A stretch of 64,000 nt of DNA from Dethiobacter alkaliphilus AHT 1. Lineage in GTDB: Bacteria; Bacillota; Dethiobacteria; Dethiobacterales; Dethiobacteraceae. The notes under the pieces are model-generated. The model saw only the letters and a program-made list of their open reading frames with translations. It made no database searches and was not told where the DNA came from. This document shows positions 1 to 64,000 of this stretch, piece after piece (positions within the stretch are counted from its first letter, which is position 1; every line of letters starts with the position of its first letter). The translations under genes and the position numbers were made by a program. The stretch spans positions 62,001 to 126,000 of the forward strand of contig NZ_ACJM01000007.1 of assembly GCF_000174415.1 (NCBI RefSeq), given 5' to 3'.

Positions 1-906
1 CAACCTAGTATTTTTATAATTACGGTAACTGATCTCGGTTGGTTCAATCGGCATAACAAGAAATCCGTCCGGAGTTGAGAGAGAGAAGTCTCTATGTGTA
101 ATTTGTTCTCCTTGTGTACCATAGTTTCGGGTGTTAACGTAGATCTTTATAAACCAACTATTTTCAGCGGCCGTGAAATAATCAAAACTATCTGTTTTTT
201 CTACATTAGTTACAGCAACTTTTATAGCACCTGTATCATTTTCATACCTTCTCATAAGTTCTAGTTCTTCTTCTTTTTGTTTCTGCGCCTGTTTTTCTCT
301 TTGGGCTTGTAGTTGCTTTTCTTGCTCGATTTCTCTTTGTTCTAAAAATTCTTCCTTTTTCTGTTCGTATTTAGGCAACAGATTTGTTGCTGCGACTAAA
401 TCAGGATTAATCGAGATGGATTCTGTCAGGTAGCTATATGCCTGGATATAGCTCTTATTTGAAAAATGATCTCTAGCTATTTGTAAATACTCTTCAGCTA
501 CACCTTCAACTAATTGCTCTATTTTTTGTTGAGCTAATTCATAATTATCATCACGAGGTACAACTTTATTGAACCAATCCCACGCGGCTATTAGTTCGTC
601 CTCATCCAAAGCATACATTCCAGATATAAAATATGTATTAGATAAAGCTAATTCATTGGCTATATTATAGGCTATATTATACTGTTCCCGAATATAATCA
701 TCATTAGGGTTCAATGCTAATGCCCGTGAAAAAGCAGATGCAGCTTTTCCATAATCCTGTTCTGACATATATTCAATTCCAGACTCCGTTAATTCATTTA
801 TTGTTTTTTGTTGTTCATATAAAGAAACTCCAAAATGATATAAATAAACAGTCGCAAGGGCTAAACAGACTGTAATAATTAAATGTGTAAATGGACGCTT
901 AAGCAT
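1..906 (-). CDS. Membrane-anchored TPR-like protein with coiled coil, partial
   Basis: The frame is open for 302 codons from ATG at 904-906 to the window edge, so the C-terminus is missing. A GGAGG ribosome site lies 8 bases upstream of the ATG (914-918). The N-terminus has one hydrophobic segment (about residues 7-25) after a basic start, as in a signal anchor. Residues 45-170 have helical, TPR-like spacing with repeats of the form 'Y..A...F..AL.LNP'. Residues 180-225 are rich in E, K and Q and should form a coiled coil. The remaining part looks like the start of an extracellular beta-sandwich (a DUF4352-like pattern ending in 'DFSLSTPDGF'). This suggests a cell-surface protein. Function is not recognised. 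Confidence 0.75.
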   Translation of the reverse strand, partial: MLKRPFTHLIITVCLALATVYLYHFGVSLYEQQKTINELTESGIEYMSEQDYGKAASAFSRALALNPNDDYIREQYNIAYNIANELALSNTYFISGMYALDEDELIAAWDWFNKVVPRDDNYELAQQKIEQLVEGVAEEYLQIARDHFSNKSYIQAYSYLTESISINPDLVAATNLLPKYEQKKEEFLEQREIEQEKQLQAQREKQAQKQKEEELELMRRYENDTGAIKVAVTNVEKTDSFDYFTAAENSWFIKIYVNTRNYGTQGEQITHRDFSLSTPDGFLVMPIEPTEISYRNYKNTRL

Positions 907-1190
907 ATTACATCCTCCAGAAAATTCTAGTATTATATAACATTCGTCAATTTACACATATTTCCTCCCTAATGTACATCCTTTACGCTTAGTTCTCAGA
1001 CGAAGAGGTTTACTTATCGCTTTTACTATTAAGCATTTGCGTCATGCTGTTTACGCGCTGCCGCTATTAGCTAATGCCGCTCTTCCCTAACCCCAAAACG
1101 AATTCTGGTTAAGCTCACCATACTTTTAACACCAGACTTCGTATATTTAATTTGCATAACATCACCCCGTTAACAAACAATGAATTCCTG
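907..1190. other. Intergenic region between dprA and the TPR-like gene
   Basis: No convincing gene is visible. The minus-strand leader of the downstream gene contains a TATAAT-like hexamer (complement of 932-937) but no good -35 at the right distance. A 28-codon minus-strand frame at 1071-1157 has a GGGGTG-type site upstream, but its peptide has no recognisable features. No clear rho-independent terminator follows dprA. Confidence 0.5.
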
Positions 1191-2306
1191 TTAACAGCTC
1201 CTATACATTCCTCCGGGCATTCTTTTAACTTTACCTTCCAATTCCATTACAGATAAGGCCTCCAGAAAGCTCTTCCTGTTTTCTGTAAAAGACAGTGCCA
1301 GTTTCTCAATACTTACTTCCTCACTGCCAATAAGTTCGATTATCTGCCTCTCATAAGCAGAATCCTCAACCACAGACACTATCTCTGCAACTACCTTGCT
1401 TTTCCTCTTTTGTTTAACTGACCTATCTACAGATACATTTTCTCTTGGCATCTCTAATAACTGATCCGGCTTTATAAAAATCTTTGCACCATCAGCTATT
1501 AGTCTGTTTGTCCCGTAACTCTCCCTGTTATAGATGCCATTAGGCACAGCCAGCACTTCTTTTCCCTGCTCGCGGGCCACCTTGGCTGTAATCAACGCCC
1601 CACTGTTATAACCGGCCTCCACCACCAAGAGTTTATGGGACCATGCACTAAGTAAGTAATTCCTGCGAGGAAAATACACCTGTTTTGCCGGGGTACCAGG
1701 CGGATACTCCGAGATTACCGCCCCATTCTCAACAATGGCCTCCATCAGTTCCAAATGCTCCGGGGGATAGCACAAATCAAGGCCATGGCCGAGAAACGCC
1801 AGAGTATAACCTTTAGCATTAATACAGGCTGTATGTGCATAACCGTCAATTCCCTTTGCCATCCCGCTGATCACCGGCACTTCATTTTTTGCCAGAAATT
1901 CTGCCGCTTCCTTTGCTACCTTTTTGCCGTAAGCAGTACACCTTCTCGCACCGATTACGGCTACCCCCGAACTGTCTTCTCGCAATTCTCCCCTATAATA
2001 TAACACCGGTGGGGCATCAGCCAAATTTGCCGCCTCACCCGGATAGCAAACATCTTCGATGGTTAACAGCTTAATCTCCAGCCTGGCCATTTTCTCCAAT
2101 ATTCTCTCTGCCGGGCTAAGCGACCTGCTGCCCAAAATAATCTCAGCCGTCTTTTCCCCTATACCCGCAACAGACAGAAGGTCTCCCTTTGCAGCACGGT
2201 AGATTTCCTCCGGAGTCTGAAAAACCTGCAGCAGCTTTCTGCAGGTTACACTTCCCAGCCCCTTTATCTCACTCATCCAGATCCAAAACTTTGCGTTCTC
2301 ATCCAT
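1191..2306 (-). CDS. dprA: DNA-processing protein DprA (Smf)
   Basis: DprA binds incoming single-stranded DNA in the cytoplasm and loads RecA during natural transformation. The 371 residues match the family's usual length. Residues 1-65 form a helix-hairpin-helix/SAM-like region ('VAGIGEKTAEII'). Residues 75-290 carry the Rossmann-like DprA core with 'VIGARRCTAYGKK', 'VISGMAKGID', 'FPRRNYL' and 'VVEAGYNSGALITA'. The C-terminus is a winged-helix domain. The gene begins one base after the yifB stop codon, so the two are probably co-transcribed and coupled. This is the usual Bacillota order. The assignment is firm. Whether the strain is competent cannot be told. Confidence 0.97.
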   Translation of the reverse strand: MDENAKFWIWMSEIKGLGSVTCRKLLQVFQTPEEIYRAAKGDLLSVAGIGEKTAEIILGSRSLSPAERILEKMARLEIKLLTIEDVCYPGEAANLADAPPVLYYRGELREDSSGVAVIGARRCTAYGKKVAKEAAEFLAKNEVPVISGMAKGIDGYAHTACINAKGYTLAFLGHGLDLCYPPEHLELMEAIVENGAVISEYPPGTPAKQVYFPRRNYLLSAWSHKLLVVEAGYNSGALITAKVAREQGKEVLAVPNGIYNRESYGTNRLIADGAKIFIKPDQLLEMPRENVSVDRSVKQKRKSKVVAEIVSVVEDSAYERQIIELIGSEEVSIEKLALSFTENRKSFLEALSVMELEGKVKRMPGGMYRSC

Positions 2307-3839
2307 TTAAACAACCAACATTTCCAGCTGTTCTTTTTCCAAATCCCGTGCCATTAAAGCTGCGGCAATATCTTTTCTGCGTATACGCGCCGACTCTTCC
2401 ATATCCGCAAAAGTGCGGGCTACTTTTAGAAACTTGTGAAAAGAACGGGCACTGTACTCAAATCTTTCAAAAGCCAGCTTTAACACTTTTTCTCCCTCCG
2501 GCTCCAACCTACAGTACTCTTTGACCAGCGCCGGAGTCATCTGTGCATTACAGTGAACATCATCTATACCGGCAAACCTCTGCCTCTGAAAACTCCTGGC
2601 CGCTTCCACCTGCTCACGCAGCTCTACGGAACTACTGCCCCGGGTAAATGAAGATAGCTCCATAAATGGTACCGGCTGAACATATTTTTGGATATCTATC
2701 CTGTCAATAATAGGCCCTGAAATTCTCTGCCTGTACTTTAACACTTCATAATCACTGCAGCGGCACTTTTCCTGTCCGTAGTAGCCGCAGGGACAGGGAT
2801 TCATGGCCGCCACCAACATAAAGTTACACGGATAAGTATTATTAAACTTCACCCTGGCCACCGTTACCTTCTTATCCTCCATGGGCTGTCGCAGACTATC
2901 TAAAGCCTTTTTGTTAAACTCAGCGATTTCATCCAAAAACAGTACTCCATTGTGAGCCAAGGATATTTCACCCGGAGCAGCATTATTACCTCCCCCAATT
3001 AATGAATTAATCGAGGCATTATGGTGCGGAGCCCTAAACGGCCGGCTTTCAATTAACCGCCCCCTGTTCTTTAACAACCCCGCCACACTGTAAATCTTTG
3101 TTGTCTCCAGCGCCTCGGCTTCACTTAAATCAGGAAGGATAGTCGGGATTCGCTTTGCTATCATTGACTTGCCGCACCCCGGTGCACCAATCATCAGCGC
3201 ATTATGCCCACCGGCCGCAGCCACAACTATGTACTCAATAATCGCATCCTGCCCCTGCACCTCGTCAAAGTCCAGCAAAGCTGCTTCCTCATAACTTTCC
3301 ACGCAGCTCTCCTGGGCTTCATAAGTAGTCTCCCCGCTGAGAAATGAGCACACCTCCTGCAGCGTCTCAAACCCGTAAACATTAATCCCCGTCACCAGAG
3401 ACGCTTCCCGAATGTTTCCTTTGGGTACCACAATATTTTCCACGCCTGCATCCCTGGCGGCAATGACCATCGGCAGCACTCCCGAACAGGGTCGCAAATA
3501 GGAATTAAGTGACAGCTCCCCGATAAAACCAAACGTCTCAATCTGTTCAGTCTCAAGCTGCTCCGAATGCATTAACAAACTTATGGCCATGGCCAAATCA
3601 AAGTGGGAGCCGCTTTTCTTAATATCACTGGGAGCCAGATTAATAACCACCTTCATCTTAGGAAACTGAAACTCCGGACAATTCAGAGAAGCCTGCAGCC
3701 TTTCCCTGGCTTCCTTAACCGCCGTATCCCCCAACCCCACTATGGTAGTACTGGGCTTACCATAAATGGTATCAGTCTCCACTTCAACCAGATACCCGTC
3801 CACACCGGATATTGCAAAACTTTTCACAATCGCAGCCAT
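2307..3839 (-). CDS. yifB: YifB/ComM-family Mg-chelatase-like AAA+ ATPase
   Basis: YifB/ComM proteins are cytoplasmic hexameric AAA+ ATPases. In ComM, the function is branch migration during integration of transforming DNA. I place the start at ATG 3837-3839, giving 510 residues beginning MAAIVKSF. A longer frame reaches 3956 but overlaps the upstream transposase and adds 39 non-homologous residues. The N-terminal ChlI/Lon-S16-like domain is followed by a Walker A ('GAPGCGKSM'), a Walker B-type 'LFLDEIAEF' and a cysteine-rich insertion ('NPCPCGYYG'). The C-terminal helical lid is intact. The gene lies 4 bases after the stop of the transposase gene and directly precedes dprA, so translation may be coupled on both sides. 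Confidence 0.95.
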   Translation of the reverse strand: MAAIVKSFAISGVDGYLVEVETDTIYGKPSTTIVGLGDTAVKEARERLQASLNCPEFQFPKMKVVINLAPSDIKKSGSHFDLAMAISLLMHSEQLETEQIETFGFIGELSLNSYLRPCSGVLPMVIAARDAGVENIVVPKGNIREASLVTGINVYGFETLQEVCSFLSGETTYEAQESCVESYEEAALLDFDEVQGQDAIIEYIVVAAAGGHNALMIGAPGCGKSMIAKRIPTILPDLSEAEALETTKIYSVAGLLKNRGRLIESRPFRAPHHNASINSLIGGGNNAAPGEISLAHNGVLFLDEIAEFNKKALDSLRQPMEDKKVTVARVKFNNTYPCNFMLVAAMNPCPCGYYGQEKCRCSDYEVLKYRQRISGPIIDRIDIQKYVQPVPFMELSSFTRGSSSVELREQVEAARSFQRQRFAGIDDVHCNAQMTPALVKEYCRLEPEGEKVLKLAFERFEYSARSFHKFLKVARTFADMEESARIRRKDIAAALMARDLEKEQLEMLVV

Positions 3840-3843
3840 ACAA

Positions 3844-4389
3844 TCACACCACCTTAAGTTGCTGCTCAACATATTTCTGGTACTCCAGCGAAGCATTGCC
3901 CCTAAAATACCCCAAGATCTTTTCCGGAGAAACCAGCTCGTCCTCTTTGATCCCAAGATAATTCTGGTAACTGCTCCAGGGATACTGCAGTGGCATCTCT
4001 ACCATCCTGGCACTAACCGGGTTTAAGTGAATATACTTACTGATATCTAAATTATAAGCATCCCTTTCAATTATCTCCGCCCGGTACCTACCCTGAAACA
4101 AATGCCCCACAAAGTTATACTTCAGGTTAAAATAAATAGCGTATCTCATGTTGAGCCTTTTCATTATTTCCCAGATAGCAATATCTGTTGTCTCAATCTG
4201 TAAATGAACATGATTGGTCATCAAACAATACGTCAGTAAAATACAACGGTACAGATTCTTGGCCTCCAACAAATACCGTAGATACACCTGTCGGTCCTCA
4301 TCATCCCGGAATATTTCTTGCCGATGATTCCCCCTGCACATAATGTGATATGCTGCTCCAGGATACCATAACCGAGGCCTTCTTGGCAT
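3844..4389 (-). CDS. REP-associated tyrosine transposase (RAYT, Y1_Tnp)
   Basis: This is a single-domain HUH/Y1 transposase of 181 residues, the size of the REP-associated family related to IS200/IS605 TnpA. The HUH metal site is visible as 'MTNHVHLQI', and the catalytic tyrosine lies in the conserved 'DISKYIHLNPVSA' block. The N-terminus 'MPRRPRLWYPGAAYHI' is typical of the family. RAYTs nick and join short palindromic REP sequences rather than moving as conventional insertion sequences. A candidate REP palindrome lies about 280 bases upstream at 4666-4708. The gene ends 4 bases before the yifB ATG, so it sits in the yifB-dprA transcription unit and may drive it. Confidence 0.9.
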   Translation of the reverse strand: MPRRPRLWYPGAAYHIMCRGNHRQEIFRDDEDRQVYLRYLLEAKNLYRCILLTYCLMTNHVHLQIETTDIAIWEIMKRLNMRYAIYFNLKYNFVGHLFQGRYRAEIIERDAYNLDISKYIHLNPVSARMVEMPLQYPWSSYQNYLGIKEDELVSPEKILGYFRGNASLEYQKYVEQQLKVV

Positions 4390-4760
4390 CTCGCCAACCT
4401 CCTTTAATACCCTTAATTATGGCACGGCGGATTAAGTGAATATTATCACAAAGATTAGGAAAAAACTTCATCCTTACACTGCGGCTTACCACAAATATAC
4501 CAGAACCTATGTTCGATTGCAAGATAAAAAATAAATAAATATTTTTCAATTGATAGCTATTTTAATCTCCGAGTAAAAAGAAAAGGCATAACTGGGGAGT
4601 GCATGGTAAATATTTCAAATATCACGTCTTACATAACGTACATTATCGGACTAACAAAACGAAAACCCTCACTACTTTAACGCTTTAAAGCGGTGAGGGA
4701 CTGACCCCTTTTAGGAAATTCTGGAAGCTTGCTGGAAGAATTTCCGGGCATCTAGATAAA
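4390..4760. other. Intergenic region between RAYT and the ABC-3C genes
   Basis: This stretch of about 370 bases is AT-rich. Apart from the REP-like palindrome at 4666-4708 I see no gene. It holds the divergent start regions of the transposase gene (minus strand) and the ABC-3C operon (plus strand). The plus-strand frame of the first ABC-3C gene stays open back to 4689, just inside the palindrome. The 5' end of that gene may therefore have been altered when the palindrome arrived. Confidence 0.5.
4666..4708. repeat. REP-like palindrome next to the RAYT gene
   Basis: The outer arms CCCTCAC (4666-4672) and GTGAGGG (4693-4699) are perfectly complementary. They enclose the perfect palindrome CGCTTTAAAGCG (4681-4692). 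The right arm runs into GGGACTGACCCC (4697-4708). Short palindromes with a G-rich foot beside a RAYT gene are the usual substrates of these transposases. Calling it a REP is an inference, because copy number across the genome cannot be seen here. Confidence 0.5.
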
Positions 4761-5723
4761 GTGAAATTTGAAGAGTATATCAGCAATCTGTCCGTTGACT
4801 CCATTTCCTTATTAGGCAAGGTTCTGCGAACCCATGGATTTAATGTTACCGACCATAAAGTACCGAGCAAATGCTCGGATATCTTTTCGTCAATAATTGA
4901 AAATCTTGCTGCCACTGTTACCTCTATTAGTCCAGTCATCCAGCCTTTTCCCGCCCCTTCAAAGCCTTACAATGCAATTCCATCATCCGACCTTTATTTG
5001 CTGATGGAAGCAAACAGCTTATGTCCTTCTTGCGGACAAACCCTCGTCAGTGATAAAAATAATAGCAGCCTTGGTGGGTATGTGATTACCCCCATCATTC
5101 CACCATCTCCTACCGAAGAACAAATAGCTGATTTTGAAGACTTGCTGGATTTGCCTGCTATCAGTGAAGCCTTCAACAACAAGATTGCTCTTTGTCTTGA
5201 CTGCTCTAATCGATATACTTCAAATACTACAAGAGATGAATGTGAGCAGATGATGGATATAAAAGAAAGGTTACATCGGAATTTTGCTGCATATGAAACT
5301 TTAGATAAAATGTATTTGGAAGAACAGATAGAAGCGATCATTCGCCAGATTGCAAATGTTTCACAGGATCAACTTTCAGATCCGCTGAACCTCACTGCTG
5401 TAAGGGTGAAAGAGAAAGTTCCTGCCAGCAATGTTCCTTTGATTATTAAAATGGAAAGCTACGTTGTGCATTACTACAACTTCATAAAATCTGTTTTTTC
5501 TCAGTTGGAACAAGAAGACAAACTAAACTTCGAAGATGTGGCCGCTGATGTTCGGCGCACCTATAGAAAGCTTCATGCAGATGGTCTTTCACAGGATGAA
5601 ATTTTTGATAAATTAGTTGATTGGTTCAAAAATAATACAAAAGCACAAAGCGTCCCGGCTTGCGAAATTGTAGTCGCTTTCTTTGTGCAGAGTTGTGAGG
5701 TGTTCCATGCGCTTTCCCAATAA
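4761..5723 (+). CDS. ABC-3C system partner protein with Zn-finger (degenerate HNH-like)
   Basis: This is the first gene of a three-gene unit with the architecture of ABC three-component (ABC-3C) systems, which are predicted conflict/defence systems. The 320-residue protein has two cysteine pairs, 'CPSCGQTL' (about residues 89-96) and 'ALCLDCSNRY' (about residues 144-153). These are spaced like the zinc-binding knuckles of an HNH treble clef. The block where an HNH enzyme would have its D/A-H-I core reads 'YVITPIIP', so the catalytic histidine appears lost. The rest is helical ('VVHYYNFIKSVFSQL', 'FFVQSCEVFHAL'). The GTG start at 4761 is uncertain: no good ribosome site precedes it, and the frame is open back to 4689. 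The gene overlaps the next by 17 bases. Confidence 0.65.
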   Translation: MKFEEYISNLSVDSISLLGKVLRTHGFNVTDHKVPSKCSDIFSSIIENLAATVTSISPVIQPFPAPSKPYNAIPSSDLYLLMEANSLCPSCGQTLVSDKNNSSLGGYVITPIIPPSPTEEQIADFEDLLDLPAISEAFNNKIALCLDCSNRYTSNTTRDECEQMMDIKERLHRNFAAYETLDKMYLEEQIEAIIRQIANVSQDQLSDPLNLTAVRVKEKVPASNVPLIIKMESYVVHYYNFIKSVFSQLEQEDKLNFEDVAADVRRTYRKLHADGLSQDEIFDKLVDWFKNNTKAQSVPACEIVVAFFVQSCEVFHALSQ

Positions 5724-5940
5724 AATCAATCGTTTCAATGAAAGTGTTATCTCTAAATTTTCAGTAGTATTAAGTGTATTGGAACAAGGAGAAATGACGG
5801 TTTTAGAGCTTTACAATACTGTTAATGAAAGCACTGGCGACGTCGGTGATTTTTTAGAGATACTTGACTGCCTTTACGCTTTAGGCCAAATCGAATACAA
5901 CGCAGAAACGAGGTTGTTACATTATGTTAGTAGAAATTAG
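5707..5940 (+). CDS. ABC-3C middle component, small winged-helix-like protein
   Basis: A 77-residue protein starting at ATG 5707 behind GAGG with 6-base spacing (the longer frame from 5683 adds only overlap with the upstream gene). The predicted pattern is a few helices plus a hairpin ('EQGEMTVLELYNTVNESTGDVGDFLEILDCLYALGQIEY'), as in a small winged-helix domain. Proteins of this size between a larger partner and a DUF2326 ATPase are called the 'middle component' of ABC-3C systems. They probably bridge the ATPase to its partner. The gene overlaps both neighbours by 17 bases, so the three should be translated together in fixed ratio. The family call rests mainly on context. Confidence 0.65.
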   Translation: MRFPNKINRFNESVISKFSVVLSVLEQGEMTVLELYNTVNESTGDVGDFLEILDCLYALGQIEYNAETRLLHYVSRN

Positions 5941-7555
5941 ATGCGATGAATTCATTAGTTACGGAAAAAAACGCCCGCCCATTGAGTTGCATCCTGGGCT
6001 TAATACTGTGCTAGGGAGCGAAACCGGGAGCAACTCCATTGGCAAATCAACCTTTTTAATGATTGTGGATTTTGCCTTTGGCGGCGATGACTATGTCCTG
6101 AAATCAACTGATGTTCAAACTCAGGTGGGTGCCCATATCATCCAGTTTGCCTTCGAATTTAATGGAGAAAGATACTTCTTCTCTCGGGAAACAATCAACC
6201 ACACTTTTGTATATCGATGCGATGCAGACTATAATCCCATGTCAGAAATGAAAATTGATGATTTTAGAAACTTTTTGCTTGAGCATTATGAAATTGATCT
6301 TCCATTGATTAGCTTTCGGGGTATTGTCGGTCGTCATTTTCGCATCTATGGCCGGGAAAACCTGGACGAAAAAAAACCGCTACATAACGCTAAACAGGAA
6401 ACGGATAAAGCCGCTATTACATCACTGATGAAGCTTTTTGATAAGTACGCTTCTGTAGATTCATTAGAGAAGGCCTATAAGAAGAGAAAAAATGAAAAAG
6501 ATGCCTACAATAAGGCACAAGTATTTCACTTTATTCCTAAAATCAACAAGCGGGAGCTTATGCAGAATGAAAGACGTATATCGGAACTGAAAGCAGAACT
6601 CGCTGTGATACAAGAAGTCAGCGGGGATCAAATAATGGGGCTTGATTCGGAGCAGGCACAGGTCATTGCAGACCTCAAACAAAAACTTACAAACGCTAAA
6701 CGCCAAAGAAGCCGATTAACATCACAGCTTCGCGCTATAGAAAATGATTTGCAATTTGATAACCCAAGGTTGGAAAGCAATTTTCAGGAATTACTTCGCT
6801 TTTTCCCTGGCACTAACCTGAAGAGAATCGAGGATATTGAACAGTTTCACCATCAATTGGCAACAGTGCTTAATTCAGAGTTTGAAGAAGCAAAACAACG
6901 TCTTGCCAGCTTAATCTCTCTTGCAGCGGAAGAAATCGCTGATCTAGAACAAGAAATTAAATCATCGGGCTTAACGCCTAAAATTTCTCGCTCTATTTTG
7001 GAGGATTACTCGGCAAAAAAGGGAGAAATAAGGATCCTTGAAAAAGAAAACGAAGCGTATATTAAAAAGGAAGAACTAAAAGAAATCGCAAAAAGCATGG
7101 AAGATCGGCTGAATGCCCTAATGGAAGAGCAAATCGGTTTTTTACAAAGTATGATCAATGTTAAGATGGATAGGATTAACGATTATGTTTATAGTGGTGA
7201 AAAGAAACCGCCTGTATTGACAATAAAGAAACCGAACAGCTATACCTTCCTCACCCCTGACGACACTGGCACCGGCACCTCATATAAAGGGTTGGTGGTA
7301 TTTGATTTGTCAGTTATGCAATTAACAGTATTACCTGCATTGGTTCACGACTCAGTTATATTGAAGCAAATAGGTGATGAACCCCTGGAAAAAATAATGG
7401 AACTATATAATCAGAGCTCCAAGCAAGTATTTATTGCTCTCGATAAAAAAGGATCGTATCCTGAACGAACACAGATATTGTTAGAGCAATCCATGGTTTT
7501 GCACTTAACGGATGATGGGAATGAGCTGTTTGGACGTTCGTGGAACACAAAATAG
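5924..7555 (+). CDS. ABC-3C system ABC ATPase (DUF2326 family)
   Basis: This 543-residue ATPase belongs to the SMC/RecF-like part of the ABC superfamily. The N-terminus has the nucleotide site 'GLNTVLGSETGSNSIGKST' (Walker A). The middle (about residues 180-420) is a long coiled coil rich in K, E and L. The C-terminal half carries the DUF2326-type block 'LVVFDLSVMQ', 'LPALVHDS' and 'QVFIALDKK', where the Walker B/switch region lies. ABC-3C ATPases are thought to sense invading nucleic acid or replication intermediates and to activate the partner protein. That role is prediction from comparative genomics. The start at 5924 overlaps the previous gene, and GAGG sits 10 bases upstream. Confidence 0.85.
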   Translation: MLVEIRCDEFISYGKKRPPIELHPGLNTVLGSETGSNSIGKSTFLMIVDFAFGGDDYVLKSTDVQTQVGAHIIQFAFEFNGERYFFSRETINHTFVYRCDADYNPMSEMKIDDFRNFLLEHYEIDLPLISFRGIVGRHFRIYGRENLDEKKPLHNAKQETDKAAITSLMKLFDKYASVDSLEKAYKKRKNEKDAYNKAQVFHFIPKINKRELMQNERRISELKAELAVIQEVSGDQIMGLDSEQAQVIADLKQKLTNAKRQRSRLTSQLRAIENDLQFDNPRLESNFQELLRFFPGTNLKRIEDIEQFHHQLATVLNSEFEEAKQRLASLISLAAEEIADLEQEIKSSGLTPKISRSILEDYSAKKGEIRILEKENEAYIKKEELKEIAKSMEDRLNALMEEQIGFLQSMINVKMDRINDYVYSGEKKPPVLTIKKPNSYTFLTPDDTGTGTSYKGLVVFDLSVMQLTVLPALVHDSVILKQIGDEPLEKIMELYNQSSKQVFIALDKKGSYPERTQILLEQSMVLHLTDDGNELFGRSWNTK

Positions 7556-7588
7556 AACGGCTACGCTTATTAAATGGAGGCTTTAGAA

Positions 7589-7804
7589 ATGAATAAAGAT
7601 CAAAATATTGAAAAATGGTCTTCAATGGATATTATCATCGACTACCTTGGTGTTAGCCGTGAAACAGTGCTGCAGTGGATCAATAATCGTAACATGCCTG
7701 CACATAAAGTCGGACGTCTATGGAAGTTTAAGATTTCTGAAGTAGATGAGTGGATCCGCTCCGGAGGTGCGGCCCAGAAGAATGATCACGATGTTACTGA
7801 ATAA
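7589..7804 (+). CDS. Excisionase-family (MerR-like) DNA-binding protein
   Basis: A 71-residue helix-turn-helix protein. I chose ATG 7589 because GGAGG at 7576-7580 lies 8 bases upstream. An in-frame ATG at 7574 lies before that site and has none of its own. The core 'WSSMDIIIDYLGVSRETVLQWINNRNMPAHKVGRLWKFKISEVDEWI' region (about residues 9-55) is a typical excisionase/AlpA-type winged helix. Such proteins often stand at the head of restriction, BREX or other defence operons, or act as excision factors for islands. Here it follows the ABC-3C ATPase after 33 bases. The IS66 element begins 37 bases after its stop codon, so anything it once preceded has been separated. Confidence 0.8.
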   Translation: MNKDQNIEKWSSMDIIIDYLGVSRETVLQWINNRNMPAHKVGRLWKFKISEVDEWIRSGGAAQKNDHDVTE

Positions 7805-7841
7805 TAAATCTAATAATAGAAACCAAATTCTCCATCCAAAC

Positions 7842-7868
7842 GTAAGCGTCCAATAAGTCGGTGTATGG
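7842..7868 (+). repeat. IS66 left terminal inverted repeat
   Basis: About 27 bases starting GTAAGCG. The match with the right end covers GTAAGCG, AATAAG and GTG, with mismatched triplets between. Confidence 0.8.
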
Positions 7869-7957
7869 CAACTCCCCTAATTCTATGAGACAATTCCTTA
7901 AATTAGAGTTTTTAGAGTTTTTCGACCTGGTCGAAAAACTCCAAAGGAGGTCTAGTA

Positions 7958-8314
7958 TTGAACACTAGGGAAGTTGCTAAAAAATACCGGCTGAATCAAT
8001 GGACTCAAATTATCCGGGAATGTCGTAGCAGCGGGCAAACAGTCAAATCATGGTGTGCCGATAATGGTATCAATCAAAAAACTTACTACTATTGGTTGCG
8101 GAAAGTACGTGAGGCGGCCTGCGAAAGCCTCCCATCTCTCGAGGAAAACAGCTCAATTGTACCCGTAAATATTCCGGCAAATGCAGCCGGGCCAGGTCCA
8201 GAGTCGTCTGCACAAATTATCCTGCGTTTTGGTTCAGTAACTTTGGAGCTCCGCAACAATGCCTCGGAGAAGTTGATCGAAAACACTCTAAGGGCACTTC
8301 AGAATGTTCGGTGA
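7958..8314 (+). CDS. tnpA: IS66 accessory protein TnpA
   Basis: This is the first IS66 gene: 118 residues with an N-terminal helix-turn-helix ('WTQIIRECRSSGQTVKSWC', 'NGINQKTYYYWLRKV'), required in trans with TnpB for transposition. The start is TTG at 7958, seven bases after AAAGGAGG (7943-7950). No other in-frame start fits that site. The gene overlaps tnpB by 11 bases, the usual coupled arrangement. Confidence 0.9.
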   Translation: MNTREVAKKYRLNQWTQIIRECRSSGQTVKSWCADNGINQKTYYYWLRKVREAACESLPSLEENSSIVPVNIPANAAGPGPESSAQIILRFGSVTLELRNNASEKLIENTLRALQNVR

Positions 8315-8660
8315 TATCTCAAAGGCTGAAAAGGTCTACATTGCTTGTGGATATACCGACATGAGAAAAGCCATTGATGGGTTAGCTGCTATTGTCCAGC
8401 AGAACTTTCAGCTAAATCCCTTTCAGAATAGCGTGTTTCTCTTCTGCGGCCGGCGCCGTGACCGACTAAAAGCGCTTTACTGGGAAGAAGATGGATTCGT
8501 GCTCCTGTACAAGCGATTAGAAAACGGGAAATTCCAATGGCCGATGAGTGCCGAAGATGTTCGCACCATCACCAATCAGGAGTTCAGATGGCTCCTGGAG
8601 GGACTGTCCATTGACCAACCCAAGGCTGTTAAAAAGCTAAAATTAGAGTGTGGAATTTAG
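8304..8660 (+). CDS. tnpB: IS66 accessory protein TnpB (Orf2)
   Basis: A 118-residue IS66 Orf2 protein with the family hallmarks 'DMRKAIDGLAAIV', 'VFLFCGRRRDRLKALYWEEDGF' and 'FQWP'. It is essential for IS66 transposition but of unknown biochemical role. It is complete and overlaps the end of tnpA. Confidence 0.93.
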   Translation: MFGDISKAEKVYIACGYTDMRKAIDGLAAIVQQNFQLNPFQNSVFLFCGRRRDRLKALYWEEDGFVLLYKRLENGKFQWPMSAEDVRTITNQEFRWLLEGLSIDQPKAVKKLKLECGI

Positions 8661-8756
8661 CTATAAAAAGTGCCGACAATGCCCATAAATACTGGCTTTT
8701 TGGAGGTTTTTATGTTATACTAAATATAGCAAAAACACCAAAGGAAACCATCATTT

Positions 8757-10292
8757 ATGAGCGCATCCGAGCAGTTAAAAAAGTTAGAGAACCGTATATC
8801 CGAACTGGAGCAGGAAAACAAAAAGCTCCATGATACAGTCGATCATTTGACACGTAAACTTTTCGGAAAAAGCTCTGAGAAGACATCGTCTCTACCTATG
8901 GGACAGATGTCTCTTTTTGATGAAGCAGAAATTACGGCTGATCCAAAGGCTCCAGAGCCTGATCTCAAGGAAGTACAGGGATATCGCAGAAAGAAGTTTC
9001 CCGGCCAACGGGCGGAATTACTAAAGGATCTTCCGCGGGACAAACGTCTCTGTACGCTAGTTGAAATGGATCGCTTCTGTGAAGAATGCGACACCACCCT
9101 TGTATCTGTCGGTGAAGAATTCGTCCGTACCGAAATTGAGTTCATTCCTGCCAAAGTCAGGGTGATCGATTACTACCGTGAAACCTTTGAGTGTCGTACC
9201 TGTCGTAAGGATGGGAAACCCTACATGGAGAAATCTCCGATGCCCGATCCTGTGATCCAGCACTCCATGGCATCTCCATCCACAGTCGCCTGGGTCATGC
9301 ATCAGAAATTCGTCAACGCCCTTCCCCTTTACCGGCAGGAAAAGGAATGGCAGTCGTTAGGGGTTAGCTTAAGCCGTGCGACGATGGCCAACTGGATTAT
9401 GGTTGCCTCCCGTGACTGGCTGTTGCCCTTGGTAGAGCTGATGCGCAAGAAGCTGTTGGATGAACATTACTTGCACGTTGATGAAACCACTGTGCAGGTA
9501 ATGAATGAAAAGGGACGTAAGAATACAACCGATTCTTACATGTGGGTGTACAGCTCCGGCAAGCATGCCGAACACGCCATCCGGCTCTTCGAGTATCAGC
9601 CGGGAAGGAGTGGCAAATACCCGCAGGAGTTCCTCAAAGACTTCAAAGGTTATCTTCACTCCGATGCTTATGTCGGCTACAAGAAGATTCCTGAAGTTAC
9701 AAGATGCCTCTGTTGGGCGCATGTCCGGCGGAAGTTCGTGGATGCGCTTCCGAAAGACATTCATCGCCCGGAAGCCACCCTTGCAAGCGAAGGCATTGCC
9801 TTCTGCAACAAGCTTTTTGAGATTGAAAAGGCTCTCGAAGAGCTTTCAAGTGAAGATCGCAGATTAGAGCGTGTGAAGCAGGAAAAACCTGTTTTGGATG
9901 CTTTTTGGGCATGGATTCATTCCAACAAAGACAAGGTTCTCCCAAAGTCCAAATTAAGCGAAGCCTTGCACTATGCTCTGAACAATAAGGAAGAGCTCAT
10001 CAATTATCTTAAAGACGGCAACTGCTCCATTTCCAACAATCTTGCAGAAAACAGTATCCGTCCCTTTACAATTGGACGAAAGAACTGGCTCTTTAGCGGA
10101 AGCCCAAAGGGTGCTACAGCTAGCGCAGCCGTTTACAGCATCATTGAAAGTGCCAAGGCCAATGGCCTGAACCCATACAAGTATCTGCATTTCATCTTTA
10201 GCCAACTTCCTGGCGTATTATTTAGGCAGCATCCAGAGTTTCTGGAAGACTGTCTCCCTTGGAGCCAGGAGGTTCAGGAAAACTGCAAATAG
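8757..10292 (+). CDS. tnpC: IS66 transposase TnpC
   Basis: A DDE transposase of 511 residues, full length for IS66. It has an N-terminal coiled coil with leucine-zipper spacing (residues 3-35). A zinc-finger/HTH region follows ('CEECDTTL', 'ECRTC'). The catalytic domain shows 'HVDETTVQV' (first D), 'LHSDAYVGY' (second D) and 'NNLAENSIRPFTIGRKNWLF' (E). The C-terminal IS66 tail is present. A short frame between tnpB and tnpC is a shadow and is not annotated. Confidence 0.95.
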   Translation: MSASEQLKKLENRISELEQENKKLHDTVDHLTRKLFGKSSEKTSSLPMGQMSLFDEAEITADPKAPEPDLKEVQGYRRKKFPGQRAELLKDLPRDKRLCTLVEMDRFCEECDTTLVSVGEEFVRTEIEFIPAKVRVIDYYRETFECRTCRKDGKPYMEKSPMPDPVIQHSMASPSTVAWVMHQKFVNALPLYRQEKEWQSLGVSLSRATMANWIMVASRDWLLPLVELMRKKLLDEHYLHVDETTVQVMNEKGRKNTTDSYMWVYSSGKHAEHAIRLFEYQPGRSGKYPQEFLKDFKGYLHSDAYVGYKKIPEVTRCLCWAHVRRKFVDALPKDIHRPEATLASEGIAFCNKLFEIEKALEELSSEDRRLERVKQEKPVLDAFWAWIHSNKDKVLPKSKLSEALHYALNNKEELINYLKDGNCSISNNLAENSIRPFTIGRKNWLFSGSPKGATASAAVYSIIESAKANGLNPYKYLHFIFSQLPGVLFRQHPEFLEDCLPWSQEVQENCK

Positions 10293-10339
10293 AAGAAACG
10301 AGGGCAAAAACTTAGTTTACACTGGTTTTTGCTTTTTTT

Positions 10340-10366
10340 CTATCCACTATCTTATTAAGCGCTTAC
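10340..10366 (-). repeat. IS66 right terminal inverted repeat
   Basis: Inverted copy of the left end, reading GTAAGCGCTTAATAAG from 10366 downward on the minus strand. It defines the right boundary of the element. Confidence 0.8.
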
Positions 10367-10417
10367 CATCAAACACCGTTAGCGTTAAATTAATCGAATG
10401 TATGTTTGTGTTGAGGG

Positions 10418-10461
10418 CAAAAAAATACCCGCCAGGCTGATTTAACTCAGCTTAGCGGGTA
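10418..10461 (-). terminator. Rho-independent terminator of the Abi-like gene/polysaccharide operon
   Basis: TACCCGC...GCGGGTA arms (10426-10461) continue into a GGCTGA/TCAGCT inner stem around a short loop, with two mismatches. On the minus strand the hairpin is followed by a run of T (complement of 10418-10425). It lies about 50 bases after the stop of the Abi-like gene and probably ends the long minus-strand operon. Confidence 0.85.
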
Positions 10462-10508
10462 GAAGTTCTCTAATATTATTTTGGAATATTGCGAATTTTT
10501 ACATCCAA

Positions 10509-11258
10509 TCAGCAAATATTTCTCTTGCACGCATAATTCATAATACTTTCTGCCAGACCAAGCATTAGTTTCGCTTCATGCTCTTCGATAATTTCTTCAT
10601 TAGGATGTGCTAATGAATGTCGGTTCCTAATATCATTAAGGGCATCAAGAGTAGCTGAAGCACTTCTTAATGATTTAAGAATCATGTTGTCAATTTCTGA
10701 ATTATTTAACTGCTCCCATTCCTTATAAAGCAAGTTAAACAACTTGGGCAACATATCTGATTCTTCATAAGGCACGCTCATATCATCTAGTCTTTTTCTT
10801 AAATAACCATGTATTGAGGTATGTACCCGATCTATACAGGAGCTATAGTTTCCTTGGGCCATAAAAGTTTCAGCGTCTGCTATTGCTTTCCTTAATGTTT
10901 CATTTATTCCTATCTCACTAAAATCAAAGGTTTCGTACTTTTCAACCATTGGAGCAATGACAATATCTGTTAGGTAATACTCATCTTGTTTCCCGAATAA
11001 CGAACTTGCTACCTCTTGAATTTTATCTGAGTATTTTTCAAAAACGTCAATCTTATCCAGTCTGCACTGCAAGTGCAAAACAGCTCTGTACGTATTCCAC
11101 TCTCTTCTGGTAAAAATGCCAGTATATTCAATAGATAAATTGCAATCCGGTAAGGCAGTATAAACATCTATAAAATCTATTCCTAGTGAAGCTTCCTTTT
11201 TTAAATATTCTCTTTCCAATACTTTGCCTAAACTAATTTTGAAATCATTCTCATTCAT
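10509..11258 (-). CDS. Abortive-infection family protein (Abi_C / HEPN-like)
   Basis: A 249-residue protein whose C-terminal half (about residues 115-245) matches the pattern of the abortive-infection C-terminal domain, a HEPN-like helical fold. The key block 'DIRNRHSLAHPN' (residues 209-220) contains an R-x4-H motif like the active site of HEPN ribonucleases. The N-terminal half is unrecognised. It starts 26 bases after the UDP-glucose dehydrogenase stop codon in the same direction, so it may be the last gene of the polysaccharide operon, before the terminator at 10418. It may instead belong to the defence-type cluster on the other side of the IS66 element. A role in phage-triggered RNA cleavage is inference. 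Confidence 0.7.
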   Translation of the reverse strand: MNENDFKISLGKVLEREYLKKEASLGIDFIDVYTALPDCNLSIEYTGIFTRREWNTYRAVLHLQCRLDKIDVFEKYSDKIQEVASSLFGKQDEYYLTDIVIAPMVEKYETFDFSEIGINETLRKAIADAETFMAQGNYSSCIDRVHTSIHGYLRKRLDDMSVPYEESDMLPKLFNLLYKEWEQLNNSEIDNMILKSLRSASATLDALNDIRNRHSLAHPNEEIIEEHEAKLMLGLAESIMNYACKRNIC

Positions 11259-11284
11259 GGTGCACCGCCCTTTAACAAAAAATG

Positions 11285-12451
11285 TTAGTCTCTGCTAAAC
11301 AAGTCTCTAGTATATACCTTTTCCACCACATCTTTTATTTCATCCGATAGACGATTTGCCACGATAACATCTGATATTCTTTTAAACTCTTCAAAGTCTC
11401 TTATCACCCTTGACTTATAGAAGTCATCCTCTTTCAAGGCTGGCTCAAATACCACCACTTCGATGCCTTTAGCTTTAATTCGTTTCATGACACCTTGAAT
11501 AGCCGATTGACGGAAATTATCCGAATCCATTTTCATGGTAAGCCTATAGATGCCGACAATTTTAGGATTTCTACTAATGATCATATCAGCGATATGGTCT
11601 TTTCTCGTTCTGTTCGCATCTACGATGGCAGACATGATATTTTGAGGAACATCAGCATAGTTTGCTAATAGCTGCTTCGTATCTTTCGGCAAGCAATACC
11701 CACCGTAACCGAACGAAGGATTGTTATAATGATTTCCTATTCTTGGGTCCAGGCCAACGCCCTCAATAATCTGCTGCGTATTAAGTCCTCTTACTTCAGC
11801 GTAGGAATCTAATTCATTAAAGAACGCAACCCTAAGCGCCAAGAAGGTATTAGCGAACAGTTTAATTGCTTCCGCTTCTGTTGGATTGGTAAACAACACA
11901 GGAATATTTTCTTTCAGCGCCCCCTGGGCCAAAAGGTCCGCAAAAATTTTAGCCCTCTGGGACTGCTCTCCTACTACTATTCTCGAAGGATGGAGATTAT
12001 CATAAAGGGCGCTGCCTTCTCTTAAGAATTCTGGCGAGAAGATAATATTATCAGTTTCAAACTTCTCTTTAATAGATTCAGTATACCCAACCGGTACCGT
12101 TGATTTTATAACCATAACCGCATCCGGATTAATGGCTAAAACATTGGCAATAACAGCTTCAACCGTTCGTGTATTAAAGTAGTTCTTCTCAGGATCATAA
12201 TTGGTTGGTGTTGAAATAATGACATATTCAGCATCTTTATAGGCTATGTAATTATCTGTGGTTGCCCTCAGATCCAAATCCTTAGTAGCTAAATACTCTT
12301 CAATCTCAGCATCAATAATCGGAGACTTCTTGTTGTTAATCATATCTACTTTACTTTGGATAATATCAAGAGCCGTCACTTCATTATGTTGGGCCAGCAA
12401 TATAGCATTAGACAGACCAACATAGCCCGTTCCAGCGATTGTTATTTTCAT
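11285..12451 (-). CDS. ugd: UDP-glucose 6-dehydrogenase
   Basis: Oxidises UDP-glucose to UDP-glucuronate with two NAD+, in the cytoplasm. I chose ATG 12449-12451 (388 residues) because GGGAGGGG lies 8 bases upstream and the Rossmann motif '[16 protein letters not shown]' then begins the protein. The catalytic cysteine stands in '[15 protein letters not shown]', and '[13 protein letters not shown]' is the UDP-sugar binding block. The sequence resembles the shorter Ugd type of Gram-positive capsule loci. It is followed in the pathway by the neighbouring epimerase, giving a uronic acid for the Wzy-type polymer. Confidence 0.93.
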
Positions 12452-12544
12452 TTTAAGTTTCCCCTCCCCCATATTCAAAAACGACATACATTTGTTTATT
12501 TACTGAGTCCCCTAATAATCTCTCAATAAATTTCAACTCAACTC

Positions 12545-13558
12545 TTACTCACCGACTTTATAATACTCTTTGTACCAATCCACAAACTTAGCAAGTCCAT
12601 CTTCAATGCTTATACTCGGCTTGAAATTAATGTCTCTTTCAAGGTCAGATACATCAGCATAGGTTCTATGAACATCCCCTGGCTGCATATCCACATAGAC
12701 TTTCTCAGCTTCTCTACCTAGAGCAGATTCTAATGCGTTGATAAATCTCATGAGTTGCACTGGGTTGTTATTGCCAATATTGTATATCTTGTAAGGCGCA
12801 AAGCTTGTGCTTAAATCGTCCTTGCTTTCATCCCACTCTTTGTTAGCAGTAGGAACCTTATCAATGAGCTTGACAATACCTTCGACGATGTCATCAATAT
12901 AAGTAAAGTCTCTCTCCATTTTCCCGTGATTAAAGACTTTGATCGGTGTTCCTTTCAGAATGTCTTTTGTAAAGGAGAAATAGGCCATATCCGGTCGTCC
13001 CCACGGGCCATAAACAGTGAAAAATCTAAGACCTGTAGTTGGGATACCATAAAGATGGCTATAAGTGTGCGCCATTAATTCATTTGATTTTTTAGTTGCA
13101 GCATAAAGTGAAACAGGATGATCTACATTATGATTCGTGGAGAAAGGCACCACTTTGTTGCCGCCATATACCGAGCTGGATGAAGCATAAAGTAAATGCT
13201 CAACTGGGTAGTTTCTACATGCCTCTAAGATATTCATAAAGCCAGTTAAGTTCGAATCCACATAAGCATAGGGATTCTCAATAGAGTACCGCACTCCTGC
13301 TTGAGCTGCTAAATTTATGACATGTGTAGGTTGGTAGGTTTCGAAGATATTATCTACTTCAGCTTTGTCTTTGAGATCTACCTTATGAAAATTAAAGTTG
13401 TTGCACTTTCGTAAGATATCAAGTCTTGACTGCTTAAGACTTGGATCATAATAGTCGTTCAAGCTGTCAATCCCAATTACTTGATAGGATTGATCTAGTA
13501 ATTTTTTTGATAGGTGAAAGCCAATGAAACCGGCCGCACCAGTGACTAATATTTTCAT
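12545..13558 (-). CDS. UDP-glucuronate 4-epimerase-type NAD-dependent epimerase
   Basis: A short-chain epimerase of 337 residues. The start at ATG 13556-13558 follows GGAGG and begins directly with the NAD site '[17 protein letters not shown]'. The catalytic serine/tyrosine/lysine set is visible in '[10 protein letters not shown]' and '[11 protein letters not shown]'. The blocks '[16 protein letters not shown]' and '[18 protein letters not shown]' are typical of the CapI/LpsL group that interconverts UDP-GlcA and UDP-GalA. The adjacent Ugd supplies its substrate, so UDP-galacturonate is the expected product. Exact substrate is inferred from subfamily and context. Confidence 0.85.
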
Positions 13559-13678
13559 TTTTGTTATACCTCCGATTTCTTTGCTTGAATTGAAACACAA
13601 CCCTATCATCTTTGAGTATGTATCTGCTTCCTAATGCCAATAATATCAATTTTTTTAAGTGGATCTTAAATATCTGCA

Positions 13679-15055
13679 TTAAGCATTAAGAATATTCTTT
13701 TCTTGATATTTTTTTCTGATCATTACAATTAGTATTGTCCCTACAAACAACTCAAACCCACCTTGCATAACTAAGCTTATGTCTCCATACATCACCCTAA
13801 AGGAAAGAAAAACAATCCAAGCTGCTCTGAGAATTGATTCCAAAGCAGTTTTCTGAGGTGGAAAGATAGAATCAAAAATACGAATGATAACACCAAATGT
13901 AAATGTCACAATAATAACTCCTGGTAAACTGAGACTGTAATATCCGAATGATAATAAGTCAACAGGTATGGTGCCAAAAGTTCCAAAGTAATTTGTGTTA
14001 ACTCTTGACAAAGTGTCTGGCAATTGAATGCCTAAAAGGCTTTGAGGCAATAGGGTGGCAGTACCAATAAAAATATCGGAGAAAAATCTAAAAGAAACTT
14101 CTCTACCCACTGTTAATAAATTTACTAGATTGATATAAGGAAATGAAAACTCCATCAACACCAAACGTGATATTTCACCAATATTTATTTCCCATGACTG
14201 CAGGTAATAAAAAAACTGGTTTGGATTACTAAACGCACGGAAGAGTGGATTACCAAATATAATAATGGCTAATGCAACCACAGTGCTGAAAATAATAAAC
14301 TTACCCTGCCCTCGATTTTTATATAAAACACCAAAAAGTGGGAAAATCACTATATACCTTACCATAGACAACCTTCCAGATAAGAGCATTAACAAATACA
14401 ATGAAATTACGAATGACAGACCAAACATCATGGTATAATACTTGCGTTTCTTTCTTTTCTCATACATCAATACATAAAAAATATACGAAGCAATCATCAC
14501 TACTGGTGCAAGGTTTTTCAGAAAAAGCCATCGTGAAGAGACAGGTCCCCTTCCACTTCTATATAGTGTCGCTGTTTCCAGAGCAGTTTTTATCCCACCT
14601 ATTGAATTCACATAAATAAGTAAGGAGAGCGTTCCAAGAATAAACAGAAACATCGCAATAACAGCAACTTTTTTTTCAGGAAAAAAAGAACTGGTTTCAG
14701 ATTTTTCTTTTGAATCCTTGGCGGTTTGTGTTTGACTCTTTTTTGTGATTCTAACTTTTTTGGCTGTATAATAGCCAGTTATGATTGCAGCATAACCGAA
14801 AAAGCTGGTAATTGACGCAAGCAAATACCCCGTATCGTTAAGCGGTATACGTCTAATCCAGTGCATATCAGAATAATAGGTTAGATCGACTGAGAAAATA
14901 AAAATTGGCACTATGCCAAAACAGATTGCGTAAATAATGCTAACGCCAAACAATAAATCGATCTGAAACCTTTTTTGATTCCGAACTGATTCTGCTAGTA
15001 ATATGAACCCACACAATAATATTGCTATTGGCAAAGCATATTCTCCTAAGTTCAT
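13679..15055 (-). CDS. wzy: Polysaccharide repeat-unit polymerase (Wzy-like)
   Basis: A 458-residue integral membrane protein with about ten to twelve hydrophobic segments and a large loop in the second half. This is the pattern of oligosaccharide repeat-unit polymerases. It would join lipid-linked repeat units on the outer face of the membrane. GGAGG stands 5 bases before ATG 15055. It lies in one operon with a flippase (Wzx) and glycosyltransferases, which supports the call. Sequence identity in this family is low, so the assignment depends on topology and context. Confidence 0.75.
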   Translation of the reverse strand: MNLGEYALPIAILLCGFILLAESVRNQKRFQIDLLFGVSIIYAICFGIVPIFIFSVDLTYYSDMHWIRRIPLNDTGYLLASITSFFGYAAIITGYYTAKKVRITKKSQTQTAKDSKEKSETSSFFPEKKVAVIAMFLFILGTLSLLIYVNSIGGIKTALETATLYRSGRGPVSSRWLFLKNLAPVVMIASYIFYVLMYEKRKKRKYYTMMFGLSFVISLYLLMLLSGRLSMVRYIVIFPLFGVLYKNRGQGKFIIFSTVVALAIIIFGNPLFRAFSNPNQFFYYLQSWEINIGEISRLVLMEFSFPYINLVNLLTVGREVSFRFFSDIFIGTATLLPQSLLGIQLPDTLSRVNTNYFGTFGTIPVDLLSFGYYSLSLPGVIIVTFTFGVIIRIFDSIFPPQKTALESILRAAWIVFLSFRVMYGDISLVMQGGFELFVGTILIVMIRKKYQEKNILNA

Positions 15056-15142
15056 AGGAACCTCCTTTCTCGATGAATTCTTCGATTAGCTAATCCATGG
15101 TTACGGTAGCACAAACCCATCAATTTTTTATATTACCTTCAT

Positions 15143-16258
15143 TTATTTCTTAAAAACCGTTTCATATTGCCGAACTATATTTTTAACATCGAAGTCTCTT
15201 GCTCTATCATATACTTTGTCTGACATTTGTCTAATTCTATCATGCTCATATATGAGATTTTCCAATTCTATGGAGAGCTGATGAGGATCATCATTAGGCA
15301 CCAACCATCCATATTCTCCATCCTTAAGAATCTCCCGCGGTCCATGGGGACAATCCGTCGCCAATACTGGTGTTGCGCAGGCCATAGACTCCACAATAAC
15401 ATGCCCAAATCCTTCCCATAAGGATGATAAAATAAATAAGTCAGCCTGTCTCATATATGCATATGGGTTTATCTGAAAACCTATCAGCTTGATATTTTCA
15501 GATAAACCATAGTCGCTGATCATTCTCTTTATATATTTTTCATCCGGGCCTTCACCCATGATAAATAATTCGAAATCGTCATAGTCTTTATCTTTAAGTT
15601 TGCCAAGCGCTTTAATCAGGAGTGGGTAGTTCTTTTGTTTTGCGAGTCTTCCACAGGCAATCATTTTGAACTTTTTGGTGTAGGATATTTCACATGTTTC
15701 CAGGCTTTTCCTCTTTATGCTCTCTATATCAACCGGGTTATATATTCTGGTTACTTTTGATGCGTCTAGCTGATACTTTTCTACCATGTGTTCGCTAACA
15801 CCTTCAGATAATCCAATGACTTTGTCTGCTTCCCGATAAATGATCCCATATAGTTTTTGTTTCAAAGCAGTTGTATTGATTCCTTCTTCTCGATAGTTTG
15901 TTTCCCTGAGAATAAGTTTTGCTTTCCTATTCGATATCTTATTTCCCAACCACACCGCAAAGTTCACCTGTGGCAGGGTTGAAAAGAGTCTGTCCGGGTG
16001 TTTGGATTCAATAATTTTTTTAATCTTCCAGGCCGCATATCTGCCTCTCGAATTGAGATTAATTATTTCAACGTCGTCTGGAATTAATGAAGCATAAGCA
16101 TCGTTTGGGTCATAATCTAACAATACCAGTGTTGGCGTAAAACTTTTTTTATCAATGCTTTTCAGTAAATTAACCATTGTGCGTTGAGCACCGCCACCCG
16201 ACAGGTTTGATAGAAAGAAAAATATCTTTATTTTTATTTTTTCTTCTGCTAATACCAT
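15143..16258 (-). CDS. Family 4 glycosyltransferase (GT-B)
   Basis: A retaining GT4 enzyme of 371 residues. The N-terminal acceptor lobe has the motif 'NLSGGGAQRTMVNLL'. The C-terminal nucleotide-sugar lobe has 'CGRLAKQKNYPLLIKAL' and the E-x7-E block 'SLWEGFGHVIVESMACATPVLATDCPHGPREIL'. It should add one sugar to the lipid-linked repeat unit on the cytoplasmic side. Donor and acceptor cannot be told from sequence. It is one of three GT4 genes in this locus. Confidence 0.88.
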   Translation of the reverse strand: MVLAEEKIKIKIFFFLSNLSGGGAQRTMVNLLKSIDKKSFTPTLVLLDYDPNDAYASLIPDDVEIINLNSRGRYAAWKIKKIIESKHPDRLFSTLPQVNFAVWLGNKISNRKAKLILRETNYREEGINTTALKQKLYGIIYREADKVIGLSEGVSEHMVEKYQLDASKVTRIYNPVDIESIKRKSLETCEISYTKKFKMIACGRLAKQKNYPLLIKALGKLKDKDYDDFELFIMGEGPDEKYIKRMISDYGLSENIKLIGFQINPYAYMRQADLFILSSLWEGFGHVIVESMACATPVLATDCPHGPREILKDGEYGWLVPNDDPHQLSIELENLIYEHDRIRQMSDKVYDRARDFDVKNIVRQYETVFKK

Positions 16259-16326
16259 TTATTTGCTCCATTCTATTTTCAATTTCTCATTCATATAATC
16301 TGAAACTAACTTTAGTGCGAGCATCC

Positions 16327-18039
16327 TTATCGAAGGAAAGTCTCATCCTCCTGCAGCAACTTGTTCATTTTAATGATGATCACTGTTCTGAAGGCTAAAA
16401 CATGATAATCTATGTTTTGCTTTGTGACGTGATTTCTGATTTGTGTCTTAATTTTTTTTGAAATATAGGGGCTTATCCACAACTTTGCAATCTTTAAATA
16501 TTTAATGCAGCTGCCTCTGCGATTACTGCGCAGCTTATCAGTAATAAACCTCAAATATTCTTCAGAAAACACACGATTGCCATTCTCGATTATTTCTAGA
16601 AAAAATGCCTCTGTCATTGACGCAGTATGTACAATATGTGCTAATTTTTGGTTAGCATTATATTTTGCATAACCCACTGATGGGTTGCATTCGTTAACAA
16701 TTTTTTTAAATACATTTTTGTTACTGAGCATATGATTTGGTAGTGTTCTTGTTACTTGTATGATTCTTTTAGATAATAGTGGACTCATCGTCTCCATATA
16801 CGGCGTCTTTAAGTCATTTAAAGCAGCTAAAACAAGAGGAGTCCTTTCGCATTGATAAAGCCTGCTCCTCATACTATCAAGTGATTCATTTTCTTTTTTT
16901 AGAAATGCTTCAGGTCTAGTTTGATCTGGCAGCTTTAAATCAATAAGTTTTGGCAAGTTTTCAAAATCACTCCACAAACTCAATCCAGACATGAATCTTA
17001 AATCTTTTTCATTTAATGGATAACTAGTAGGCCATGGTACATCACCTCTGATGGTTCCTTCGATCCCACTGTCATGCAATCTTTTCCATACATCGAATCC
17101 ATCCATGTACCCTGATAGATGGTCTATGCGACCTTCACCATTTTCAATAAATCGATTTAAAATTATCTTCGCATCTCTATATGTGTTATCCAATTCAAAA
17201 TAAGTGTTCTTAACGCCAAGGTTATCAGTCAGTTCTTTCGCAATTTGAGCATCACTGTATCTTTGAGTGCGAGCAGCTTTTGTACCCCACGTTATTGTCT
17301 CAAGATTGTATTTTTCCTTAAGAAAGAGCAACAGCGCACGGCTATCATAGCCTCCCGATAATGGAAGCACCCAGTGGTCAGGGTTTATTTGAATACTGTT
17401 GAGTGTGCTTTCGATGGCTTCCTTCAAACGAAATTCATGTTCATCATCGGACAGATCTAGTTGGTTGAACTCTAATTCCTCTGTAAGTATTTTCAACTCC
17501 CACGCGTTCCTGTCAAGCCTTGCTATTGAATTGGCAGGGATACACTTTATTCTTTTATCCCACGAGAAACTCGGGCCAAGGTTTCCTGCTGAAAGCATCC
17601 ACGGAATTACCTTTTCATTTAATTCAAAGCGCCCTAATATCATCACAATTGCACGTTGTGATGTCGATACAATCCATTTTTCCTGATCCATATAATACCA
17701 CATGGTTCTAGAACCCACTGTATCCGTCACAGCTTCCACATTGCTTTCATTGCTACGAATCAGTGCATATGTGCCATCCGGGGAAACTGAACTTGGTTTA
17801 TTCCAAGTTTCGTCTTCAAAAACCTTCCCAAGGCATAGGCCTCTCTGATCCTGCAACACCTCAACGGTGCTGTTCGGGTTATATACAGCCATCATCAGCT
17901 TCCGGTCAGAGAAGATTATTTTCGGATCTGCTGCAGTAATATTATCTGGAATCAGTCTTTCATTCATTTTATTGAGTTTATGAATCAGTTTATCTGTTTC
18001 GGAAACGTCTCGAAAGCAGACCATAAGCATCTTTGACAT
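16327..18039 (-). CDS. Asparagine-synthase-like amidotransferase without Cys nucleophile
   Basis: A 570-residue protein of the asparagine synthetase B family. The ATP-PPi loop of the C-terminal synthetase domain is clear: 'LPLSGGYDSRALL' with SGGYDS at residues 228-233, followed by 'TWGTKAARTQRYSDAQIAKEL'. The N-terminal glutaminase region starts MSKMLMV, so the Cys-2 nucleophile is missing. Ammonia must then come from solution or another protein, or the domain is structural. In polysaccharide loci such enzymes amidate uronic acids. Two genes making a UDP-uronate lie 2.8-6 kb downstream in the same operon, so a uronamide product is plausible. A lasso-peptide cyclase role is unlikely because no precursor or protease is nearby. 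Confidence 0.75.
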   Translation of the reverse strand: MSKMLMVCFRDVSETDKLIHKLNKMNERLIPDNITAADPKIIFSDRKLMMAVYNPNSTVEVLQDQRGLCLGKVFEDETWNKPSSVSPDGTYALIRSNESNVEAVTDTVGSRTMWYYMDQEKWIVSTSQRAIVMILGRFELNEKVIPWMLSAGNLGPSFSWDKRIKCIPANSIARLDRNAWELKILTEELEFNQLDLSDDEHEFRLKEAIESTLNSIQINPDHWVLPLSGGYDSRALLLFLKEKYNLETITWGTKAARTQRYSDAQIAKELTDNLGVKNTYFELDNTYRDAKIILNRFIENGEGRIDHLSGYMDGFDVWKRLHDSGIEGTIRGDVPWPTSYPLNEKDLRFMSGLSLWSDFENLPKLIDLKLPDQTRPEAFLKKENESLDSMRSRLYQCERTPLVLAALNDLKTPYMETMSPLLSKRIIQVTRTLPNHMLSNKNVFKKIVNECNPSVGYAKYNANQKLAHIVHTASMTEAFFLEIIENGNRVFSEEYLRFITDKLRSNRRGSCIKYLKIAKLWISPYISKKIKTQIRNHVTKQNIDYHVLAFRTVIIIKMNKLLQEDETFLR

Positions 18040-18094
18040 ATTTCACCTTCTTCGAAAATTTAGTTCACCTTGTGCTCTTCATATTCTTTTTACT

Positions 18095-19003
18095 TTATTC
18101 CCAGTAGCGGGGAGCTATCCTCCACTTATGGCCTAGAGCCAAATCAAATGACTGTGGTGTAAACTTCCCCATACCTGACTTTGGGTAATGCGTCATTTCG
18201 CCAAAATAAATATTGTCTTTTATTGCATAAAGGTCAACTCGAACAAAGTCAAAATTCATGCCGAGTAATTCAGCTAATTCAAGCATGCGAGTATATGCTA
18301 ATGGTTTTGATATTTCATTTCCTTGTTTTTGCATTGACTTTGTTGCAGGTATAATTTTCCATTCTCGTGTATATAAAGTTAATGTTCTCGCCGATTCTTC
18401 AAAACGATCGGAGTCAACCTGCACCATTTCACACTTTCCATTAAAAACAAAAAATTTAAAGTCCTTAGGGATATTACCATTTTCATCTAGCAATAATTCT
18501 TCTACCACAATTTTTCGTTCAATCTTCTGATAAGCCCATTCATGATACATGACACCATATGATTTCTGCAACCACTTCTTACATTTATTGATTATTTCTT
18601 TTTTTGTATATGTTGAGTTTTCATCAATAATAAGATTTTGTCCCGAACCAAAATTCGACTTGATAATATACTTTGTCGGAAGTTCATCAAAAGGAATAGT
18701 TTTAGGATTATCCGTCACATACAGCAAAGGGACCAATACTTCTTTGCCATCTTTTTCTCCTAGTTTTTCGATAATATACTCTCTAACTCTATGTTTATCA
18801 GCTGTGAGTGGCAATAGAGGATTCCTGTCGTTAATTTTTTTCCACACAATTTTTTCGTTGAAAGTTTTAGGATTTTTCAAATCCAAAGGATAGCCATGAC
18901 GTTTATAAAACTTCCTTTTTTGAAATGGATAACCTGTTATTCTATCGATGGCTGTATATCCATGTTTGTAAATTTCTTTAATAATTAAAATTAAATTGGT
19001 CAT
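18095..19003 (-). CDS. TupA-like ATP-grasp ligase
   Basis: An ATP-grasp protein of 302 residues resembling the teichuronopeptide-biosynthesis TupA group. I chose ATG 19001-19003, with AAAGGTGG about 8 bases upstream; a GTG four codons earlier overlaps that site. Family marks are 'NPKTFNEKIVWKKIND', 'LPTKYIIKSNFGSGQN' (ATP-binding), 'KIVVEELL', 'PKDFKFFVFNGKCEMVQVD' and 'MNFDFVRVDLY...FGEMT', which provides the terminal acidic metal ligands. Known TupA is linked to attaching glutamate-rich peptide to a uronic-acid polymer in Bacillus. The Ugd and epimerase genes here fit with peptide or amino-acid linkage to a uronate, but the substrate is unproven. Confidence 0.8.
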   Translation of the reverse strand: MTNLILIIKEIYKHGYTAIDRITGYPFQKRKFYKRHGYPLDLKNPKTFNEKIVWKKINDRNPLLPLTADKHRVREYIIEKLGEKDGKEVLVPLLYVTDNPKTIPFDELPTKYIIKSNFGSGQNLIIDENSTYTKKEIINKCKKWLQKSYGVMYHEWAYQKIERKIVVEELLLDENGNIPKDFKFFVFNGKCEMVQVDSDRFEESARTLTLYTREWKIIPATKSMQKQGNEISKPLAYTRMLELAELLGMNFDFVRVDLYAIKDNIYFGEMTHYPKSGMGKFTPQSFDLALGHKWRIAPRYWE

Positions 19004-19070
19004 TTTTTCTTCCACCTTTAAATACAGTATTCAGATGCCCTCTGTTAATTTCAGCTACCCTATCCAGAAT

Positions 19071-20441
19071 TTATTTAGCTTTATTGCCTCTGTCAAAATG
19101 TCGACTTTTGTGAATCGTAACAGCAATAAGAATTATATTGACTACAGCTCCTGCTAAACTATAGAGAATTACAGCCACCAAATCATTTTGTAACAAATAT
19201 GCTCCAACCAACAAACCCACCGATCTAGCAACAATACTAATAACAGATATATTTAAATGAAATTTTTGTTCTGACAAGACTGGCAAGGTTTTTACACTCG
19301 GCTTGTTGACGAAAGCAAAGAAGGACCACAGTGCCATCCATCTTGCATATTCACCTGCTACTATCCAATCTGCACCAAAGACAAATTGAAACAAGATCGG
19401 CCCAAAGATGAACACGATACCAAATGGTACAATACCCACTATGACTAACGATAACGTTGCTTTTTTTAAGATCTTCGCAATTTTTTCATGATTATGCGCT
19501 GCGCTGGCGATGTGTGGGTAAAAAACATCTCCAATCGCATTACCGATTAATTCAGTTGGCAATTTTAGTACTTTTTTTCCAATGGCATAAAACCCAGCTG
19601 CTGCTGGCCCAAAGAAAGCCGTCAATATCAATACCGGAAGACTTTGCGAGATTCCGTTTATGAATACTTCTGGTGCACGGTATTTAGGAAAATCATCATA
19701 TTTTTTTGCAAGTGATCGTAGGGGTGTAGGTAAGTGTTTTTTATTCTGTTCCTCTTCTGAACTTATATCTTGCCTAACAATCCTTGCACCCCAAACGAGC
19801 ATCAATGTATGTAATGCATGTCCAAGTGTTGCAATGATTATTAAAGTGGCCGCAATAGGATGAAACAAACCAAATCCTGATTTTGTACCGTTGACCACAA
19901 GTGCCTGCGCAACAGCGACTTTTGCCCTTACAGCAAACTGTTTTTTTCGGATTAGCCATTGCTGTGTGACTTGAAGGCCGGAAGCAAAGACCATCACCAG
20001 TGGTATTAGCATCAAGTATGGTGACAAAACCTGGATTTGGAGCACGCTTACAACCGTATCACCAAAGAAAATAAACAGCAATGCTACCAGGGCAGACATC
20101 GCTACTGCGATATAAAGTGATAATCGTATCAAACCTTTAGCATCAGAATCTTCTTTCGGCAATACGATAGCAATAGGGTATGTTAACGCTGCAATGGGAG
20201 TAGCGATAGCGACCATTGATGTAAACACACCAAGAACACCAAACGCCTCCGGTCCGTAAAGCCTTGTAATAATTGGAGCAAAGAGCATGGTTATGCCCTG
20301 CGCTGCGGCTGTTCCTGACGCCACTGTAAACACGTTGCGGATAAATTTCTTTTTAGAAAGCTTAGTCAGTGTTTTTTTATTCAACTTATTGTTTAGAAGG
20401 CAAGAAATAGACAACACATATTTTTTTATTATAGAAATCAT
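19071..20441 (-). CDS. wzx: Polysaccharide flippase (Wzx-like, MOP superfamily)
   Basis: A membrane protein of 456 residues with about 12 hydrophobic segments. The amino-terminal block 'FIRNVFTVASGTAAAQGITMLFAPIITRLYGPEAFG' region is typical of lipopolysaccharide/teichuronic-type Wzx transporters. It should flip undecaprenyl-diphosphate-linked repeat units outward for the polymerase at 13679. An alternative start a few dozen codons inside is possible. It sits between the TupA-like ligase and a GT4 gene in the same operon. Confidence 0.88.
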   Translation of the reverse strand: MISIIKKYVLSISCLLNNKLNKKTLTKLSKKKFIRNVFTVASGTAAAQGITMLFAPIITRLYGPEAFGVLGVFTSMVAIATPIAALTYPIAIVLPKEDSDAKGLIRLSLYIAVAMSALVALLFIFFGDTVVSVLQIQVLSPYLMLIPLVMVFASGLQVTQQWLIRKKQFAVRAKVAVAQALVVNGTKSGFGLFHPIAATLIIIATLGHALHTLMLVWGARIVRQDISSEEEQNKKHLPTPLRSLAKKYDDFPKYRAPEVFINGISQSLPVLILTAFFGPAAAGFYAIGKKVLKLPTELIGNAIGDVFYPHIASAAHNHEKIAKILKKATLSLVIVGIVPFGIVFIFGPILFQFVFGADWIVAGEYARWMALWSFFAFVNKPSVKTLPVLSEQKFHLNISVISIVARSVGLLVGAYLLQNDLVAVILYSLAGAVVNIILIAVTIHKSRHFDRGNKAK

Positions 20442-20472
20442 TCCAGCATGCTCCTATATGATCACATAGTTA

Positions 20473-21579
20473 TTATGTTTTATTTGTTTTTATATAAAAA
20501 TCCTGATACCAGTTGGCTACTGCTTCAGTATCATATCCTGCTTCTACAATTGCGTTATAAGTATTTCTACGTTCAAGGCTTTGCGAAAATTTCATCACCT
20601 TTTCTGCCCAGTACGCTGCACTCTTATCAAGTGATACATATTCCACCAGATCAGTTATTTTCACTTCATTCGTAATTTTGTCTGATATCACGCACGGCAA
20701 TCCTGCCGCTTGAGCTTCAAGCACAACTCCGGGCAAGCCTTCAAAATGAGATGGAAAAAGAAGAATATCCATCGCTTGAAGAAGTTCAGGAACATCCGTC
20801 CGTATCCCTGTAAGAATAACTGAATGGTCAATTCCAAAATCAGAAATCTGCTGTTCAATTTCATTCCTCAAAGGGCCATCTCCAATCAACACCAGTACAG
20901 CATCTTTATTATTCTTTACTATCAGCTTGAACGTTTCTAATAGGAATGAATGGTTTTTTTGGGAATGGAATCTGCCAATATGAGAAACAACAAACTTGTT
21001 TTCAATGCCCAGTTCCTTTCGCTTAATATCTCTCATCTCTTTATCGAATGAATATTTCAATGCTTCAATCGCGTTTGGGATAATTTTTACAAACCCTTTG
21101 TCTACTACATCTCGTCCGAACTCGCTGATACCAGCCAATTGTGAAACTGCAAATAAATGTGTGGCATATAATTTGGTCAATTTACAGATATATTTCTTTA
21201 TGATATTTTCTTTATTGGAATTTCTTGCATGTGCAATTCTTACTGGCACATTATTTTTCCTAGCTTCATTCAAGTAAACAAATCCCGTATTAGTTTGATG
21301 TCCGTGAACAATTTTATATTCTGGATGTTCTTTGAAGAATAGATTCCATGCTCTTTTATAATCAAAATAATTCTTACCATTAAATCTTGGAAAGCAATAT
21401 ATTTTACCACCTAACGCGCTAACTTCATCTGTAAAGAAACACTTATCATCTGTATGAATTGCAAAGTCAAATTGAACTTTAGTCTTATCAATTTTTCTAT
21501 AGATATCCATAGTTCTACTTTCAGCTCCACCTGAATCTAGGCGACCGAATACGTGTAGAACTCTAATTGTTTTATTCAT
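20473..21579 (-). CDS. Family 4 glycosyltransferase
   Basis: GT4 enzyme of 368 residues. I chose ATG 21577-21579, preceded by GAGG with about 9-base spacing; it begins 4 bases after the upstream GT stop. The longer frame overlaps that gene. Motifs: 'VFGRLDSGGAESRTMDIYR' near the N-terminus, 'HIGRFHSQKNHSFLLETF' at the start of the donor lobe, and 'FPSHFEGLPGVVLEAQAAGLPCVIS' as the E-x7-E block. It resembles EpsF-type transferases of Gram-positive exopolysaccharide loci. Donor sugar unknown. Confidence 0.88.
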   Translation of the reverse strand: MNKTIRVLHVFGRLDSGGAESRTMDIYRKIDKTKVQFDFAIHTDDKCFFTDEVSALGGKIYCFPRFNGKNYFDYKRAWNLFFKEHPEYKIVHGHQTNTGFVYLNEARKNNVPVRIAHARNSNKENIIKKYICKLTKLYATHLFAVSQLAGISEFGRDVVDKGFVKIIPNAIEALKYSFDKEMRDIKRKELGIENKFVVSHIGRFHSQKNHSFLLETFKLIVKNNKDAVLVLIGDGPLRNEIEQQISDFGIDHSVILTGIRTDVPELLQAMDILLFPSHFEGLPGVVLEAQAAGLPCVISDKITNEVKITDLVEYVSLDKSAAYWAEKVMKFSQSLERRNTYNAIVEAGYDTEAVANWYQDFYIKTNKT

Positions 21580-21583
21580 ATCA

Positions 21584-22693
21584 TCAAATCCTCTTATGAT
21601 GCAATTTATTGATCTCATCTAAATAAGCATCAATCACTATCTGTCGATCAAACTCCCTCTCAACCTTTGCTCTACCGGCTAGTCCCATCTGAATCTTCTC
21701 CTCAAATTTTAAGTTTAAGAATCTCTTCACCTTATCTATTAAGTCATCCGAGCTTCTAGTATTAAACAAATAACCGGTCACTCCATCATCAATGACATCT
21801 TTAGAACCATTTATCTTAGAAGCGATACATACTCTTCCCATAGCTGCAGATTCAAGAAGTACATTTGGCACACCTTCTCCTCCATGAGAAGGCAGGATTG
21901 TGCAGTGACACATCTCAATCCAAGATTTTATATCTTTCTGGAATCCTATGTAATCAATGATCCCTTTTGAGTTATATTCATCGATGATTAACTTGTACTT
22001 TTCTTCTTCAATAAACCCTGCAATGTAGAAGTTCGTATTTGGATACTCGTCTTTCACTACTCTTGCGGTCTCCAAGTACTGATCTATACCTTTCAATTCC
22101 ATGACTCTTCCCATGAAAATGAAGTTAATTTCATCATTTGAAGGAAGGACACTGACTTTGAATTGGCCTAAATTCACACCAGATCCAGGAAGCATAGCAT
22201 AATTATCTTTCACCATATTATTCTTTACGAATAGATCTTTGTCTCCACTGTTCTGAAAAAAAACCTTGTAAGACTTCTTAATAGAGAACCTATAAAGAAG
22301 CTTCGCAACTTCACTCACAAAGTTTCTTTTCAAAAAAGTCCCGCCGGTACCAGTGATATTATTGACATGCTTATTTTTAGTAATATTTGAAGCTATAGAT
22401 CCATAGATATTAGGTTTTATGGTGTAGGAGAAAATAATATCTGGTTTAACAGCTTTCATTATTCTTATATATTTCAGGACTAGCCTGATATCTTTAACAG
22501 GATTAATTCCTCTTCGTTCAACTGGTGTTTCAATAATCTTACAACCAATGTCGGTAAAGAACTTGTTATCATCTGACCTAGGCATCGATATAAAAACTTC
22601 ATGCCCTTTTTCATTAAGCTTCTGTATCATTTCTTTTCTAAAATTGTATAAGGTTATAAAATGATTTGATAAAATTAAAATTCTCTTCCCCAT
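21584..22693 (-). CDS. Family 4 glycosyltransferase (galacturonosyl/bacillosamine-type)
   Basis: GT4 of 369 residues beginning 'MGKRILILSNHFITLYNFRKEMI'. Its characteristic 'FSYTIKPNIYGSIAS' and 'NITGTGGTF' blocks are those of the CapM/WbpT/PglA-like group, which often adds the second sugar to the initiating lipid-linked sugar. The donor lobe has 'FMGRVMELKGIDQYLETARVV' and 'LPSHGGEGVPNVLLESAAMGRVCIAS'. As diacetylbacillosamine probably starts the unit in this locus, this enzyme may add the next residue to it. That is an inference from subfamily. Confidence 0.87.
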   Translation of the reverse strand: MGKRILILSNHFITLYNFRKEMIQKLNEKGHEVFISMPRSDDNKFFTDIGCKIIETPVERRGINPVKDIRLVLKYIRIMKAVKPDIIFSYTIKPNIYGSIASNITKNKHVNNITGTGGTFLKRNFVSEVAKLLYRFSIKKSYKVFFQNSGDKDLFVKNNMVKDNYAMLPGSGVNLGQFKVSVLPSNDEINFIFMGRVMELKGIDQYLETARVVKDEYPNTNFYIAGFIEEEKYKLIIDEYNSKGIIDYIGFQKDIKSWIEMCHCTILPSHGGEGVPNVLLESAAMGRVCIASKINGSKDVIDDGVTGYLFNTRSSDDLIDKVKRFLNLKFEEKIQMGLAGRAKVEREFDRQIVIDAYLDEINKLHHKRI

Positions 22694-22706
22694 TACGGCA
22701 CACCCA

Positions 22707-23591
22707 CTATCTTCCTAAATATTCTCTAATTTCCCTCGCAATACCAGTTTCAAAAGATTCTGGTTTAAATCCAAAGTCGGCTGCTGCTTCCTCATGTGAA
22801 AAGCTTCTGTCTTCACCCATTCTTTGAACTCGTTCGATATAATCAATTTTTCCAAATGTAATCCCTTTTATTGCTCTAGCCAGGAATACACCAAATCCAA
22901 GTGGAAAGCTTAAGAACATTGTTTTCTTGCCTAAGTTATTACTAATCAAGTTAAATGCTTCACGCATTGTGATAGGCTTTTCGCCTGATAAAATATATTC
23001 TGATTTAGCTTCTTTAGCAGGCATCATTAATACATCATAGTAAGCTTTGCCTAAATCTCTGGCATTGACTGGCTGAATCAAACTTTTCCCATGATTAATA
23101 ACAGGAAAGATTCTAAATCTATCAACCATCTTTATAAACTTACTCATATTCCTATCGCACACATCACCATAAATCATAGTTGGCCTCAATATTGTCATGC
23201 TGATATCATTTTTGGTAAGAAGCTCTATAATTTCTCTTTCGATTATTACATATTCTTCAGAAGCAATCCTGAATTTAGAAAAGATGCCTGTTGTATGAAC
23301 ACTAACGATTCGCTTAACATCATTCTTAATAGCAGCATTTAAAACTCTAAGCGTATGCCTAATATTGATGATATGTACAATTCTATCTACACCTTTCGTT
23401 ACTTCATCTAGGAATGCTTCATCATGGATATCCCCATAAACCTTCTCAATATTTAATCCGCTGTTATCAAGCCTTGAGGTGTCAGATGTTTCTCTAACAA
23501 TGCAGCGGATTGCCCCTTCATATTTATGATCAATAAGCTCTTGTAAGAAATATCTGCCTGTATGTCCTGTAATTCCGGTCACTAATAACAT
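22707..23591 (-). CDS. Atypical SDR NAD(P)-binding sugar epimerase/reductase
   Basis: A 294-residue extended/atypical short-chain dehydrogenase with N-terminal 'LLVTGITGHTGRYFLQEL' and a downstream 'ILRPTMIYGD' block. The usual YxxxK motif is not evident: the region reads 'SEEYVIIEREII', with Y but glutamate in place of lysine. Relatives occur in polysaccharide loci as 4-keto-sugar reductases or epimerases. The gene follows the sugar transferase gene after about 10 bases and precedes a GT4. Substrate is unknown. Confidence 0.75.
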   Translation of the reverse strand: MLLVTGITGHTGRYFLQELIDHKYEGAIRCIVRETSDTSRLDNSGLNIEKVYGDIHDEAFLDEVTKGVDRIVHIINIRHTLRVLNAAIKNDVKRIVSVHTTGIFSKFRIASEEYVIIEREIIELLTKNDISMTILRPTMIYGDVCDRNMSKFIKMVDRFRIFPVINHGKSLIQPVNARDLGKAYYDVLMMPAKEAKSEYILSGEKPITMREAFNLISNNLGKKTMFLSFPLGFGVFLARAIKGITFGKIDYIERVQRMGEDRSFSHEEAAADFGFKPESFETGIAREIREYLGR

Positions 23592-23601
23592 CTGCTCACC
23601 C

Positions 23602-24240
23602 CTAGTATTTCACTGTCTTCTCTTCTTCCTTTGTAGCAGAAATCTCTTTCTTTGCCCCAGTCCCACCTTCAACAACCCCATCACTTTTCAGGACGCTAAA
23701 AATAGTACCAAAGAAGCATCTAACATCCATTAAAAACCCTATCTTCTCAACATACTCTCCATCAAGCTTTGCCTTAACCTCAATAGGAAGCTCATCTCTA
23801 CCATTTATCTGCGCCCATCCAGTGAGTCCTACGGGCATGTCATTGGCACCATACTTGTCTCTCTCTTCAATCAGGTCATACTGGTTCCATAAGGCAGGGC
23901 GGGGACCGATTATTGACATGGTTCCCCGAAGTATGTTGATAATCTGTGGAAGCTCATCGAGACTGGTCTTTCGCAGAAACTTACCCATTTTTGTAATGTA
24001 CTGATCTGGATTTTCAAGCAGGTGTGTCGGAGTATCCTTAGGCGTATCAATTCTCATGGTTCGAAACTTCAAGATATTAAAATGTGTTTTATGAATTCCA
24101 ACTCTCTTCTGTTTGAATAAAACAGGACCTTTCGAATCTATCTTTATCGCAATGATGAGTAGTAAAAATAATGGCGATAATACAATCAAGCCTATTAACG
24201 CAAGTATAAAATCAGTTGCCCTCTTAACTCTTAAATACAT
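23602..24240 (-). CDS. Initiating sugar-phosphate transferase (PglC-like)
   Basis: A small monotopic phosphoglycosyl transferase of 212 residues. ATG 24238-24240 follows the acetyltransferase stop codon by one base, which suggests coupled translation. It has one N-terminal membrane helix ('FILALIGLIVLSPLFLLLI'), 'GPVLFKQKRVG', 'KFRTMR', the catalytic D-E pair in 'SLDELPQIINIL' and 'MSIIGPRPALW'. It transfers a sugar phosphate from a UDP-sugar to undecaprenyl phosphate. Because PglD-, PglE- and PglF-like genes lie beside it, UDP-diacetylbacillosamine is the likely donor. It probably replaces the broken paralogue at 25044. Confidence 0.9.
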   Translation of the reverse strand: MYLRVKRATDFILALIGLIVLSPLFLLLIIAIKIDSKGPVLFKQKRVGIHKTHFNILKFRTMRIDTPKDTPTHLLENPDQYITKMGKFLRKTSLDELPQIINILRGTMSIIGPRPALWNQYDLIEERDKYGANDMPVGLTGWAQINGRDELPIEVKAKLDGEYVEKIGFLMDVRCFFGTIFSVLKSDGVVEGGTGAKKEISATKEEEKTVKY

Positions 24241-24241
24241 T

Positions 24242-24805
24242 TCACACACCTACTCCAAAGGAAAACCCATTCGCTTCCATAAATTCCTGCGGTGTTGGCA
24301 TATCATCACGCTTATACACGGCTCCACTATCAATCTTCGTATTGGCCTTCACCATGCAATGGGCTTTGACGATGGCTCCACAGTCTACATGACATCCAAA
24401 CCCAATGAATGTATCATGATCTACAATAGCACCTAAACCTACGATACAGCCTCTCTCAATAACTGAATTTGTATTGACCATAGCCTTAGGCAAGACAGCT
24501 GATCCAGGATAAACTGATGCCGAAGGACTGATATAGGCAGTAGGATGAATCAACACAGGGGTGGTATAACAGTTCTCTTCAAGTCTTGCTATCCATGTCA
24601 TACGAAGCTCGCTATCACTAAGAGCAGGGAAAGCATAGCTGTACTCACCTGCAAATATTTCATTATCGCTTAATTTTCCAATTGCAATATCTGAATTCTC
24701 ATCGTCCAAAAAATCAATCTTATCAAACACGCCCATTGCTTCTGCAATCTCCTTCACAACGCGGCCATGTCCACCTGCACCTAAAATCAATAAGTTCTTA
24801 TTCAT
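24242..24805 (-). CDS. PglD/NeuD-type sugar acetyltransferase
   Basis: A left-handed beta-helix acetyltransferase of 187 residues. ATG 24803-24805 is preceded by GAGGT at suitable distance. The N-terminal Rossmann-like part 'KNLLILGAGGHGRVVKEIAE' binds the UDP-sugar, and hexapeptide repeats follow ('HPTAYISPSASVYPGSAVLPKAMVNTNSVI'), with the likely catalytic histidine in 'GAIVDHDTFIG'. In the bacillosamine pathway PglD acetylates the 4-amino group of UDP-4-amino sugar. Its neighbours PglE-like (25497) and PglF-like (26771) support that substrate. Confidence 0.88.
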   Translation of the reverse strand: MNKNLLILGAGGHGRVVKEIAEAMGVFDKIDFLDDENSDIAIGKLSDNEIFAGEYSYAFPALSDSELRMTWIARLEENCYTTPVLIHPTAYISPSASVYPGSAVLPKAMVNTNSVIERGCIVGLGAIVDHDTFIGFGCHVDCGAIVKAHCMVKANTKIDSGAVYKRDDMPTPQEFMEANGFSFGVGV

Positions 24806-25043
24806 GATCCACACCTCACATTTTCTATTAGGTTTAACTTCGCTATGGCGATATAGAAGGAACAATCAAATAATCCTTGCTCCTCGTAATTCTATTTAAA
24901 AAGCTATGGTTACCCAAAACTCTTATAATCAAGTTTAAAATATACTCTTAAATCGCTGAAACCTTTGATATCAAGCGGTTTGTAGGGTTATCTCTTTAGC
25001 ATGTCCACGCCTCATTAATGCTCAAAAGATAAAAAAACCCCGC
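24806..25043. other. Intergenic region at a probable cassette boundary
   Basis: An AT-rich stretch between the acetyltransferase gene and the truncated transferase gene. It contains the terminator at 25031-25071. It also contains an imperfect palindrome at 24964-24987, centred on GATATC, with AAACC/GGTTT-type outer arms. No gene is visible. The following block of genes differs in base composition by eye (more AT-rich), consistent with a replaced cassette. Confidence 0.4.
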
Positions 25044-25071
25044 TCATATACCATATATTGTGGTTATGCGG
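25031..25071 (-). terminator. Probable rho-independent terminator after the truncated transferase
   Basis: On the minus strand CCGC...GCGG arms with an inner ACCA/TGGT stem (25040-25071, with small bulges) are followed by a run of seven T (complement of 25031-25037). The stop codon of the truncated gene (25044-25046) is inside the hairpin. It would separate the PglF/PglE transcript from the downstream cassette. Confidence 0.6.
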
Positions 25072-25496
25072 CCTATATAACCCCTTATATAGTGGTTTAT
25101 CTCTATTGAATCTCCAAGCGACATATCACCTTTTAAAATATTGAAAAGTTCAGGCAGCTCATCTAAAGACGTCTCCCTTAACAACCTCCCAAACTTTGTT
25201 AACCTCACACTATCCGGCAACAACTCACCATTCTCATCCCGCCCATCCGTCATTGTCCTGAACTTATACATAGTAAAAATCTTTTCATTTAGCCCTGGTC
25301 TTTTCTGCTTAAACAACACTGGGCTGCCTAACTTAACTCTTACCAAGAAAGCCACGACTAGTAAAACAGGACTTAAAACTATAATTGCAATCAAAGACAG
25401 CCCAAAGTCCATCGGCCTCTTAAAATACCTTTTGTATATTCCACCCTTAGCCGGTTGAAATGATGGCTGAATGTTTGGCCTGATTTCAGTTTGCAT
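25044..25496 (-). pseudogene. Truncated sugar-phosphate transferase (PglC-like), 3' end replaced
   Basis: The first 127 or so residues are a normal small phosphoglycosyl transferase: the membrane helix 'FGLSLIAIIVLSPVLLVVAFL', 'GSPVLFKQKRPG', 'YKFRTM' and 'ETSLDELPELFNILKGDMSL'. The family continues with VGPRP, but here the reading runs from GDMSL into 'GDSIEINHY' and ends after 23 unrelated residues. The VGPRP-to-C-terminus part is lost, so it should be inactive. The break marks where foreign sequence was joined. The gene starts right after the PglE-like stop codon, as expected for a native pglFEC order. Confidence 0.85.
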
Positions 25497-26615
25497 CTAT
25501 TTCCACAACCCCTTAATAATCTCACAAACTCTCTGCAAATCCCCATCCGTCATCTTAGTATCAGACGGTAAACAAACCCCATCCTCAAACAACTTCTCCG
25601 ACACAACCCCACCAACACAATTATATTTCTCAAAGAAAGGCTGCAAGTGCATCGGTTTCCAAATTGGCCTAGACTCAATGTTCTCGGCTTCCAGAGCATC
25701 CATAATATCCAAAGGCCTAACTTGCCCACTCAAAGTCATACAACTCAACCAGTAATTAGGCTCATTCCACTCATTAACAGGCATAAACTCAACACCATTA
25801 AGTCCACCTAGCTCCCTCTTATAAAACTCATATATATACTTTTTCTTCTCTACTCTCTCATCTAAAACCCTAAGCTGCCCTCTCCCAATCCCAGCAACAA
25901 CATTGCTCATACGGTAATTAAACCCTAATTCGCTATGCTGATAGTGCCTTGCCGGGTCCCTGGACTGAGTGGACCAAAACCGCACCTTTGCAACTCTCTC
26001 TTCATCATCAGAGACTAACATGCCACCACCTGAAGTAGTAATTATTTTATTCCCATTAAATGAAAAAAAACCGTAGTCTCCGAAGGTGCCGGTATGTTTT
26101 CCTTTGTAATAAGTACCTAAGCTTTCAGCGGCATCTTCTACTAGAACAACATTATGCTTCTTGCATAGCTCAACAATTTTATCCATATCAGCAGACAAGC
26201 CATAGAGGTGGACGACTATAACCGCTTTTACTTCTGGATACTTATGAAAGGCTTCCTCTAAAGCTTTAGGGCACATATTCCATGTCTCGTAGTCACTATC
26301 TATAAAAACAGGAATTGCATTCTGATAAATAATTGGGTTAGCCGTCGCCGAGAAAGTTAGTGAGGGGCAAAACACAATATCTCCTGCACCAACCCCTGCG
26401 GCTCTTAGTGCTAAATGAATAGCTGCTGTTCCAGAAGAAAGTGCGGCAGCTGCTTTACAGCCGACTTTGGCAGCCAGTTCATTTTCAAACTCATTGACGT
26501 TATTACCTAGAGGGGCAATCCAGTTAGTATCAAACGCTTCCTGTATATATTGCATTTCATATCCTTTGTCACTCATGTGGGGTGATGAAAGATAAATTCT
26601 TTTCTTACTTGTCAT
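25497..26615 (-). CDS. PglE-like DegT/DnrJ/EryC1/StrS aminotransferase
   Basis: A PLP-dependent sugar aminotransferase of 372 residues. The lysine that binds PLP is in 'FFSFNGNKIITTSGGGML', and the cofactor-binding aspartate lies in 'VLVEDAAESLGT'. The N-terminus 'IYLSSPHMSDKGYEMQYI' and 'FDTNWIAPLGNNV' are typical of enzymes that aminate UDP-4-keto-6-deoxy-GlcNAc at C4. It acts between the PglF-like dehydratase (26771) and the PglD-like acetyltransferase (24242), giving UDP-diacetylbacillosamine. A hairpin with a T-run lies in the gap before it (26662-26696). Confidence 0.92.
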   Translation of the reverse strand: MTSKKRIYLSSPHMSDKGYEMQYIQEAFDTNWIAPLGNNVNEFENELAAKVGCKAAAALSSGTAAIHLALRAAGVGAGDIVFCPSLTFSATANPIIYQNAIPVFIDSDYETWNMCPKALEEAFHKYPEVKAVIVVHLYGLSADMDKIVELCKKHNVVLVEDAAESLGTYYKGKHTGTFGDYGFFSFNGNKIITTSGGGMLVSDDEERVAKVRFWSTQSRDPARHYQHSELGFNYRMSNVVAGIGRGQLRVLDERVEKKKYIYEFYKRELGGLNGVEFMPVNEWNEPNYWLSCMTLSGQVRPLDIMDALEAENIESRPIWKPMHLQPFFEKYNCVGGVVSEKLFEDGVCLPSDTKMTDGDLQRVCEIIKGLWK

Positions 26616-26661
26616 TAGGCTAATACTCCCTCTTAAAGCTCTTAAAATTGAACATACAGGT

Positions 26662-26696
26662 GAGAAAAATGCACGCCAAGTGTCGCGGCGTGCATT
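26662..26696 (-). terminator. Hairpin with T-run between pglF-like and pglE-like genes
   Basis: AATGCACGCC (26668-26677) pairs with GGCGTGCATT (26687-26696), a 10-base perfect stem with a 9-base loop. On the minus strand it is followed by TTTTT (complement of 26663-26669). It has the form of a rho-independent terminator or attenuator inside the pathway operon. Confidence 0.7.
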
Positions 26697-26770
26697 TCCC
26701 TACACTTCTCATTATAAATTCATAGCGCATTCCAATAATTTGCATCTACTTCGCTAAATACCAATTAAGA

Positions 26771-28642
26771 TTATCGCTCCAGCTGCTTTATTGGGAAATG
26801 GGTGACCTTGGTATCTTTTATCCATTGTTTTTCCTGGAATATTTCGGTGAAGTGGCTGTTGTGAGACATTAGGTCTTCTTTTAGTATTTTACTAAGGTGG
26901 GCCATTTCCTGGCGGAAGCCGATGGTGGTCATGTCGGTGGCTTTGGCGATGAAGATGCGGGTGTGTTTGGTTGTTTTGTTACCTTCTTCGTTGGTTAGTA
27001 GCTCTTCGTAGAGTTTTTCGCCGGGGCGGATACCGGTGTAGGAGATATGTATGTCTTTGTTTGGTTCGAAGCCGGAGAGGCGGATGAGATCGTGGGCCAG
27101 ATCGGTGATTTTTACCGGTTCGCCCATGTCCAGGACGAATATTTCTCCTTTTTCACCCATGGCGCCGGCTTGGATTACCAGTTGTACTGCTTCGGGGATG
27201 GTCATGAAGTAGCGAGTCATTTCCGGGGAGGTTACTGTTACCGGCCCACCTGCTTCGATTTGTTTTCTAAAGAGGGGGATCACGCTGCCGCGGGAGCCCA
27301 GGACGTTTCCGAAGCGTACGGCGCAGAAGCGGGTATTTGATTTTCTGGAGGTTATCTGGATTACCATTTCTGCTATGCGTTTGGTGGCGCCCATGACGCT
27401 GGTGGGGTTGACCGCTTTATCTGTGGAAATGAGGAGGAAGCTTTTAGCGTTGTACTTGTGGGCTGCTTCGGCAACGTTTTTGGTGCCGAAGATATTGTTT
27501 TTGATGGCTTCGGTACGGTTGGCTTCCATGAGGGGGACGTGTTTGTGGGCGGCGGCGTGGAAGATTACTGTTGGATTGTAGGTTGAGAAGATTAGGTCGA
27601 TACGTTTGCGGTCACGGATATCTGCTACCACGGGGATGATTTCGCAGGGCAGGTTTCTTTTTTGCAATTCCATCTCTATATCGTAGACGCTGTTTTCGGT
27701 GTGATCCAGGAGAATTAGTGTATCTGGCTGGAAGCGGGTGATTTGGCGGCAGAGTTCGGATCCGATGGAGCCGCCGGCACCGGTTACCAGTACGGTTTCT
27801 TTTTTAAGGTACGAGGCTATTTCCGTGAGGTTAATTTTAACTTCCTGGCGGCCTAAGAGGTCTTCGATTTCCACGGGGCGGATTTTGCTGATTGATACAT
27901 CGCCGCTTAGAATTTCGTAAACGCCGGGCAGTATACTGACCTTTACCGGCAGCTTGCTGCAGATTCGGGCAATTTCCCGGACTTCATCTTTGGGTGCTGA
28001 AGGCATGGCAATAATTATTTCATCTACGTTGTGAGTTTCTACGATTTGGGGTATATCCTGGCGTGGGCCCAGCACTTTTACACCATGGATGATGGAGCGC
28101 TCCTTTGCTTTATCGTCATCGATAAAACCAACGGGCTTGGGCAGGCGGGCATAGTAATGGTTTTGCAATTCTTTTAGGACCATGGTACCGGCGCAACCTG
28201 CACCGACGATGAGTACCCGGGTTTCGCATTCTGAATGACAATTATTGTTTGTACGTCGTAGAAAGCGAATGGCAAAGCGGGTGCCGCCAATTAGTGCGAT
28301 GCTTAGAATCCAGGCAATTATGTATGAGCTGCGGGGGAATGGTTGAACAAAGAAGCGGGTGTATAAATAGATATGTATGTAGGCGATGGAGACTGAAAAG
28401 ACGATGAGTGCCAGTTCTCCTATGCTGGCGTACTGCCAGAGTCGACGATAAAGGCCCAGTAGGTAGAAGATGGCTATTGCAAGGATGGTTAGAGGTATTA
28501 CTTGCTGGAAATAGAGGGCCAGATAGGGTTGTTGGATGGCAAAATCAAAGCGTAGTTGCAGGGCAGCATATAAAGACAGGGCAACAAGATGTAGGTCGAT
28601 AATCATTAAGATAAATTGCCAGCGGTTGATTTTGAAGTCCAT
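26771..28642 (-). CDS. PglF/CapD-like membrane UDP-GlcNAc 4,6-dehydratase
   Basis: A 623-residue protein with four N-terminal membrane helices (to about residue 125), a first nucleotide-binding domain ('RVLIVGAGCAGTMVLKEL') and a C-terminal SDR dehydratase ('VLVTGAGGSIGSELCRQI'). The active-site region 'LLISTDKAVNPTSVMGATKR' shows the D-K and M-x3-K arrangement of the PglF group in place of the ordinary YxxxK. It makes UDP-4-keto-6-deoxy-GlcNAc, the first step to bacillosamine. GGAGGGG stands a few bases before the ATG. Length and architecture match PglF. Confidence 0.93.
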   Translation of the reverse strand: MDFKINRWQFILMIIDLHLVALSLYAALQLRFDFAIQQPYLALYFQQVIPLTILAIAIFYLLGLYRRLWQYASIGELALIVFSVSIAYIHIYLYTRFFVQPFPRSSYIIAWILSIALIGGTRFAIRFLRRTNNNCHSECETRVLIVGAGCAGTMVLKELQNHYYARLPKPVGFIDDDKAKERSIIHGVKVLGPRQDIPQIVETHNVDEIIIAMPSAPKDEVREIARICSKLPVKVSILPGVYEILSGDVSISKIRPVEIEDLLGRQEVKINLTEIASYLKKETVLVTGAGGSIGSELCRQITRFQPDTLILLDHTENSVYDIEMELQKRNLPCEIIPVVADIRDRKRIDLIFSTYNPTVIFHAAAHKHVPLMEANRTEAIKNNIFGTKNVAEAAHKYNAKSFLLISTDKAVNPTSVMGATKRIAEMVIQITSRKSNTRFCAVRFGNVLGSRGSVIPLFRKQIEAGGPVTVTSPEMTRYFMTIPEAVQLVIQAGAMGEKGEIFVLDMGEPVKITDLAHDLIRLSGFEPNKDIHISYTGIRPGEKLYEELLTNEEGNKTTKHTRIFIAKATDMTTIGFRQEMAHLSKILKEDLMSHNSHFTEIFQEKQWIKDTKVTHFPIKQLER

Positions 28643-28670
28643 AAGACCCCTCCTCTCTAATGGATTTATA

Positions 28671-28703
28671 AAGAAACCCGGAATAACAACGGTGTTATCC
28701 GGG
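28671..28703 (-). terminator. Rho-independent terminator after the small basic protein gene
   Basis: CCCGGATAACA and TGTTATTCCGGG form an 11-base stem with one bulge (28677-28703) and a four-base loop. On the minus strand it is followed by TTTCTTTA. It should end or attenuate transcription coming from the kinase/Wzz genes before pglF. Confidence 0.8.
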
Positions 28704-28708
28704 ATTAC

Positions 28709-28867
28709 TTACTTAAACTTAAAGTAACGCTTTTTAAAATGTGCCAATGCTATGGCATTGTGTGGAGTCAAATCCACAACATTATAATCATTCTTGCGAC
28801 TGAGCATTTCTTCTTTTTGTTCTCTTTTTTTGTTCTCCCGCAACCTTTTTCTGCTGGGATGACCCAT
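28709..28867 (-). CDS. Small basic conserved-type protein, 52 residues
   Basis: A short gene with a strong ribosome site (GGAGG, 6 bases before ATG 28865-28867). The product starts 'MGHPSRKRLRENKKREQ', very rich in K, R and E. It then has 'NDYNVVDLTPHNAIALAHF' and a basic end 'KKRYFKFK'. It is followed directly by a terminator, which supports a real gene at the end of the kinase transcript. No known function. The basic helix followed by a 'DLTPHNAI' motif looks like a compact nucleic-acid- or membrane-surface-binding peptide, but that is only a guess. Confidence 0.65.
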   Translation of the reverse strand: MGHPSRKRLRENKKREQKEEMLSRKNDYNVVDLTPHNAIALAHFKKRYFKFK

Positions 28868-28941
28868 TTTTTACCTCCTAATAATTCCATAGTAAACTAA
28901 GCCTTACCGGAAAGCTGTTACGCACGTCAGTAAGCTTGGTA

Positions 28942-29655
28942 CTACTGCCCGTAGTGGTAATGGTAGTAGTAGGAGCCGTTACCTTGGGGTACTTTGTTTA
29001 AAACTACTCCGAGGATATTGGCTTTTACTTTCAAAAGTTGTTCTTTGGCGGCAACCACCTGTTCCAGGGGAGCCTGTCCTGAAGCTGCTATCAGGATCAC
29101 ACCGTCTAAGTAGCTGGCCAGGACCGACGCATCGGTTACGGCCAGAGCCGGGGGGGCGTCAACCAGGATTATGTCAAAGTGCTCTTCCAGGCTGGTTATA
29201 AAGTCCCGCATTTTCTTTGACCCCAGAAGTTCTGCCGGATTGGGTGGGAGAGGGCCGCATGGTAGAAAATAAAGGTTGGGTCGTGGCGATACTAAAGTTT
29301 CTTCCAAAGAGATTGAGCCGTTAAGTAGGAGGTTTGTGATACCCACATTATTTCGGACATTGAAGATTTTGTGCATGGTTGGGTTGCGTAGGTCGGCATC
29401 GAGAATCAGGACCCGTTTACCCGCCATGGCCATGGTCACTCCCAGATTGGCGGTGACTACCGACTTCCCTTCCCCCTGGGTGGCGCTGGTGGTAAGAAGT
29501 GTTTTTTTGTCCTTGTCTATATCGGAGAACTCTATGTTGGTACGAATTGTCCGGAAGGCTTCAGATACAGGGGACTTGGCATTTTTACTGGTAATTAGCT
29601 TGTCTAAATAATTGTCAGTGGCATGAGTATTGGTTTTTCGTTTCTTCTTTTTCAT
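28942..29655 (-). CDS. BY-type tyrosine kinase (CpsD/CapB/YwqD-like)
   Basis: A cytoplasmic bacterial tyrosine kinase of 237 residues. It has Walker A 'SATQGEGKSVV' (about residues 57-67), Walker A' 'LILDADLRNP' and Walker B 'FDIILVDAPP'. The C-terminus is a tyrosine cluster, 'YYYHYHYGQ', the autophosphorylation site. It needs the cytoplasmic tail of the adjacent Wzz-type membrane protein (29656) for activity, and the PHP phosphatase at 30568 reverses it. Together they control chain length and output of the Wzy-type polymer. It begins immediately after the Wzz stop codon. Confidence 0.95.
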   Translation of the reverse strand: MKKKKRKTNTHATDNYLDKLITSKNAKSPVSEAFRTIRTNIEFSDIDKDKKTLLTTSATQGEGKSVVTANLGVTMAMAGKRVLILDADLRNPTMHKIFNVRNNVGITNLLLNGSISLEETLVSPRPNLYFLPCGPLPPNPAELLGSKKMRDFITSLEEHFDIILVDAPPALAVTDASVLASYLDGVILIAASGQAPLEQVVAAKEQLLKVKANILGVVLNKVPQGNGSYYYHYHYGQ

Positions 29656-30327
29656 CTATTCACCCTCAAAAAATGGAATGGTTCCCAGTAGGGGAAGTTC
29701 GAGATTCTGCTCTACGTCTTTGGGAGTCTTGATTGTGTTGTCCATGTACTCCAGGGCGAAGGCCATAAATACTCCCAGCATAATTGCTAAAACTCCGGCT
29801 ATAGCTGCATTTAGGTTGGGACGGGGCGAGACCGCTGATGTTGAGGGCTCCGCTTCATCAATAATGCTGACATTGTCCAGGTTCATGATGGTGCCGACTT
29901 TGGTAATAAAGGTATTGGCCACGCTGTTGGCCAGAAAAGCTGCGCGGTCCGGCGAATTGTCGCTGACGCTGATGGAGATGATTTCGGTATCTGATACCTG
30001 ACGGACATTTATCATGCCGCGCAATTGATTTACCGACATATCCAGATTAAGATCCTGGATCACAGCAGAGGCAACGACACCGCTGCGGGCGATCTCCTCA
30101 TAGGTTTTAACCAGTTGCCGGTTTAGCTGTACGTCCTGGATAACCACCTGTGTGCCTTCTGTAGGCTTTCCTACCAGAAGTGTGGCCGAAGATTCATAAA
30201 CCGGTTGGATAAAATAGAGGCTGGCAACAAGGCTTGTTGCAACGGCGAAAATAAAAAGTGCCAGTATGGCTTTCCAACGCTTGGAGACAATGGCTACTAT
30301 CTCTCGTATCTCAATTTCCTGCTCCAC
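29656..30327 (-). CDS. Wzz/YveK-type polysaccharide co-polymerase
   Basis: A membrane protein of 223 residues with two hydrophobic segments flanking an outer loop: 'AILALFIFAVATSLVASLYFI' near the N-terminus and 'AAIAGVLAIMLGVFMAFALEYMD' near the C-terminus. The proline-rich 'PRPNLN' before the second segment and the short tail 'LELPLLGTIP' are typical. It regulates chain length and activates the kinase 28942. The start is GTG at 30325-30327, with GGGAG about 10 bases upstream. A terminator hairpin at 30353-30386 stands in its leader, so expression is probably controlled by read-through. Confidence 0.92.
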   Translation of the reverse strand: MEQEIEIREIVAIVSKRWKAILALFIFAVATSLVASLYFIQPVYESSATLLVGKPTEGTQVVIQDVQLNRQLVKTYEEIARSGVVASAVIQDLNLDMSVNQLRGMINVRQVSDTEIISISVSDNSPDRAAFLANSVANTFITKVGTIMNLDNVSIIDEAEPSTSAVSPRPNLNAAIAGVLAIMLGVFMAFALEYMDNTIKTPKDVEQNLELPLLGTIPFFEGE

Positions 30328-30567
30328 AAGATATCAACTCCCAAGAAATGATAAAAAAACAACCTGCCTCTGTTGAAACAGGTTGCATAATCCTGAATCC
30401 TTACAGCCTAGTCCATTGAAAGCAAGATCTCCTGATGTCAACCTGTTTACACAGATTTGCCCCAAGCACAAACTAACATGCTTTAACAATTTAACACAAA
30501 ATACTCTTAGTTCCGAATAACAATTTCGCTATTTTTTTACATTTTCCTGCCTGGATGTAACAATTTA
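30328..30567 (-). promoter_or_regulatory. Leader region with predicted attenuator before the wzz-like gene
   Basis: A 240-base minus-strand leader contains two mutually exclusive RNA stems. The segment AAACAGGTTG (complement of 30439-30448) is perfectly complementary over 10 bases to CAACCTGTTT (complement of 30376-30385), which is the 5' arm of the terminator hairpin. Pairing of the first with the second would prevent the terminator. The remaining leader is AT-rich, with a TTGACA-like hexamer (complement of 30436-30441) that lacks a matching -10. No tRNA- or metabolite-sensing motif was recognised. Confidence 0.55.
30353..30386 (-). terminator. Terminator/attenuator hairpin in the wzz leader
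   Basis: On the minus strand CAACCTG (complement of 30379-30385) pairs with CAGGTTG (complement of 30360-30366) around a 12-base loop, followed by seven T (complement of 30353-30359). It stands 26 bases before the GTG start of the Wzz-like gene. Confidence 0.8.
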
Positions 30568-31335
30568 TTAAGAAAAATGTTTACATAATCTTTCCAGCAG
30601 CGATGGGGCCTTAGGTGGCTGTACAGAAGCCACGGAACCACCGGATAGCAGCCGGGCGGGGTTATTATGTACCAACTCATCGATGGGGAGTTCGGATTTC
30701 TGTTTTAGGTTCGTGAAGTCACCGGGTCCTGTTGAATTATGGGTATCGGTGGCCAGAAAATGTACACTACCCCGTTTGAGAAGCTCAGCTGCCATGTGCT
30801 TGGCGGCTTTGCCGTATCTGCCTGCCAAACTGCCGGCATTTATCTGAAATAAAACTCCGGACTGCCCGAATTCATCCAACTGTTTATAATTATTATGCAG
30901 GGCTAATATCCGTTCCGGATGCGCCAAAATAGGCTTATAACCCAACGCCTGTAGCTGAAAGATTGTTTCCCCGGCATAGGTGGGTACCGGTTGGTAAAAA
31001 GGAAGTTCCAGCAGCACATAAGGGGTATCGTGCAGCGTGGGGAGTTTTTTTGCCTGGGCCTGTTCTAGAACCTGTGGGGTTAATAGGATTTCACCGCCTA
31101 AAAAAACAGAAAGAGGTACCCCTTCCTGCTTCAGGTTTTCAACAAGCAAGTTGTACTGCTTTTGGATGTGGGATTGGTATGAGGATGAGTAATCTTCGCC
31201 ATAATGTGGGGTGGCAATTACAGTGGAAAAGCCGGTTGCTACCAATGACTGGGCCAGCACCAGCGCATGGTCCATATCGCGCGCGCCGTCATCCACTTCG
31301 GGGATAAGATGACAATGAATGTCTATGAAACTCAT
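30568..31335 (-). CDS. PHP-type protein-tyrosine phosphatase (CpsB/YwqE-like)
   Basis: A manganese-dependent phosphatase of 255 residues with the polymerase-and-histidinol-phosphatase fold. It dephosphorylates the BY-kinase. Metal ligands are visible in 'DIHCHLIPEVDDGA' (residues 4-17), 'VIATPHY', 'FLGGEILLTP', 'PILAHPERI' and 'FLATDTHN'. It is complete and full length. It is the gene before the kinase/Wzz pair, separated from them by the attenuator leader. Confidence 0.95.
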   Translation of the reverse strand: MSFIDIHCHLIPEVDDGARDMDHALVLAQSLVATGFSTVIATPHYGEDYSSSYQSHIQKQYNLLVENLKQEGVPLSVFLGGEILLTPQVLEQAQAKKLPTLHDTPYVLLELPFYQPVPTYAGETIFQLQALGYKPILAHPERILALHNNYKQLDEFGQSGVLFQINAGSLAGRYGKAAKHMAAELLKRGSVHFLATDTHNSTGPGDFTNLKQKSELPIDELVHNNPARLLSGGSVASVQPPKAPSLLERLCKHFS

Positions 31336-31400
31336 AAAGTTACCTCTTTTAGTGATTTTACTTTATTCAATCCGGGACAAGGATATCCTTTTGTTATGGA

Positions 31401-32336
31401 TTATAGACCTGATGTTTGCTGGAAAAACAATTCTTCCAGCAGAGCTTTGGTTTCCTTATCATCTGCCCGCCAGTAGCTGATGCCGGACCTGTTATAAAAC
31501 CAGCCGGGAACCATGGCTTGGTTAACATTGCTTTCTTTTATGTCGCGGGATGCGGTTATCAGTTCGGCGGCTTCGGCCATGGAGATATTGGTTTTTACAT
31601 GTTTCCAGGAGGAGTACAGTATGGAAAGTAACTGACGGGGTGTACTGGAGCGTACTTCCCGTGCCACAGCGCCGACAAAACGCTGCTGGCGTTGGACCCG
31701 ACCAATATCTCCCATGCGTTCTCTACGGAAACTGACCACAGCAAAGGCTTGGTCACCGTCTAAAACCTGGGGGCCTGGCTCAAGGCGCATACCCCGGGCG
31801 GAAATGGTACGGTCCAAATCAAACTCGATTCCCCCCATACCATCTACTATTTCACTGAATAATTTGTAGTTTACCTGTAGATAGTAGTCTACCGGCACGC
31901 CGACAAATGACTCTACGGTTTCCACCAAAAGCTCGGCTCCGCCAAAAGCATGAGCATGATTTATTTTATCATCGCCGCGTCCGGGAATCTTCACCAGCGT
32001 ATCCCGGGGTATAGAGAGCATGGAGGCTGAATTATCTTCCAGGTTAAGCTGCAGCAAAAGGATTGTATCTGCGCGGGCCGGACCGGAACGGTAGGTGCCG
32101 TTTACCCATTCGCCGGTATCTATGCCGTAGACAAGCAGGTTGTAAGTTGGTTCGGTTAGTAGCTTGGCAGGCTCTTTTTCCACAGTTTCAGTTTCCTGGG
32201 TGACTTCTTCTTTTTCAGCAGGAGGGTCGGATATTACCTGGTATGTTCTGTATGCTGTGTACAGAGGATACGCTCCTGCCAAAAGGGCGACAACCATCAC
32301 AGCAGCCATAATGATTAGAATCTTTTTTTTAAGCAT
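31401..32336 (-). CDS. LytR-CpsA-Psr (LCP) family glycopolymer transferase
   Basis: LCP enzymes sit in the membrane with the active domain outside and transfer lipid-linked glycopolymers to peptidoglycan. The product (311 residues) has an N-terminal hydrophobic anchor ('ILIIMAAVMVVALLAGA'), then the LCP domain: 'YNLLVYGIDTGE', 'RADTILLLQLN', 'MLSIPRDTLVKIPGRGDDKINHAHAFGG' and 'VVSFRRERMGDIGRVQRQQRF'. These arginines and aspartates bind the pyrophosphate head. The start is ATG 32334-32336 or ATG 32340-32342; both lie inside the end of the upstream gene, and GGAG fits the former best. Confidence 0.92.
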   Translation of the reverse strand: MLKKKILIIMAAVMVVALLAGAYPLYTAYRTYQVISDPPAEKEEVTQETETVEKEPAKLLTEPTYNLLVYGIDTGEWVNGTYRSGPARADTILLLQLNLEDNSASMLSIPRDTLVKIPGRGDDKINHAHAFGGAELLVETVESFVGVPVDYYLQVNYKLFSEIVDGMGGIEFDLDRTISARGMRLEPGPQVLDGDQAFAVVSFRRERMGDIGRVQRQQRFVGAVAREVRSSTPRQLLSILYSSWKHVKTNISMAEAAELITASRDIKESNVNQAMVPGWFYNRSGISYWRADDKETKALLEELFFQQTSGL

Positions 32337-33729
32337 TGTCATTGTCTCCGTTCTCCTGTGCATCATCTACTTCCGGCTCTTCTTCTGGTTCATCCGGGGA
32401 GTCGGGCTCCTCGGGCTCTGCCTGATCTTCTTCCTGGATCGGTTCTTCCGGAACTGTAAAGGTAAAAGTGGCGGAGTTACTGGTTGTGTAGCCATCTTTA
32501 ACTGTGATGGCACGGATAGTAAGGCCGTTTTGATTAACCACCGGCCTGCTCGATGCTCTGTAACGGGTACTGGATGTGGAAGGCTCTGAACCGTCGGTGG
32601 TGTAATAAATAGTGCCGTCTTGTGTACTGGTGGATAGTGTAATTTCGGTACCCGGCTCCACTTCTCCCTGCCTTGGGCTAGCAGAAGGTGTAGCTGCGGT
32701 GGGCTGTGAAACGGTCACTGTAAAGGGAGCTGAACCATCACTATAATCTTCGTGGGAACCGGCCACCAGGATTCTGGCACTGCCGGGGGCGTGGGCGTTT
32801 ACGGTTACTGTCATGCCGGAAACAGTGGCCGTTGCCACACCTTCATTGCTGCTGGTGGCAGTGAGCTCTACCTCGGTGGGCGAGGTGGAAATAGTCTGTG
32901 TAGCTTCCTCACCCGGGCGGAGGGTAAAGGACTCCATGGCATAGAGAATTACCGGTGATTGCGACTCATCATTCGGTTCTTCTTCGTCGGAATCCTCTGA
33001 TTCATCGCCGGTAATATTTCTGGATTCTGACAAAATAATTCCCTGTGCAAAACTAATCTCCTGTGGCTCTGCTTCCAGCCAAACACCATCTGAGAGTATT
33101 TCGGCATGGGCCACAGTACCTTGGCCAAGGACATTTGTGGCTGCATTTAAGCGGAGGTAAGCGATATGTACCGGTTCCTTCAAGGTTATTATTGTTCCTG
33201 CTGCTTCCTCCTCAATATCCAGCCTGGCTAAACTAATATTTGTCAGTATCAGGTTTGCTGCATTGCTTACCGATAGCCGGTTGAAGGCACCGGAGAGTTT
33301 AACCTGGGTTCTGGTCCGTATTCCCAATTCTTCGACTACGGTACTTCCTGTTGAGGATATAAACACAGTGCCGGTGGCGGAGCTTACCAACTGTGAAGCA
33401 ATGGTGCTATTATGCATTATGAGTTCTGTTTCCCCGGAAGAGTTTATGGCCAGCACTTTATCTACGGTGATGTTGTCCAACTCCACTCGTCCTTCAATTA
33501 ACCCGGTAAGGTAAAGGCTGCCTTGGATGTGCAAGTTTTGTAGCTTAACATCGCCCGATTGAACAACCACATCACCCGTAACAATATCTATGCCTGTTTC
33601 CGGTCCGTACACACCAGGTGTATTGTATGTAGTAAAGTTATTGGTATCGGAATCCCCTTGACTTTGTACGGCCAATACTGTTAGAAGAATAATAATTAAA
33701 ACAGCTATTCCTATAAATATTTTCTTCAC
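32329..33729 (-). CDS. Secreted/anchored surface protein with beta-helix, Ig-like and chitobiase-C domains
   Basis: A 466-residue exported protein. The N-terminal hydrophobic stretch 'IFIGIAVLIIILLTVLAVQ' is a signal peptide or anchor. Residues 40-240 show repeats of alternating short beta-strands ('LQNLHIQGSLYLTG', 'VELDNITVDKVLAIN') as in a right-handed beta-helix. Residues 265-345 look Ig-like ('VATATVSGMTVTVNAHAPG'). Residues 355-425 match the chitobiase C-terminal-like domain ('GTIYYTTDGSEPSTSSTRYR'). The last 35 residues are very acidic. GTG 33727-33729 is the start. The gene overlaps the LCP gene by 8 bases, so the two are co-expressed. It may bind the glycopolymer or wall. Confidence 0.8.
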   Translation of the reverse strand: MKKIFIGIAVLIIILLTVLAVQSQGDSDTNNFTTYNTPGVYGPETGIDIVTGDVVVQSGDVKLQNLHIQGSLYLTGLIEGRVELDNITVDKVLAINSSGETELIMHNSTIASQLVSSATGTVFISSTGSTVVEELGIRTRTQVKLSGAFNRLSVSNAANLILTNISLARLDIEEEAAGTIITLKEPVHIAYLRLNAATNVLGQGTVAHAEILSDGVWLEAEPQEISFAQGIILSESRNITGDESEDSDEEEPNDESQSPVILYAMESFTLRPGEEATQTISTSPTEVELTATSSNEGVATATVSGMTVTVNAHAPGSARILVAGSHEDYSDGSAPFTVTVSQPTAATPSASPRQGEVEPGTEITLSTSTQDGTIYYTTDGSEPSTSSTRYRASSRPVVNQNGLTIRAITVKDGYTTSNSATFTFTVPEEPIQEEDQAEPEEPDSPDEPEEEPEVDDAQENGDNDNA

Positions 33730-33819
33730 CTAACCACCACCATTTCCTCTACTGAAGATTCGGTATTTTTCGCGTATTTCCTGCTATTCCTGCCAATATT
33801 TGTCGCAGACTGCTTTTGC

Positions 33820-33858
33820 AACAAAAACAAACCCTCCCCGGTCGATGCCGTGGAGGGT
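33820..33858 (-). terminator. Rho-independent terminator of the nucleotidyltransferase gene
   Basis: ACCCTCC-CGG and CCG-GGAGGGT arms (33831-33858, one mismatch) with a six-base loop, followed on the minus strand by TTTGTTTTTG. It lies 12 bases after the 33870 stop codon. Confidence 0.88.
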
Positions 33859-33869
33859 GGTTGTAACCA

Positions 33870-34928
33870 TTACTTTTCTTTTGTAGCCGCCACTTCACAA
33901 ACGTGCTGAAGTATGCTGGGTTCCAATACTTCTTCTTTTAACATGATGTTTTCCGGTAACAAACACTGGCTGGCCACTATGGTATCCGCTAAGTCAGCAT
34001 TATTTTGTACCAGCACATTGTCCCAAAGAATGGAGCGTTTAATTACCGCATCCTTTTCAACAACTGTATTGTCTCCCAATACTACCGGGCCGTAAATCCT
34101 GGCCCCTTCTTTAATGGTACAGTTGTTACCCAACAGTACCGGCCCCACAATCTTAACGTCAGGATGCACGGAAACCCGGTCTCCAAACCAGATATTACCC
34201 GGCAGCTCTTTACCGGGCAGCTCTACTCTAACGACCCCGGTCAGCATATCATAATGGGCTTCGCGATACATCGTTAAGTCACCCACATCACACCAGTATT
34301 CCTTCATTACATAGCCGCACATCTTTTCCCCTTTTTCCAATAGCTCGGGAAAGACCTGTTTGCCAAAATCATAAAAAGTATCTGCCGGAATATGGTCAAA
34401 GATTCTGGGGTCAAAAAGATAGATTCCGGTATTAGCCAGATTGCTGATGGCCTCTTCCAGTTTCGGCTTTTCCTGAAACTGTACAATCTTGTTTCCTTCA
34501 CGTACCACCACACCGTACTGTGTGGGATCTGCCACCTGCTTTAATGCCAATGTGGCAATGGCTTCATTCTCTTTATGGAACTTGTATAATTGCTCCAGAT
34601 TAACATCGGTCAGCGCATCGCCACTAATAATCAATGCCGGTTCGTCCCCAAAGAACTTCTGTACCCGCTTAAAACCTCCTGCGGTACCCATTAGCTCTTT
34701 CTCGTACGAATAAGTAATGTTCACTCCAAAAGCAGAACCATCTCCAAAATGCTCCTGGATAATCTCCGGCATATAGTGCAGGTTGACAACAATATCCTTA
34801 ACACCGTACTTAGCCAACAACCGCACAGCGTGTTCCATACAGGGCCTGTTTGCCATCTCAACCATGGGTTTGGACACAGAGTTTGTCAGTGGGCGCAGCC
34901 GTGTGCCCAAGCCGGCTGCAAGTATCAT
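33870..34928 (-). CDS. Sugar-1-phosphate nucleotidyltransferase with hexapeptide repeats
   Basis: A GDP-mannose-pyrophosphorylase/GlmU-like enzyme of about 352 residues. The N-terminal nucleotidyltransferase has 'MILAAGLGTRLRPLTNSVSKPMVE' and 'ISGDALTDVNL'; the C-terminal third is a left-handed beta-helix ('HPDVKIVGPVLLGNNCTIKEGARIYGPVVLG'). It activates a sugar phosphate; which sugar or base is unclear (GTP/mannose or TTP/UTP/glucose types look alike). ATG 34926-34928 is the first standard start in frame but has poor ribosome-site spacing. AAGGA is better placed for an ATC two codons earlier, where relatives start with MKAMILAAG. The longer frame to 35027 lacks a ribosome site. Confidence 0.85.
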   Translation of the reverse strand: MILAAGLGTRLRPLTNSVSKPMVEMANRPCMEHAVRLLAKYGVKDIVVNLHYMPEIIQEHFGDGSAFGVNITYSYEKELMGTAGGFKRVQKFFGDEPALIISGDALTDVNLEQLYKFHKENEAIATLALKQVADPTQYGVVVREGNKIVQFQEKPKLEEAISNLANTGIYLFDPRIFDHIPADTFYDFGKQVFPELLEKGEKMCGYVMKEYWCDVGDLTMYREAHYDMLTGVVRVELPGKELPGNIWFGDRVSVHPDVKIVGPVLLGNNCTIKEGARIYGPVVLGDNTVVEKDAVIKRSILWDNVLVQNNADLADTIVASQCLLPENIMLKEEVLEPSILQHVCEVAATKEK

Positions 34929-34971
34929 TGCCTTGATAGTATCACATCCTTGAGAAGTGCTTATATCTAAT

Positions 34972-34995
34972 TCGGGGACAGTCTGTATTTTCCTT
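34972..34995. repeat. Possible RAYT-associated G-rich repeat
   Basis: The sequence begins TCGGGGACAGTCTG and ends in TATTTTCC. It shares GGGG-N-CAGTC with the foot of the REP-like palindrome at 4697-4708 (read on the minus strand). It sits in the gap between divergent genes. The call is tentative. Confidence 0.3.
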
Positions 34996-35059
34996 TTTTG
35001 TGTGGCATTTGTTAAGAAAAGATACATAATTTTTACTCATTAATTCCTCTTAACAGTTA

Positions 35060-35088
35060 TTGTAAAATCATTCACAATCTTATATAAT
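35060..35088 (+). promoter_or_regulatory. Sigma-A-type promoter of the plus-strand LCP gene
   Basis: TTGTAA (35060-35065) and a perfect TATAAT (35083-35088) are separated by 17 bases. The start codon lies 33 bases downstream of the -10, with GAGGAG as ribosome site. Confidence 0.7.
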
Positions 35089-35120
35089 TATTCCGTTATT
35101 GTAGAGAGGAGAAGATAGCT

Positions 35121-36032
35121 ATGGCTAAAAAAAGAAACACCAAACGGATCATCGCTTTCGTTATGTTGTTTGCCCTGCTTGCCGGTGCTGCGTGGGCCTA
35201 CTCAGTCTGGGTCCGGGTGTATGACCGGGCGGATGATGATTACGTAAGGGATCCCTCTATTGAAGAAACGCCGGGCATCACCAATATCCTAATCATTGGT
35301 GTGGATGCGGCAGGTGATGTTGGCCGCGCTGACTCGATTATTGTTATGAGCCTGAATGAGGCTACCGAAGATGTTTCACTTATTTCTATACCACGGGATT
35401 CACGGGTAGAGATCCCCGACCGGGGAATGGACAAGATCAACCATGCCATGGCCTACCAGGGCATTAGCCTGATGCGGTCTACAGTGGAAAATCTGTTAGG
35501 GGTCCCCATCCATCACTATGTATTTACCAACTTTTCCGGGTTCCAAAACATTGTTGATTCCGTCGGAGGGGTTACCCTAGATGTGGAGCGCAGTATGACT
35601 GTGAGAGACCCGGATACCAGAGAGCAGATAACGCTGCAACCCGGTGTACAGAAGCTTAACGGAGCTGAGGCTTTGTCGTATGTGCGTTTCCGTCGGGACG
35701 GCGAAGGGGACTTTGGCCGGATGCGGCGGCAGCAGCAGTTTTTAAAAGCTATTGCTGATGAGATTATGGAATCTACAAATGTTCTAAGGATGCCTCAGTT
35801 TTTAGAGAATGTGGCTCGTCATGTACGAACCGACATGTCAATCCCGCGGTTGCTACGGTTTAGTAACACCGCAGCCCGTCTGGATCTGGAGGAAGTAAAC
35901 GCAATCCAGCTTAAAGGCTCTCCCACCATGATAGACCGTGTTTCCTATGTCAGACTGGATGAGGAGTTTATGAAAGACACAATTCAGCGGTACCTGCGCT
36001 GGGAACAAGCTGCAGAAACAGAAGAAGGTTAA
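35121..36032 (+). CDS. LytR-CpsA-Psr (LCP) family glycopolymer transferase
   Basis: A second LCP enzyme, 303 residues, and the only plus-strand gene of the polysaccharide region. It has a basic N-terminus and a membrane anchor ('IIAFVMLFALLAGAAWAYSVWV'). The outer LCP domain follows with 'NILIIGVDAAGD', 'RADSIIVMSLN', 'ISIPRDSRVEIPDRGMDKINHAMAYQG', 'SYVRFRRDGEGDFGRMRRQQQF'. The catalytic/binding arginines and aspartates are present. It has its own promoter and ends at a strong terminator. It probably attaches one of the two polymers made here to the wall. Confidence 0.93.
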   Translation: MAKKRNTKRIIAFVMLFALLAGAAWAYSVWVRVYDRADDDYVRDPSIEETPGITNILIIGVDAAGDVGRADSIIVMSLNEATEDVSLISIPRDSRVEIPDRGMDKINHAMAYQGISLMRSTVENLLGVPIHHYVFTNFSGFQNIVDSVGGVTLDVERSMTVRDPDTREQITLQPGVQKLNGAEALSYVRFRRDGEGDFGRMRRQQQFLKAIADEIMESTNVLRMPQFLENVARHVRTDMSIPRLLRFSNTAARLDLEEVNAIQLKGSPTMIDRVSYVRLDEEFMKDTIQRYLRWEQAAETEEG

Positions 36033-36071
36033 ACCACAAAAGAACAGCCGCGGCTGTTCTTTTGTGGTTTA
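36030..36071. terminator. Bidirectional terminator, 42-base perfect palindrome
   Basis: The arms TAAACCACAAAAGAACAGCC and their exact complement meet at a central CGCG core (36030-36071), with no loop mismatch. The A-rich and T-rich ends supply U-runs in both directions. It includes the stop codon of the plus-strand LCP gene and faces the end of the minus-strand transferase operon, so it serves both. Confidence 0.85.
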
Positions 36072-36137
36072 CAGGTCTAAAATGTTCTCCAGTTGTCACA
36101 CAATCCGAACGCCAGCAAGCACTACCTATCCTGCCTG

Positions 36138-37481
36138 TTATGATGCTTTATCTTTGTGGATCATGACTTTTACGGTTTGCAGCATAATCTGCAAATCAAA
36201 CAGTGGCGAGGAACCTTTAGCATAGAGCAGGTCATAGCGAAGCTTATCCTGAGGAGATGTACTGTATTTACCGGCAATTTGTGCAAGACCGGTGAGGCCG
36301 GCGTGCATTACGTGCCTATAGGCGTAGCCGGGCACCTCTTTATCGAATTTCTCTACAAAACAGGGCCGCTCCGGCCTGGGGCCGACGATGCTCATATCGC
36401 CTTTTAGGACGTTGATTAGCTGGGGCAATTCGTCGATTCTGGTAAGACGCAATAACTTTCCTACTTTAGTTATCCGGCTATCACCTTTGGAGGACAGAAC
36501 AGGGCCGGTTTTGTCTTCCGCATTGTTGACCATGGTGCGGAACTTATAGAGCATAAAGCACTTATTTTTACGGCCCACCCGCTCCTGAACATAAAAAACA
36601 GGGCCGGGGGAAGTCACCTTAATTGCCACAGTAGTCAGCAAAGTAATAGGTAGGGTAACAATCAGCCCGATAACTGCCACAACACAGTCAATAGCTCTCT
36701 TAACATACTCTTTGCCCGGGTTTCTGGTCAGGCGAATCTGAAATACCGGGGTATCTTTAAACTGGTCCAGCTTGGACTGGGCAATCATAATCTCATACAG
36801 ATTGGGTACCACATAGATAATGCACCCGTATTTTAAAGATGACATTGCTACCCGGCTTTTAACATCCTCAGGCACATTACCGGTAATCAGGATTACCTGA
36901 GGCCGGTGAATATAGAACAGTTCTTCCACTTCTTCAAAGGTGCCTAATACTTTGTGAGGACTTTCTGATTGTGGGCTGTCTGTTATTACACCCATCAGGC
37001 TGTCGTGGCCGTTTAGCTTGCTGACCAAGCCGTCAATTTCGTGTGCTTCAGCCACAATAATAACTTTCTTGGCCGGTGTTACTCTTCGTTCCAGCATCAG
37101 TAGCGACCAGCGCCATAAGACAATAACGGGCACGTAAATCATGACAAAAGTAAATAGTACACGCCGTGGGAAGATATAATTAGGGATAGCGTAACTGATT
37201 ACAATAATGGCTAATCCCAAAAACATTACAGAAACCACAACGGCGGTGAGAATATCTGTCCAGTCTTTGTTGATGGTGTTGTAGAGTCCGTAGAAGTTAA
37301 ACAGGATAAATGACAGAATGGTTAGAAAAACTAACGCGCCAAGATATAATTCTGTACTGGCTAGGAAATAGTTCCAGTCCTGTTGGATGGTAAATGCCAA
37401 AGCTAATACCAGATTCAGTATTAACAAATCCCCTAAAGCCTGTACGTAGTTCACCCATGTTTTCGGTGAGTTGATCCCCAT
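36138..37481 (-). CDS. Large initiating polyprenyl-phosphate sugar transferase (WbaP/CpsE-like)
   Basis: A 447-residue phosphoglycosyl transferase. The first half has four or five membrane helices and a nucleotide-binding-like domain ('AKKVIIVAEAHEIDGLVSKL'). The C-terminal catalytic domain has its re-entrant helix ('AIDCVVAVIGLIVTLPITLL'), 'GPVFYVQERVGRKN', 'MLYKFRTMVNNAE', the D-E pair in 'LTRIDELPQLINVLKGDMSIVGPRPE', and 'GLTGLAQIAGKY'. It starts a second lipid-linked glycan, independent of the PglC-like enzyme. It is the last gene of the minus-strand unit that includes the epimerase, LicD and phosphonate genes. Confidence 0.93.
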   Translation of the reverse strand: MGINSPKTWVNYVQALGDLLILNLVLALAFTIQQDWNYFLASTELYLGALVFLTILSFILFNFYGLYNTINKDWTDILTAVVVSVMFLGLAIIVISYAIPNYIFPRRVLFTFVMIYVPVIVLWRWSLLMLERRVTPAKKVIIVAEAHEIDGLVSKLNGHDSLMGVITDSPQSESPHKVLGTFEEVEELFYIHRPQVILITGNVPEDVKSRVAMSSLKYGCIIYVVPNLYEIMIAQSKLDQFKDTPVFQIRLTRNPGKEYVKRAIDCVVAVIGLIVTLPITLLTTVAIKVTSPGPVFYVQERVGRKNKCFMLYKFRTMVNNAEDKTGPVLSSKGDSRITKVGKLLRLTRIDELPQLINVLKGDMSIVGPRPERPCFVEKFDKEVPGYAYRHVMHAGLTGLAQIAGKYSTSPQDKLRYDLLYAKGSSPLFDLQIMLQTVKVMIHKDKAS

Positions 37482-37510
37482 ATTTGACTCTCCTCTTAAT
37501 CTTTATCTAT

Positions 37511-38434
37511 CTATTTTTGGTTTAGCTGCTGTGAAGGCAGCAGCATTCTCCTTAGGCCTTCCCGCAATCCGGTTTTCGGCTTCCAGCCCAATTCTTCACC
37601 CAGGCTGTTATTAGCCAGAAAACTATCTCTAATATCTCCCGCTCTTGCCTGTGCATAAACGGGAGCTTTTGTTGTCCCCAAAAGCTCTGTAATTAAGCCG
37701 TAGAGTTCATTTACCGAGGTACCCTGACCGGTGCTGACGTTCATAATCCGGCCGGATCCTTTTTGCAAAGCCAGGAAGTTTGCCTGTGCAACATCCCCCA
37801 CGTAAACAAAGTCTCTTGTTTGCTCTCCGTCTCCGTAAATGATAGTCTCTTCTCCCCGGGGAAGCCTGTCTGTAAAGATGGCTACCACCCCGCCCTCTCC
37901 GGCGGCATCCTGCCTGGGACCGTATACATTGGCATAACGCAGTGCGGTAAAGTCCAGGCCGTGTATGGTTTTATTTAATGACAGGTACTTTTCCGGCACC
38001 TGCTTACTCAATCCATAGCCGGATTGGCCGTTTAACGGATGCTTTTCATCAATGGGCAGGAATTGCGGTTCACCGTAGACCGCGGCCGAAGAGGCATAAA
38101 CTACTTTTTTTACCCCTGTTTTTATTGACGCCTCCAGGACGTTTAAGGTTCCCAAAATATTGACGGAGGCATCGAATCCGGGGTTTACAAGTGACGTTTG
38201 CACGTCGCTTTGTGCGGCAAGATGAATAACGGCATCGATTTTTTCTTTCTCCATTACAGCCGTTAATTCTGTCTGGCGCACATCCAACTTATAAAACTTG
38301 GCCTGTTGATTTATATGCTCCAGACGACCTTTTGATAAGTCGTCGACAACAACCACATTAAGGCCGTTTTCTATACACAAATCTACCGTATGGGAACCGA
38401 TAAATCCCGCTCCTCCGGTGACAAGGACATTCAT
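37511..38434 (-). CDS. GalE-like NAD-dependent sugar epimerase
   Basis: An SDR epimerase of 307 residues. ATG 38432-38434 follows GGGAG by 8 bases; a GTG three codons earlier overlaps it. Motifs: 'MNVLVTGGAGFIGSHTVDLC', 'VIHLAAQSDVQTS', 'VYASSAAVYGEP', 'SGYGLSKQVPEKYL' (Y-x3-K) and 'LRYANVYGPRQD'. The compact length fits UDP-Glc/Gal or UDP-GlcNAc/GalNAc 4-epimerases of Gram-positives. It likely provides the sugar used by the neighbouring initiating transferase at 36138. Confidence 0.9.
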   Translation of the reverse strand: MNVLVTGGAGFIGSHTVDLCIENGLNVVVVDDLSKGRLEHINQQAKFYKLDVRQTELTAVMEKEKIDAVIHLAAQSDVQTSLVNPGFDASVNILGTLNVLEASIKTGVKKVVYASSAAVYGEPQFLPIDEKHPLNGQSGYGLSKQVPEKYLSLNKTIHGLDFTALRYANVYGPRQDAAGEGGVVAIFTDRLPRGEETIIYGDGEQTRDFVYVGDVAQANFLALQKGSGRIMNVSTGQGTSVNELYGLITELLGTTKAPVYAQARAGDIRDSFLANNSLGEELGWKPKTGLREGLRRMLLPSQQLNQK

Positions 38435-38462
38435 AATTAACACTCCCGCTTAAAGACGTCTA

Positions 38463-39167
38463 TTACTGGGAATCCAAAAGTAGGCCGGGATCAGCATCCT
38501 GAATGCCGCCGTCATCTCTGTAAAAAACCCAGTCATCGCAGGGCTCCTGCCAGTTTCCATACCTAAATGACAAATAACTCTCCCATTCCTGCGGTATGTA
38601 AGTTTCCAGGCGGTCATCAAAGATAATGTTTGTAAAATAAGTTTTAGGAATCCACCAGGTTCCCAGGTTGACAAAGGTTCGCCAGGGAAGGGAATCTATT
38701 TTAACATGCAGGGGAAATCTGGTGTTAAGCTGCTTCCACCCTGTGCGAATAACGCTTCTAAGCCCACCCAAAAGACTGCTTTTCTTAGCAGTTTCCTTTT
38801 CCTTTTTGGCTGCATTGAGATTAAAATAATACATTGGACACCAGGCATGCCCCTGCACCTCTCTGAAGATATCAATGTCTATTATGCGGTTTTTGTGCAG
38901 ATTATGCGGGGTAAATGTATATTTAAAGCATTTACCTTTGTAGGAGGCCGAATAAATCTGGTAGCCCGCCTGACGGAAATAAGGAATCATTTCTTTAATT
39001 TTAGCTTCTTCAGAATCCCAGACGCTAAGATCAATATCCCGGTCGTGCTCCATTAGTTGGCCGTCACGCTGCAAACCCAAAAGGGTTCCACTATCCAACC
39101 AATAGGATATATTATGCTGATGTATTACGTTAAGAACCTCTGTTAGCTGTTTATCCAAGTTTGCCAC
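38463..39167 (-). CDS. LicD/Fukutin-type phosphotransferase
   Basis: A 234-residue member of the LicD (nucleotidyltransferase-fold) family. The signature is 'YWLDSGTLLGLQRDGQLMEHDRDIDLSVW' (about residues 21-50, with the metal-binding D-x-D), followed by 'DIDIFREVQGHAWCP'. In Haemophilus and pneumococcus LicD moves phosphocholine from CDP-choline to a sugar. In this locus the likely donor is a CMP-activated phosphonate or another CDP-alcohol. The small gap to the CDP-alcohol transferase gene and the LicC-like genes nearby support this. Acceptor unknown. Confidence 0.85.
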   Translation of the reverse strand: MANLDKQLTEVLNVIHQHNISYWLDSGTLLGLQRDGQLMEHDRDIDLSVWDSEEAKIKEMIPYFRQAGYQIYSASYKGKCFKYTFTPHNLHKNRIIDIDIFREVQGHAWCPMYYFNLNAAKKEKETAKKSSLLGGLRSVIRTGWKQLNTRFPLHVKIDSLPWRTFVNLGTWWIPKTYFTNIIFDDRLETYIPQEWESYLSFRYGNWQEPCDDWVFYRDDGGIQDADPGLLLDSQ

Positions 39168-39177
39168 TTCCTAAGGG

Positions 39178-39999
39178 TTAAGCTACCTTGCTGAATTTAT
39201 TAAGCCATAAGATGCTTTGAATAACGGTCTTAAGGGTATACAGGGGCACTATTCCCAACAGAAACACCAGCCGTAGATTAAAGGGATAAGCCAGGAATGC
39301 AAAGTCTCCAAGAAAGGCATCTCCAATCAGGATGAGCACCAATAGCACCACATGGCCGGGAAAGAATAAAGATTCAATGATCAGTTTTTTTAGTTTCTGA
39401 ATTGTGCTGCCGTGATGAATATCTTTGATCTGCTGAGATTTAGTCTCTAATGTACTGAGAATATCCTGCACAGCAGTATCCTCAAAGACCAGGTTCTTGT
39501 TATTGGCTATTTTCCCCACAATGACATGGGCTGCCACCACATTAGGAAAAGAGCTGATACCAATGCAGGCTATAAAACCCAGCAGTACCGCCGATTTGTA
39601 ACCATAAAGGTTGTAAATGCTCAGACTCATGAAAAAGACCATCAGGTTTGAAGAGTACCGGTGAACAAGTACATCAAAATAGTGGCCTTTAAGACTGGGC
39701 TGCATCTGTCCTGTTTGAATATAATATCGGGCCAGTTCCCCGTCCACATGGTCGATAATGTAGTAGGTGAAAATCAGGGTACTGGCGGTTAGAAGCATTG
39801 CTGTGGTGTTAAATAATAAAAAATAAAGACTGCCTAAGGCTGCTATCAGACTGATAAAAGTAGCCTGATTGGGTTTGATTCCAAGCTTGATAAAGAGAAT
39901 AGTTACATAAATTGATATCTTCCTGAAAATAAGCTTGTCCAGCAAATAATTTTCATTTTCGTTTTTCTGACATAACTTCCTATATTTTTCTATATCCAA
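39178..39999 (-). CDS. CDP-alcohol phosphatidyltransferase family protein, variant motif
   Basis: A membrane enzyme of 273 residues with six or so helices. The signature D-x2-D-G-x2-A-R is present ('IIDHVDGELARYY'). The distal part reads 'GHYFDVLVHRY': the last aspartate is histidine, and the spacer between A-R and G is 13 residues rather than the usual 7-8. Such variants exist in bacterial gene clusters for unusual head groups. It would use a CDP- (or CMP-) activated donor and a lipid or glycan alcohol acceptor. Beside PEP mutase and LicC/LicD-like genes, a phosphonate head group is possible. Confidence 0.78.
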   Translation of the reverse strand: MDIEKYRKLCQKNENENYLLDKLIFRKISIYVTILFIKLGIKPNQATFISLIAALGSLYFLLFNTTAMLLTASTLIFTYYIIDHVDGELARYYIQTGQMQPSLKGHYFDVLVHRYSSNLMVFFMSLSIYNLYGYKSAVLLGFIACIGISSFPNVVAAHVIVGKIANNKNLVFEDTAVQDILSTLETKSQQIKDIHHGSTIQKLKKLIIESLFFPGHVVLLVLILIGDAFLGDFAFLAYPFNLRLVFLLGIVPLYTLKTVIQSILWLNKFSKVA

Positions 40000-40196
40000 G
40001 CGGGATATCCTCCTTGGACCTGCTATACTTGTGAAATAATTACTTAATCCGTATTATTAGCTACTTTGCAATAATCTTGTTGGCTTAATAATAAGAAATA
40101 GATACTATTTAGATTGTATACATGAATACCAGCAAAAAACAACCATAGTTTTCTTAATATTTATGGAACAGAATCCTTATATTGCTCTATGAGGCA
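40000..40196. other. Intergenic region with a candidate promoter
   Basis: About 200 AT-rich bases between two minus-strand genes. Apart from the promoter-like pair at 40115-40142 and the ribosome site AAGGAGG before the CDP-alcohol transferase gene (complement of 40011-40017), I see no feature. No terminator follows the 40197 gene. Confidence 0.4.
40115..40142 (-). promoter_or_regulatory. Candidate sigma-A promoter before the CDP-alcohol transferase gene
   Basis: On the minus strand TTGTTT (complement of 40137-40142) and TATACA (complement of 40115-40120) are 16 bases apart, in a 197-base intergenic gap. Confidence 0.4.
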
Positions 40197-40913
40197 TCAT
40201 GTTCCTGATAAGGCATTTCTTACGTTTAACAAATCAGTAAGATTATCTATCTCCGAGCAAAATTCCTGCCGGAAATAGAAAGGCTCAAGAATCACTTGGG
40301 GCAAAATTACGTTCAGGGCTTCTTCAGCATATACTCCCAGCTTTCCCTCTTGCTTAAAGACTTCCATCTCAGTCAACCAGCGGCTAAAAAACTGATAACT
40401 TAATTTATACATGGGAATCAAAAAGAAACAGTCAGGACCAAAGATATCTATTGATATCTTTTGAATTCGCTCATCTATAATGCGGGCTTTGAAATCTTTT
40501 TCCGGCAGTTTTACCTGGGGGTTTACCAGCACCGTGTTTTGTTGCTTTGAGCTTAGAAGCTTTTGCAAAAGCATTTCTTCAAAGACCAGGTCACCGTGCA
40601 TTAGGACCAGCTCACCATCTAATAGATCTTTAGCCAGCAGAATGGAATAAATGTAGTTGGTAGAATCATAACGAGGATTAGATACGTATTCTACCTGAAC
40701 CTGAGGGAACTTTTCTGTCATATAGGTTTTGATTTGTTCGGCAAAAGGGCCGGTGGTAATAATAATTTCTGTAATGCCATTGTTAAACAGCGCCCTTACC
40801 TGTCTGGAAAGAATAGTTTCGTTTTCCTGTACCTCCACCAAACATTTGGGGTTGTCCTGTGTTAATGCTCCCATTCTTTTGCCGATTCCGGAATTTAATA
40901 TTAAGGCTTTCAT
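40197..40913 (-). CDS. LicC/PntC-like nucleotidyltransferase
   Basis: A single-domain nucleotidyltransferase of 238 residues. ATG 40911-40913 lies 5 bases after GGGG and begins 'MKALILNSGIGKRMGALTQDNPKCLVEV', the nucleotide-binding signature. 'YDSTNYIYSILLAKDLL' and 'LMHGDLVFE' resemble phosphocholine and 2-aminoethylphosphonate cytidylyltransferases. It begins 11 bases after the phosphonopyruvate decarboxylase stop codon, in the same operon as PEP mutase. It could make a CMP-phosphonate for LicD or the CDP-alcohol transferase. Base and substrate specificity cannot be read with certainty. Confidence 0.82.
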   Translation of the reverse strand: MKALILNSGIGKRMGALTQDNPKCLVEVQENETILSRQVRALFNNGITEIIITTGPFAEQIKTYMTEKFPQVQVEYVSNPRYDSTNYIYSILLAKDLLDGELVLMHGDLVFEEMLLQKLLSSKQQNTVLVNPQVKLPEKDFKARIIDERIQKISIDIFGPDCFFLIPMYKLSYQFFSRWLTEMEVFKQEGKLGVYAEEALNVILPQVILEPFYFRQEFCSEIDNLTDLLNVRNALSGT

Positions 40914-40923
40914 GTTTTCCCCT

Positions 40924-42054
40924 TTAATCTTTGCTAAGAAACCTGATAAATGCTTCTTTATTTTCAATTGGCGTTGTCTTGGGCCGGCCCAAATCTTTTC
41001 TGGCACCTTTATTTACCTTAACCTCCAGAAAAGAGGGTCCCGCTCCTTGCTTTAGTTCTTCCGTTTTCGCAATTATATCTTCTTCTGATTGGGCCTGCAG
41101 TACAGTCTTATAGCCACAGGCCTTAGCTATCATTGGAAAGCCCACCACATCTCCGGCAGTAGGCTGGCCGCCCACTGAGTCATGGGCACAGTTATTTAAA
41201 ACAACGTGTTTAAAATTAGCCGGTGCCTGTTCCCCCACAATGGCCATTGCCCCCAAGTGCATAAGCGCAGCACCGTCGCCATCCAGGCAATAAACAGTTC
41301 TTTGCGGTTTAGCCAAGGCAATTCCCAAAGCTATCTGAGAGGAGTGGCCCATTGATCCCACTGTGAGAAAGTCTTTTTCATGGGTATCGCCACATGCTCT
41401 CCGGTACTCATATAATTCACGGGATGTTTTACCTGTGGTGGAGACCACAATATCATCGGTGCCAAGTTTTGAAACAATCAGCTTTAGGGCCTGTTCCCGG
41501 TTGAGAGAACATTTAGCGTGATAGTCACTTTGCAATGCATATGGTGCAAAGGTGTCTTTGCGGATAACCAGGGCAAAGGGAGCCTGTTTTTGGGTCATAT
41601 ATTCCATGGCTCTTTTTAGCACAGCCTCTGCCTGTAATAAGTTGTCCGGCAGGATATCATACTCCACTCCCAGAGTCTTTAATAACTCCAGAGTGATTTC
41701 CCCCTGCTTGGCATGCTGAGGCTCATCCTTTACGCCGGGCTCACCTCTCCAGCCGATTAATAGCAGCATGGGGATGCTGTACACCAGCGGATCCGTCAAC
41801 GAAGTAAGAGGGTTAACCACATTGCCCAAGCCGGAATTTTGCATATAGACCAGACCGATTTCCTGCAGTGCCAGATAACGGCCGGCAGCAATGCCCACCG
41901 CATTGCCTTCATTGGCAGCAATAATATTTCTGTCTTGAGGCGTATGATCGGTTACGTAGGCACAGAAATCTTTTAACAGTGAGTCCGGCACACCGGTGTA
42001 GAAGCGGATATTGTTATTGGTAAGCAGATTGTAAAAATCCGCAGGATTAATCAC
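40924..42054 (-). CDS. ppd: Phosphonopyruvate decarboxylase
   Basis: A ThDP-dependent enzyme of 376 residues that converts phosphonopyruvate to phosphonoacetaldehyde and makes the PEP-mutase reaction irreversible. The N-terminal PYR domain has the catalytic glutamate in 'NIIAANEGNAVGIAAG' and 'YMQNSGLGNVVNPLTSL'. 'PMLLLIGWRGEPGVKDEPQH' is a family hallmark. The C-terminal PP domain carries 'LTVGSMGHSSQIALGIAL' and 'VYCLDGDGAALMHLGAM...LNNCAHDSVGGQPT', which binds Mg-diphosphate. It starts one base after the stop of the PEP mutase gene. This is a firm assignment and defines a true phosphonate pathway. Confidence 0.95.
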   Translation of the reverse strand: MINPADFYNLLTNNNIRFYTGVPDSLLKDFCAYVTDHTPQDRNIIAANEGNAVGIAAGRYLALQEIGLVYMQNSGLGNVVNPLTSLTDPLVYSIPMLLLIGWRGEPGVKDEPQHAKQGEITLELLKTLGVEYDILPDNLLQAEAVLKRAMEYMTQKQAPFALVIRKDTFAPYALQSDYHAKCSLNREQALKLIVSKLGTDDIVVSTTGKTSRELYEYRRACGDTHEKDFLTVGSMGHSSQIALGIALAKPQRTVYCLDGDGAALMHLGAMAIVGEQAPANFKHVVLNNCAHDSVGGQPTAGDVVGFPMIAKACGYKTVLQAQSEEDIIAKTEELKQGAGPSFLEVKVNKGARKDLGRPKTTPIENKEAFIRFLSKD

Positions 42055-42055
42055 G

Positions 42056-43354
42056 TTATTTCCCTCCAGGGATCAATGTCAGGATTTCCTTAATGGGCAT
42101 CAGGTTTTCGCTGCACTCCAGTGAGCGTTCATGCTCCAGAATACTTTGGGCGGTTTTTAGCATGGCGGGATAGGCACTGCGAATTAAGTGGTTGGCATAA
42201 ATAACAATGTTTGCTCCCGCTTCCATCAACTCGGTCTCGGTGACATGATTGTATGACGACGGCACCACCACCAAAGGCACCCGATTGGGTAATTTGGCAA
42301 AATGGTCACAGAAGGCATAGATTTCATCGGGTTCCTTCTCTTTGCTGTGAATCATAATAGCGTCGGCACCGGCAGCAATATAAGCTTCCGCCCGCTTTAG
42401 CGCATCGTCTAAGCCGGCATTTAAAATCAGGCTCTCTATACGGGCGATAATCATAAAGTCATCGGTGACCTGAGCCTTTTTGCCCTCGGAGATTTTGCGG
42501 GAGAAGTTTTCGATGCTGTCCTGATTTTGTTGGACTTCGGTACCAAACAACGAATTCTTCTTCAGACCTATCTTATCTTCAATAATAATTGCCGAAACTC
42601 CCAAGCGCTCCAACGTTTTAACGTTAAAGGCGAAATGCTCTACCTGGCCACCGGTATCACCGTCCAGAATAATGGGTTTGGTGGTAACCTCCAAAACATC
42701 ATTAATGGTATTTAACCGCGATGTTAAATCCACCAGTTCAATATCCGGTTTACCCTTGGCTGTGGAGTCACACAAACTGCTGATCCACATGGCATCAAAT
42801 TCTTTTAGCTTGCCGTCTTTTTGCACCTTGGTCTTTTCGGCAATCAGGCCCGTCAGGCCGTTATGAGCTTCAAGCACGCGAACCAGCGGCTTTATCTCTA
42901 ATAATCTTCTAAGCCTTCTCATTCTGCTTTGCGGTGTGGTGCCGATTTTGTGTACCGCTTCATCTAGCTGTGTAATGGAAACCCCCTCGGTATACGGCAC
43001 TTCCACCAGTTTACCACCCCATTGCCTAAGAGCTTCGATGACTTTTTCCCGAACACAACGCTGCTCCCCGGTTTTCCAGTCATCACCGTGAACAACATAG
43101 TCGGGTTTCAGCTTTTGTAAATTAGGCACATAATCAAGGGTTTCCTGCGCGATAACATGATCGACGCCTTTTAAATTGGCAATAATCTCCTTCCTCTCCT
43201 CAAAGGAAAGCAGAGGGAAACGTTTGTACCCTGCAATCACCTCATCGGTAAGTACGCCAACGGTAACTTCGCCCAATTCTTTAGCCTTATTTATCACATT
43301 AATATGTCCGTGGTGAATAATATCGGCACTCATGGCCAGATAAACTTTTTTCAT
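42056..43354 (-). CDS. aepX: Phosphoenolpyruvate mutase fused to an N-terminal cytidylyltransferase
   Basis: A 432-residue bifunctional protein. Residues 1-140 are a glycerol-3-phosphate-cytidylyltransferase-like domain with the H-x-G-H motif ('[10 protein letters not shown]', residues 14-17) and '[12 protein letters not shown]'. Residues 150-432 are PEP mutase of the isocitrate-lyase fold, with 'ILDGDTGG' (residues 230-236) and the diagnostic '[10 protein letters not shown]' (259-268), followed by 'IIARIESLI'. PEP mutase forms the C-P bond. The fused cytidylyltransferase suggests that the phosphonate end product is activated as a CMP derivative. Its partner genes (Ppd, alcohol dehydrogenase, LicD, nucleotidyltransferases) are adjacent. 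Confidence 0.96.
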
Positions 43355-43372
43355 CTTGCTCCTCCGTTATCT

Positions 43373-44500
43373 TTAGTAAATGTCCTCCAGGAGCCTTAAA
43401 ATATCCTGTTTGCTTAAGTCTACCGGATTATTATCCATTCTGCCGGGGGTAAACGACTTATCTGCAATCCCAGCCAATTCAGTTCTGCTAGCTCCATGAT
43501 GCCTTAAACGGGCTAAGATACCTGCTTTTTTATAAATCCTTTGAATAAATACTTCAACCTCTTCTGCACTGGATACACCAAAAGCAGCAAAGAACTGCTC
43601 CTTTTCAATTAAGGAATCTTCATTCATAGCCAGCATTTTTCCCAGCGTCATGCTTACTGCCACACCATGATTCAAACCATATTTAAGTGTCAGCGGATAA
43701 GAAATGGAATGGCAGGCCGTGGTTTTTGTATTGCTAAAAGCCAGGCCGGCAAACAGGCTGCCGTTTGCCACCTTCGTTCTTAAATTAATATCACCCAGGT
43801 TATCCAAAAGCATGTCCAGATTCTTTGTAATACAATTAATGGCCTTTGTGGCGTACATCCTCACAATTTCATTGGTATTTCTGGACCAATAAGCTTCGGT
43901 GGCATGACTGAGCGCATCAAGGGCGGAAGCTGCCGTCATATACCCGTTGAGATTAACCGTTAATTCCGGAGCAACAATTGCAGCTCTTGGATATAAGGCC
44001 GCATCCTCTATTGAGTATTTTGCTTCAGCTTCCCTGTCCCATACTGTGGCCCAGGAAGTCACCTCGGAGCCGGTGCCGGCTGTGGTGGGAACCGCAATCA
44101 ACGGACAATCCATGGCTCCGTAGCGCTTTTCTCTGATTACATTACGTATATCCTCAGGGGATTCTATCTCAACCCCACGCAATGCAACCAACGCTTTTCC
44201 GGCATCAATTACACTTCCCCCACCAACAGCCAGTACAAGATCATAGGGAAGCGAATCTGTTTCTTGCTTAATTTCAGCAATGTCTGCCACATCCGGATTG
44301 GAGGGGATTTGCGAAAAGACTGTAACATCGCTATCTTTTAATAATACCAGAATTTCCGCTAAATACCCCGATTTCTTTAAAGACTGAAATCCTGTGAGCA
44401 GCAAAACCTTTGAACCGCCACAGGATTGTACTATTTGAGGCAAATTGTTTAATACCTTTTGCCCGAACAAAAGACGTACCGGGTTAAAAAACTTAGCCAT
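43373..44500 (-). CDS. Iron-containing alcohol dehydrogenase (phosphonoacetaldehyde reductase)
   Basis: A group III Fe-ADH of 375 residues. ATG 44498-44500 gives the better ribosome-site distance (AAGGA); an ATG four codons upstream is nearly on that site. The NAD site is 'LVLAVGGGSVIDAGKAL'. Metal ligands are in 'ALDALSHATEAYW' and 'YGLNHGVAVSMTLG'. In phosphonate operons such an enzyme next to PepM and Ppd reduces phosphonoacetaldehyde to 2-hydroxyethylphosphonate (PhpC-like). No transaminase for 2-aminoethylphosphonate is in the locus, which supports the hydroxy product. Substrate is inferred from context. Confidence 0.88.
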   Translation of the reverse strand: MAKFFNPVRLLFGQKVLNNLPQIVQSCGGSKVLLLTGFQSLKKSGYLAEILVLLKDSDVTVFSQIPSNPDVADIAEIKQETDSLPYDLVLAVGGGSVIDAGKALVALRGVEIESPEDIRNVIREKRYGAMDCPLIAVPTTAGTGSEVTSWATVWDREAEAKYSIEDAALYPRAAIVAPELTVNLNGYMTAASALDALSHATEAYWSRNTNEIVRMYATKAINCITKNLDMLLDNLGDINLRTKVANGSLFAGLAFSNTKTTACHSISYPLTLKYGLNHGVAVSMTLGKMLAMNEDSLIEKEQFFAAFGVSSAEEVEVFIQRIYKKAGILARLRHHGASRTELAGIADKSFTPGRMDNNPVDLSKQDILRLLEDIY

Positions 44501-45722
44501 TATTTCGCCCATCCTTTTTAGAGATTACTGCCTCCACTTTCTTTGCAACACGCTGAGTATTGTTTCCATCGCTATATTTATGGAAAAGACTCCTGGCAAA
44601 ATCGTATTGCTGCTTTTCTGTTTCTTTGAGTGGCAACGTTAATGCTTTTTTGATTGCCGCAATTAACTCGGTACCGTTATAGACCTTTTCACCGGGAAAC
44701 AATTGCTCCATATCCCATAGAGTACCCCTTTTTTCATGGTAGCGGTCAAAATCGTACCAGTAGGCAATGACGGGATTACCGGTGAGCAGATAATCAAGCC
44801 AAATGGAAGAGTAGTCGGTAATCAATATCCGGGCATTCTTTAATAGCACCTGCACTTCCGGGTACTTGTGCTGGCCCAGGTTAAGAATTAAAGGATTCAG
44901 GTCATATAGATTTTGAAACATGTGTTCATCTTTTTCATGGAGCCGCATTCCCAAAACGGCATTGTGTTGTTCCAAAACCTCCGTTAACTCACCCAGATAA
45001 GCTTTCTCCAAGGGAGCAAAATCATTTTGGAAGCTGCGCCAGGTTGGCGCATAGAGGATCAGCCTCTTTCCGTTTAGCTGGTTTAATAGTTTTTGTTCCA
45101 ACTGCGCTAAGTCTGCAGGCAGTGGGTCGCTCGCTGTTAAAATATCATTGCGGGGTGTACCTGTAACCCAGATATCCTCAAGCGGCTTTTGAAAGGTAGC
45201 TGCCTTGGCGATGGCATCTATTTCTGATGAAGCAACAATTTTGCTAAATTGTGCTGCTTTAGATTTATGATTGCTAAACCGTTCTTTTTTAACTAACCAA
45301 TGTTTTTTAGTAGCAATGCCATGCCATAAATTAACGATCAGGCGCCGCTTGCCAAGCTTACTTAACGGGAAACCCACATCCCTGATCAGGTCATGAGTGA
45401 CAAATATATTTTTAGCTTGCAGTGCGATAAATAGGGATTTTAGATTCCTCCTCTTAACAATACAGAATCTTTCCTGGTATGTCTGCAATAAATATTCTTC
45501 AGTTTCTGAAGACTTTCTTTTGCCAAGCGAATAGAAGTGAACTCTTAGCTTATTATTTTTTGCTAACAATTGTTCCGCAAAAAATCTGGCATTGCCTCCA
45601 ATACCGGAATGAGAAGCAACAATCCAAACGCTTTCGTTTTTAGGTATGAGAAAGTCCACTACTAAAAAACTGTAGTAAGTTAAGCTGTATGCGACTTTCT
45701 TTAGCAGTGCATGTAATACCAT
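44493..45722 (-). CDS. CDP-glycerol:polyglycerol-phosphate transferase family protein (TagB/TagF-like)
   Basis: A peripheral membrane transferase of 409 residues. The GT-B-like poly(glycerol phosphate) polymerase motifs are 'NLWHGIATKK' (first catalytic histidine), 'TGTPRNDIL', 'ILYAPTWRSF', 'GMRLHEKDEHM' (second histidine), 'ITDYSSIWLDYLLTGNPVIAY' and 'FHKYSDGNNTQRV'. It transfers a CDP-activated alcohol phosphate to a lipid-linked acceptor, either as primase or polymerase. Its position directly before the phosphonate genes (8-base overlap with the alcohol dehydrogenase ATG) suggests that CMP-hydroxyethylphosphonate or CDP-glycerol is the donor. A second copy lies at 59004. Confidence 0.9.
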   Translation of the reverse strand: MVLHALLKKVAYSLTYYSFLVVDFLIPKNESVWIVASHSGIGGNARFFAEQLLAKNNKLRVHFYSLGKRKSSETEEYLLQTYQERFCIVKRRNLKSLFIALQAKNIFVTHDLIRDVGFPLSKLGKRRLIVNLWHGIATKKHWLVKKERFSNHKSKAAQFSKIVASSEIDAIAKAATFQKPLEDIWVTGTPRNDILTASDPLPADLAQLEQKLLNQLNGKRLILYAPTWRSFQNDFAPLEKAYLGELTEVLEQHNAVLGMRLHEKDEHMFQNLYDLNPLILNLGQHKYPEVQVLLKNARILITDYSSIWLDYLLTGNPVIAYWYDFDRYHEKRGTLWDMEQLFPGEKVYNGTELIAAIKKALTLPLKETEKQQYDFARSLFHKYSDGNNTQRVAKKVEAVISKKDGRNNG

Positions 45723-45742
45723 GTTTCATGGCCCTTCTCTAA

Positions 45743-47224
45743 TTAGTTTAAAAAGACTCTATTAACATTAGCTAAAATGGATTTAGCTTTTATTATAAAT
45801 CTTCGCTTAACCACTTGCCTTTGTTGTAATAATACCTTCCGTTGTTCCTGATTAGCGTAGGATAGCGCCAGCTTTTCCAGATAAGTAATGGCAGGCAAAT
45901 AGAAATCTATTAGCGCATTATCAGTTTTCTTTTTGTTTAAACTCTGCAGTTTAATTACAATCAAGGCATAGATAAAGAATATCTTTTCTATGTTTTCCAG
46001 CTTCATGCCCTTCTCAGGATTTTCTAAGAATAGTTTTTTAATATCAACAAAATTAAGTTTGAGTTTGACTATCAGATTGGCAATGTCAAACCACACAGGG
46101 CCAACAGTATATGAATTCCAGTCAATCAAAACAGGCTCTTTGGTATCCTCTTTCATGATAATATTATGGGGGCCTAGGTCACCATGTAAAAACCTATAGT
46201 GCTTATCAGGATTAACTTTTTCATAAAGTTGCATTTCCAGAAACACAAACTTAAGTCGCTTTATTACATCCAAAGCTTCATTAGGATAGTCCTCGTTTTT
46301 TAATCTCTTTTCTAACAAACTAATCAATCTTACATTTGTTGCTTGGTTGTGAATCGAAGTAAAAAAATGAAGGATGTTCTGACTTTTACCTCTTAATACC
46401 AGGCGATATGTGGGAATACTAAAATGATGGAAATAATCTTTAGGTTTAATTGTTGCCAAAGTGTTTTGGATACTTTTAATAATGCTCTGTAGATCTTTTT
46501 CTAAAGGTACATTTCCAGTTATTTTTTCCATTGTCAGAAAAGACATGTTGTTTCTATCAATTATACTTATTAACTCAGGAGTAACTTTCTGCAGCTGTGG
46601 AAATTGCCCTACTATCTCTTCATAAAAAAGCCGTTCTCTTTTCAATTTAATATCAGCGATTTTTGTTATATATTCTTGGGGGTTTGGCCTATCTGTTTCT
46701 ACATGCACCAGGCAGCCATAATTATTTTTACCACCGCTAAAGACATACTCGGACTCCAGAGTTTTTTCATCTATTGAGAGAGACTTTTTTACCAATTCCG
46801 TTAACTCTTCTAAGGTTGTACCTTGTTCTAATTCCAAAGCCTGTATAAAAGCTTTGGTAGCCTCCTGGCTTTTCTTTAAGAAATTATAGCTGCGGCCAAG
46901 CTTAAAATAGTGAATTCCATTATCTTTATCAATTTTAATTAATTCTTCTGCTATAAGCTTTGCTTTTTCCCATTTTTTTTGAACGCTATATAGGTTGTAC
47001 AGCTCAGCAAGTAGGCTTTGGTTCTGGGGAAACTGTTCTAACCCCCGCTCCAAAACCGACTGCGCCTCCTTGTACTCACCTTCAAAGCGGAGGCATTGGC
47101 CCAAATCTCTGTATGCAACATCATCTGCATGATTAATATTGATATATTTTTCCAGGGCCCCTATGGCGTGTCGCCATTTCTTCTCTTTTATAAAATCTTG
47201 GATTTCTCTGTTATATTCGTCCAT
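45743..47224 (-). CDS. TPR protein fused to an aminoglycoside/choline-kinase-like phosphotransferase
   Basis: A 493-residue cytoplasmic fusion. ATG 47222-47224 has GAGGT five bases upstream. Residues 1-130 are about three to four TPR units ('WRHAIGALEKYININHADDVAYRDLGQCLRFEGEYKEA' pattern). Residues 170-450 are a protein-kinase-like APH/choline kinase domain with 'FLTMEKITG' and the catalytic 'FLHGDLGPHNIIMK' followed by 'PVLIDWNSYTVGPVWFDIAN'. In lic loci the APH-type LicA kinase phosphorylates choline before LicC and LicD act. Here it may phosphorylate an alcohol or sugar for the same set. Substrate unknown. Confidence 0.85.
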   Translation of the reverse strand: MDEYNREIQDFIKEKKWRHAIGALEKYININHADDVAYRDLGQCLRFEGEYKEAQSVLERGLEQFPQNQSLLAELYNLYSVQKKWEKAKLIAEELIKIDKDNGIHYFKLGRSYNFLKKSQEATKAFIQALELEQGTTLEELTELVKKSLSIDEKTLESEYVFSGGKNNYGCLVHVETDRPNPQEYITKIADIKLKRERLFYEEIVGQFPQLQKVTPELISIIDRNNMSFLTMEKITGNVPLEKDLQSIIKSIQNTLATIKPKDYFHHFSIPTYRLVLRGKSQNILHFFTSIHNQATNVRLISLLEKRLKNEDYPNEALDVIKRLKFVFLEMQLYEKVNPDKHYRFLHGDLGPHNIIMKEDTKEPVLIDWNSYTVGPVWFDIANLIVKLKLNFVDIKKLFLENPEKGMKLENIEKIFFIYALIVIKLQSLNKKKTDNALIDFYLPAITYLEKLALSYANQEQRKVLLQQRQVVKRRFIIKAKSILANVNRVFLN

Positions 47225-47269
47225 TTTTACCTCATAGAACTCTAGGTTTGGCACAACTGGTGTTAAGTG

Positions 47270-47530
47270 TTATTTCTTTAGCATTCTTCCAATTTTCCTC
47301 AAGAGAGCTGTTGCTTTCCAATACTTAGTATTTTTAATTCTCTTGTATTTTTGCTTTAATTCTTTGTACTCTTTGTTCTGTTTTAATAATTGTTCCTCTC
47401 GCCTTCTCAATTTACTAGACTTCTTTTCGTTATCTTTATTTAACTTGATTTCTGCTCTTCAAGTTTAGTTACCTTCTGTTCTAGCTCACTATATATTGCT
47501 GAGCTTTTTCTTTTTGCACTGTTTCTTATT
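47270..47530 (-). pseudogene. Coiled-coil C-terminal remnant, frameshifted
   Basis: In one minus-strand frame the sequence encodes 'SAIYSELEQKVTKLEEQ'. After a one-base shift it continues 'KLNKDNEKKSSKLRRREEQLLKQ' and ends with 'YKRIKNTKYWKATALLRKIGRMLKK' and a stop at 47270. The lysine/glutamate heptads followed by an 'NTKYWKATALLRK' tail resemble the C-terminal ends of surface-polysaccharide glycosyltransferases and CapA-type proteins ('R.SR.W..T.PLR'). No start codon and an internal frameshift indicate a pseudogene remnant. Confidence 0.6.
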
Positions 47531-47597
47531 CTTTAAAGTCAGGGTCTGAAATCACGAATTTGCTTTATTTGCTTAGTTTCAGACTTAAACCCAGGAG

Positions 47598-47770
47598 AAA
47601 CCCCACAAGAACCGAAAAAAGCAGAACCTCTATAAGGCCTATCTGGTTATCATCAACGAGATAGGATTTCACCCATTGAACCGTAATGAAGCCAACACTG
47701 TGTTATTGGGAGGCGTTAACCTGATCTACCAGCAAACATCCATCTCGTTACATCCAATAAAGAACAAATG
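47598..47770 (+). pseudogene. istB: Remnant of an IS21 IstB-type ATPase
   Basis: A plus-strand frame reads 'NLYKAYLVIINEIGFHPLNRNEANTV' and then 'LIYQQTSISL'. It matches the Walker-B region of IstB helper ATPases, which typically read 'LLIIDEIGFLPLDREEANL...RY..GS'. Only some 55 codons are present, the Walker-B aspartate is asparagine, and no start or istA part is seen. It is a fragment left by an old IS21 insertion. Confidence 0.6.
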
Positions 47771-47808
47771 CAGCACTCTAAATGGTCACCCGTGCAGAAC
47801 TGCACACC

Positions 47809-49806
47809 TTAAACATTAAATAAATCAGTAAATGCTGCAAATTTTTTACCATTTAAAAGGTCCTTTACAATACGAGCTTCTGCCCTTCGATAAGCTTCTC
47901 CAAGTTTTCTGTCAAATTCATTATTAAAAGAATGGAACCTCCCAGGTCTAGGTGTAATTTCACCAAGAACCATGCCTGTATGACTCTTTAGCATATCAAG
48001 CCTAATAAAAGGTGTTGGTATCTGTAAGCTAACATTAATTGCAATTTCCTTATCTTCTTCGGTAAAACCGGTCCCATCGAAAACTTGACCGTCATATCTA
48101 CCCGTACTAACTGGATTCATATCAGCATCCCAGTAACAAAACTTTTTATAGAACGCAGGGTTGCTTTCTGAGACTAATAATAACTCACCATAAAAAACGT
48201 AGAACTTAATATCAGAAGGCGGTTCAGTAGCCCCAGGAGAACTTAGAATAAGCTCTTCTGTCATCCACTCGTCTTTACGCAAAGGGTTCCTACCTTTTAG
48301 CCCCGCTTCTAACTTAGCCTCTACATCTTTTTTAACTTCTGACCAACTTTTAAGGAATACGCCCTCTCTTGCTGACAGTATTTTCCCTTCATTAAAAACA
48401 AGATACACGCCCATAGAACCTGTAGACTTAGTTGGTTTAACGACGACTGGTCCTTTTTGCTCACCAATTTCAGAAAACGAATAAGTTTTACCATCAGTGA
48501 TAGGTCTGCGGAGGCCAATACTATCAGCAAATTTATAAGCTACGTCTTTTTTGTCGAGGTTCCACGAGTATTCAGGGTAACCCATTTTACGTAAAGCTGA
48601 CTTTTCAACAACAATATCCCGAAAAGAAAAGGTATCCTTTATGATTAATTTTCTTCTCTCAAAATTTTTCAACAACCAGTAACTGAGATATTCTTTTTTT
48701 ACTACATTACTTAGAGACTGATATAATTCATAAAGCCCTTTTTTACCTTTTAAATGCTTGCTACCATATAATTCTTTATAATAAGCTGTGAAATTTGAAT
48801 CTATCTCGACGTGAAGATTACCTAATTGATTAATGTGACTTTCTAAAACATTTTTATCATTGAAATTTACATCAGATAGTTTTTTATCCCCAAAAATAAT
48901 TCTTTTTAAATCATCGTTGGTTTTAGCTTCTTTGCCTGCATTTGTATGAAAGATATAAAAGAATCCATGCTGATCCTTGTCAATTTGGTAACTATAGTTT
49001 GAAATATTTTCTTCATTTTCAAAAAGCTTATTTAATTCTTGAAGTTCTTCTTCTTTTGCTAAACGCACATTGAAATTTGTCTTTTTATTATCAGTTACAA
49101 TTGGGTAGAACCGTGGTTCAACTTGCCAACCGTGTTCTCTTTCAGCAAACTCAAGTTTTACTATAAAACTATAAGGCAATGCATTCAACTTGCTATAGCG
49201 CCCTGGTGAGTTAAAAACAAAATTTCCTATAGAATGTGCAATGATGCCTTTCTCGCTCTTTTTTATATATTCTACCGTATGAGTTCCATGGGCAAAAACA
49301 AAATCTGCACCTGCATCTATAAATGTTTGACAAATTTCTTCGATCTTTGGTGAAACAGGCTTATAATCAAAACCTTGCCAATGAGGACACACTATTATTA
49401 CGGCATCAGGCTCCTTACTTCTAAGAGCAGTAATCTTTTCTGCTGTCTTAGATGGCCTCAAGGAATTAACACCCGGACTGTCTTTTCTGGCAAAAAAGTC
49501 ATAGTCCTCCCGGTAGCGCTTTGAGGCACGCATGCCTGTAAAGACATAAACCTTTTTAGTGCTCTTGTCACCCTTTAGCTCTAGCTCAAAAGGTTTTTCT
49601 GCTTCTTTTCTGTTATTACCTGCACCAAACCACTTTATTTTTGCCTTAGAAAGCTCCTTGATAGTCTTGTCTAATACTTCAGGGCCAAAATCCATGGTAT
49701 GATTATTTGCCAAACTAACGGCTGTAACATCTAATTGCTTTAATACTTCAAGCGTACGCTCCGGTTTATCCCAGTTTGGGTACTCTTTGACCTGTACCCG
49801 AATTGC
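47809..49806 (-). pseudogene. CapA-family protein fused to TupA-like ATP-grasp, C-terminal portion (split by IS3)
   Basis: The reading frame runs from the IS3 boundary to a stop at 47809 (about 665 native residues). The first part is the CapA metallophosphatase-like fold: 'VTAVSLANNHTMDFG', 'VIIVCPHWQG', 'FVFAHGTHTVEYIK' and 'GIIAHSIGNFVFN'. From about residue 430 of the open frame an ATP-grasp domain follows: 'GPVVVKPTKSTGSMGVYL', 'WMTEELILSS', 'DIKFYVFYGELLLVSES' and 'PFIRLDMLKSHTGMVLGEITPRPG' (metal ligands), as in TupA-like ligases. The amino-terminal 'GDTSLGDYYL' part is on the other side of the IS at 51230-51463. An ATG inside the IS (49903-49905) is in frame, so the ATP-grasp part might still be made. 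Confidence 0.85.
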
Positions 49807-49837
49807 TGGACACACATGAGTTAGGTATAATAACCAT

Positions 49838-50146
49838 GTGGAGGAGATAAAAATGCCAAGCAATGCAAACCGGTACAGTGAAGAATTTAAGAAGGATGCC
49901 ATCAAACTAGTCCAGGAAGGTGGCAGGCCTGTTAATAGTGTCGCAAACGACCTTGGAATAAACGCTCAGACATTACGGAATTGGCTTAAAGAAGAGAAAA
50001 AGCGGCAGAACCCTGAGAGTGCGAGGATTCTTGAACTCGAGGCTCAGCTAAAGGCGGAAAAGCGCAGAAACAATGAGCTCGAGGAGGCCGTCGATATTTT
50101 AAAAAAGGCTACAGCACTCTTCGTGAAAGACAACCGGAAACAGTAA
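49838..50146 (+). CDS. IS3 OrfA (helix-turn-helix protein)
   Basis: 102 residues. The N-terminal helix-turn-helix is 'YSEEFKKDAIKLVQEGGRPVNSVANDLGINAQTLRNWLK', followed by a leucine-zipper-like coiled coil. GGAGG lies upstream of the ATG. The last codons include the slippery A-AAA-AAG run at 50101-50107, where ribosomes can shift to the -1 frame and make the OrfAB transposase. Confidence 0.92.
   Translation: MEEIKMPSNANRYSEEFKKDAIKLVQEGGRPVNSVANDLGINAQTLRNWLKEEKKRQNPESARILELEAQLKAEKRRNNELEEAVDILKKATALFVKDNRKQ
50101..50107 (+). promoter_or_regulatory. Programmed -1 ribosomal frameshift site of IS3
   Basis: Heptamer A-AAA-AAG, read in OrfA as AAA-AAG and preceded by TTT. Shifting back one base enters the OrfB frame, which is open from here through 50194 to 51018. 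This is the classical frameshift motif of IS3 elements. Confidence 0.75.
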
Positions 50147-50193
50147 TTTACAAACACATCAATGAACTAAGCTCCCAGTTCCCGGTTGAGAAG

Positions 50194-51018
50194 ATGTGCA
50201 AATACCTTGAGGTAACACGGAGCAACTTTTATAATTGGAAAAACAGGGGTCCCAGTAAACGGGCTCTTGAGAACGAAAAGATACTTGAGATTGCGAAGAA
50301 AAGTTATGCTGAGTGCCATGGTATCTGCGGCTTAGATAAAATGCTGGAGGACGTACGAGAACACTTTCCTAAGTGCAGCCGTAACAGGCTTTATGGCATC
50401 CAGAAACGAAATGGATTGTACTCCAAGCGCAAACGGAAGTTTAAAGCTACCACAGACTCAAACCATCAGCTTCCGGTAGCAGAGAATCTTTTAAACCAGA
50501 ACTTTAAAGCTGACAAGCCTGGAGCCGTATGGGTTACCGATATAAGCTATGTAAACACCATTGAAGGCTGGTTATACCTGGCCACCGTTAAAGATATATG
50601 TACAAAAGACATTGTTGGCTGGGCAACGGCTGACAATATGAAAACGGAACTTTGCATTAAAGCTTTGGAAAGCGCAATTAAACGGTACCGACCGTCGCCC
50701 GGTTTGATTCATCATTCAGATCGAGGAGTACAATATTGCAGCAAAGATTATCAGAAACTACTTAAGAAGCACGGAATGGTATGCAGTATGAGCCGTAAAG
50801 GCAACTGCTACGATAACGCCTGCGCTGAAACGTTTTTCGGCACTATAAAATGCGAGATGCTGTACCATAAAAAATACGAAACCCGTAAAGAGGCTCATCG
50901 GGACATATTCTGGTACATCGAGATATTTTACAACCGTAAAAGGCGGCACCAGTCGCTTGGTTATATGACTCCCGCAGAATATAGGAAAACCATTGAAGAG
51001 CAGTTACTAGCAGCTTAA
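50194..51018 (+). CDS. IS3 OrfB transposase (DDE integrase core)
   Basis: 274 residues from the internal ATG. The functional product is probably OrfAB, reached by -1 frameshift at 50101-50107. The integrase core shows 'VWVTDISYV' (D), 'GLIHHSDRGVQYCS' (D) and 'NACAETFFGTIKCEM' (E), with the C-terminal 'FYNRKRRHQSLGYMTPAEY'. An N-terminal HTH_21 region is present ('SYAECHGICGLDKML'). The gene is intact, so the element may still be active. Confidence 0.95.
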   Translation: MCKYLEVTRSNFYNWKNRGPSKRALENEKILEIAKKSYAECHGICGLDKMLEDVREHFPKCSRNRLYGIQKRNGLYSKRKRKFKATTDSNHQLPVAENLLNQNFKADKPGAVWVTDISYVNTIEGWLYLATVKDICTKDIVGWATADNMKTELCIKALESAIKRYRPSPGLIHHSDRGVQYCSKDYQKLLKKHGMVCSMSRKGNCYDNACAETFFGTIKCEMLYHKKYETRKEAHRDIFWYIEIFYNRKRRHQSLGYMTPAEYRKTIEEQLLAA

Positions 51019-51229
51019 GAGTATCGCTCAATGGTTGTCAAGGGCTCGCGAAGCGAGTATGTCGAGGCGAAGGCCGGAGACCCTTTACAACCTGTATAAT
51101 CCAGAACCCTTGAATCGGGCTGGCGATGCCAGTTAGCGGCATTGACAGCTTGATTACAAAATGGGTAAATAACAGATTTTCAAGCAATCATGAGATTTAA
51201 TGAGAATAGCTAACTCTGGAGTGTCCAAT

Positions 51230-51463
51230 TTAACGGGAAAAGGTCACTTTTCCCTCTAGTGAAGTTGTAGGATGCCCAGCCAAAACACTTTCAAAATTTA
51301 AAATAAAGTAATCACTCTCTTTAACGAGAGGCTTAACTCCTGCAAAGAAGGAGAGTGGTTCATTATGCAAGCGTTCTATATTTTCTTCATTGCCTTGCTT
51401 ATCTAAATAATAATCCCCCAGACTTGTATCACCAGCAAACGTTATAGTAAACTTTTTAGCCAT
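51230..51463 (-). pseudogene. CapA-like gene, amino-terminal fragment
   Basis: Start ATG 51461-51463 with AAGGAG eight or so bases upstream. The 77 residues contain the CapA start 'TITFAGDTSLGDYYLD', 'LSFFAGVKPLVKESDYFILNFESVLAG' and 'TSLEGK'. The frame stops at 51230, at the IS3 boundary. The continuing CapA sequence ('VKEYPNWDKPERTLEVLKQL') is found across the IS at 47809-49806. CapA-family proteins take part in poly-glutamate and polysaccharide modification. It ends 46 bases after the upstream ATP-grasp gene in the same direction, so it was part of that operon. Confidence 0.88.
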
Positions 51464-51508
51464 GCTATCGTCTCCTTATTGGCTTTCATATTATTATAGA
51501 CTTGGGTA

Positions 51509-54397
51509 CTATTTTTCTACCCACTTAGTACGCCCAGCTAAACATAGCTCAGTCACCACTTTTTCTGTAAGGTTTATAGGCTCGCCTTTCCATGGGAAGT
51601 GAAACATTGCTACATCGGGAGATGGATCGATTTTAGCTATTACCCAATCCTGGTTATCCTGCGGCTCATTTGGCTGGGGGATTTTCATATGGACAACGGC
51701 AAACTCAAGGCCAGGGATAGCTTCAACAGCTTTTGCTGCCTTATCTTTAAAATCCTGATGCAGAAAATCACTTATGCCAATTGTATCCCCGATTAACTCC
51801 ATCATTTGCTCTCTTCTAAGATAAACCTTCTCACCCTCAGCTGGGATGTCATAAATCTGGTATCCTAAAACATGCAGTCTTTTCAGCACCTTTTTATCGA
51901 TTACTATTGGTTTGTTACAATAAAATGGATTCAGAGCTCTTGCCGCATTCTTCTTTTGTATTAAATGGGCAATGCTTGATACCCCATCACCAATTATGTT
52001 GGGGGGCTCTATCAATAATGAACCGACAGCTTTACCGGCAACAATGGCAACACATACCTGCCACCCATCGGTATACTCTTCAAGCATGATATAGTTTGTC
52101 CCTTTTTTCTTAGCTCTTCTCCAAAAACTGTTCAACTTATCCACTTTGTTAATTTTCTTTTCCTTAAATCCACGTGGGTTTAGGCTGGTAACTATGCAAG
52201 GACCGTTAATTTTCTTAAAATAATCAAGAGCATTATCGAATTTATTATATTTATACTTGACCCCTCTGTTTACAAGGAGCCCATTAAACGCCAATAGCTT
52301 CTTAACAGGATGCAAATTGGTGCATACTCTGTCACAGAAAAGAGAACTGTGCCGCATCCCTGTGATTCCCGATTTTTCTCCATTGGAAATTTTAATAAGG
52401 TCCTGATAAATAAGTTCAGCTTGAAATCCCTGACGCTTAAATTCTTCTTCGAATAATTGAAAATTTACTTCTTTGGTTATTTCATGACAGAGTGCGGTGA
52501 ATTCGAAGCTATTATCTGCGAACTCTGCAAAGTCAGGCCCATTTGCTAGCCTTGTTTTTGTTATTTCTTCTTTTGCTGCTACGATACTCTTGCGATATTT
52601 AGCTTGTACATTTTCGGTTAAGAGACCCTCTTTAATATAAAAGGGCTCGGTTGAAGATTCTTTGTGCTCATGGACACGCACCCCATCTACCAAGGTATTG
52701 TTTTGGCCACTATAGTCCCACAGATTATCCAGCAGATCCAGTACCTGTTTTTGCCTGCCGGTAACTACCATAGATGCAGTTGAGGGTGCCTGGGGCTCAA
52801 TATAGCCACGTAAGTTTAACTTTTGAGCGAGATTTCTTGTCCACTGATAAAACTCTTCATCCAGGATACCTGTGACTTCCACTTGTAAGTTAACCAGGGG
52901 GTAGGCATCATCTTGTGTATCTTCCGGGAAAAGATGATCGATAAAGCTTTGGGCAGAATTGAAGGATGGTCCGTATAAAGGGTAGATAACATTTTCGATA
53001 TTTGCTGTTGAATTTAACTCAATGATGGCACAATGCTGCACATCCCTTGGCTGATCTATTTTTTCAACCAAAAGATCTATACCCCAATAATCATTAATGC
53101 CAAAGGCTGCTGCCGCCTCTTCCCCCAAGCGCATTAAATCCGGGTGAATATAGTCGTTAATGCTGATGCTGTCTGCACCTTTACAGATATTTGCCTTTAA
53201 GTGCAAGAAAACTGTTTCGCCTTTTTGAGGCACACTATTAAATGAGTGCCCCTGTCTTTCAAGATAAATTTCTGAGTAAGAATCAGGGATAATCAGGTTC
53301 TTACTGAGGCGGGGGTTTTCTGCACGTATTTTGTTTTTATCATCAATTAACTGCTCTACAGTTTTTTGGCCGTCGCCAACCACATGAGCAGGTACTCGCA
53401 GCAAAGCTGAACGTGCCTGTCCACCGATTACTACAATACGTATATCTACACCCTGAACCAGTTCCTCAATAACAACAGAACTGTGATACCGTTTTGCATA
53501 TTCCCATGCCGTTTCCAGGGCACTTTCAGTACGAACATCAACAGTGACGCCAGTACCGTTAAGGCCTGCCGCAGGCTTTACGACCACCGGCCGTTCAATC
53601 TGTTTCAGATACTGTTTTGCCTTTTCTAGATCCCGAAATACCTTACCCATGGGGACAGGCAGGCCACATTGCTCAAGAAAGTCTTTTGTTAGTTGTTTGT
53701 GGTCTGTAAGGGAATGGACATTGGAAGGAACACGAGTGGTTTGTGAACGCTGTAAGCCTATTTTATTTTCCGGAGATACAAAGTATATTTCTTTTTTCAT
53801 GGAACGAATGAAAAAAACATTCCGCTTAATTGCGGCACCAACTAGCTCATCGGCGCCAACCAGTCTCTCAAAGTCTGAATATTGATTTGGTTCCGCTGTA
53901 AGTTCCGATACCAAATCAAGGGTCTTTATATAGCGGTCTGCTGTCCCCTGGGACCAGGAAACCTGATCTTTATCTTCGGGAATATCTTTATCTTCGGCTC
54001 CGGATTTTTTAGGTTTATTAAACCAGTGCTCAGTAATCTTTTCAACCTTTGCTTTTCTTGGTCCTTTCCAGGCGGCCTGTACCACCGGTTCAATGTCTTC
54101 ACCGGGGCCAATTAGGATTGCTTCAACAGTGCTAAGGCCTTTATTTATTGCCACACTTTGCAGTCCATTTAGACGTGCTCTTCTTTGCAGCCATCCGGGA
54201 TATCCTACACCTACTACCTCTCCGGATATTATTAATCGTACAGCTGCATGTTTCTTTTTAACCGCTTGTGTTAGCCAGCTCTTAACAGGTGCCCCTTCAT
54301 ATGGGTCTAACCCTCTATTGGCTGGATTAAGAAAGACACAGAGATTCTTGTAATATATAAACTTTGCTAACTTTTTTACCTTTTTTCTTCTAGCCAC
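51509..54397 (-). CDS. Giant ATP-grasp ligase: acylphosphatase-like/ATP-grasp/acylphosphatase-like/ATP-grasp
   Basis: A 962-residue cytoplasmic protein. Residues 50-130 are acylphosphatase-like ('VRLIISGEVVGVGYPGWLQ'), but the catalytic arginine of G-V-G-[FY]-R is proline. Residues 232-490 are a cyanophycin-synthetase-type ATP-grasp: 'PVVVKPAAGLNGTGVTV', 'VVIEELVQGVDIRIVVIGG', 'LRVPAHVVGDGQKTVEQLI' and 'AIIELNSTANIEN' (E-x-N metal ligands). Residues 502-575 look like a second, further degenerate acylphosphatase fold. Residues 640-962 are a second ATP-grasp ('NYIMLEEYTDGWQVCVAIVAGK', 'IIGDGVSSIAHLI'). It has no Mur-ligase part. It should form an acyl phosphate and join it to an amine, but substrates are unknown. 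Its paralogue follows upstream with a 2-base gap. Confidence 0.8.
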   Translation of the reverse strand: MARRKKVKKLAKFIYYKNLCVFLNPANRGLDPYEGAPVKSWLTQAVKKKHAAVRLIISGEVVGVGYPGWLQRRARLNGLQSVAINKGLSTVEAILIGPGEDIEPVVQAAWKGPRKAKVEKITEHWFNKPKKSGAEDKDIPEDKDQVSWSQGTADRYIKTLDLVSELTAEPNQYSDFERLVGADELVGAAIKRNVFFIRSMKKEIYFVSPENKIGLQRSQTTRVPSNVHSLTDHKQLTKDFLEQCGLPVPMGKVFRDLEKAKQYLKQIERPVVVKPAAGLNGTGVTVDVRTESALETAWEYAKRYHSSVVIEELVQGVDIRIVVIGGQARSALLRVPAHVVGDGQKTVEQLIDDKNKIRAENPRLSKNLIIPDSYSEIYLERQGHSFNSVPQKGETVFLHLKANICKGADSISINDYIHPDLMRLGEEAAAAFGINDYWGIDLLVEKIDQPRDVQHCAIIELNSTANIENVIYPLYGPSFNSAQSFIDHLFPEDTQDDAYPLVNLQVEVTGILDEEFYQWTRNLAQKLNLRGYIEPQAPSTASMVVTGRQKQVLDLLDNLWDYSGQNNTLVDGVRVHEHKESSTEPFYIKEGLLTENVQAKYRKSIVAAKEEITKTRLANGPDFAEFADNSFEFTALCHEITKEVNFQLFEEEFKRQGFQAELIYQDLIKISNGEKSGITGMRHSSLFCDRVCTNLHPVKKLLAFNGLLVNRGVKYKYNKFDNALDYFKKINGPCIVTSLNPRGFKEKKINKVDKLNSFWRRAKKKGTNYIMLEEYTDGWQVCVAIVAGKAVGSLLIEPPNIIGDGVSSIAHLIQKKNAARALNPFYCNKPIVIDKKVLKRLHVLGYQIYDIPAEGEKVYLRREQMMELIGDTIGISDFLHQDFKDKAAKAVEAIPGLEFAVVHMKIPQPNEPQDNQDWVIAKIDPSPDVAMFHFPWKGEPINLTEKVVTELCLAGRTKWVEK

Positions 54398-54399
54398 AG

Positions 54400-57234
54400 C
54401 TAATCCCCCTTAATCCATTTAGTCCTATTTGTTAAACATAATTCGTTTACTATATTGTGAACCACCGCAGCCTGTTTTCCTTTCCAGGGAAAGTGAAACA
54501 TAGCCCACGGTGCTCTAACATCAATCTTGGAGACCACCCATTTCTGTCGGTTTGCTGGGTGTTCTGGGTAAGGAATAACCATCTGAACAACTGCCAACTC
54601 CAAACCTGGAACAACTGCCACAGACTGTAGCGCGTGTTGTATAAAATCCTGGTGTATATAGTCGGCAATATTGACTGTTTCCCCACCCCACTGCCAGTGA
54701 TATTTTTTTTCCAGAATTACTGCTTGTCCTGCATGTGGCACACTATCTGGTTTAAGATTTAATTCATGCAAGGTAGCCAGGACTTCCTCATTAATACTAA
54801 TTAGTTTATCTTGGTACCAGGGATTTTGAGAGCGCAATTTATTTTTATGCTCTATTAATTGCTCTATAGAAGAAGAGCCATCTCCTGTTACAGTAACCGG
54901 TTCAAGCAGCAGTGCACCTCTGTATTTGCCTGCCACTATAGCAACGTAAACATGATGTCCCGCAATAGTTTCTTCAAGCAGTAGATACTTGGTTCCTTTG
55001 CTTTTCTCTTTGCCCCACATTGCTTTCAATTCTTTTTTGTTATTTATTATATGGGTGGTATTTGCCGGAGAATTGATACCTGTTAATAAACAGGGAAAAT
55101 TAATGTGCTTGACATGGGACAGGCCTCTTTGCAACTCTCCTGCTTTACAGGCAATGCCACGCGGTACAGGTAATGTATTTAGTGAGAGCAGATATTTAGC
55201 AGGATACACCCTCTCACATATTTTATCACAAAAAATAGAACTGTGGCGCATTCCGGCAATTCCTGCGGCGTTATCATTAAAAATTTGTATTACATCCTGA
55301 TCTATAACCTTCCCATCTAATCCATGGTGACTAAATTCATTTAAAAACAACTGTGCATTAATATCAATATCACCAGCAAAACTTTCCGTTTCATATGCTG
55401 TAACCGGAAACGACCCTGTATCAAAACTGCTGATTTGCTCCTCTGCAGTTGGGGTTTCTGGTTTTAGCAGATTGCCTGTGTTATGAGCAAAGAGGGACGA
55501 CAATTCTTTTTCACTTGCTGTTAACGGGGAGATTTGCAGATTATCTACTACCTGGCCTTCTGCGGGAGAATAGAGTTTAAAGATAAAAGCAGCTACAAGG
55601 TGTTTTCGGCCATGGACCAATATCTCGGCTTCATTATTGCCGGATTGAATACTCCCTTGTAGATTAAAGGAGCGCGCAAGCTTTACCGTATCCTCAAAAA
55701 ATGTATCGTCAATTTGGCCTGAAATTAAGAGACGTATGCTTTCTAAGGGATAAGATTCATCAGTTATGTTTTCAGGGAACAAATAATCAACTAATTCCTG
55801 TGCGGCATCCACAGGTTTTCCATACATGGGAAACTGAACATTATAAATGTTTGCCCGTGAGTTTACTTCGATTATACTACAATGTTGACTGTGTCTTGGC
55901 TTATCAATTGCTTCCACTAATAGATCAATTCCCCAGAAATCATCCACACCAAATGATGATGCTGCCTCTTCTGCCAATGCTAATAAGTCGGGATGTAAAT
56001 ACTCCGTAATATTTATACTGTCAGCTCCTGCACCAATGTTAGCCTTTAGATGGAGAAAGACCACTTCACCTTCTTTAGGAATGCTGGACAAAGAATGGCC
56101 CTGTCTGGATAAGAAGTTTTCCGTAAAGGCATCAGGAACAATTAAGGCTTTGGCCAGTCTGGGATTGGCTAAGCGATTCTTATTTTTATCATCAATCAGG
56201 CGCTCAATTGTTTTCGAGCCATCCCCTATTACATTGGCCGGAACTCTCATAAGTGCTGCTTTGGCAGTTTTACCAATGACTAATACTCGTACGTCTATCC
56301 CTTTTATTAGTTCTTCAACAACTATTTGTTCATGATATTTCTTAGCATATAACCATGCTACTTCCATGGAAGACTCTGTACGCACATCAACTGTAATACC
56401 TTGTCCATATGATCCGGAAACTGGCTTTACCACAACGGGATAACCACATGTACGAAAATATTCTTTGGCATCCTGCCATTTAGTAAAGATCATACCTTTT
56501 GGCACAGGAAGTCCCTTGGAAACCAGAAACTCTTTTGTTAAATGTTTATGGTCGGTGAGCGCACGCACCGTGGTGGAGACTCGTGAGGTTTGTGATTGCT
56601 GTAGTCCCAGCATGTGATTTGGAGATAACAGGAAATTAATATTGCTAAACCTGGCTACAGATAAGTTTTTATTCAGAGCAGCACGTTGAATTTCACCTGC
56701 GTTACTAAATAGCCCTGTTTGAGTAAATTGATTTGGTCTTTTCAATAAGGGCTCTAACTGTTTAATGGTAGTACGTATTAGCTCCACTGAATCACCGGAC
56801 CAAAGAATCTCTTCATTTTCCGGCTGAATAGCTGGCAGAGAAACTTTTCTTGGCTTATTAAACCATTTTTCTTTAATTTTTTCTACTTTGGCTTTGGCAG
56901 GGCCTTTCCACGCTGCTAAAGCAACAGACTCAACATCCTTTCCTTCTCCGATTAAGATAACCTCTATGGTTTTTTTACTCCGGGGGAAAACGAGGCAATC
57001 AAGGCCATTTAGGTGAGCCTTTTTTTGTATCCATGAGCGAAAGCCAACCCCTATTACGCTGCCGCTAATTAGCAACTGAACAGCTGATACCTTTCTTCCA
57101 GGTACAATACTTGTTGCCCAACTCCTAAAAGGAGAACCCTGATAAGGGTCAAGCCCTTTGCTTTTAGGATTTAAAAGCAAACAAAGCGTTCTAAAGTATA
57201 ATATTTTTGGAATACGAATCAGCTTACTGGTCAT
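54400..57234 (-). CDS. Giant ATP-grasp ligase, paralogue of the 51509 protein
   Basis: A 944-residue protein with the same order of parts. Its first acylphosphatase-like domain has 'LLISGSVIGVGFRSWIQ', so the arginine (residue 66) is kept, but the partner asparagine block reads 'CLVFPRSKK', so it is probably inactive. The first ATP-grasp has 'PVVVKPVSGSYGQGITV', 'VVEELIKGIDVRVLVIG', 'GDGSKTIERLIDDKNKNR' and 'IIEVNSRANIYN'. The second acylphosphatase-like part begins 'RLLISGQIDDTFFEDTVKLA'. The second ATP-grasp has 'KYLLLEETIAGHHVYVAIVAG' and ends in 'AMFHFPWKG'. Conserved 'GLDPY.G' and 'RSWA' at the N-terminus match the paralogue. The pair arose by duplication and probably works together. Confidence 0.8.
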   Translation of the reverse strand: MTSKLIRIPKILYFRTLCLLLNPKSKGLDPYQGSPFRSWATSIVPGRKVSAVQLLISGSVIGVGFRSWIQKKAHLNGLDCLVFPRSKKTIEVILIGEGKDVESVALAAWKGPAKAKVEKIKEKWFNKPRKVSLPAIQPENEEILWSGDSVELIRTTIKQLEPLLKRPNQFTQTGLFSNAGEIQRAALNKNLSVARFSNINFLLSPNHMLGLQQSQTSRVSTTVRALTDHKHLTKEFLVSKGLPVPKGMIFTKWQDAKEYFRTCGYPVVVKPVSGSYGQGITVDVRTESSMEVAWLYAKKYHEQIVVEELIKGIDVRVLVIGKTAKAALMRVPANVIGDGSKTIERLIDDKNKNRLANPRLAKALIVPDAFTENFLSRQGHSLSSIPKEGEVVFLHLKANIGAGADSINITEYLHPDLLALAEEAASSFGVDDFWGIDLLVEAIDKPRHSQHCSIIEVNSRANIYNVQFPMYGKPVDAAQELVDYLFPENITDESYPLESIRLLISGQIDDTFFEDTVKLARSFNLQGSIQSGNNEAEILVHGRKHLVAAFIFKLYSPAEGQVVDNLQISPLTASEKELSSLFAHNTGNLLKPETPTAEEQISSFDTGSFPVTAYETESFAGDIDINAQLFLNEFSHHGLDGKVIDQDVIQIFNDNAAGIAGMRHSSIFCDKICERVYPAKYLLSLNTLPVPRGIACKAGELQRGLSHVKHINFPCLLTGINSPANTTHIINNKKELKAMWGKEKSKGTKYLLLEETIAGHHVYVAIVAGKYRGALLLEPVTVTGDGSSSIEQLIEHKNKLRSQNPWYQDKLISINEEVLATLHELNLKPDSVPHAGQAVILEKKYHWQWGGETVNIADYIHQDFIQHALQSVAVVPGLELAVVQMVIPYPEHPANRQKWVVSKIDVRAPWAMFHFPWKGKQAAVVHNIVNELCLTNRTKWIKGD

Positions 57235-57260
57235 TAAATATCCCCTGGCTTTCGAATTAA

Positions 57261-57281
57261 GCAGTCAGGTTATCTGACTGC
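57261..57281. repeat. Intergenic hairpin between ATP-grasp genes
   Basis: GCAGTCAG and CTGACTGC form a perfect 8-base stem with a 5-base loop in the 59-base gap between two minus-strand ATP-grasp genes. No T-run follows in either direction, so it is not a standard terminator. It may act as an mRNA processing or stability element. Confidence 0.45.
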
Positions 57282-57293
57282 AAACCATGCTGG

Positions 57294-58964
57294 TTAGTTA
57301 GTCTTTTTGATTTTAAAATTATTGTCCACTGATTTTTGGTGGCTTGAAACTATAACGTCTTTAACTTTAGCTCGCTCCGGCCCAAGCCAACAATTGTTAA
57401 TTACATCTTCCACAGCAACAGAACTGCCTGAAAGAACCGCCTCAACCGAACCATCCTTTTTATTGCGCACCCAACCTTTAAGACGGCGGGATTGTGCTTG
57501 CTTTAATAGCCATTTACGGTAACCTACTCCCTGAACTTTGCCGGATATAAGCAAATGTACGCTTTGCTTATTAATCTGCATTATCCAGTTAAGCCATCGA
57601 TTAAGCCCCGTCTTACCATAAAGCCTTGCGCTGTCGGCATTACCGCTATAAAGCTTTTTAACTGCACTTTTTGCATGGGCGGCTAGTGGTTTTGCCATGG
57701 GCATTTGCCCCAGGGAAGAAAGATGGGCTTTTTGCAAATAACATAGCCCTGGTTGGCTGTTTGCTTCGAGTATTACCGGGCCGTTTTCTGTTATTAAAAT
57801 ATCCCAACCAATTATTAACCGGTAAGGGAAATAAGAATGTGCTTGTTTAACCAGTGTCAATGTTTCCTGCCAGTAAGGAATTATGCGCCCCTTAATTTGC
57901 TCTTTACTCTCAGGCAATGTATCAAAACGCAAACTGAGATTGTCTGCTGAAAAGCCCACTGCAGGCCCCAGGCTTCCCGTAATCAGAGAAACGGGAGACA
58001 CAAGGCCACCCGCATTGGCATTATCCACCACAGAAACAGGGTCCGTGGAAAAACGTAACATGGCGCTATTTACTTTAATGCGCATTTTTTTATCTAAATA
58101 AGTTACTACTCTAACTGTTGGAGTAGCTTTTTTACGAAAAGGTGCCAGCTGTGTGTGCGGCAGCATCAACGGCTGAACAAGGTACGAACCGCTCTTATGC
58201 TTACTTGCCAGCTTGTGTAAGTGCGTTCTTAGCTGCTCTTTAGTAAGTTTAATCCCTGCTGCACTGAGAAAGAAGTTGTCACCTTGCCAGTGCCAGGCCA
58301 CTGCACCCTCACCTTCGTTATCTACATTAGGTTTGCAGAAAACATCATGTTCGGGGAATTCAATAACATCATTAACCTTAGAACCATACACATCTATTAC
58401 TGTACCATCGGCTAGAAACTCATATAAAATTGGAACAACTGCAATTCCCTTTTTTGTGCAAAACCTTGTAAATTGAGTTTTGTCACCTAAGGAAAAAAAA
58501 GCATTTTCCGGTTGAAGTAGCCGCCCATGTAGTGTTAACAGACGATATACTCCTCTTTTAAGCGCATTTTTGTTTACAAAATGTCTGGCTCTGTGTAGGC
58601 CGTCCTGTTGATAAAACTCTTGCAGATAATAATTCTGCGCATCTATTGAGAAAAAAAATGCCAGGTAAAATTGTTCAATAATCTGACGGACAACGGATTT
58701 ATTGGCACTGGCAGCAGCATTTTTACCTAATTTTCTTGTCCAGTATAATATATCCTGTCCAATTGTCACCGGGGAGATTAAAAATGCCAGGATTATCTTT
58801 AACCGGCTTTTTAATGTTTTGCATTGCCGCCAATAAAAGATAATATAGGCTCTGTGGAGATAATCGGCGGCATTACGCGGACGGCGCAATAAGCCCAAAA
58901 CAAGAAGGTTAGGCAGCATGAAGGGAGCTTTTGTACTTTTTTCCTTGGTTGCAAACTTGCCCAT
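57294..58964 (-). CDS. Sugar-transfer-associated ATP-grasp fused to a complete acylphosphatase
   Basis: A 556-residue protein. The amino-terminal 130 residues hold a basic, partly hydrophobic region ('IILAFLISPVTIGQDI') that may touch the membrane. Residues 150-430 are an ATP-grasp of the sugar-transfer-associated type: 'DVFCKPNVDNEGEGAVAWHW', 'YLVQPLMLPH', 'TPTVRVVTYLD' and 'LIIGWDILITENGPVILEANSQPG' (E-x-N). Residues 468-540 are acylphosphatase with 'GKVQGVGYRKWLLKQA' (R483) and 'GWVRNKKDGSVEAVLSG' (N501), so both catalytic residues are present. This contrasts with the degenerate copies in the two neighbours. It heads the ATP-grasp set, 59 bases before the next gene. Confidence 0.85.
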   Translation of the reverse strand: MGKFATKEKSTKAPFMLPNLLVLGLLRRPRNAADYLHRAYIIFYWRQCKTLKSRLKIILAFLISPVTIGQDILYWTRKLGKNAAASANKSVVRQIIEQFYLAFFFSIDAQNYYLQEFYQQDGLHRARHFVNKNALKRGVYRLLTLHGRLLQPENAFFSLGDKTQFTRFCTKKGIAVVPILYEFLADGTVIDVYGSKVNDVIEFPEHDVFCKPNVDNEGEGAVAWHWQGDNFFLSAAGIKLTKEQLRTHLHKLASKHKSGSYLVQPLMLPHTQLAPFRKKATPTVRVVTYLDKKMRIKVNSAMLRFSTDPVSVVDNANAGGLVSPVSLITGSLGPAVGFSADNLSLRFDTLPESKEQIKGRIIPYWQETLTLVKQAHSYFPYRLIIGWDILITENGPVILEANSQPGLCYLQKAHLSSLGQMPMAKPLAAHAKSAVKKLYSGNADSARLYGKTGLNRWLNWIMQINKQSVHLLISGKVQGVGYRKWLLKQAQSRRLKGWVRNKKDGSVEAVLSGSSVAVEDVINNCWLGPERAKVKDVIVSSHQKSVDNNFKIKKTN

Positions 58965-59003
58965 ATATATTCTTCCTTTACGTTGGTTGGACTCTCAGGA
59001 ATA

Positions 59004-60254
59004 CTAGTTCAGAAAGTTTTCTTTAATAGCCTTCCATAGTCTTTCTGATGACTTTCCATCCCGGTAGTGAAAAAACATCTTGCAGATTTCTTCCCTCTTT
59101 GCCTGGTATTGATCTTTAGCACCTGTTAGATGATGGTGGATTTGTTCCTGCAATTCTTTTTGATTGTAGCACTTGGGGCCAGGGGTGATTTGGTCGTAAT
59201 CCAGTAGAAGTTCCCTCTCCCCACCTACATAGCTTTGGCGATCATAGGGAAAAAAGATTATTGGCCTGTCCAGTAAAAGGTAATCAAGGTAAATCGAAGA
59301 GTAATCCGTTATAAGAAGATCTGTTAGTGTTAGTAGGGGGTATATATCTGCTGTTTTGCTATATTCAACTATGTTGCTATAATCTGAAGGCTCAACTACA
59401 CAATGGTGTTTGGGGTGTAATTTAAGGATAATAATAAACTGATGCAGACGCGCAAACTGATCCAGTTCTTGAAGTTTTAACTGGCTTAAAGTTTGTTCGT
59501 TTCTTCTCCAGGTAGGTGCATAAGTGACAAGGTAATAACCGCTCTGCTTTAATTTATTAAACTTTGCCAATGATTCATAGTCGCTGCCTGGCACTTGATC
59601 TTTTAGTTGGTGTGCAAAAAAGATATCATTTCTGGGAAGACCATTTAATACCAACTTTCCATACCGAAAAGCCTTGGAGCGCATTTTTACTTGGTACTGG
59701 GAGCTAAGAGTTAGCAAATCATAATAAATATATTCTTTCTTTAGCCTTAGTGCTATGGGGTTTAACCTTTTTATTTGCGGCTTTAGCAGCCCTATTGTTT
59801 TTAGACCTGTACCATGCCAGATCTGGACTTTCCTTGCTTTAAAGAAGATAAAATATTTAAGGTTTTTCGCCCATTCATTACCGTCTACAATTAACAGGTA
59901 TGTCTGAAACATTAGAAGAATGGTGCGGAAGCTTGGGTAATACCAGACATTATACCCGTTATCCTTAAGGTTCCTGTATACTTTTCTTTTTTCTGTGAGA
60001 AAAACAAACTCCACACCTGGTTCATCGATGCCGTTTAGATACATATAAAAATACTTCAAACTGCCGTCAAAATCTCCAAACCTGGAAGTTAAGACGACAT
60101 ATCTTTTTTTCGGCATCAGATAGGATATTGGAATAAAAACCAGATAGCCGAAAAGATATAAGCATTTTTTCACAAAAAATTTCACTGTATCCAATACTGT
60201 CAAAGCTGCATTTGTGAAGAAACCAGACTTTACTTGAAGATTAATTTTTGACAA
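59004..60254 (-). CDS. CDP-glycerol:polyglycerol-phosphate transferase family protein (TagB/TagF-like)
   Basis: A 416-residue paralogue of the 44493 enzyme. Motifs: 'KVQIWHGTGLKTIGLLK', 'VLNGLPRNDIFF', 'LVTYAPTWRRNEQ', 'FIIILKLHPKHH', 'LITDYSSIYLDYLLLDRPIIFFPYD' and 'FFHYRDGKSSERLW'. An amphipathic/hydrophobic N-terminal stretch near 'FIPISYLMP' may hold it at the membrane. Two such enzymes in one locus fit a primase plus polymerase pair for a teichoic-acid-like chain, as TagB and TagF, or two different donors. It lies between the ATP-grasp set and the nucleotidyltransferase. Confidence 0.9.
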   Translation of the reverse strand: MSKINLQVKSGFFTNAALTVLDTVKFFVKKCLYLFGYLVFIPISYLMPKKRYVVLTSRFGDFDGSLKYFYMYLNGIDEPGVEFVFLTEKRKVYRNLKDNGYNVWYYPSFRTILLMFQTYLLIVDGNEWAKNLKYFIFFKARKVQIWHGTGLKTIGLLKPQIKRLNPIALRLKKEYIYYDLLTLSSQYQVKMRSKAFRYGKLVLNGLPRNDIFFAHQLKDQVPGSDYESLAKFNKLKQSGYYLVTYAPTWRRNEQTLSQLKLQELDQFARLHQFIIILKLHPKHHCVVEPSDYSNIVEYSKTADIYPLLTLTDLLITDYSSIYLDYLLLDRPIIFFPYDRQSYVGGERELLLDYDQITPGPKCYNQKELQEQIHHHLTGAKDQYQAKREEICKMFFHYRDGKSSERLWKAIKENFLN

Positions 60255-60312
60255 CGTGATCCTCCATCCAGCAAGCTCAAACTTTTAAGAAAGTCCACAA
60301 TGAATCTCCGAT

Positions 60313-61074
60313 TTAAACCATTGTTTTAAGGTCGGCGGAAGTATCAACTTCATACCAGCTATCTAAACCAACCTCTAATAGATCTATCTTAAATACATCT
60401 TTAATCTCATTAAAAAGATTGTGCCAATAGTAGCTCTTTAGAGAGGTATCCGGTTTCATTATTAATTGATTAACCATGTATTTTAGTGCTCGCTTACTAT
60501 TTGCATCTTTAACAGAGATTACACCGGCTGACTTCAACCGGCATTTTGCAGCATTAAGGTCTTTACCTGCTTTAACAAATTGGCCATTTTCGTCCAACAT
60601 CACTTTCATATCATCTTTGTAAAATTGACTTGCTTTGCTGACACATAACGAAACCGTGGGTTTTTTTACGTCAGTTGGAGCATTGGTCCACTTTACAATA
60701 TTTTCTACCAGTGACTCCTTAATTAGGGTATCTCCATTTACAATAACCACGCTATCATTTTTTGACTGGATTAAGCCCAGCCACAGAGAAATAAGGGGCC
60801 CGGTATTTGCGTAAAATGGATTGCATACATGATCAAATTTTGCCAGGTCGCTAAGGCTATCCAGTTCCTCCATAACCTTAGGCCTCCCATGGCCCACTAC
60901 AGGTATAATTGTAGCATCCCAGTCCCACGACACAAAGGATTTTATTAAATGGTTGAAAATACTTAGGCCGTCTTCACAAAGAAGTAGCCCTTTTGGCCTG
61001 TCATTTGTCAGCGGTCTCAGGCGTCGTCCTTCCCCCGCCATCAAGACAACCACATCTACTTTTCTTGCCAACAT
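60313..61074 (-). CDS. LicC-like nucleotidyltransferase
   Basis: A single-domain nucleotidyltransferase of 253 residues with 'DVVVLMAGEGRRLRPLTNDRPKGLLL' near the start, 'NPFYANTGPLISLWLGL', 'VVIVNGDTLIKE' and 'DSWYEVDTSADL' at the end. The 'GEG.RL.PLT...PK' and 'N.FY..TG...SL' blocks are like phosphocholine and alditol-phosphate cytidylyltransferases. With the TagF-type transferases on its operon it may supply CDP-glycerol, CDP-ribitol or a CMP-phosphonate. It is the second such enzyme in the locus, so two activated donors are likely. Confidence 0.82.
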   Translation of the reverse strand: MLARKVDVVVLMAGEGRRLRPLTNDRPKGLLLCEDGLSIFNHLIKSFVSWDWDATIIPVVGHGRPKVMEELDSLSDLAKFDHVCNPFYANTGPLISLWLGLIQSKNDSVVIVNGDTLIKESLVENIVKWTNAPTDVKKPTVSLCVSKASQFYKDDMKVMLDENGQFVKAGKDLNAAKCRLKSAGVISVKDANSKRALKYMVNQLIMKPDTSLKSYYWHNLFNEIKDVFKIDLLEVGLDSWYEVDTSADLKTMV

Positions 61075-61117
61075 ATTCTAGCCTCCAAAGGTTTCAAGCT
61101 TATAACAGTACACCTAA

Positions 61118-62650
61118 CTATCCTAGCTTTGCTTTTTTCTTACTTGTTTCTTTAACATGTTTTTTGTAAAGGGCCACAGCCTCTTTGGGATCGCCGTCAA
61201 ACATAACTTCACCTTTGTTTATCCAAATAGCCCGAGTGCAAACTTTTTCTACAAAACTATTACTGTGCGACACAACAATAACAGCTCTGGCATTTGTTAT
61301 CATTTCCTGCATTCTTTCGCTGGCCTTTTCCTGAAAAGAGATATCACCTGCGCTTAAGGCTTCATCTATGATAAATAAATCAGGTTGTATTGATGAAGCA
61401 ATACTAAAACCAAGGCGCGAGCGCATTCCACTGGAATAATGTTTAACTGGCTTGTCAATATGGCCACTAAGCTCTGCAAAATCAATGATCTCTTCTTTTA
61501 AGGCAAATATCTTTTTCTTGGGAATCCCCATCATTAAACCGTTAAGGATGATATTATCGCTGCCCGACAGCTGATTATTGAAGCCTGTCTTTAAGCCCAG
61601 CAGTGCCGATGTATCGCCTTTTACTTTGACGCTACCTTCATCTGGCTTATAGATGCCGCATAACGCACGGCATAAAGTAGATTTTCCGGCCCCGTTGTGC
61701 CCAATAATACCCACAATTTCTCCTTCCTTAATGGAGAAATCAACGTTTTTAAGGGGCCAAAAAGTATTTTTGCCAAGCTTAAATTTAACACCCAGGTTTT
61801 TTACAGTTACAACTTCTTTATCTTTAACTTGCGAGATTGTTTCTGTGACCTGTAAAATTTTCCGCTTTTTTTTCCTTTCCGGGATTGACTGTTTGTACAG
61901 CGCGGCAACTTCCTCAGGAGCACCATCAGCTTTAACTGTGCCGGCATCAATCCACACAGCACGTGTGCAATTCTTTTCAATAAAACCAATATTATGGGTA
62001 ACAACAATTACCATCTTGGCTTTTTCTACCAGTTCTTTTATCTTTTGTGAAGCCTTTTTGCCAAACTCCATATCACCGGTGCTTAAAGTTTCATCTAGTA
62101 CCAGTATCTCAGGCTCAAGCATCGCGGCAATACTAAATCCTAGACGCGCTCTCATGCCACTGGAATAATACTTGACCGGCTGCTGAATAAAGTCTCCCAG
62201 TCCTGAAAATTGATGAATACTATTATAAAACTTTTTAATTTCCTTTTTGGGTATGCCAAGCATCATGCCATTTAGAAAAACATTCTCTCTACCGGTTAGT
62301 TCATTTTTAAATCCTGCCCCCATGGAAAGCAGGGCTGAGACCTCTCCGTTAATGTTAATAGAGCCTTTGTCTGGGCGCAAAATACCGGAAATTGTTTTAC
62401 AGAGGGTGGTTTTACCTGCTCCGTTTGAACCTATAACTCCCAATACTTCTCCGGCAAAACCGTCAAAACTAACACCATTTAAAGCCCAAAAATCTTCAGA
62501 CTTCATTCTTCTGCCTAAAAGAATCTCAAAGCTAAGCGAACGAATATCTTCGCGGCGATGAGAGGAGTCATATTTTATACCTAAGTTCTGGGCAGTTATT
62601 ACCTTTTCTGTCCCCTCTGCATTGCTAAGGGATTTCATATCTTGCACCAC
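61118..62650 (-). CDS. Polysaccharide/teichoic-acid ABC exporter ATPase with two fused ATPase modules
   Basis: A 510-residue TagH/Wzt-type protein with two complete ATPase modules. The first has 'GVIGSNGAGKTTLCKTISG', 'YYSSGMRARLGFSIAAM' and 'ILVLDETLSTGD'. The second (from about residue 270) has 'GIIGHNGAGKSTLCRALCG', 'HYSSGMRSRLGFSIASS' and 'LFIIDEALSAGD'. Usual exporters have one such subunit acting as a homodimer, so this one is an internally duplicated monomeric pair. Each module carries 'LTGRENVFLNGMMLG'-type exporter marks. It begins 6 bases after its permease gene and exports the polymer made at 36-61 kb. Confidence 0.95.
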   Translation of the reverse strand: MVQDMKSLSNAEGTEKVITAQNLGIKYDSSHRREDIRSLSFEILLGRRMKSEDFWALNGVSFDGFAGEVLGVIGSNGAGKTTLCKTISGILRPDKGSININGEVSALLSMGAGFKNELTGRENVFLNGMMLGIPKKEIKKFYNSIHQFSGLGDFIQQPVKYYSSGMRARLGFSIAAMLEPEILVLDETLSTGDMEFGKKASQKIKELVEKAKMVIVVTHNIGFIEKNCTRAVWIDAGTVKADGAPEEVAALYKQSIPERKKKRKILQVTETISQVKDKEVVTVKNLGVKFKLGKNTFWPLKNVDFSIKEGEIVGIIGHNGAGKSTLCRALCGIYKPDEGSVKVKGDTSALLGLKTGFNNQLSGSDNIILNGLMMGIPKKKIFALKEEIIDFAELSGHIDKPVKHYSSGMRSRLGFSIASSIQPDLFIIDEALSAGDISFQEKASERMQEMITNARAVIVVSHSNSFVEKVCTRAIWINKGEVMFDGDPKEAVALYKKHVKETSKKKAKLG

Positions 62651-62656
62651 CTAATT

Positions 62657-63433
62657 TTATAGAACCTTAATGATTTTATGCTCATTTTTATTATAAAAAT
62701 ACATCATAAATACGATGATAATTAATGAGACAGCACCTAGTGGCAACAGCCGGGAAAAATCAGGCATAGCCTGATACATAATGATATTGCGATAAGAAAT
62801 CAGCAAATGTGAGAATGGGTTGGCATCGCTTACCCACTGATATCTAGGCGGAAGACGACTTGCCTCCCAGATAACAGGAGAAGCGTACCGCATAATTCTC
62901 ATAAAGTAAGTCAGTACATTTTCAATATCTCTGATAAACACACAAATATATCCCATAATTAAACTTAAAGCCATGTGAAAAAGTATTTGAATAAGCATTA
63001 CAAATGGCAACCAAACAATCTCCGGTCCGGGAGCAAGCCTGGAAAATGCTAAAAATATTGCTATTACTATCAGACCAAACAAAAAGTTTATCAACTGTGT
63101 CAATGAGGCCGCTAAAGGGAAGATTACTTTCGGCATATAAACTTGGCTGATAATGTGGGACTTTGTGGCAATGGATCTGGCAGATGAATTAACTGTTGAG
63201 CTAAACCAGCGGAATACCACCAACCCAATTACAAGGAAAGGAACTATATTCTCCCCTGCCCTACCGAGTAAAACAATTCTTAAAAAGTAGTAAACCAGCA
63301 CACCTAGTAATGGGTCTAACAGCCACCAGAAATACCCTAAAAAAGTATTGCGATGCTGAGCTTTTAATCCTGAGGTTACCAAATAAATAAGCAAATCTTT
63401 TCGTTTAAATAAATCCTGCATATATTTTCTCAT
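62657..63433 (-). CDS. Polysaccharide/teichoic-acid ABC exporter permease (TagG/Wzm-like)
   Basis: An ABC-2 type permease of about 258 residues with six membrane helices. 'DLLIYLVTSGLKAQHRNTFLGYFWWLLDPLLGVLVYYFLRIVL' region and 'RYASPVIWEASRLPP...NPFSHLLISYRNIIMY' are typical of TagG/Wzm. The start is ATG 63431-63433 or GTG 63446-63448; neither has a clearly better ribosome site. It pairs with the fused ATPase encoded next. An ABC-exported polymer is made fully in the cytoplasm, unlike the Wzx/Wzy polymer of the first locus. Confidence 0.93.
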   Translation of the reverse strand: MRKYMQDLFKRKDLLIYLVTSGLKAQHRNTFLGYFWWLLDPLLGVLVYYFLRIVLLGRAGENIVPFLVIGLVVFRWFSSTVNSSARSIATKSHIISQVYMPKVIFPLAASLTQLINFLFGLIVIAIFLAFSRLAPGPEIVWLPFVMLIQILFHMALSLIMGYICVFIRDIENVLTYFMRIMRYASPVIWEASRLPPRYQWVSDANPFSHLLISYRNIIMYQAMPDFSRLLPLGAVSLIIIVFMMYFYNKNEHKIIKVL

Positions 63434-63559
63434 AATAAAGATGTGCACCTATCTTTCTCTCTTAGATACAATGAACTGCCGAGCGATTTTTATGCGACCA
63501 AAAACATTTCGACAAAATTAGTCCGGCACCTGCTATTTTTTTATCTCAATATTTATCAA

Positions 63560-64000
63560 TTAACCATCAGAGTTTTTATTATCATTGTCAGTTTCGTCAC
63601 CATCCGGATTTTCATTTTCTTGCTCGTCATTGTCGTTGTCATTGTCATTATCATTGTCGGAATCAGAATCTGAGTCTTCATTTGGCTTTTCCCGGTCCTG
63701 CTTAGAATCTTTTTCAGTCTCCTCGTCCTTTGGCCGGCCCTCTTCATCTTCAGCAGGCTCGGATTCCGGCTGTTGCCCGTTCTCAGGGTCCGCCATTGCT
63801 GCTTCTTCGATGGTAATGCTGGAGGTTACTGAATCGGAAACAGCACGCCGATTTACCGCTTCCAGACGGTAGCTATAGGTACTTCCAGGCTTTACGTCTG
63901 TATCAAAGTAGGTTCGACCTTCCTGTTTATTTGAGATACGGACATCTTCTTCACCATTTGTGCTACGATAAAGAGTATATTCACGATTGAAGTTATCACC
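63560..64000 (-). CDS. Surface protein C-terminus: fibronectin-III-like domain and acidic repeat tail, partial
   Basis: The frame is open from the window edge (64000) to the stop at 63560, 146 codons, so the N-terminus is missing. The first 65 visible residues look like a fibronectin type III or similar beta-sandwich ('YTLYRSTNGEE', 'YFDTDVKPGSTYSYRLEAVN'). The last 78 residues are almost all acidic or polar, with an S-D then N-D dipeptide run and no sorting motif. It is probably exported. A similar acidic tail ends the surface protein at 32329, suggesting a related wall-associated role. It lies upstream of the exporter genes in the same direction. Confidence 0.8.
   Translation of the reverse strand, partial: GDNFNREYTLYRSTNGEEDVRISNKQEGRTYFDTDVKPGSTYSYRLEAVNRRAVSDSVTSSITIEEAAMADPENGQQPESEPAEDEEGRPKDEETEKDSKQDREKPNEDSDSDSDNDNDNDNDNDEQENENPDGDETDNDNKNSDG

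Follow-up and report, generated by a model that had tools for sequence, protein, structure and literature searches.

A rare, co-inherited set of ATP-grasp and acylphosphatase proteins beside teichoic-acid-type export genes in Dethiobacter alkaliphilus

Three consecutive genes in a 64,000-nucleotide stretch of the Dethiobacter alkaliphilus AHT 1 genome (the window) encode proteins that combine ATP-grasp ligase domains with acylphosphatase (AcP) domains. The set is rare and is inherited together, and it lies among genes of the kind that make and export teichoic-acid-type polymers. The ligase and AcP folds are known, yet their co-inherited arrangement is undescribed in the literature that we searched. 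The most likely function, to which we give somewhat less than an even chance (about 0.45), is that the three proteins, P1, P2 and P3, equip a teichoic-acid-like wall polymer, or its precursor, with amino acids or short peptides before export. The genes and their domains are as follows.

57294-58964, minus strand: P3, 556 aa, ATPgrasp_ST with a C-terminal, catalytically intact AcP (Pfam; orthologues)
57711-58517, minus strand: P3 ATPgrasp_ST domain, residues 150-418 (PF14397, E 3.7e-41)
57309-57560, minus strand: P3 AcP domain, residues 469-552, with R483 and N501 present (PF00708, E 1.2e-22)
54400-57234, minus strand: P2, 944 aa, in the order AcP1, active ATP-grasp, AcP2, pseudo-ATP-grasp
56851-57087, minus strand: P2 AcP1, R66 kept, P84 at the asparagine site (Pfam, residue alignment)
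55765-56619, minus strand: P2 ATP-grasp 1, CphA-like, catalytic residues intact
55519-55752, minus strand: P2 AcP2, both catalytic residues lost (PF00708, 27.1 bits)
54415-55368, minus strand: P2 pseudo-ATP-grasp, a homologous copy of ATP-grasp 1 with catalytic residues lost (hhalign, E 2e-39)
51509-54397, minus strand: P1, 962 aa, a paralogue of P2 with the same four-domain order
54005-54247, minus strand: P1 AcP1, P67 at the arginine site, N85 kept
52916-53770, minus strand: P1 ATP-grasp 1, catalytic residues intact
52658-52903, minus strand: P1 AcP2, both catalytic residues lost, modelled as an acylphosphatase fold
51524-52480, minus strand: P1 pseudo-ATP-grasp (profile comparison, residue table)

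The genes run together on the minus strand (51509-58964) with intergenic gaps of 2 and 59 bp, and a purine-rich stretch resembling a ribosome-binding site precedes each of them. An earlier, sequence-only reading had described three consecutive genes with ATP-grasp and AcP domains, and both Pfam and the gene positions bear this out. In Pfam, P1 (E 8e-17) and P2 (E 1e-16) each match AcP over two stretches, and the first ATP-grasp of each lies at about residues 230-490. The order AcP, ATP-grasp, AcP, ATP-grasp that was read for the paralogues also holds; the two working ligase sites that it implied do not, since the second ATP-grasp is a pseudoenzyme. All four AcP domains of P1 and P2 lack the arginine, the asparagine or both, and P3 has one ATP-grasp and a C-terminal AcP that keeps R483 and N501, exactly as was claimed. 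P3 belongs to ATPgrasp_ST (PF14397; 141.6 bits against a cut-off of 31.4) and differs from that family by its fused, intact AcP. The full-length P2 model, built from a four-row alignment, is too weak for domain packing (pLDDT 44.8, pTM 0.21) and was used only as loose secondary-structure support.

When genomes were searched for the same domain set, as the sequence-only reading had proposed, it was found to recur in seven. Of 98 genomes searched in the class, 4 carry full-length relatives of P1 and P2; the numbers are 4 of 398 for the phylum sample and 1 of 20 for the order sample, with the own genome counted each time, and 3 of 13 for the class of G300. The one named relative in the genome collection is a Bacillota metagenome-assembled genome (L027). 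Wide occurrence of the fusion with a known function, which would have spoken against a new system, was not found among plasmid records or in the literature searched. A search with P3 (E <= 1e-40) returned exactly the four of 398 genomes that carry P1/P2-like genes. The chance of hitting the same four is about 1e-9 if the genomes are independent and 3e-7 by genus (3 of 267), and relatedness raises the true value. Within the class, P3 was found in the own genome and in G042, G039 and G090 being fragmented. D388, E400 and N402 of P3 are invariant in five P3-like proteins. The G042 orthologue (L054:259-2093) is split across two overlapping frames, by a frameshift or an assembly error. Among the plasmid records, none matches P2, P3 or the RimK-AcP protein over 80% of its length.

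Of the proteins with solved structures, those most closely related to ATP-grasp 1 are cyanophycin synthetases and glutathione-synthase-like proteins. Among NCBIfam models, the P1 and P2 ATP-grasp domains come nearest to cyanophycin synthetase and GshF and score far below both cut-offs; for the CphA1 equivalog (TIGR02068) P1 reaches 302 and P2 319 bits of the 850 needed. ATP-grasp 1 can be aligned with the CphA1 G domain from end to end. The residues invariant in the full-length homologues, K230, K270, R316, R330, N399, D437, E456 and N458, correspond in an alignment via solved relatives to K220, K261, R309, R323, N394, D431, E450 and N452 of TeCphA1, respectively. In the TeCphA1 G domain, K220 and K261 contact the phosphates, D431 and E450 bind Mg, and R309 and R323 hold the substrate carboxylates (PMC9427784), so that the residues for ATP, Mg and carboxylate are all present in ATP-grasp 1. 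R458 of CphA1, which binds the α-carboxylate of the substrate aspartate, is replaced by Y464 in P2 and by E in P1, and H267 by Y276 in P2 and N in P1. With this arginine lost, the amine to be coupled may be something other than a standard amino acid. The ATP-grasp module of GshF (GshAB) is the next-best family match (NF002688, far below its cut-off), yet P1 and P2 have no Pfam match to the N-terminal glutamate-cysteine ligase domain of GshF and carry an AcP instead.

The second ATP-grasp of P1 and P2 is homologous to the first over 274 columns (hhalign, E 2e-39), and the long proteins therefore look like a duplication of an AcP-ATP-grasp unit. The lysine equivalent to K270 is missing from all 13 full-length members (T, S or a gap), the D437 position holds Q, H, N or K, and the E456 position holds K, R, S, T, N, A or Q, an acid in none. 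Arginine is found at the R316 and R330 positions in one protein each (G190_a and G042_a). With the lysine and both Mg-binding acids lost in 13 of 13, two active ligase sites per long protein can be ruled out. Even so, 36 columns of the domain are invariant, among them an FH(F/Y)P..G motif, which argues for a retained role outside ATP chemistry. Judged by these residues, each long protein is predicted to have a single working site, whose nearest counterpart is the domain of cyanophycin synthetase that adds aspartate.

The P1-type proteins group in one clade (support 100/99) and share the loop signatures LNG and ELNSTAN, and most of the other long proteins have SYG-like loops and EVNSRAN. Genes of the two types stand in tandem in the own genome, L027, G042, G090 and G300. 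The conserved differences in the active-site loops, together with this pairing, suggest that P1 and P2 are likely to perform two different steps.

The evidence for the acceptor comes from the gene neighbourhood, which includes the following genes.

59004-60254, minus strand: CDP-glycerol:glycerophosphate glycerophosphotransferase family, TarF-like (PF04464, E 9e-59)
60313-61074, minus strand: nucleotidyltransferase (PF00483/PF12804), in the same position in G152 and G190
61118-62650, minus strand: TagH-like ABC ATPase with two ATPase domains in one protein (NF010066, 383.8 bits, above cut-off)
62657-63448, minus strand: TagG/Wzm-like ABC permease (PF01061, E 6e-12)
47809-51460, minus strand: CapA-TupA gene of the same cluster, lying downstream and split by an IS3-family element
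44493-45722, minus strand: second glycerophosphotransferase-family gene (PF04464, E 2e-49)

A TagGH-like transporter and a CDP-glycerol phosphotransferase thus stand beside P1, P2 and P3, as they do in G152 and G190, where the order is permease, double ABC ATPase, nucleotidyltransferase, P3, long ligase(s) and glycerophosphotransferase, close to that of the window. The CapA-TupA gene is interrupted by a transposase (50194-51018, plus strand) that separates its 3' part (47818-49809) from its 5' part (51248-51460); both parts match one 1113-aa protein of G300, and relatives carry intact copies. The G300 cluster also encodes a TagD-like cytidylyltransferase, LicD, PGA_cap and TupA proteins. TupA has been linked to teichuronopeptide, a wall polymer of polyglutamate and polyglucuronate (PMC8153356), and TupA-like ATP-grasp and PGA_cap domains, as in teichuronopeptide and CapA-TupA systems, occur in the same clusters as our set. 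In all seven genomes, members of the set have PF04464 or teichoic-acid-type export genes as neighbours, which supports the expectation that the set tracks with glycopolymer genes.

ATP-grasp ligases act through unstable acyl phosphates, and acylphosphatases hydrolyse acyl phosphates. In the mechanism that we propose, P1, P2 and P3 would be cytoplasmic amide (or ester) ligases that work upstream of the adjacent TagGH-type export. The single working site of P1 and of P2 would turn a carboxylate into an acyl phosphate and couple it to an amine, giving two ligations, one at each site; the pseudo-ATP-grasp half would be non-catalytic and probably serve dimerisation or polymer binding. We infer the ligase step from the intact residues and family chemistry, and attachment to the polymer from the gene context. 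The idea of the sequence-only reading that a ligation system modifies a surface glycopolymer thus stands in part: the ATP-grasp types (CphA-like, ATPgrasp_ST and TupA) and the conserved neighbours fit it, while the paralogues are not double ligases.

A different product can also be considered, namely a polypeptide, free or stored and similar to cyanophycin, that the ligases do not attach to the glycopolymer; their linkage to wall genes would then only reflect a shared island for surface biosynthesis. The kinship of ATP-grasp 1 with cyanophycin synthetases and glutathione-synthase-like proteins is in line with such a product, and a pair of paralogues could build a two-residue repeat. We regard it as improbable, because the arginine clamp is absent, as is the MurE-like M domain that adds arginine in CphA1 (P1 and P2 have no Mur-ligase Pfam match, and their C-terminal half is the ATP-grasp homologue), and glycerophosphotransferase or export genes adjoin the set in every one of the seven genomes. 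The cyanophycin N domain of CphA1 is missing from P1 and P2 as well, and AcPs and a pseudo-ATP-grasp are found instead.

The middle AcP is the weakest domain call of the set. In isolation it still scores above the Pfam cut-off of 22.5 bits (P1 29.3, P2 27.1), and a model of the P1 domain shows a beta-alpha-beta-beta-alpha-beta fold (pLDDT 83.5) whose top PDB matches are acylphosphatases (E. coli AcP, E 5e-6), with HypF structures also among the matches. The middle region of P1 thus models as an acylphosphatase fold, as had been supposed from the letters.

Both catalytic residues are kept in P3 of the own genome, G152, G190 and G042, in the RimK-AcP protein of G152 and in an AcP-TupA protein of G300, so that 5 of 7 genomes have a companion ATP-grasp protein with a clearly intact AcP; none linked to the set was seen in G090 and G039, whose assemblies are fragmented (84-86% complete). 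The P3 orthologue of G300 has no AcP, the intact one being on the TupA-type protein of the same cluster, and this indicates that P3 can do without an AcP. In the long proteins, the arginine is absent from every AcP2, and 12 of 14 have lost Arg, Asn or both from AcP1. AcP1 of G042_b and G090_b may keep both residues, an assignment that hinges on a one-residue gap, and degeneracy in the long proteins is thus possibly not absolute. The C-terminal AcPs of two short G090 proteins and one G042 fragment are degenerate. Sharing of a single AcP active site by P1 (giving N) and P2 (giving R) was considered; it holds in the own genome and L027 and fails in G300, G190 and G042, and was dropped as a general rule. 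In all, AcPs are fused to four ATP-grasp types: the CphA-like long proteins, ATPgrasp_ST (P3), TupA (G300) and shorter RimK/CphA-like proteins (G152, G090). Short ATP-grasp-AcP proteins of about 500-530 aa (L050:4180-5772 and L053:2-2388) resemble the ATP-grasp 1-AcP2 half; their AcP is intact in G152 and degenerate in both G090 genes.

What so many degenerate AcPs do can be explained in several ways. In our mechanism they would be binding or structural modules, and the intact AcP of P3, or of a RimK- or TupA-type companion, would hydrolyse stray or stalled acyl phosphates. Such editing is plausible. The sequence-only reading had proposed it together with channelling of the intermediates by the degenerate copies, and the pattern of residues would fit both, as it fits other roles too. 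A fuller proofreading system, in which the dead AcPs hold or shield acyl phosphates and the intact AcP of the companion edits wrong or stalled ones, would follow the same principle as the editing domains of aminoacyl-tRNA synthetases, and we hold it to be unlikely. The N domain of CphA1 cleaves cyanophycin into primers and is thus a hydrolytic domain inside a ligase (PMC9262961), a precedent showing that hydrolysis in such proteins need not be editing.

Another option is that most AcPs are leftovers of the AcP-ATP-grasp duplication, with a role limited to folding. AcP2 shows the lowest conservation of all the domains (mean pairwise identity 0.32, three invariant columns), and the catalytic residues of AcP1 were lost through different substitutions in different lineages, as would be expected of leftovers; against this, the fold is kept, no full-length homologue has an AcP deleted, and AcP1 (0.46) is more conserved than the linkers (0.33 and 0.13). 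We find this option doubtful. If the degenerate AcPs instead bound phosphate or phosphonate groups of the polymer, they could tether each ligase to its acceptor. Phosphate and carboxylate are ligands of AcP loops, the product of the cluster is a phospho-polymer, and the window contains phosphonate genes. The phosphate-binding arginine is absent, however, from AcP1 of P1 and from every AcP2, and tethering appears quite improbable to us.

The intact AcP could also carry out a productive step, hydrolysing a phosphorylated intermediate for the next ATP-grasp. HypF, a known enzyme of several domains, has an AcP that treats carbamoyl phosphate in this way; its structures are among the matches of the AcP2 model, and the repeated fusion of AcPs to different ATP-grasp types would fit a step of this kind. 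The carbamoyl-transfer and adenylation domains are not present, though, and one P3 orthologue does without the AcP, which makes this a rather unlikely account. The P3 AcP shares the fold of acylphosphatase (PF00708) and of the HypF AcP, with both catalytic residues; the AcPs of the set differ from that of HypF in having ATP-grasp ligases as partners and in being mostly degenerate. The only other AcP of the own genome is in a frame of 770 residues, which would suit HypF in length. Among the large AcP proteins of the phylum survey, HypF-sized frames are the norm, and one of them (L056) was confirmed as HypF. A 602-aa protein (L055:2621-4429) has a C-terminal AcP as its sole Pfam domain, its other 510 residues being without a Pfam match, and an amino-acid-kinase/ACT gene lies upstream of it.

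No published ATP-grasp/acylphosphatase fusion was found in a search that lay mostly outside the subscription literature, and the teichuronopeptide and CapA-TupA papers found do not describe tupA together with P1/P2/P3-type proteins; a 2009 survey of ATP-grasp amidoligases by Iyer and colleagues may contain an earlier mention. Editing by fused acyl-phosphate hydrolases, if true, would be new for peptide ligases, and the set predicts a wall polymer bearing amino acids or peptides in little-studied Bacillota. The same small domain also recurs on four ATP-grasp types within one kind of gene cluster. With one paralogue pair, one intact AcP and several dead ones, the locus is compact and testable.

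Some further genes of the window are of note. Phosphonate genes lie at 39178-45722 (minus strand). One of them (42056-43354) joins a PEP mutase, which has the EDKxxxxxNS motif, to a cytidylyltransferase; the others include a TPP-dependent decarboxylase-like gene and genes for an iron alcohol dehydrogenase and a CDP-alcohol transferase. This suggests that the polymer may carry a CMP-activated phosphonate such as hydroxyethylphosphonate (compare PMC6697681). LicD (38463-39167) is found just downstream of the phosphonate genes. A LytR-CpsA-Psr gene is present at 31401-32366 (minus strand), and proteins of this type attach wall polymers to peptidoglycan. A second TupA-like ATP-grasp gene (18095-19015, minus strand) belongs to a glycosyltransferase cluster. 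Beside the second glycerophosphotransferase gene, a gene at 45743-47254 (minus strand) codes for a protein in which TPR repeats are joined to an APH-type phosphotransferase domain. An Abi_C (abortive infection C-terminus) gene (10509-11258, minus strand) and, next to it, an IS66 transposase (8757-10292, plus strand) lie at the border of the polysaccharide cluster.
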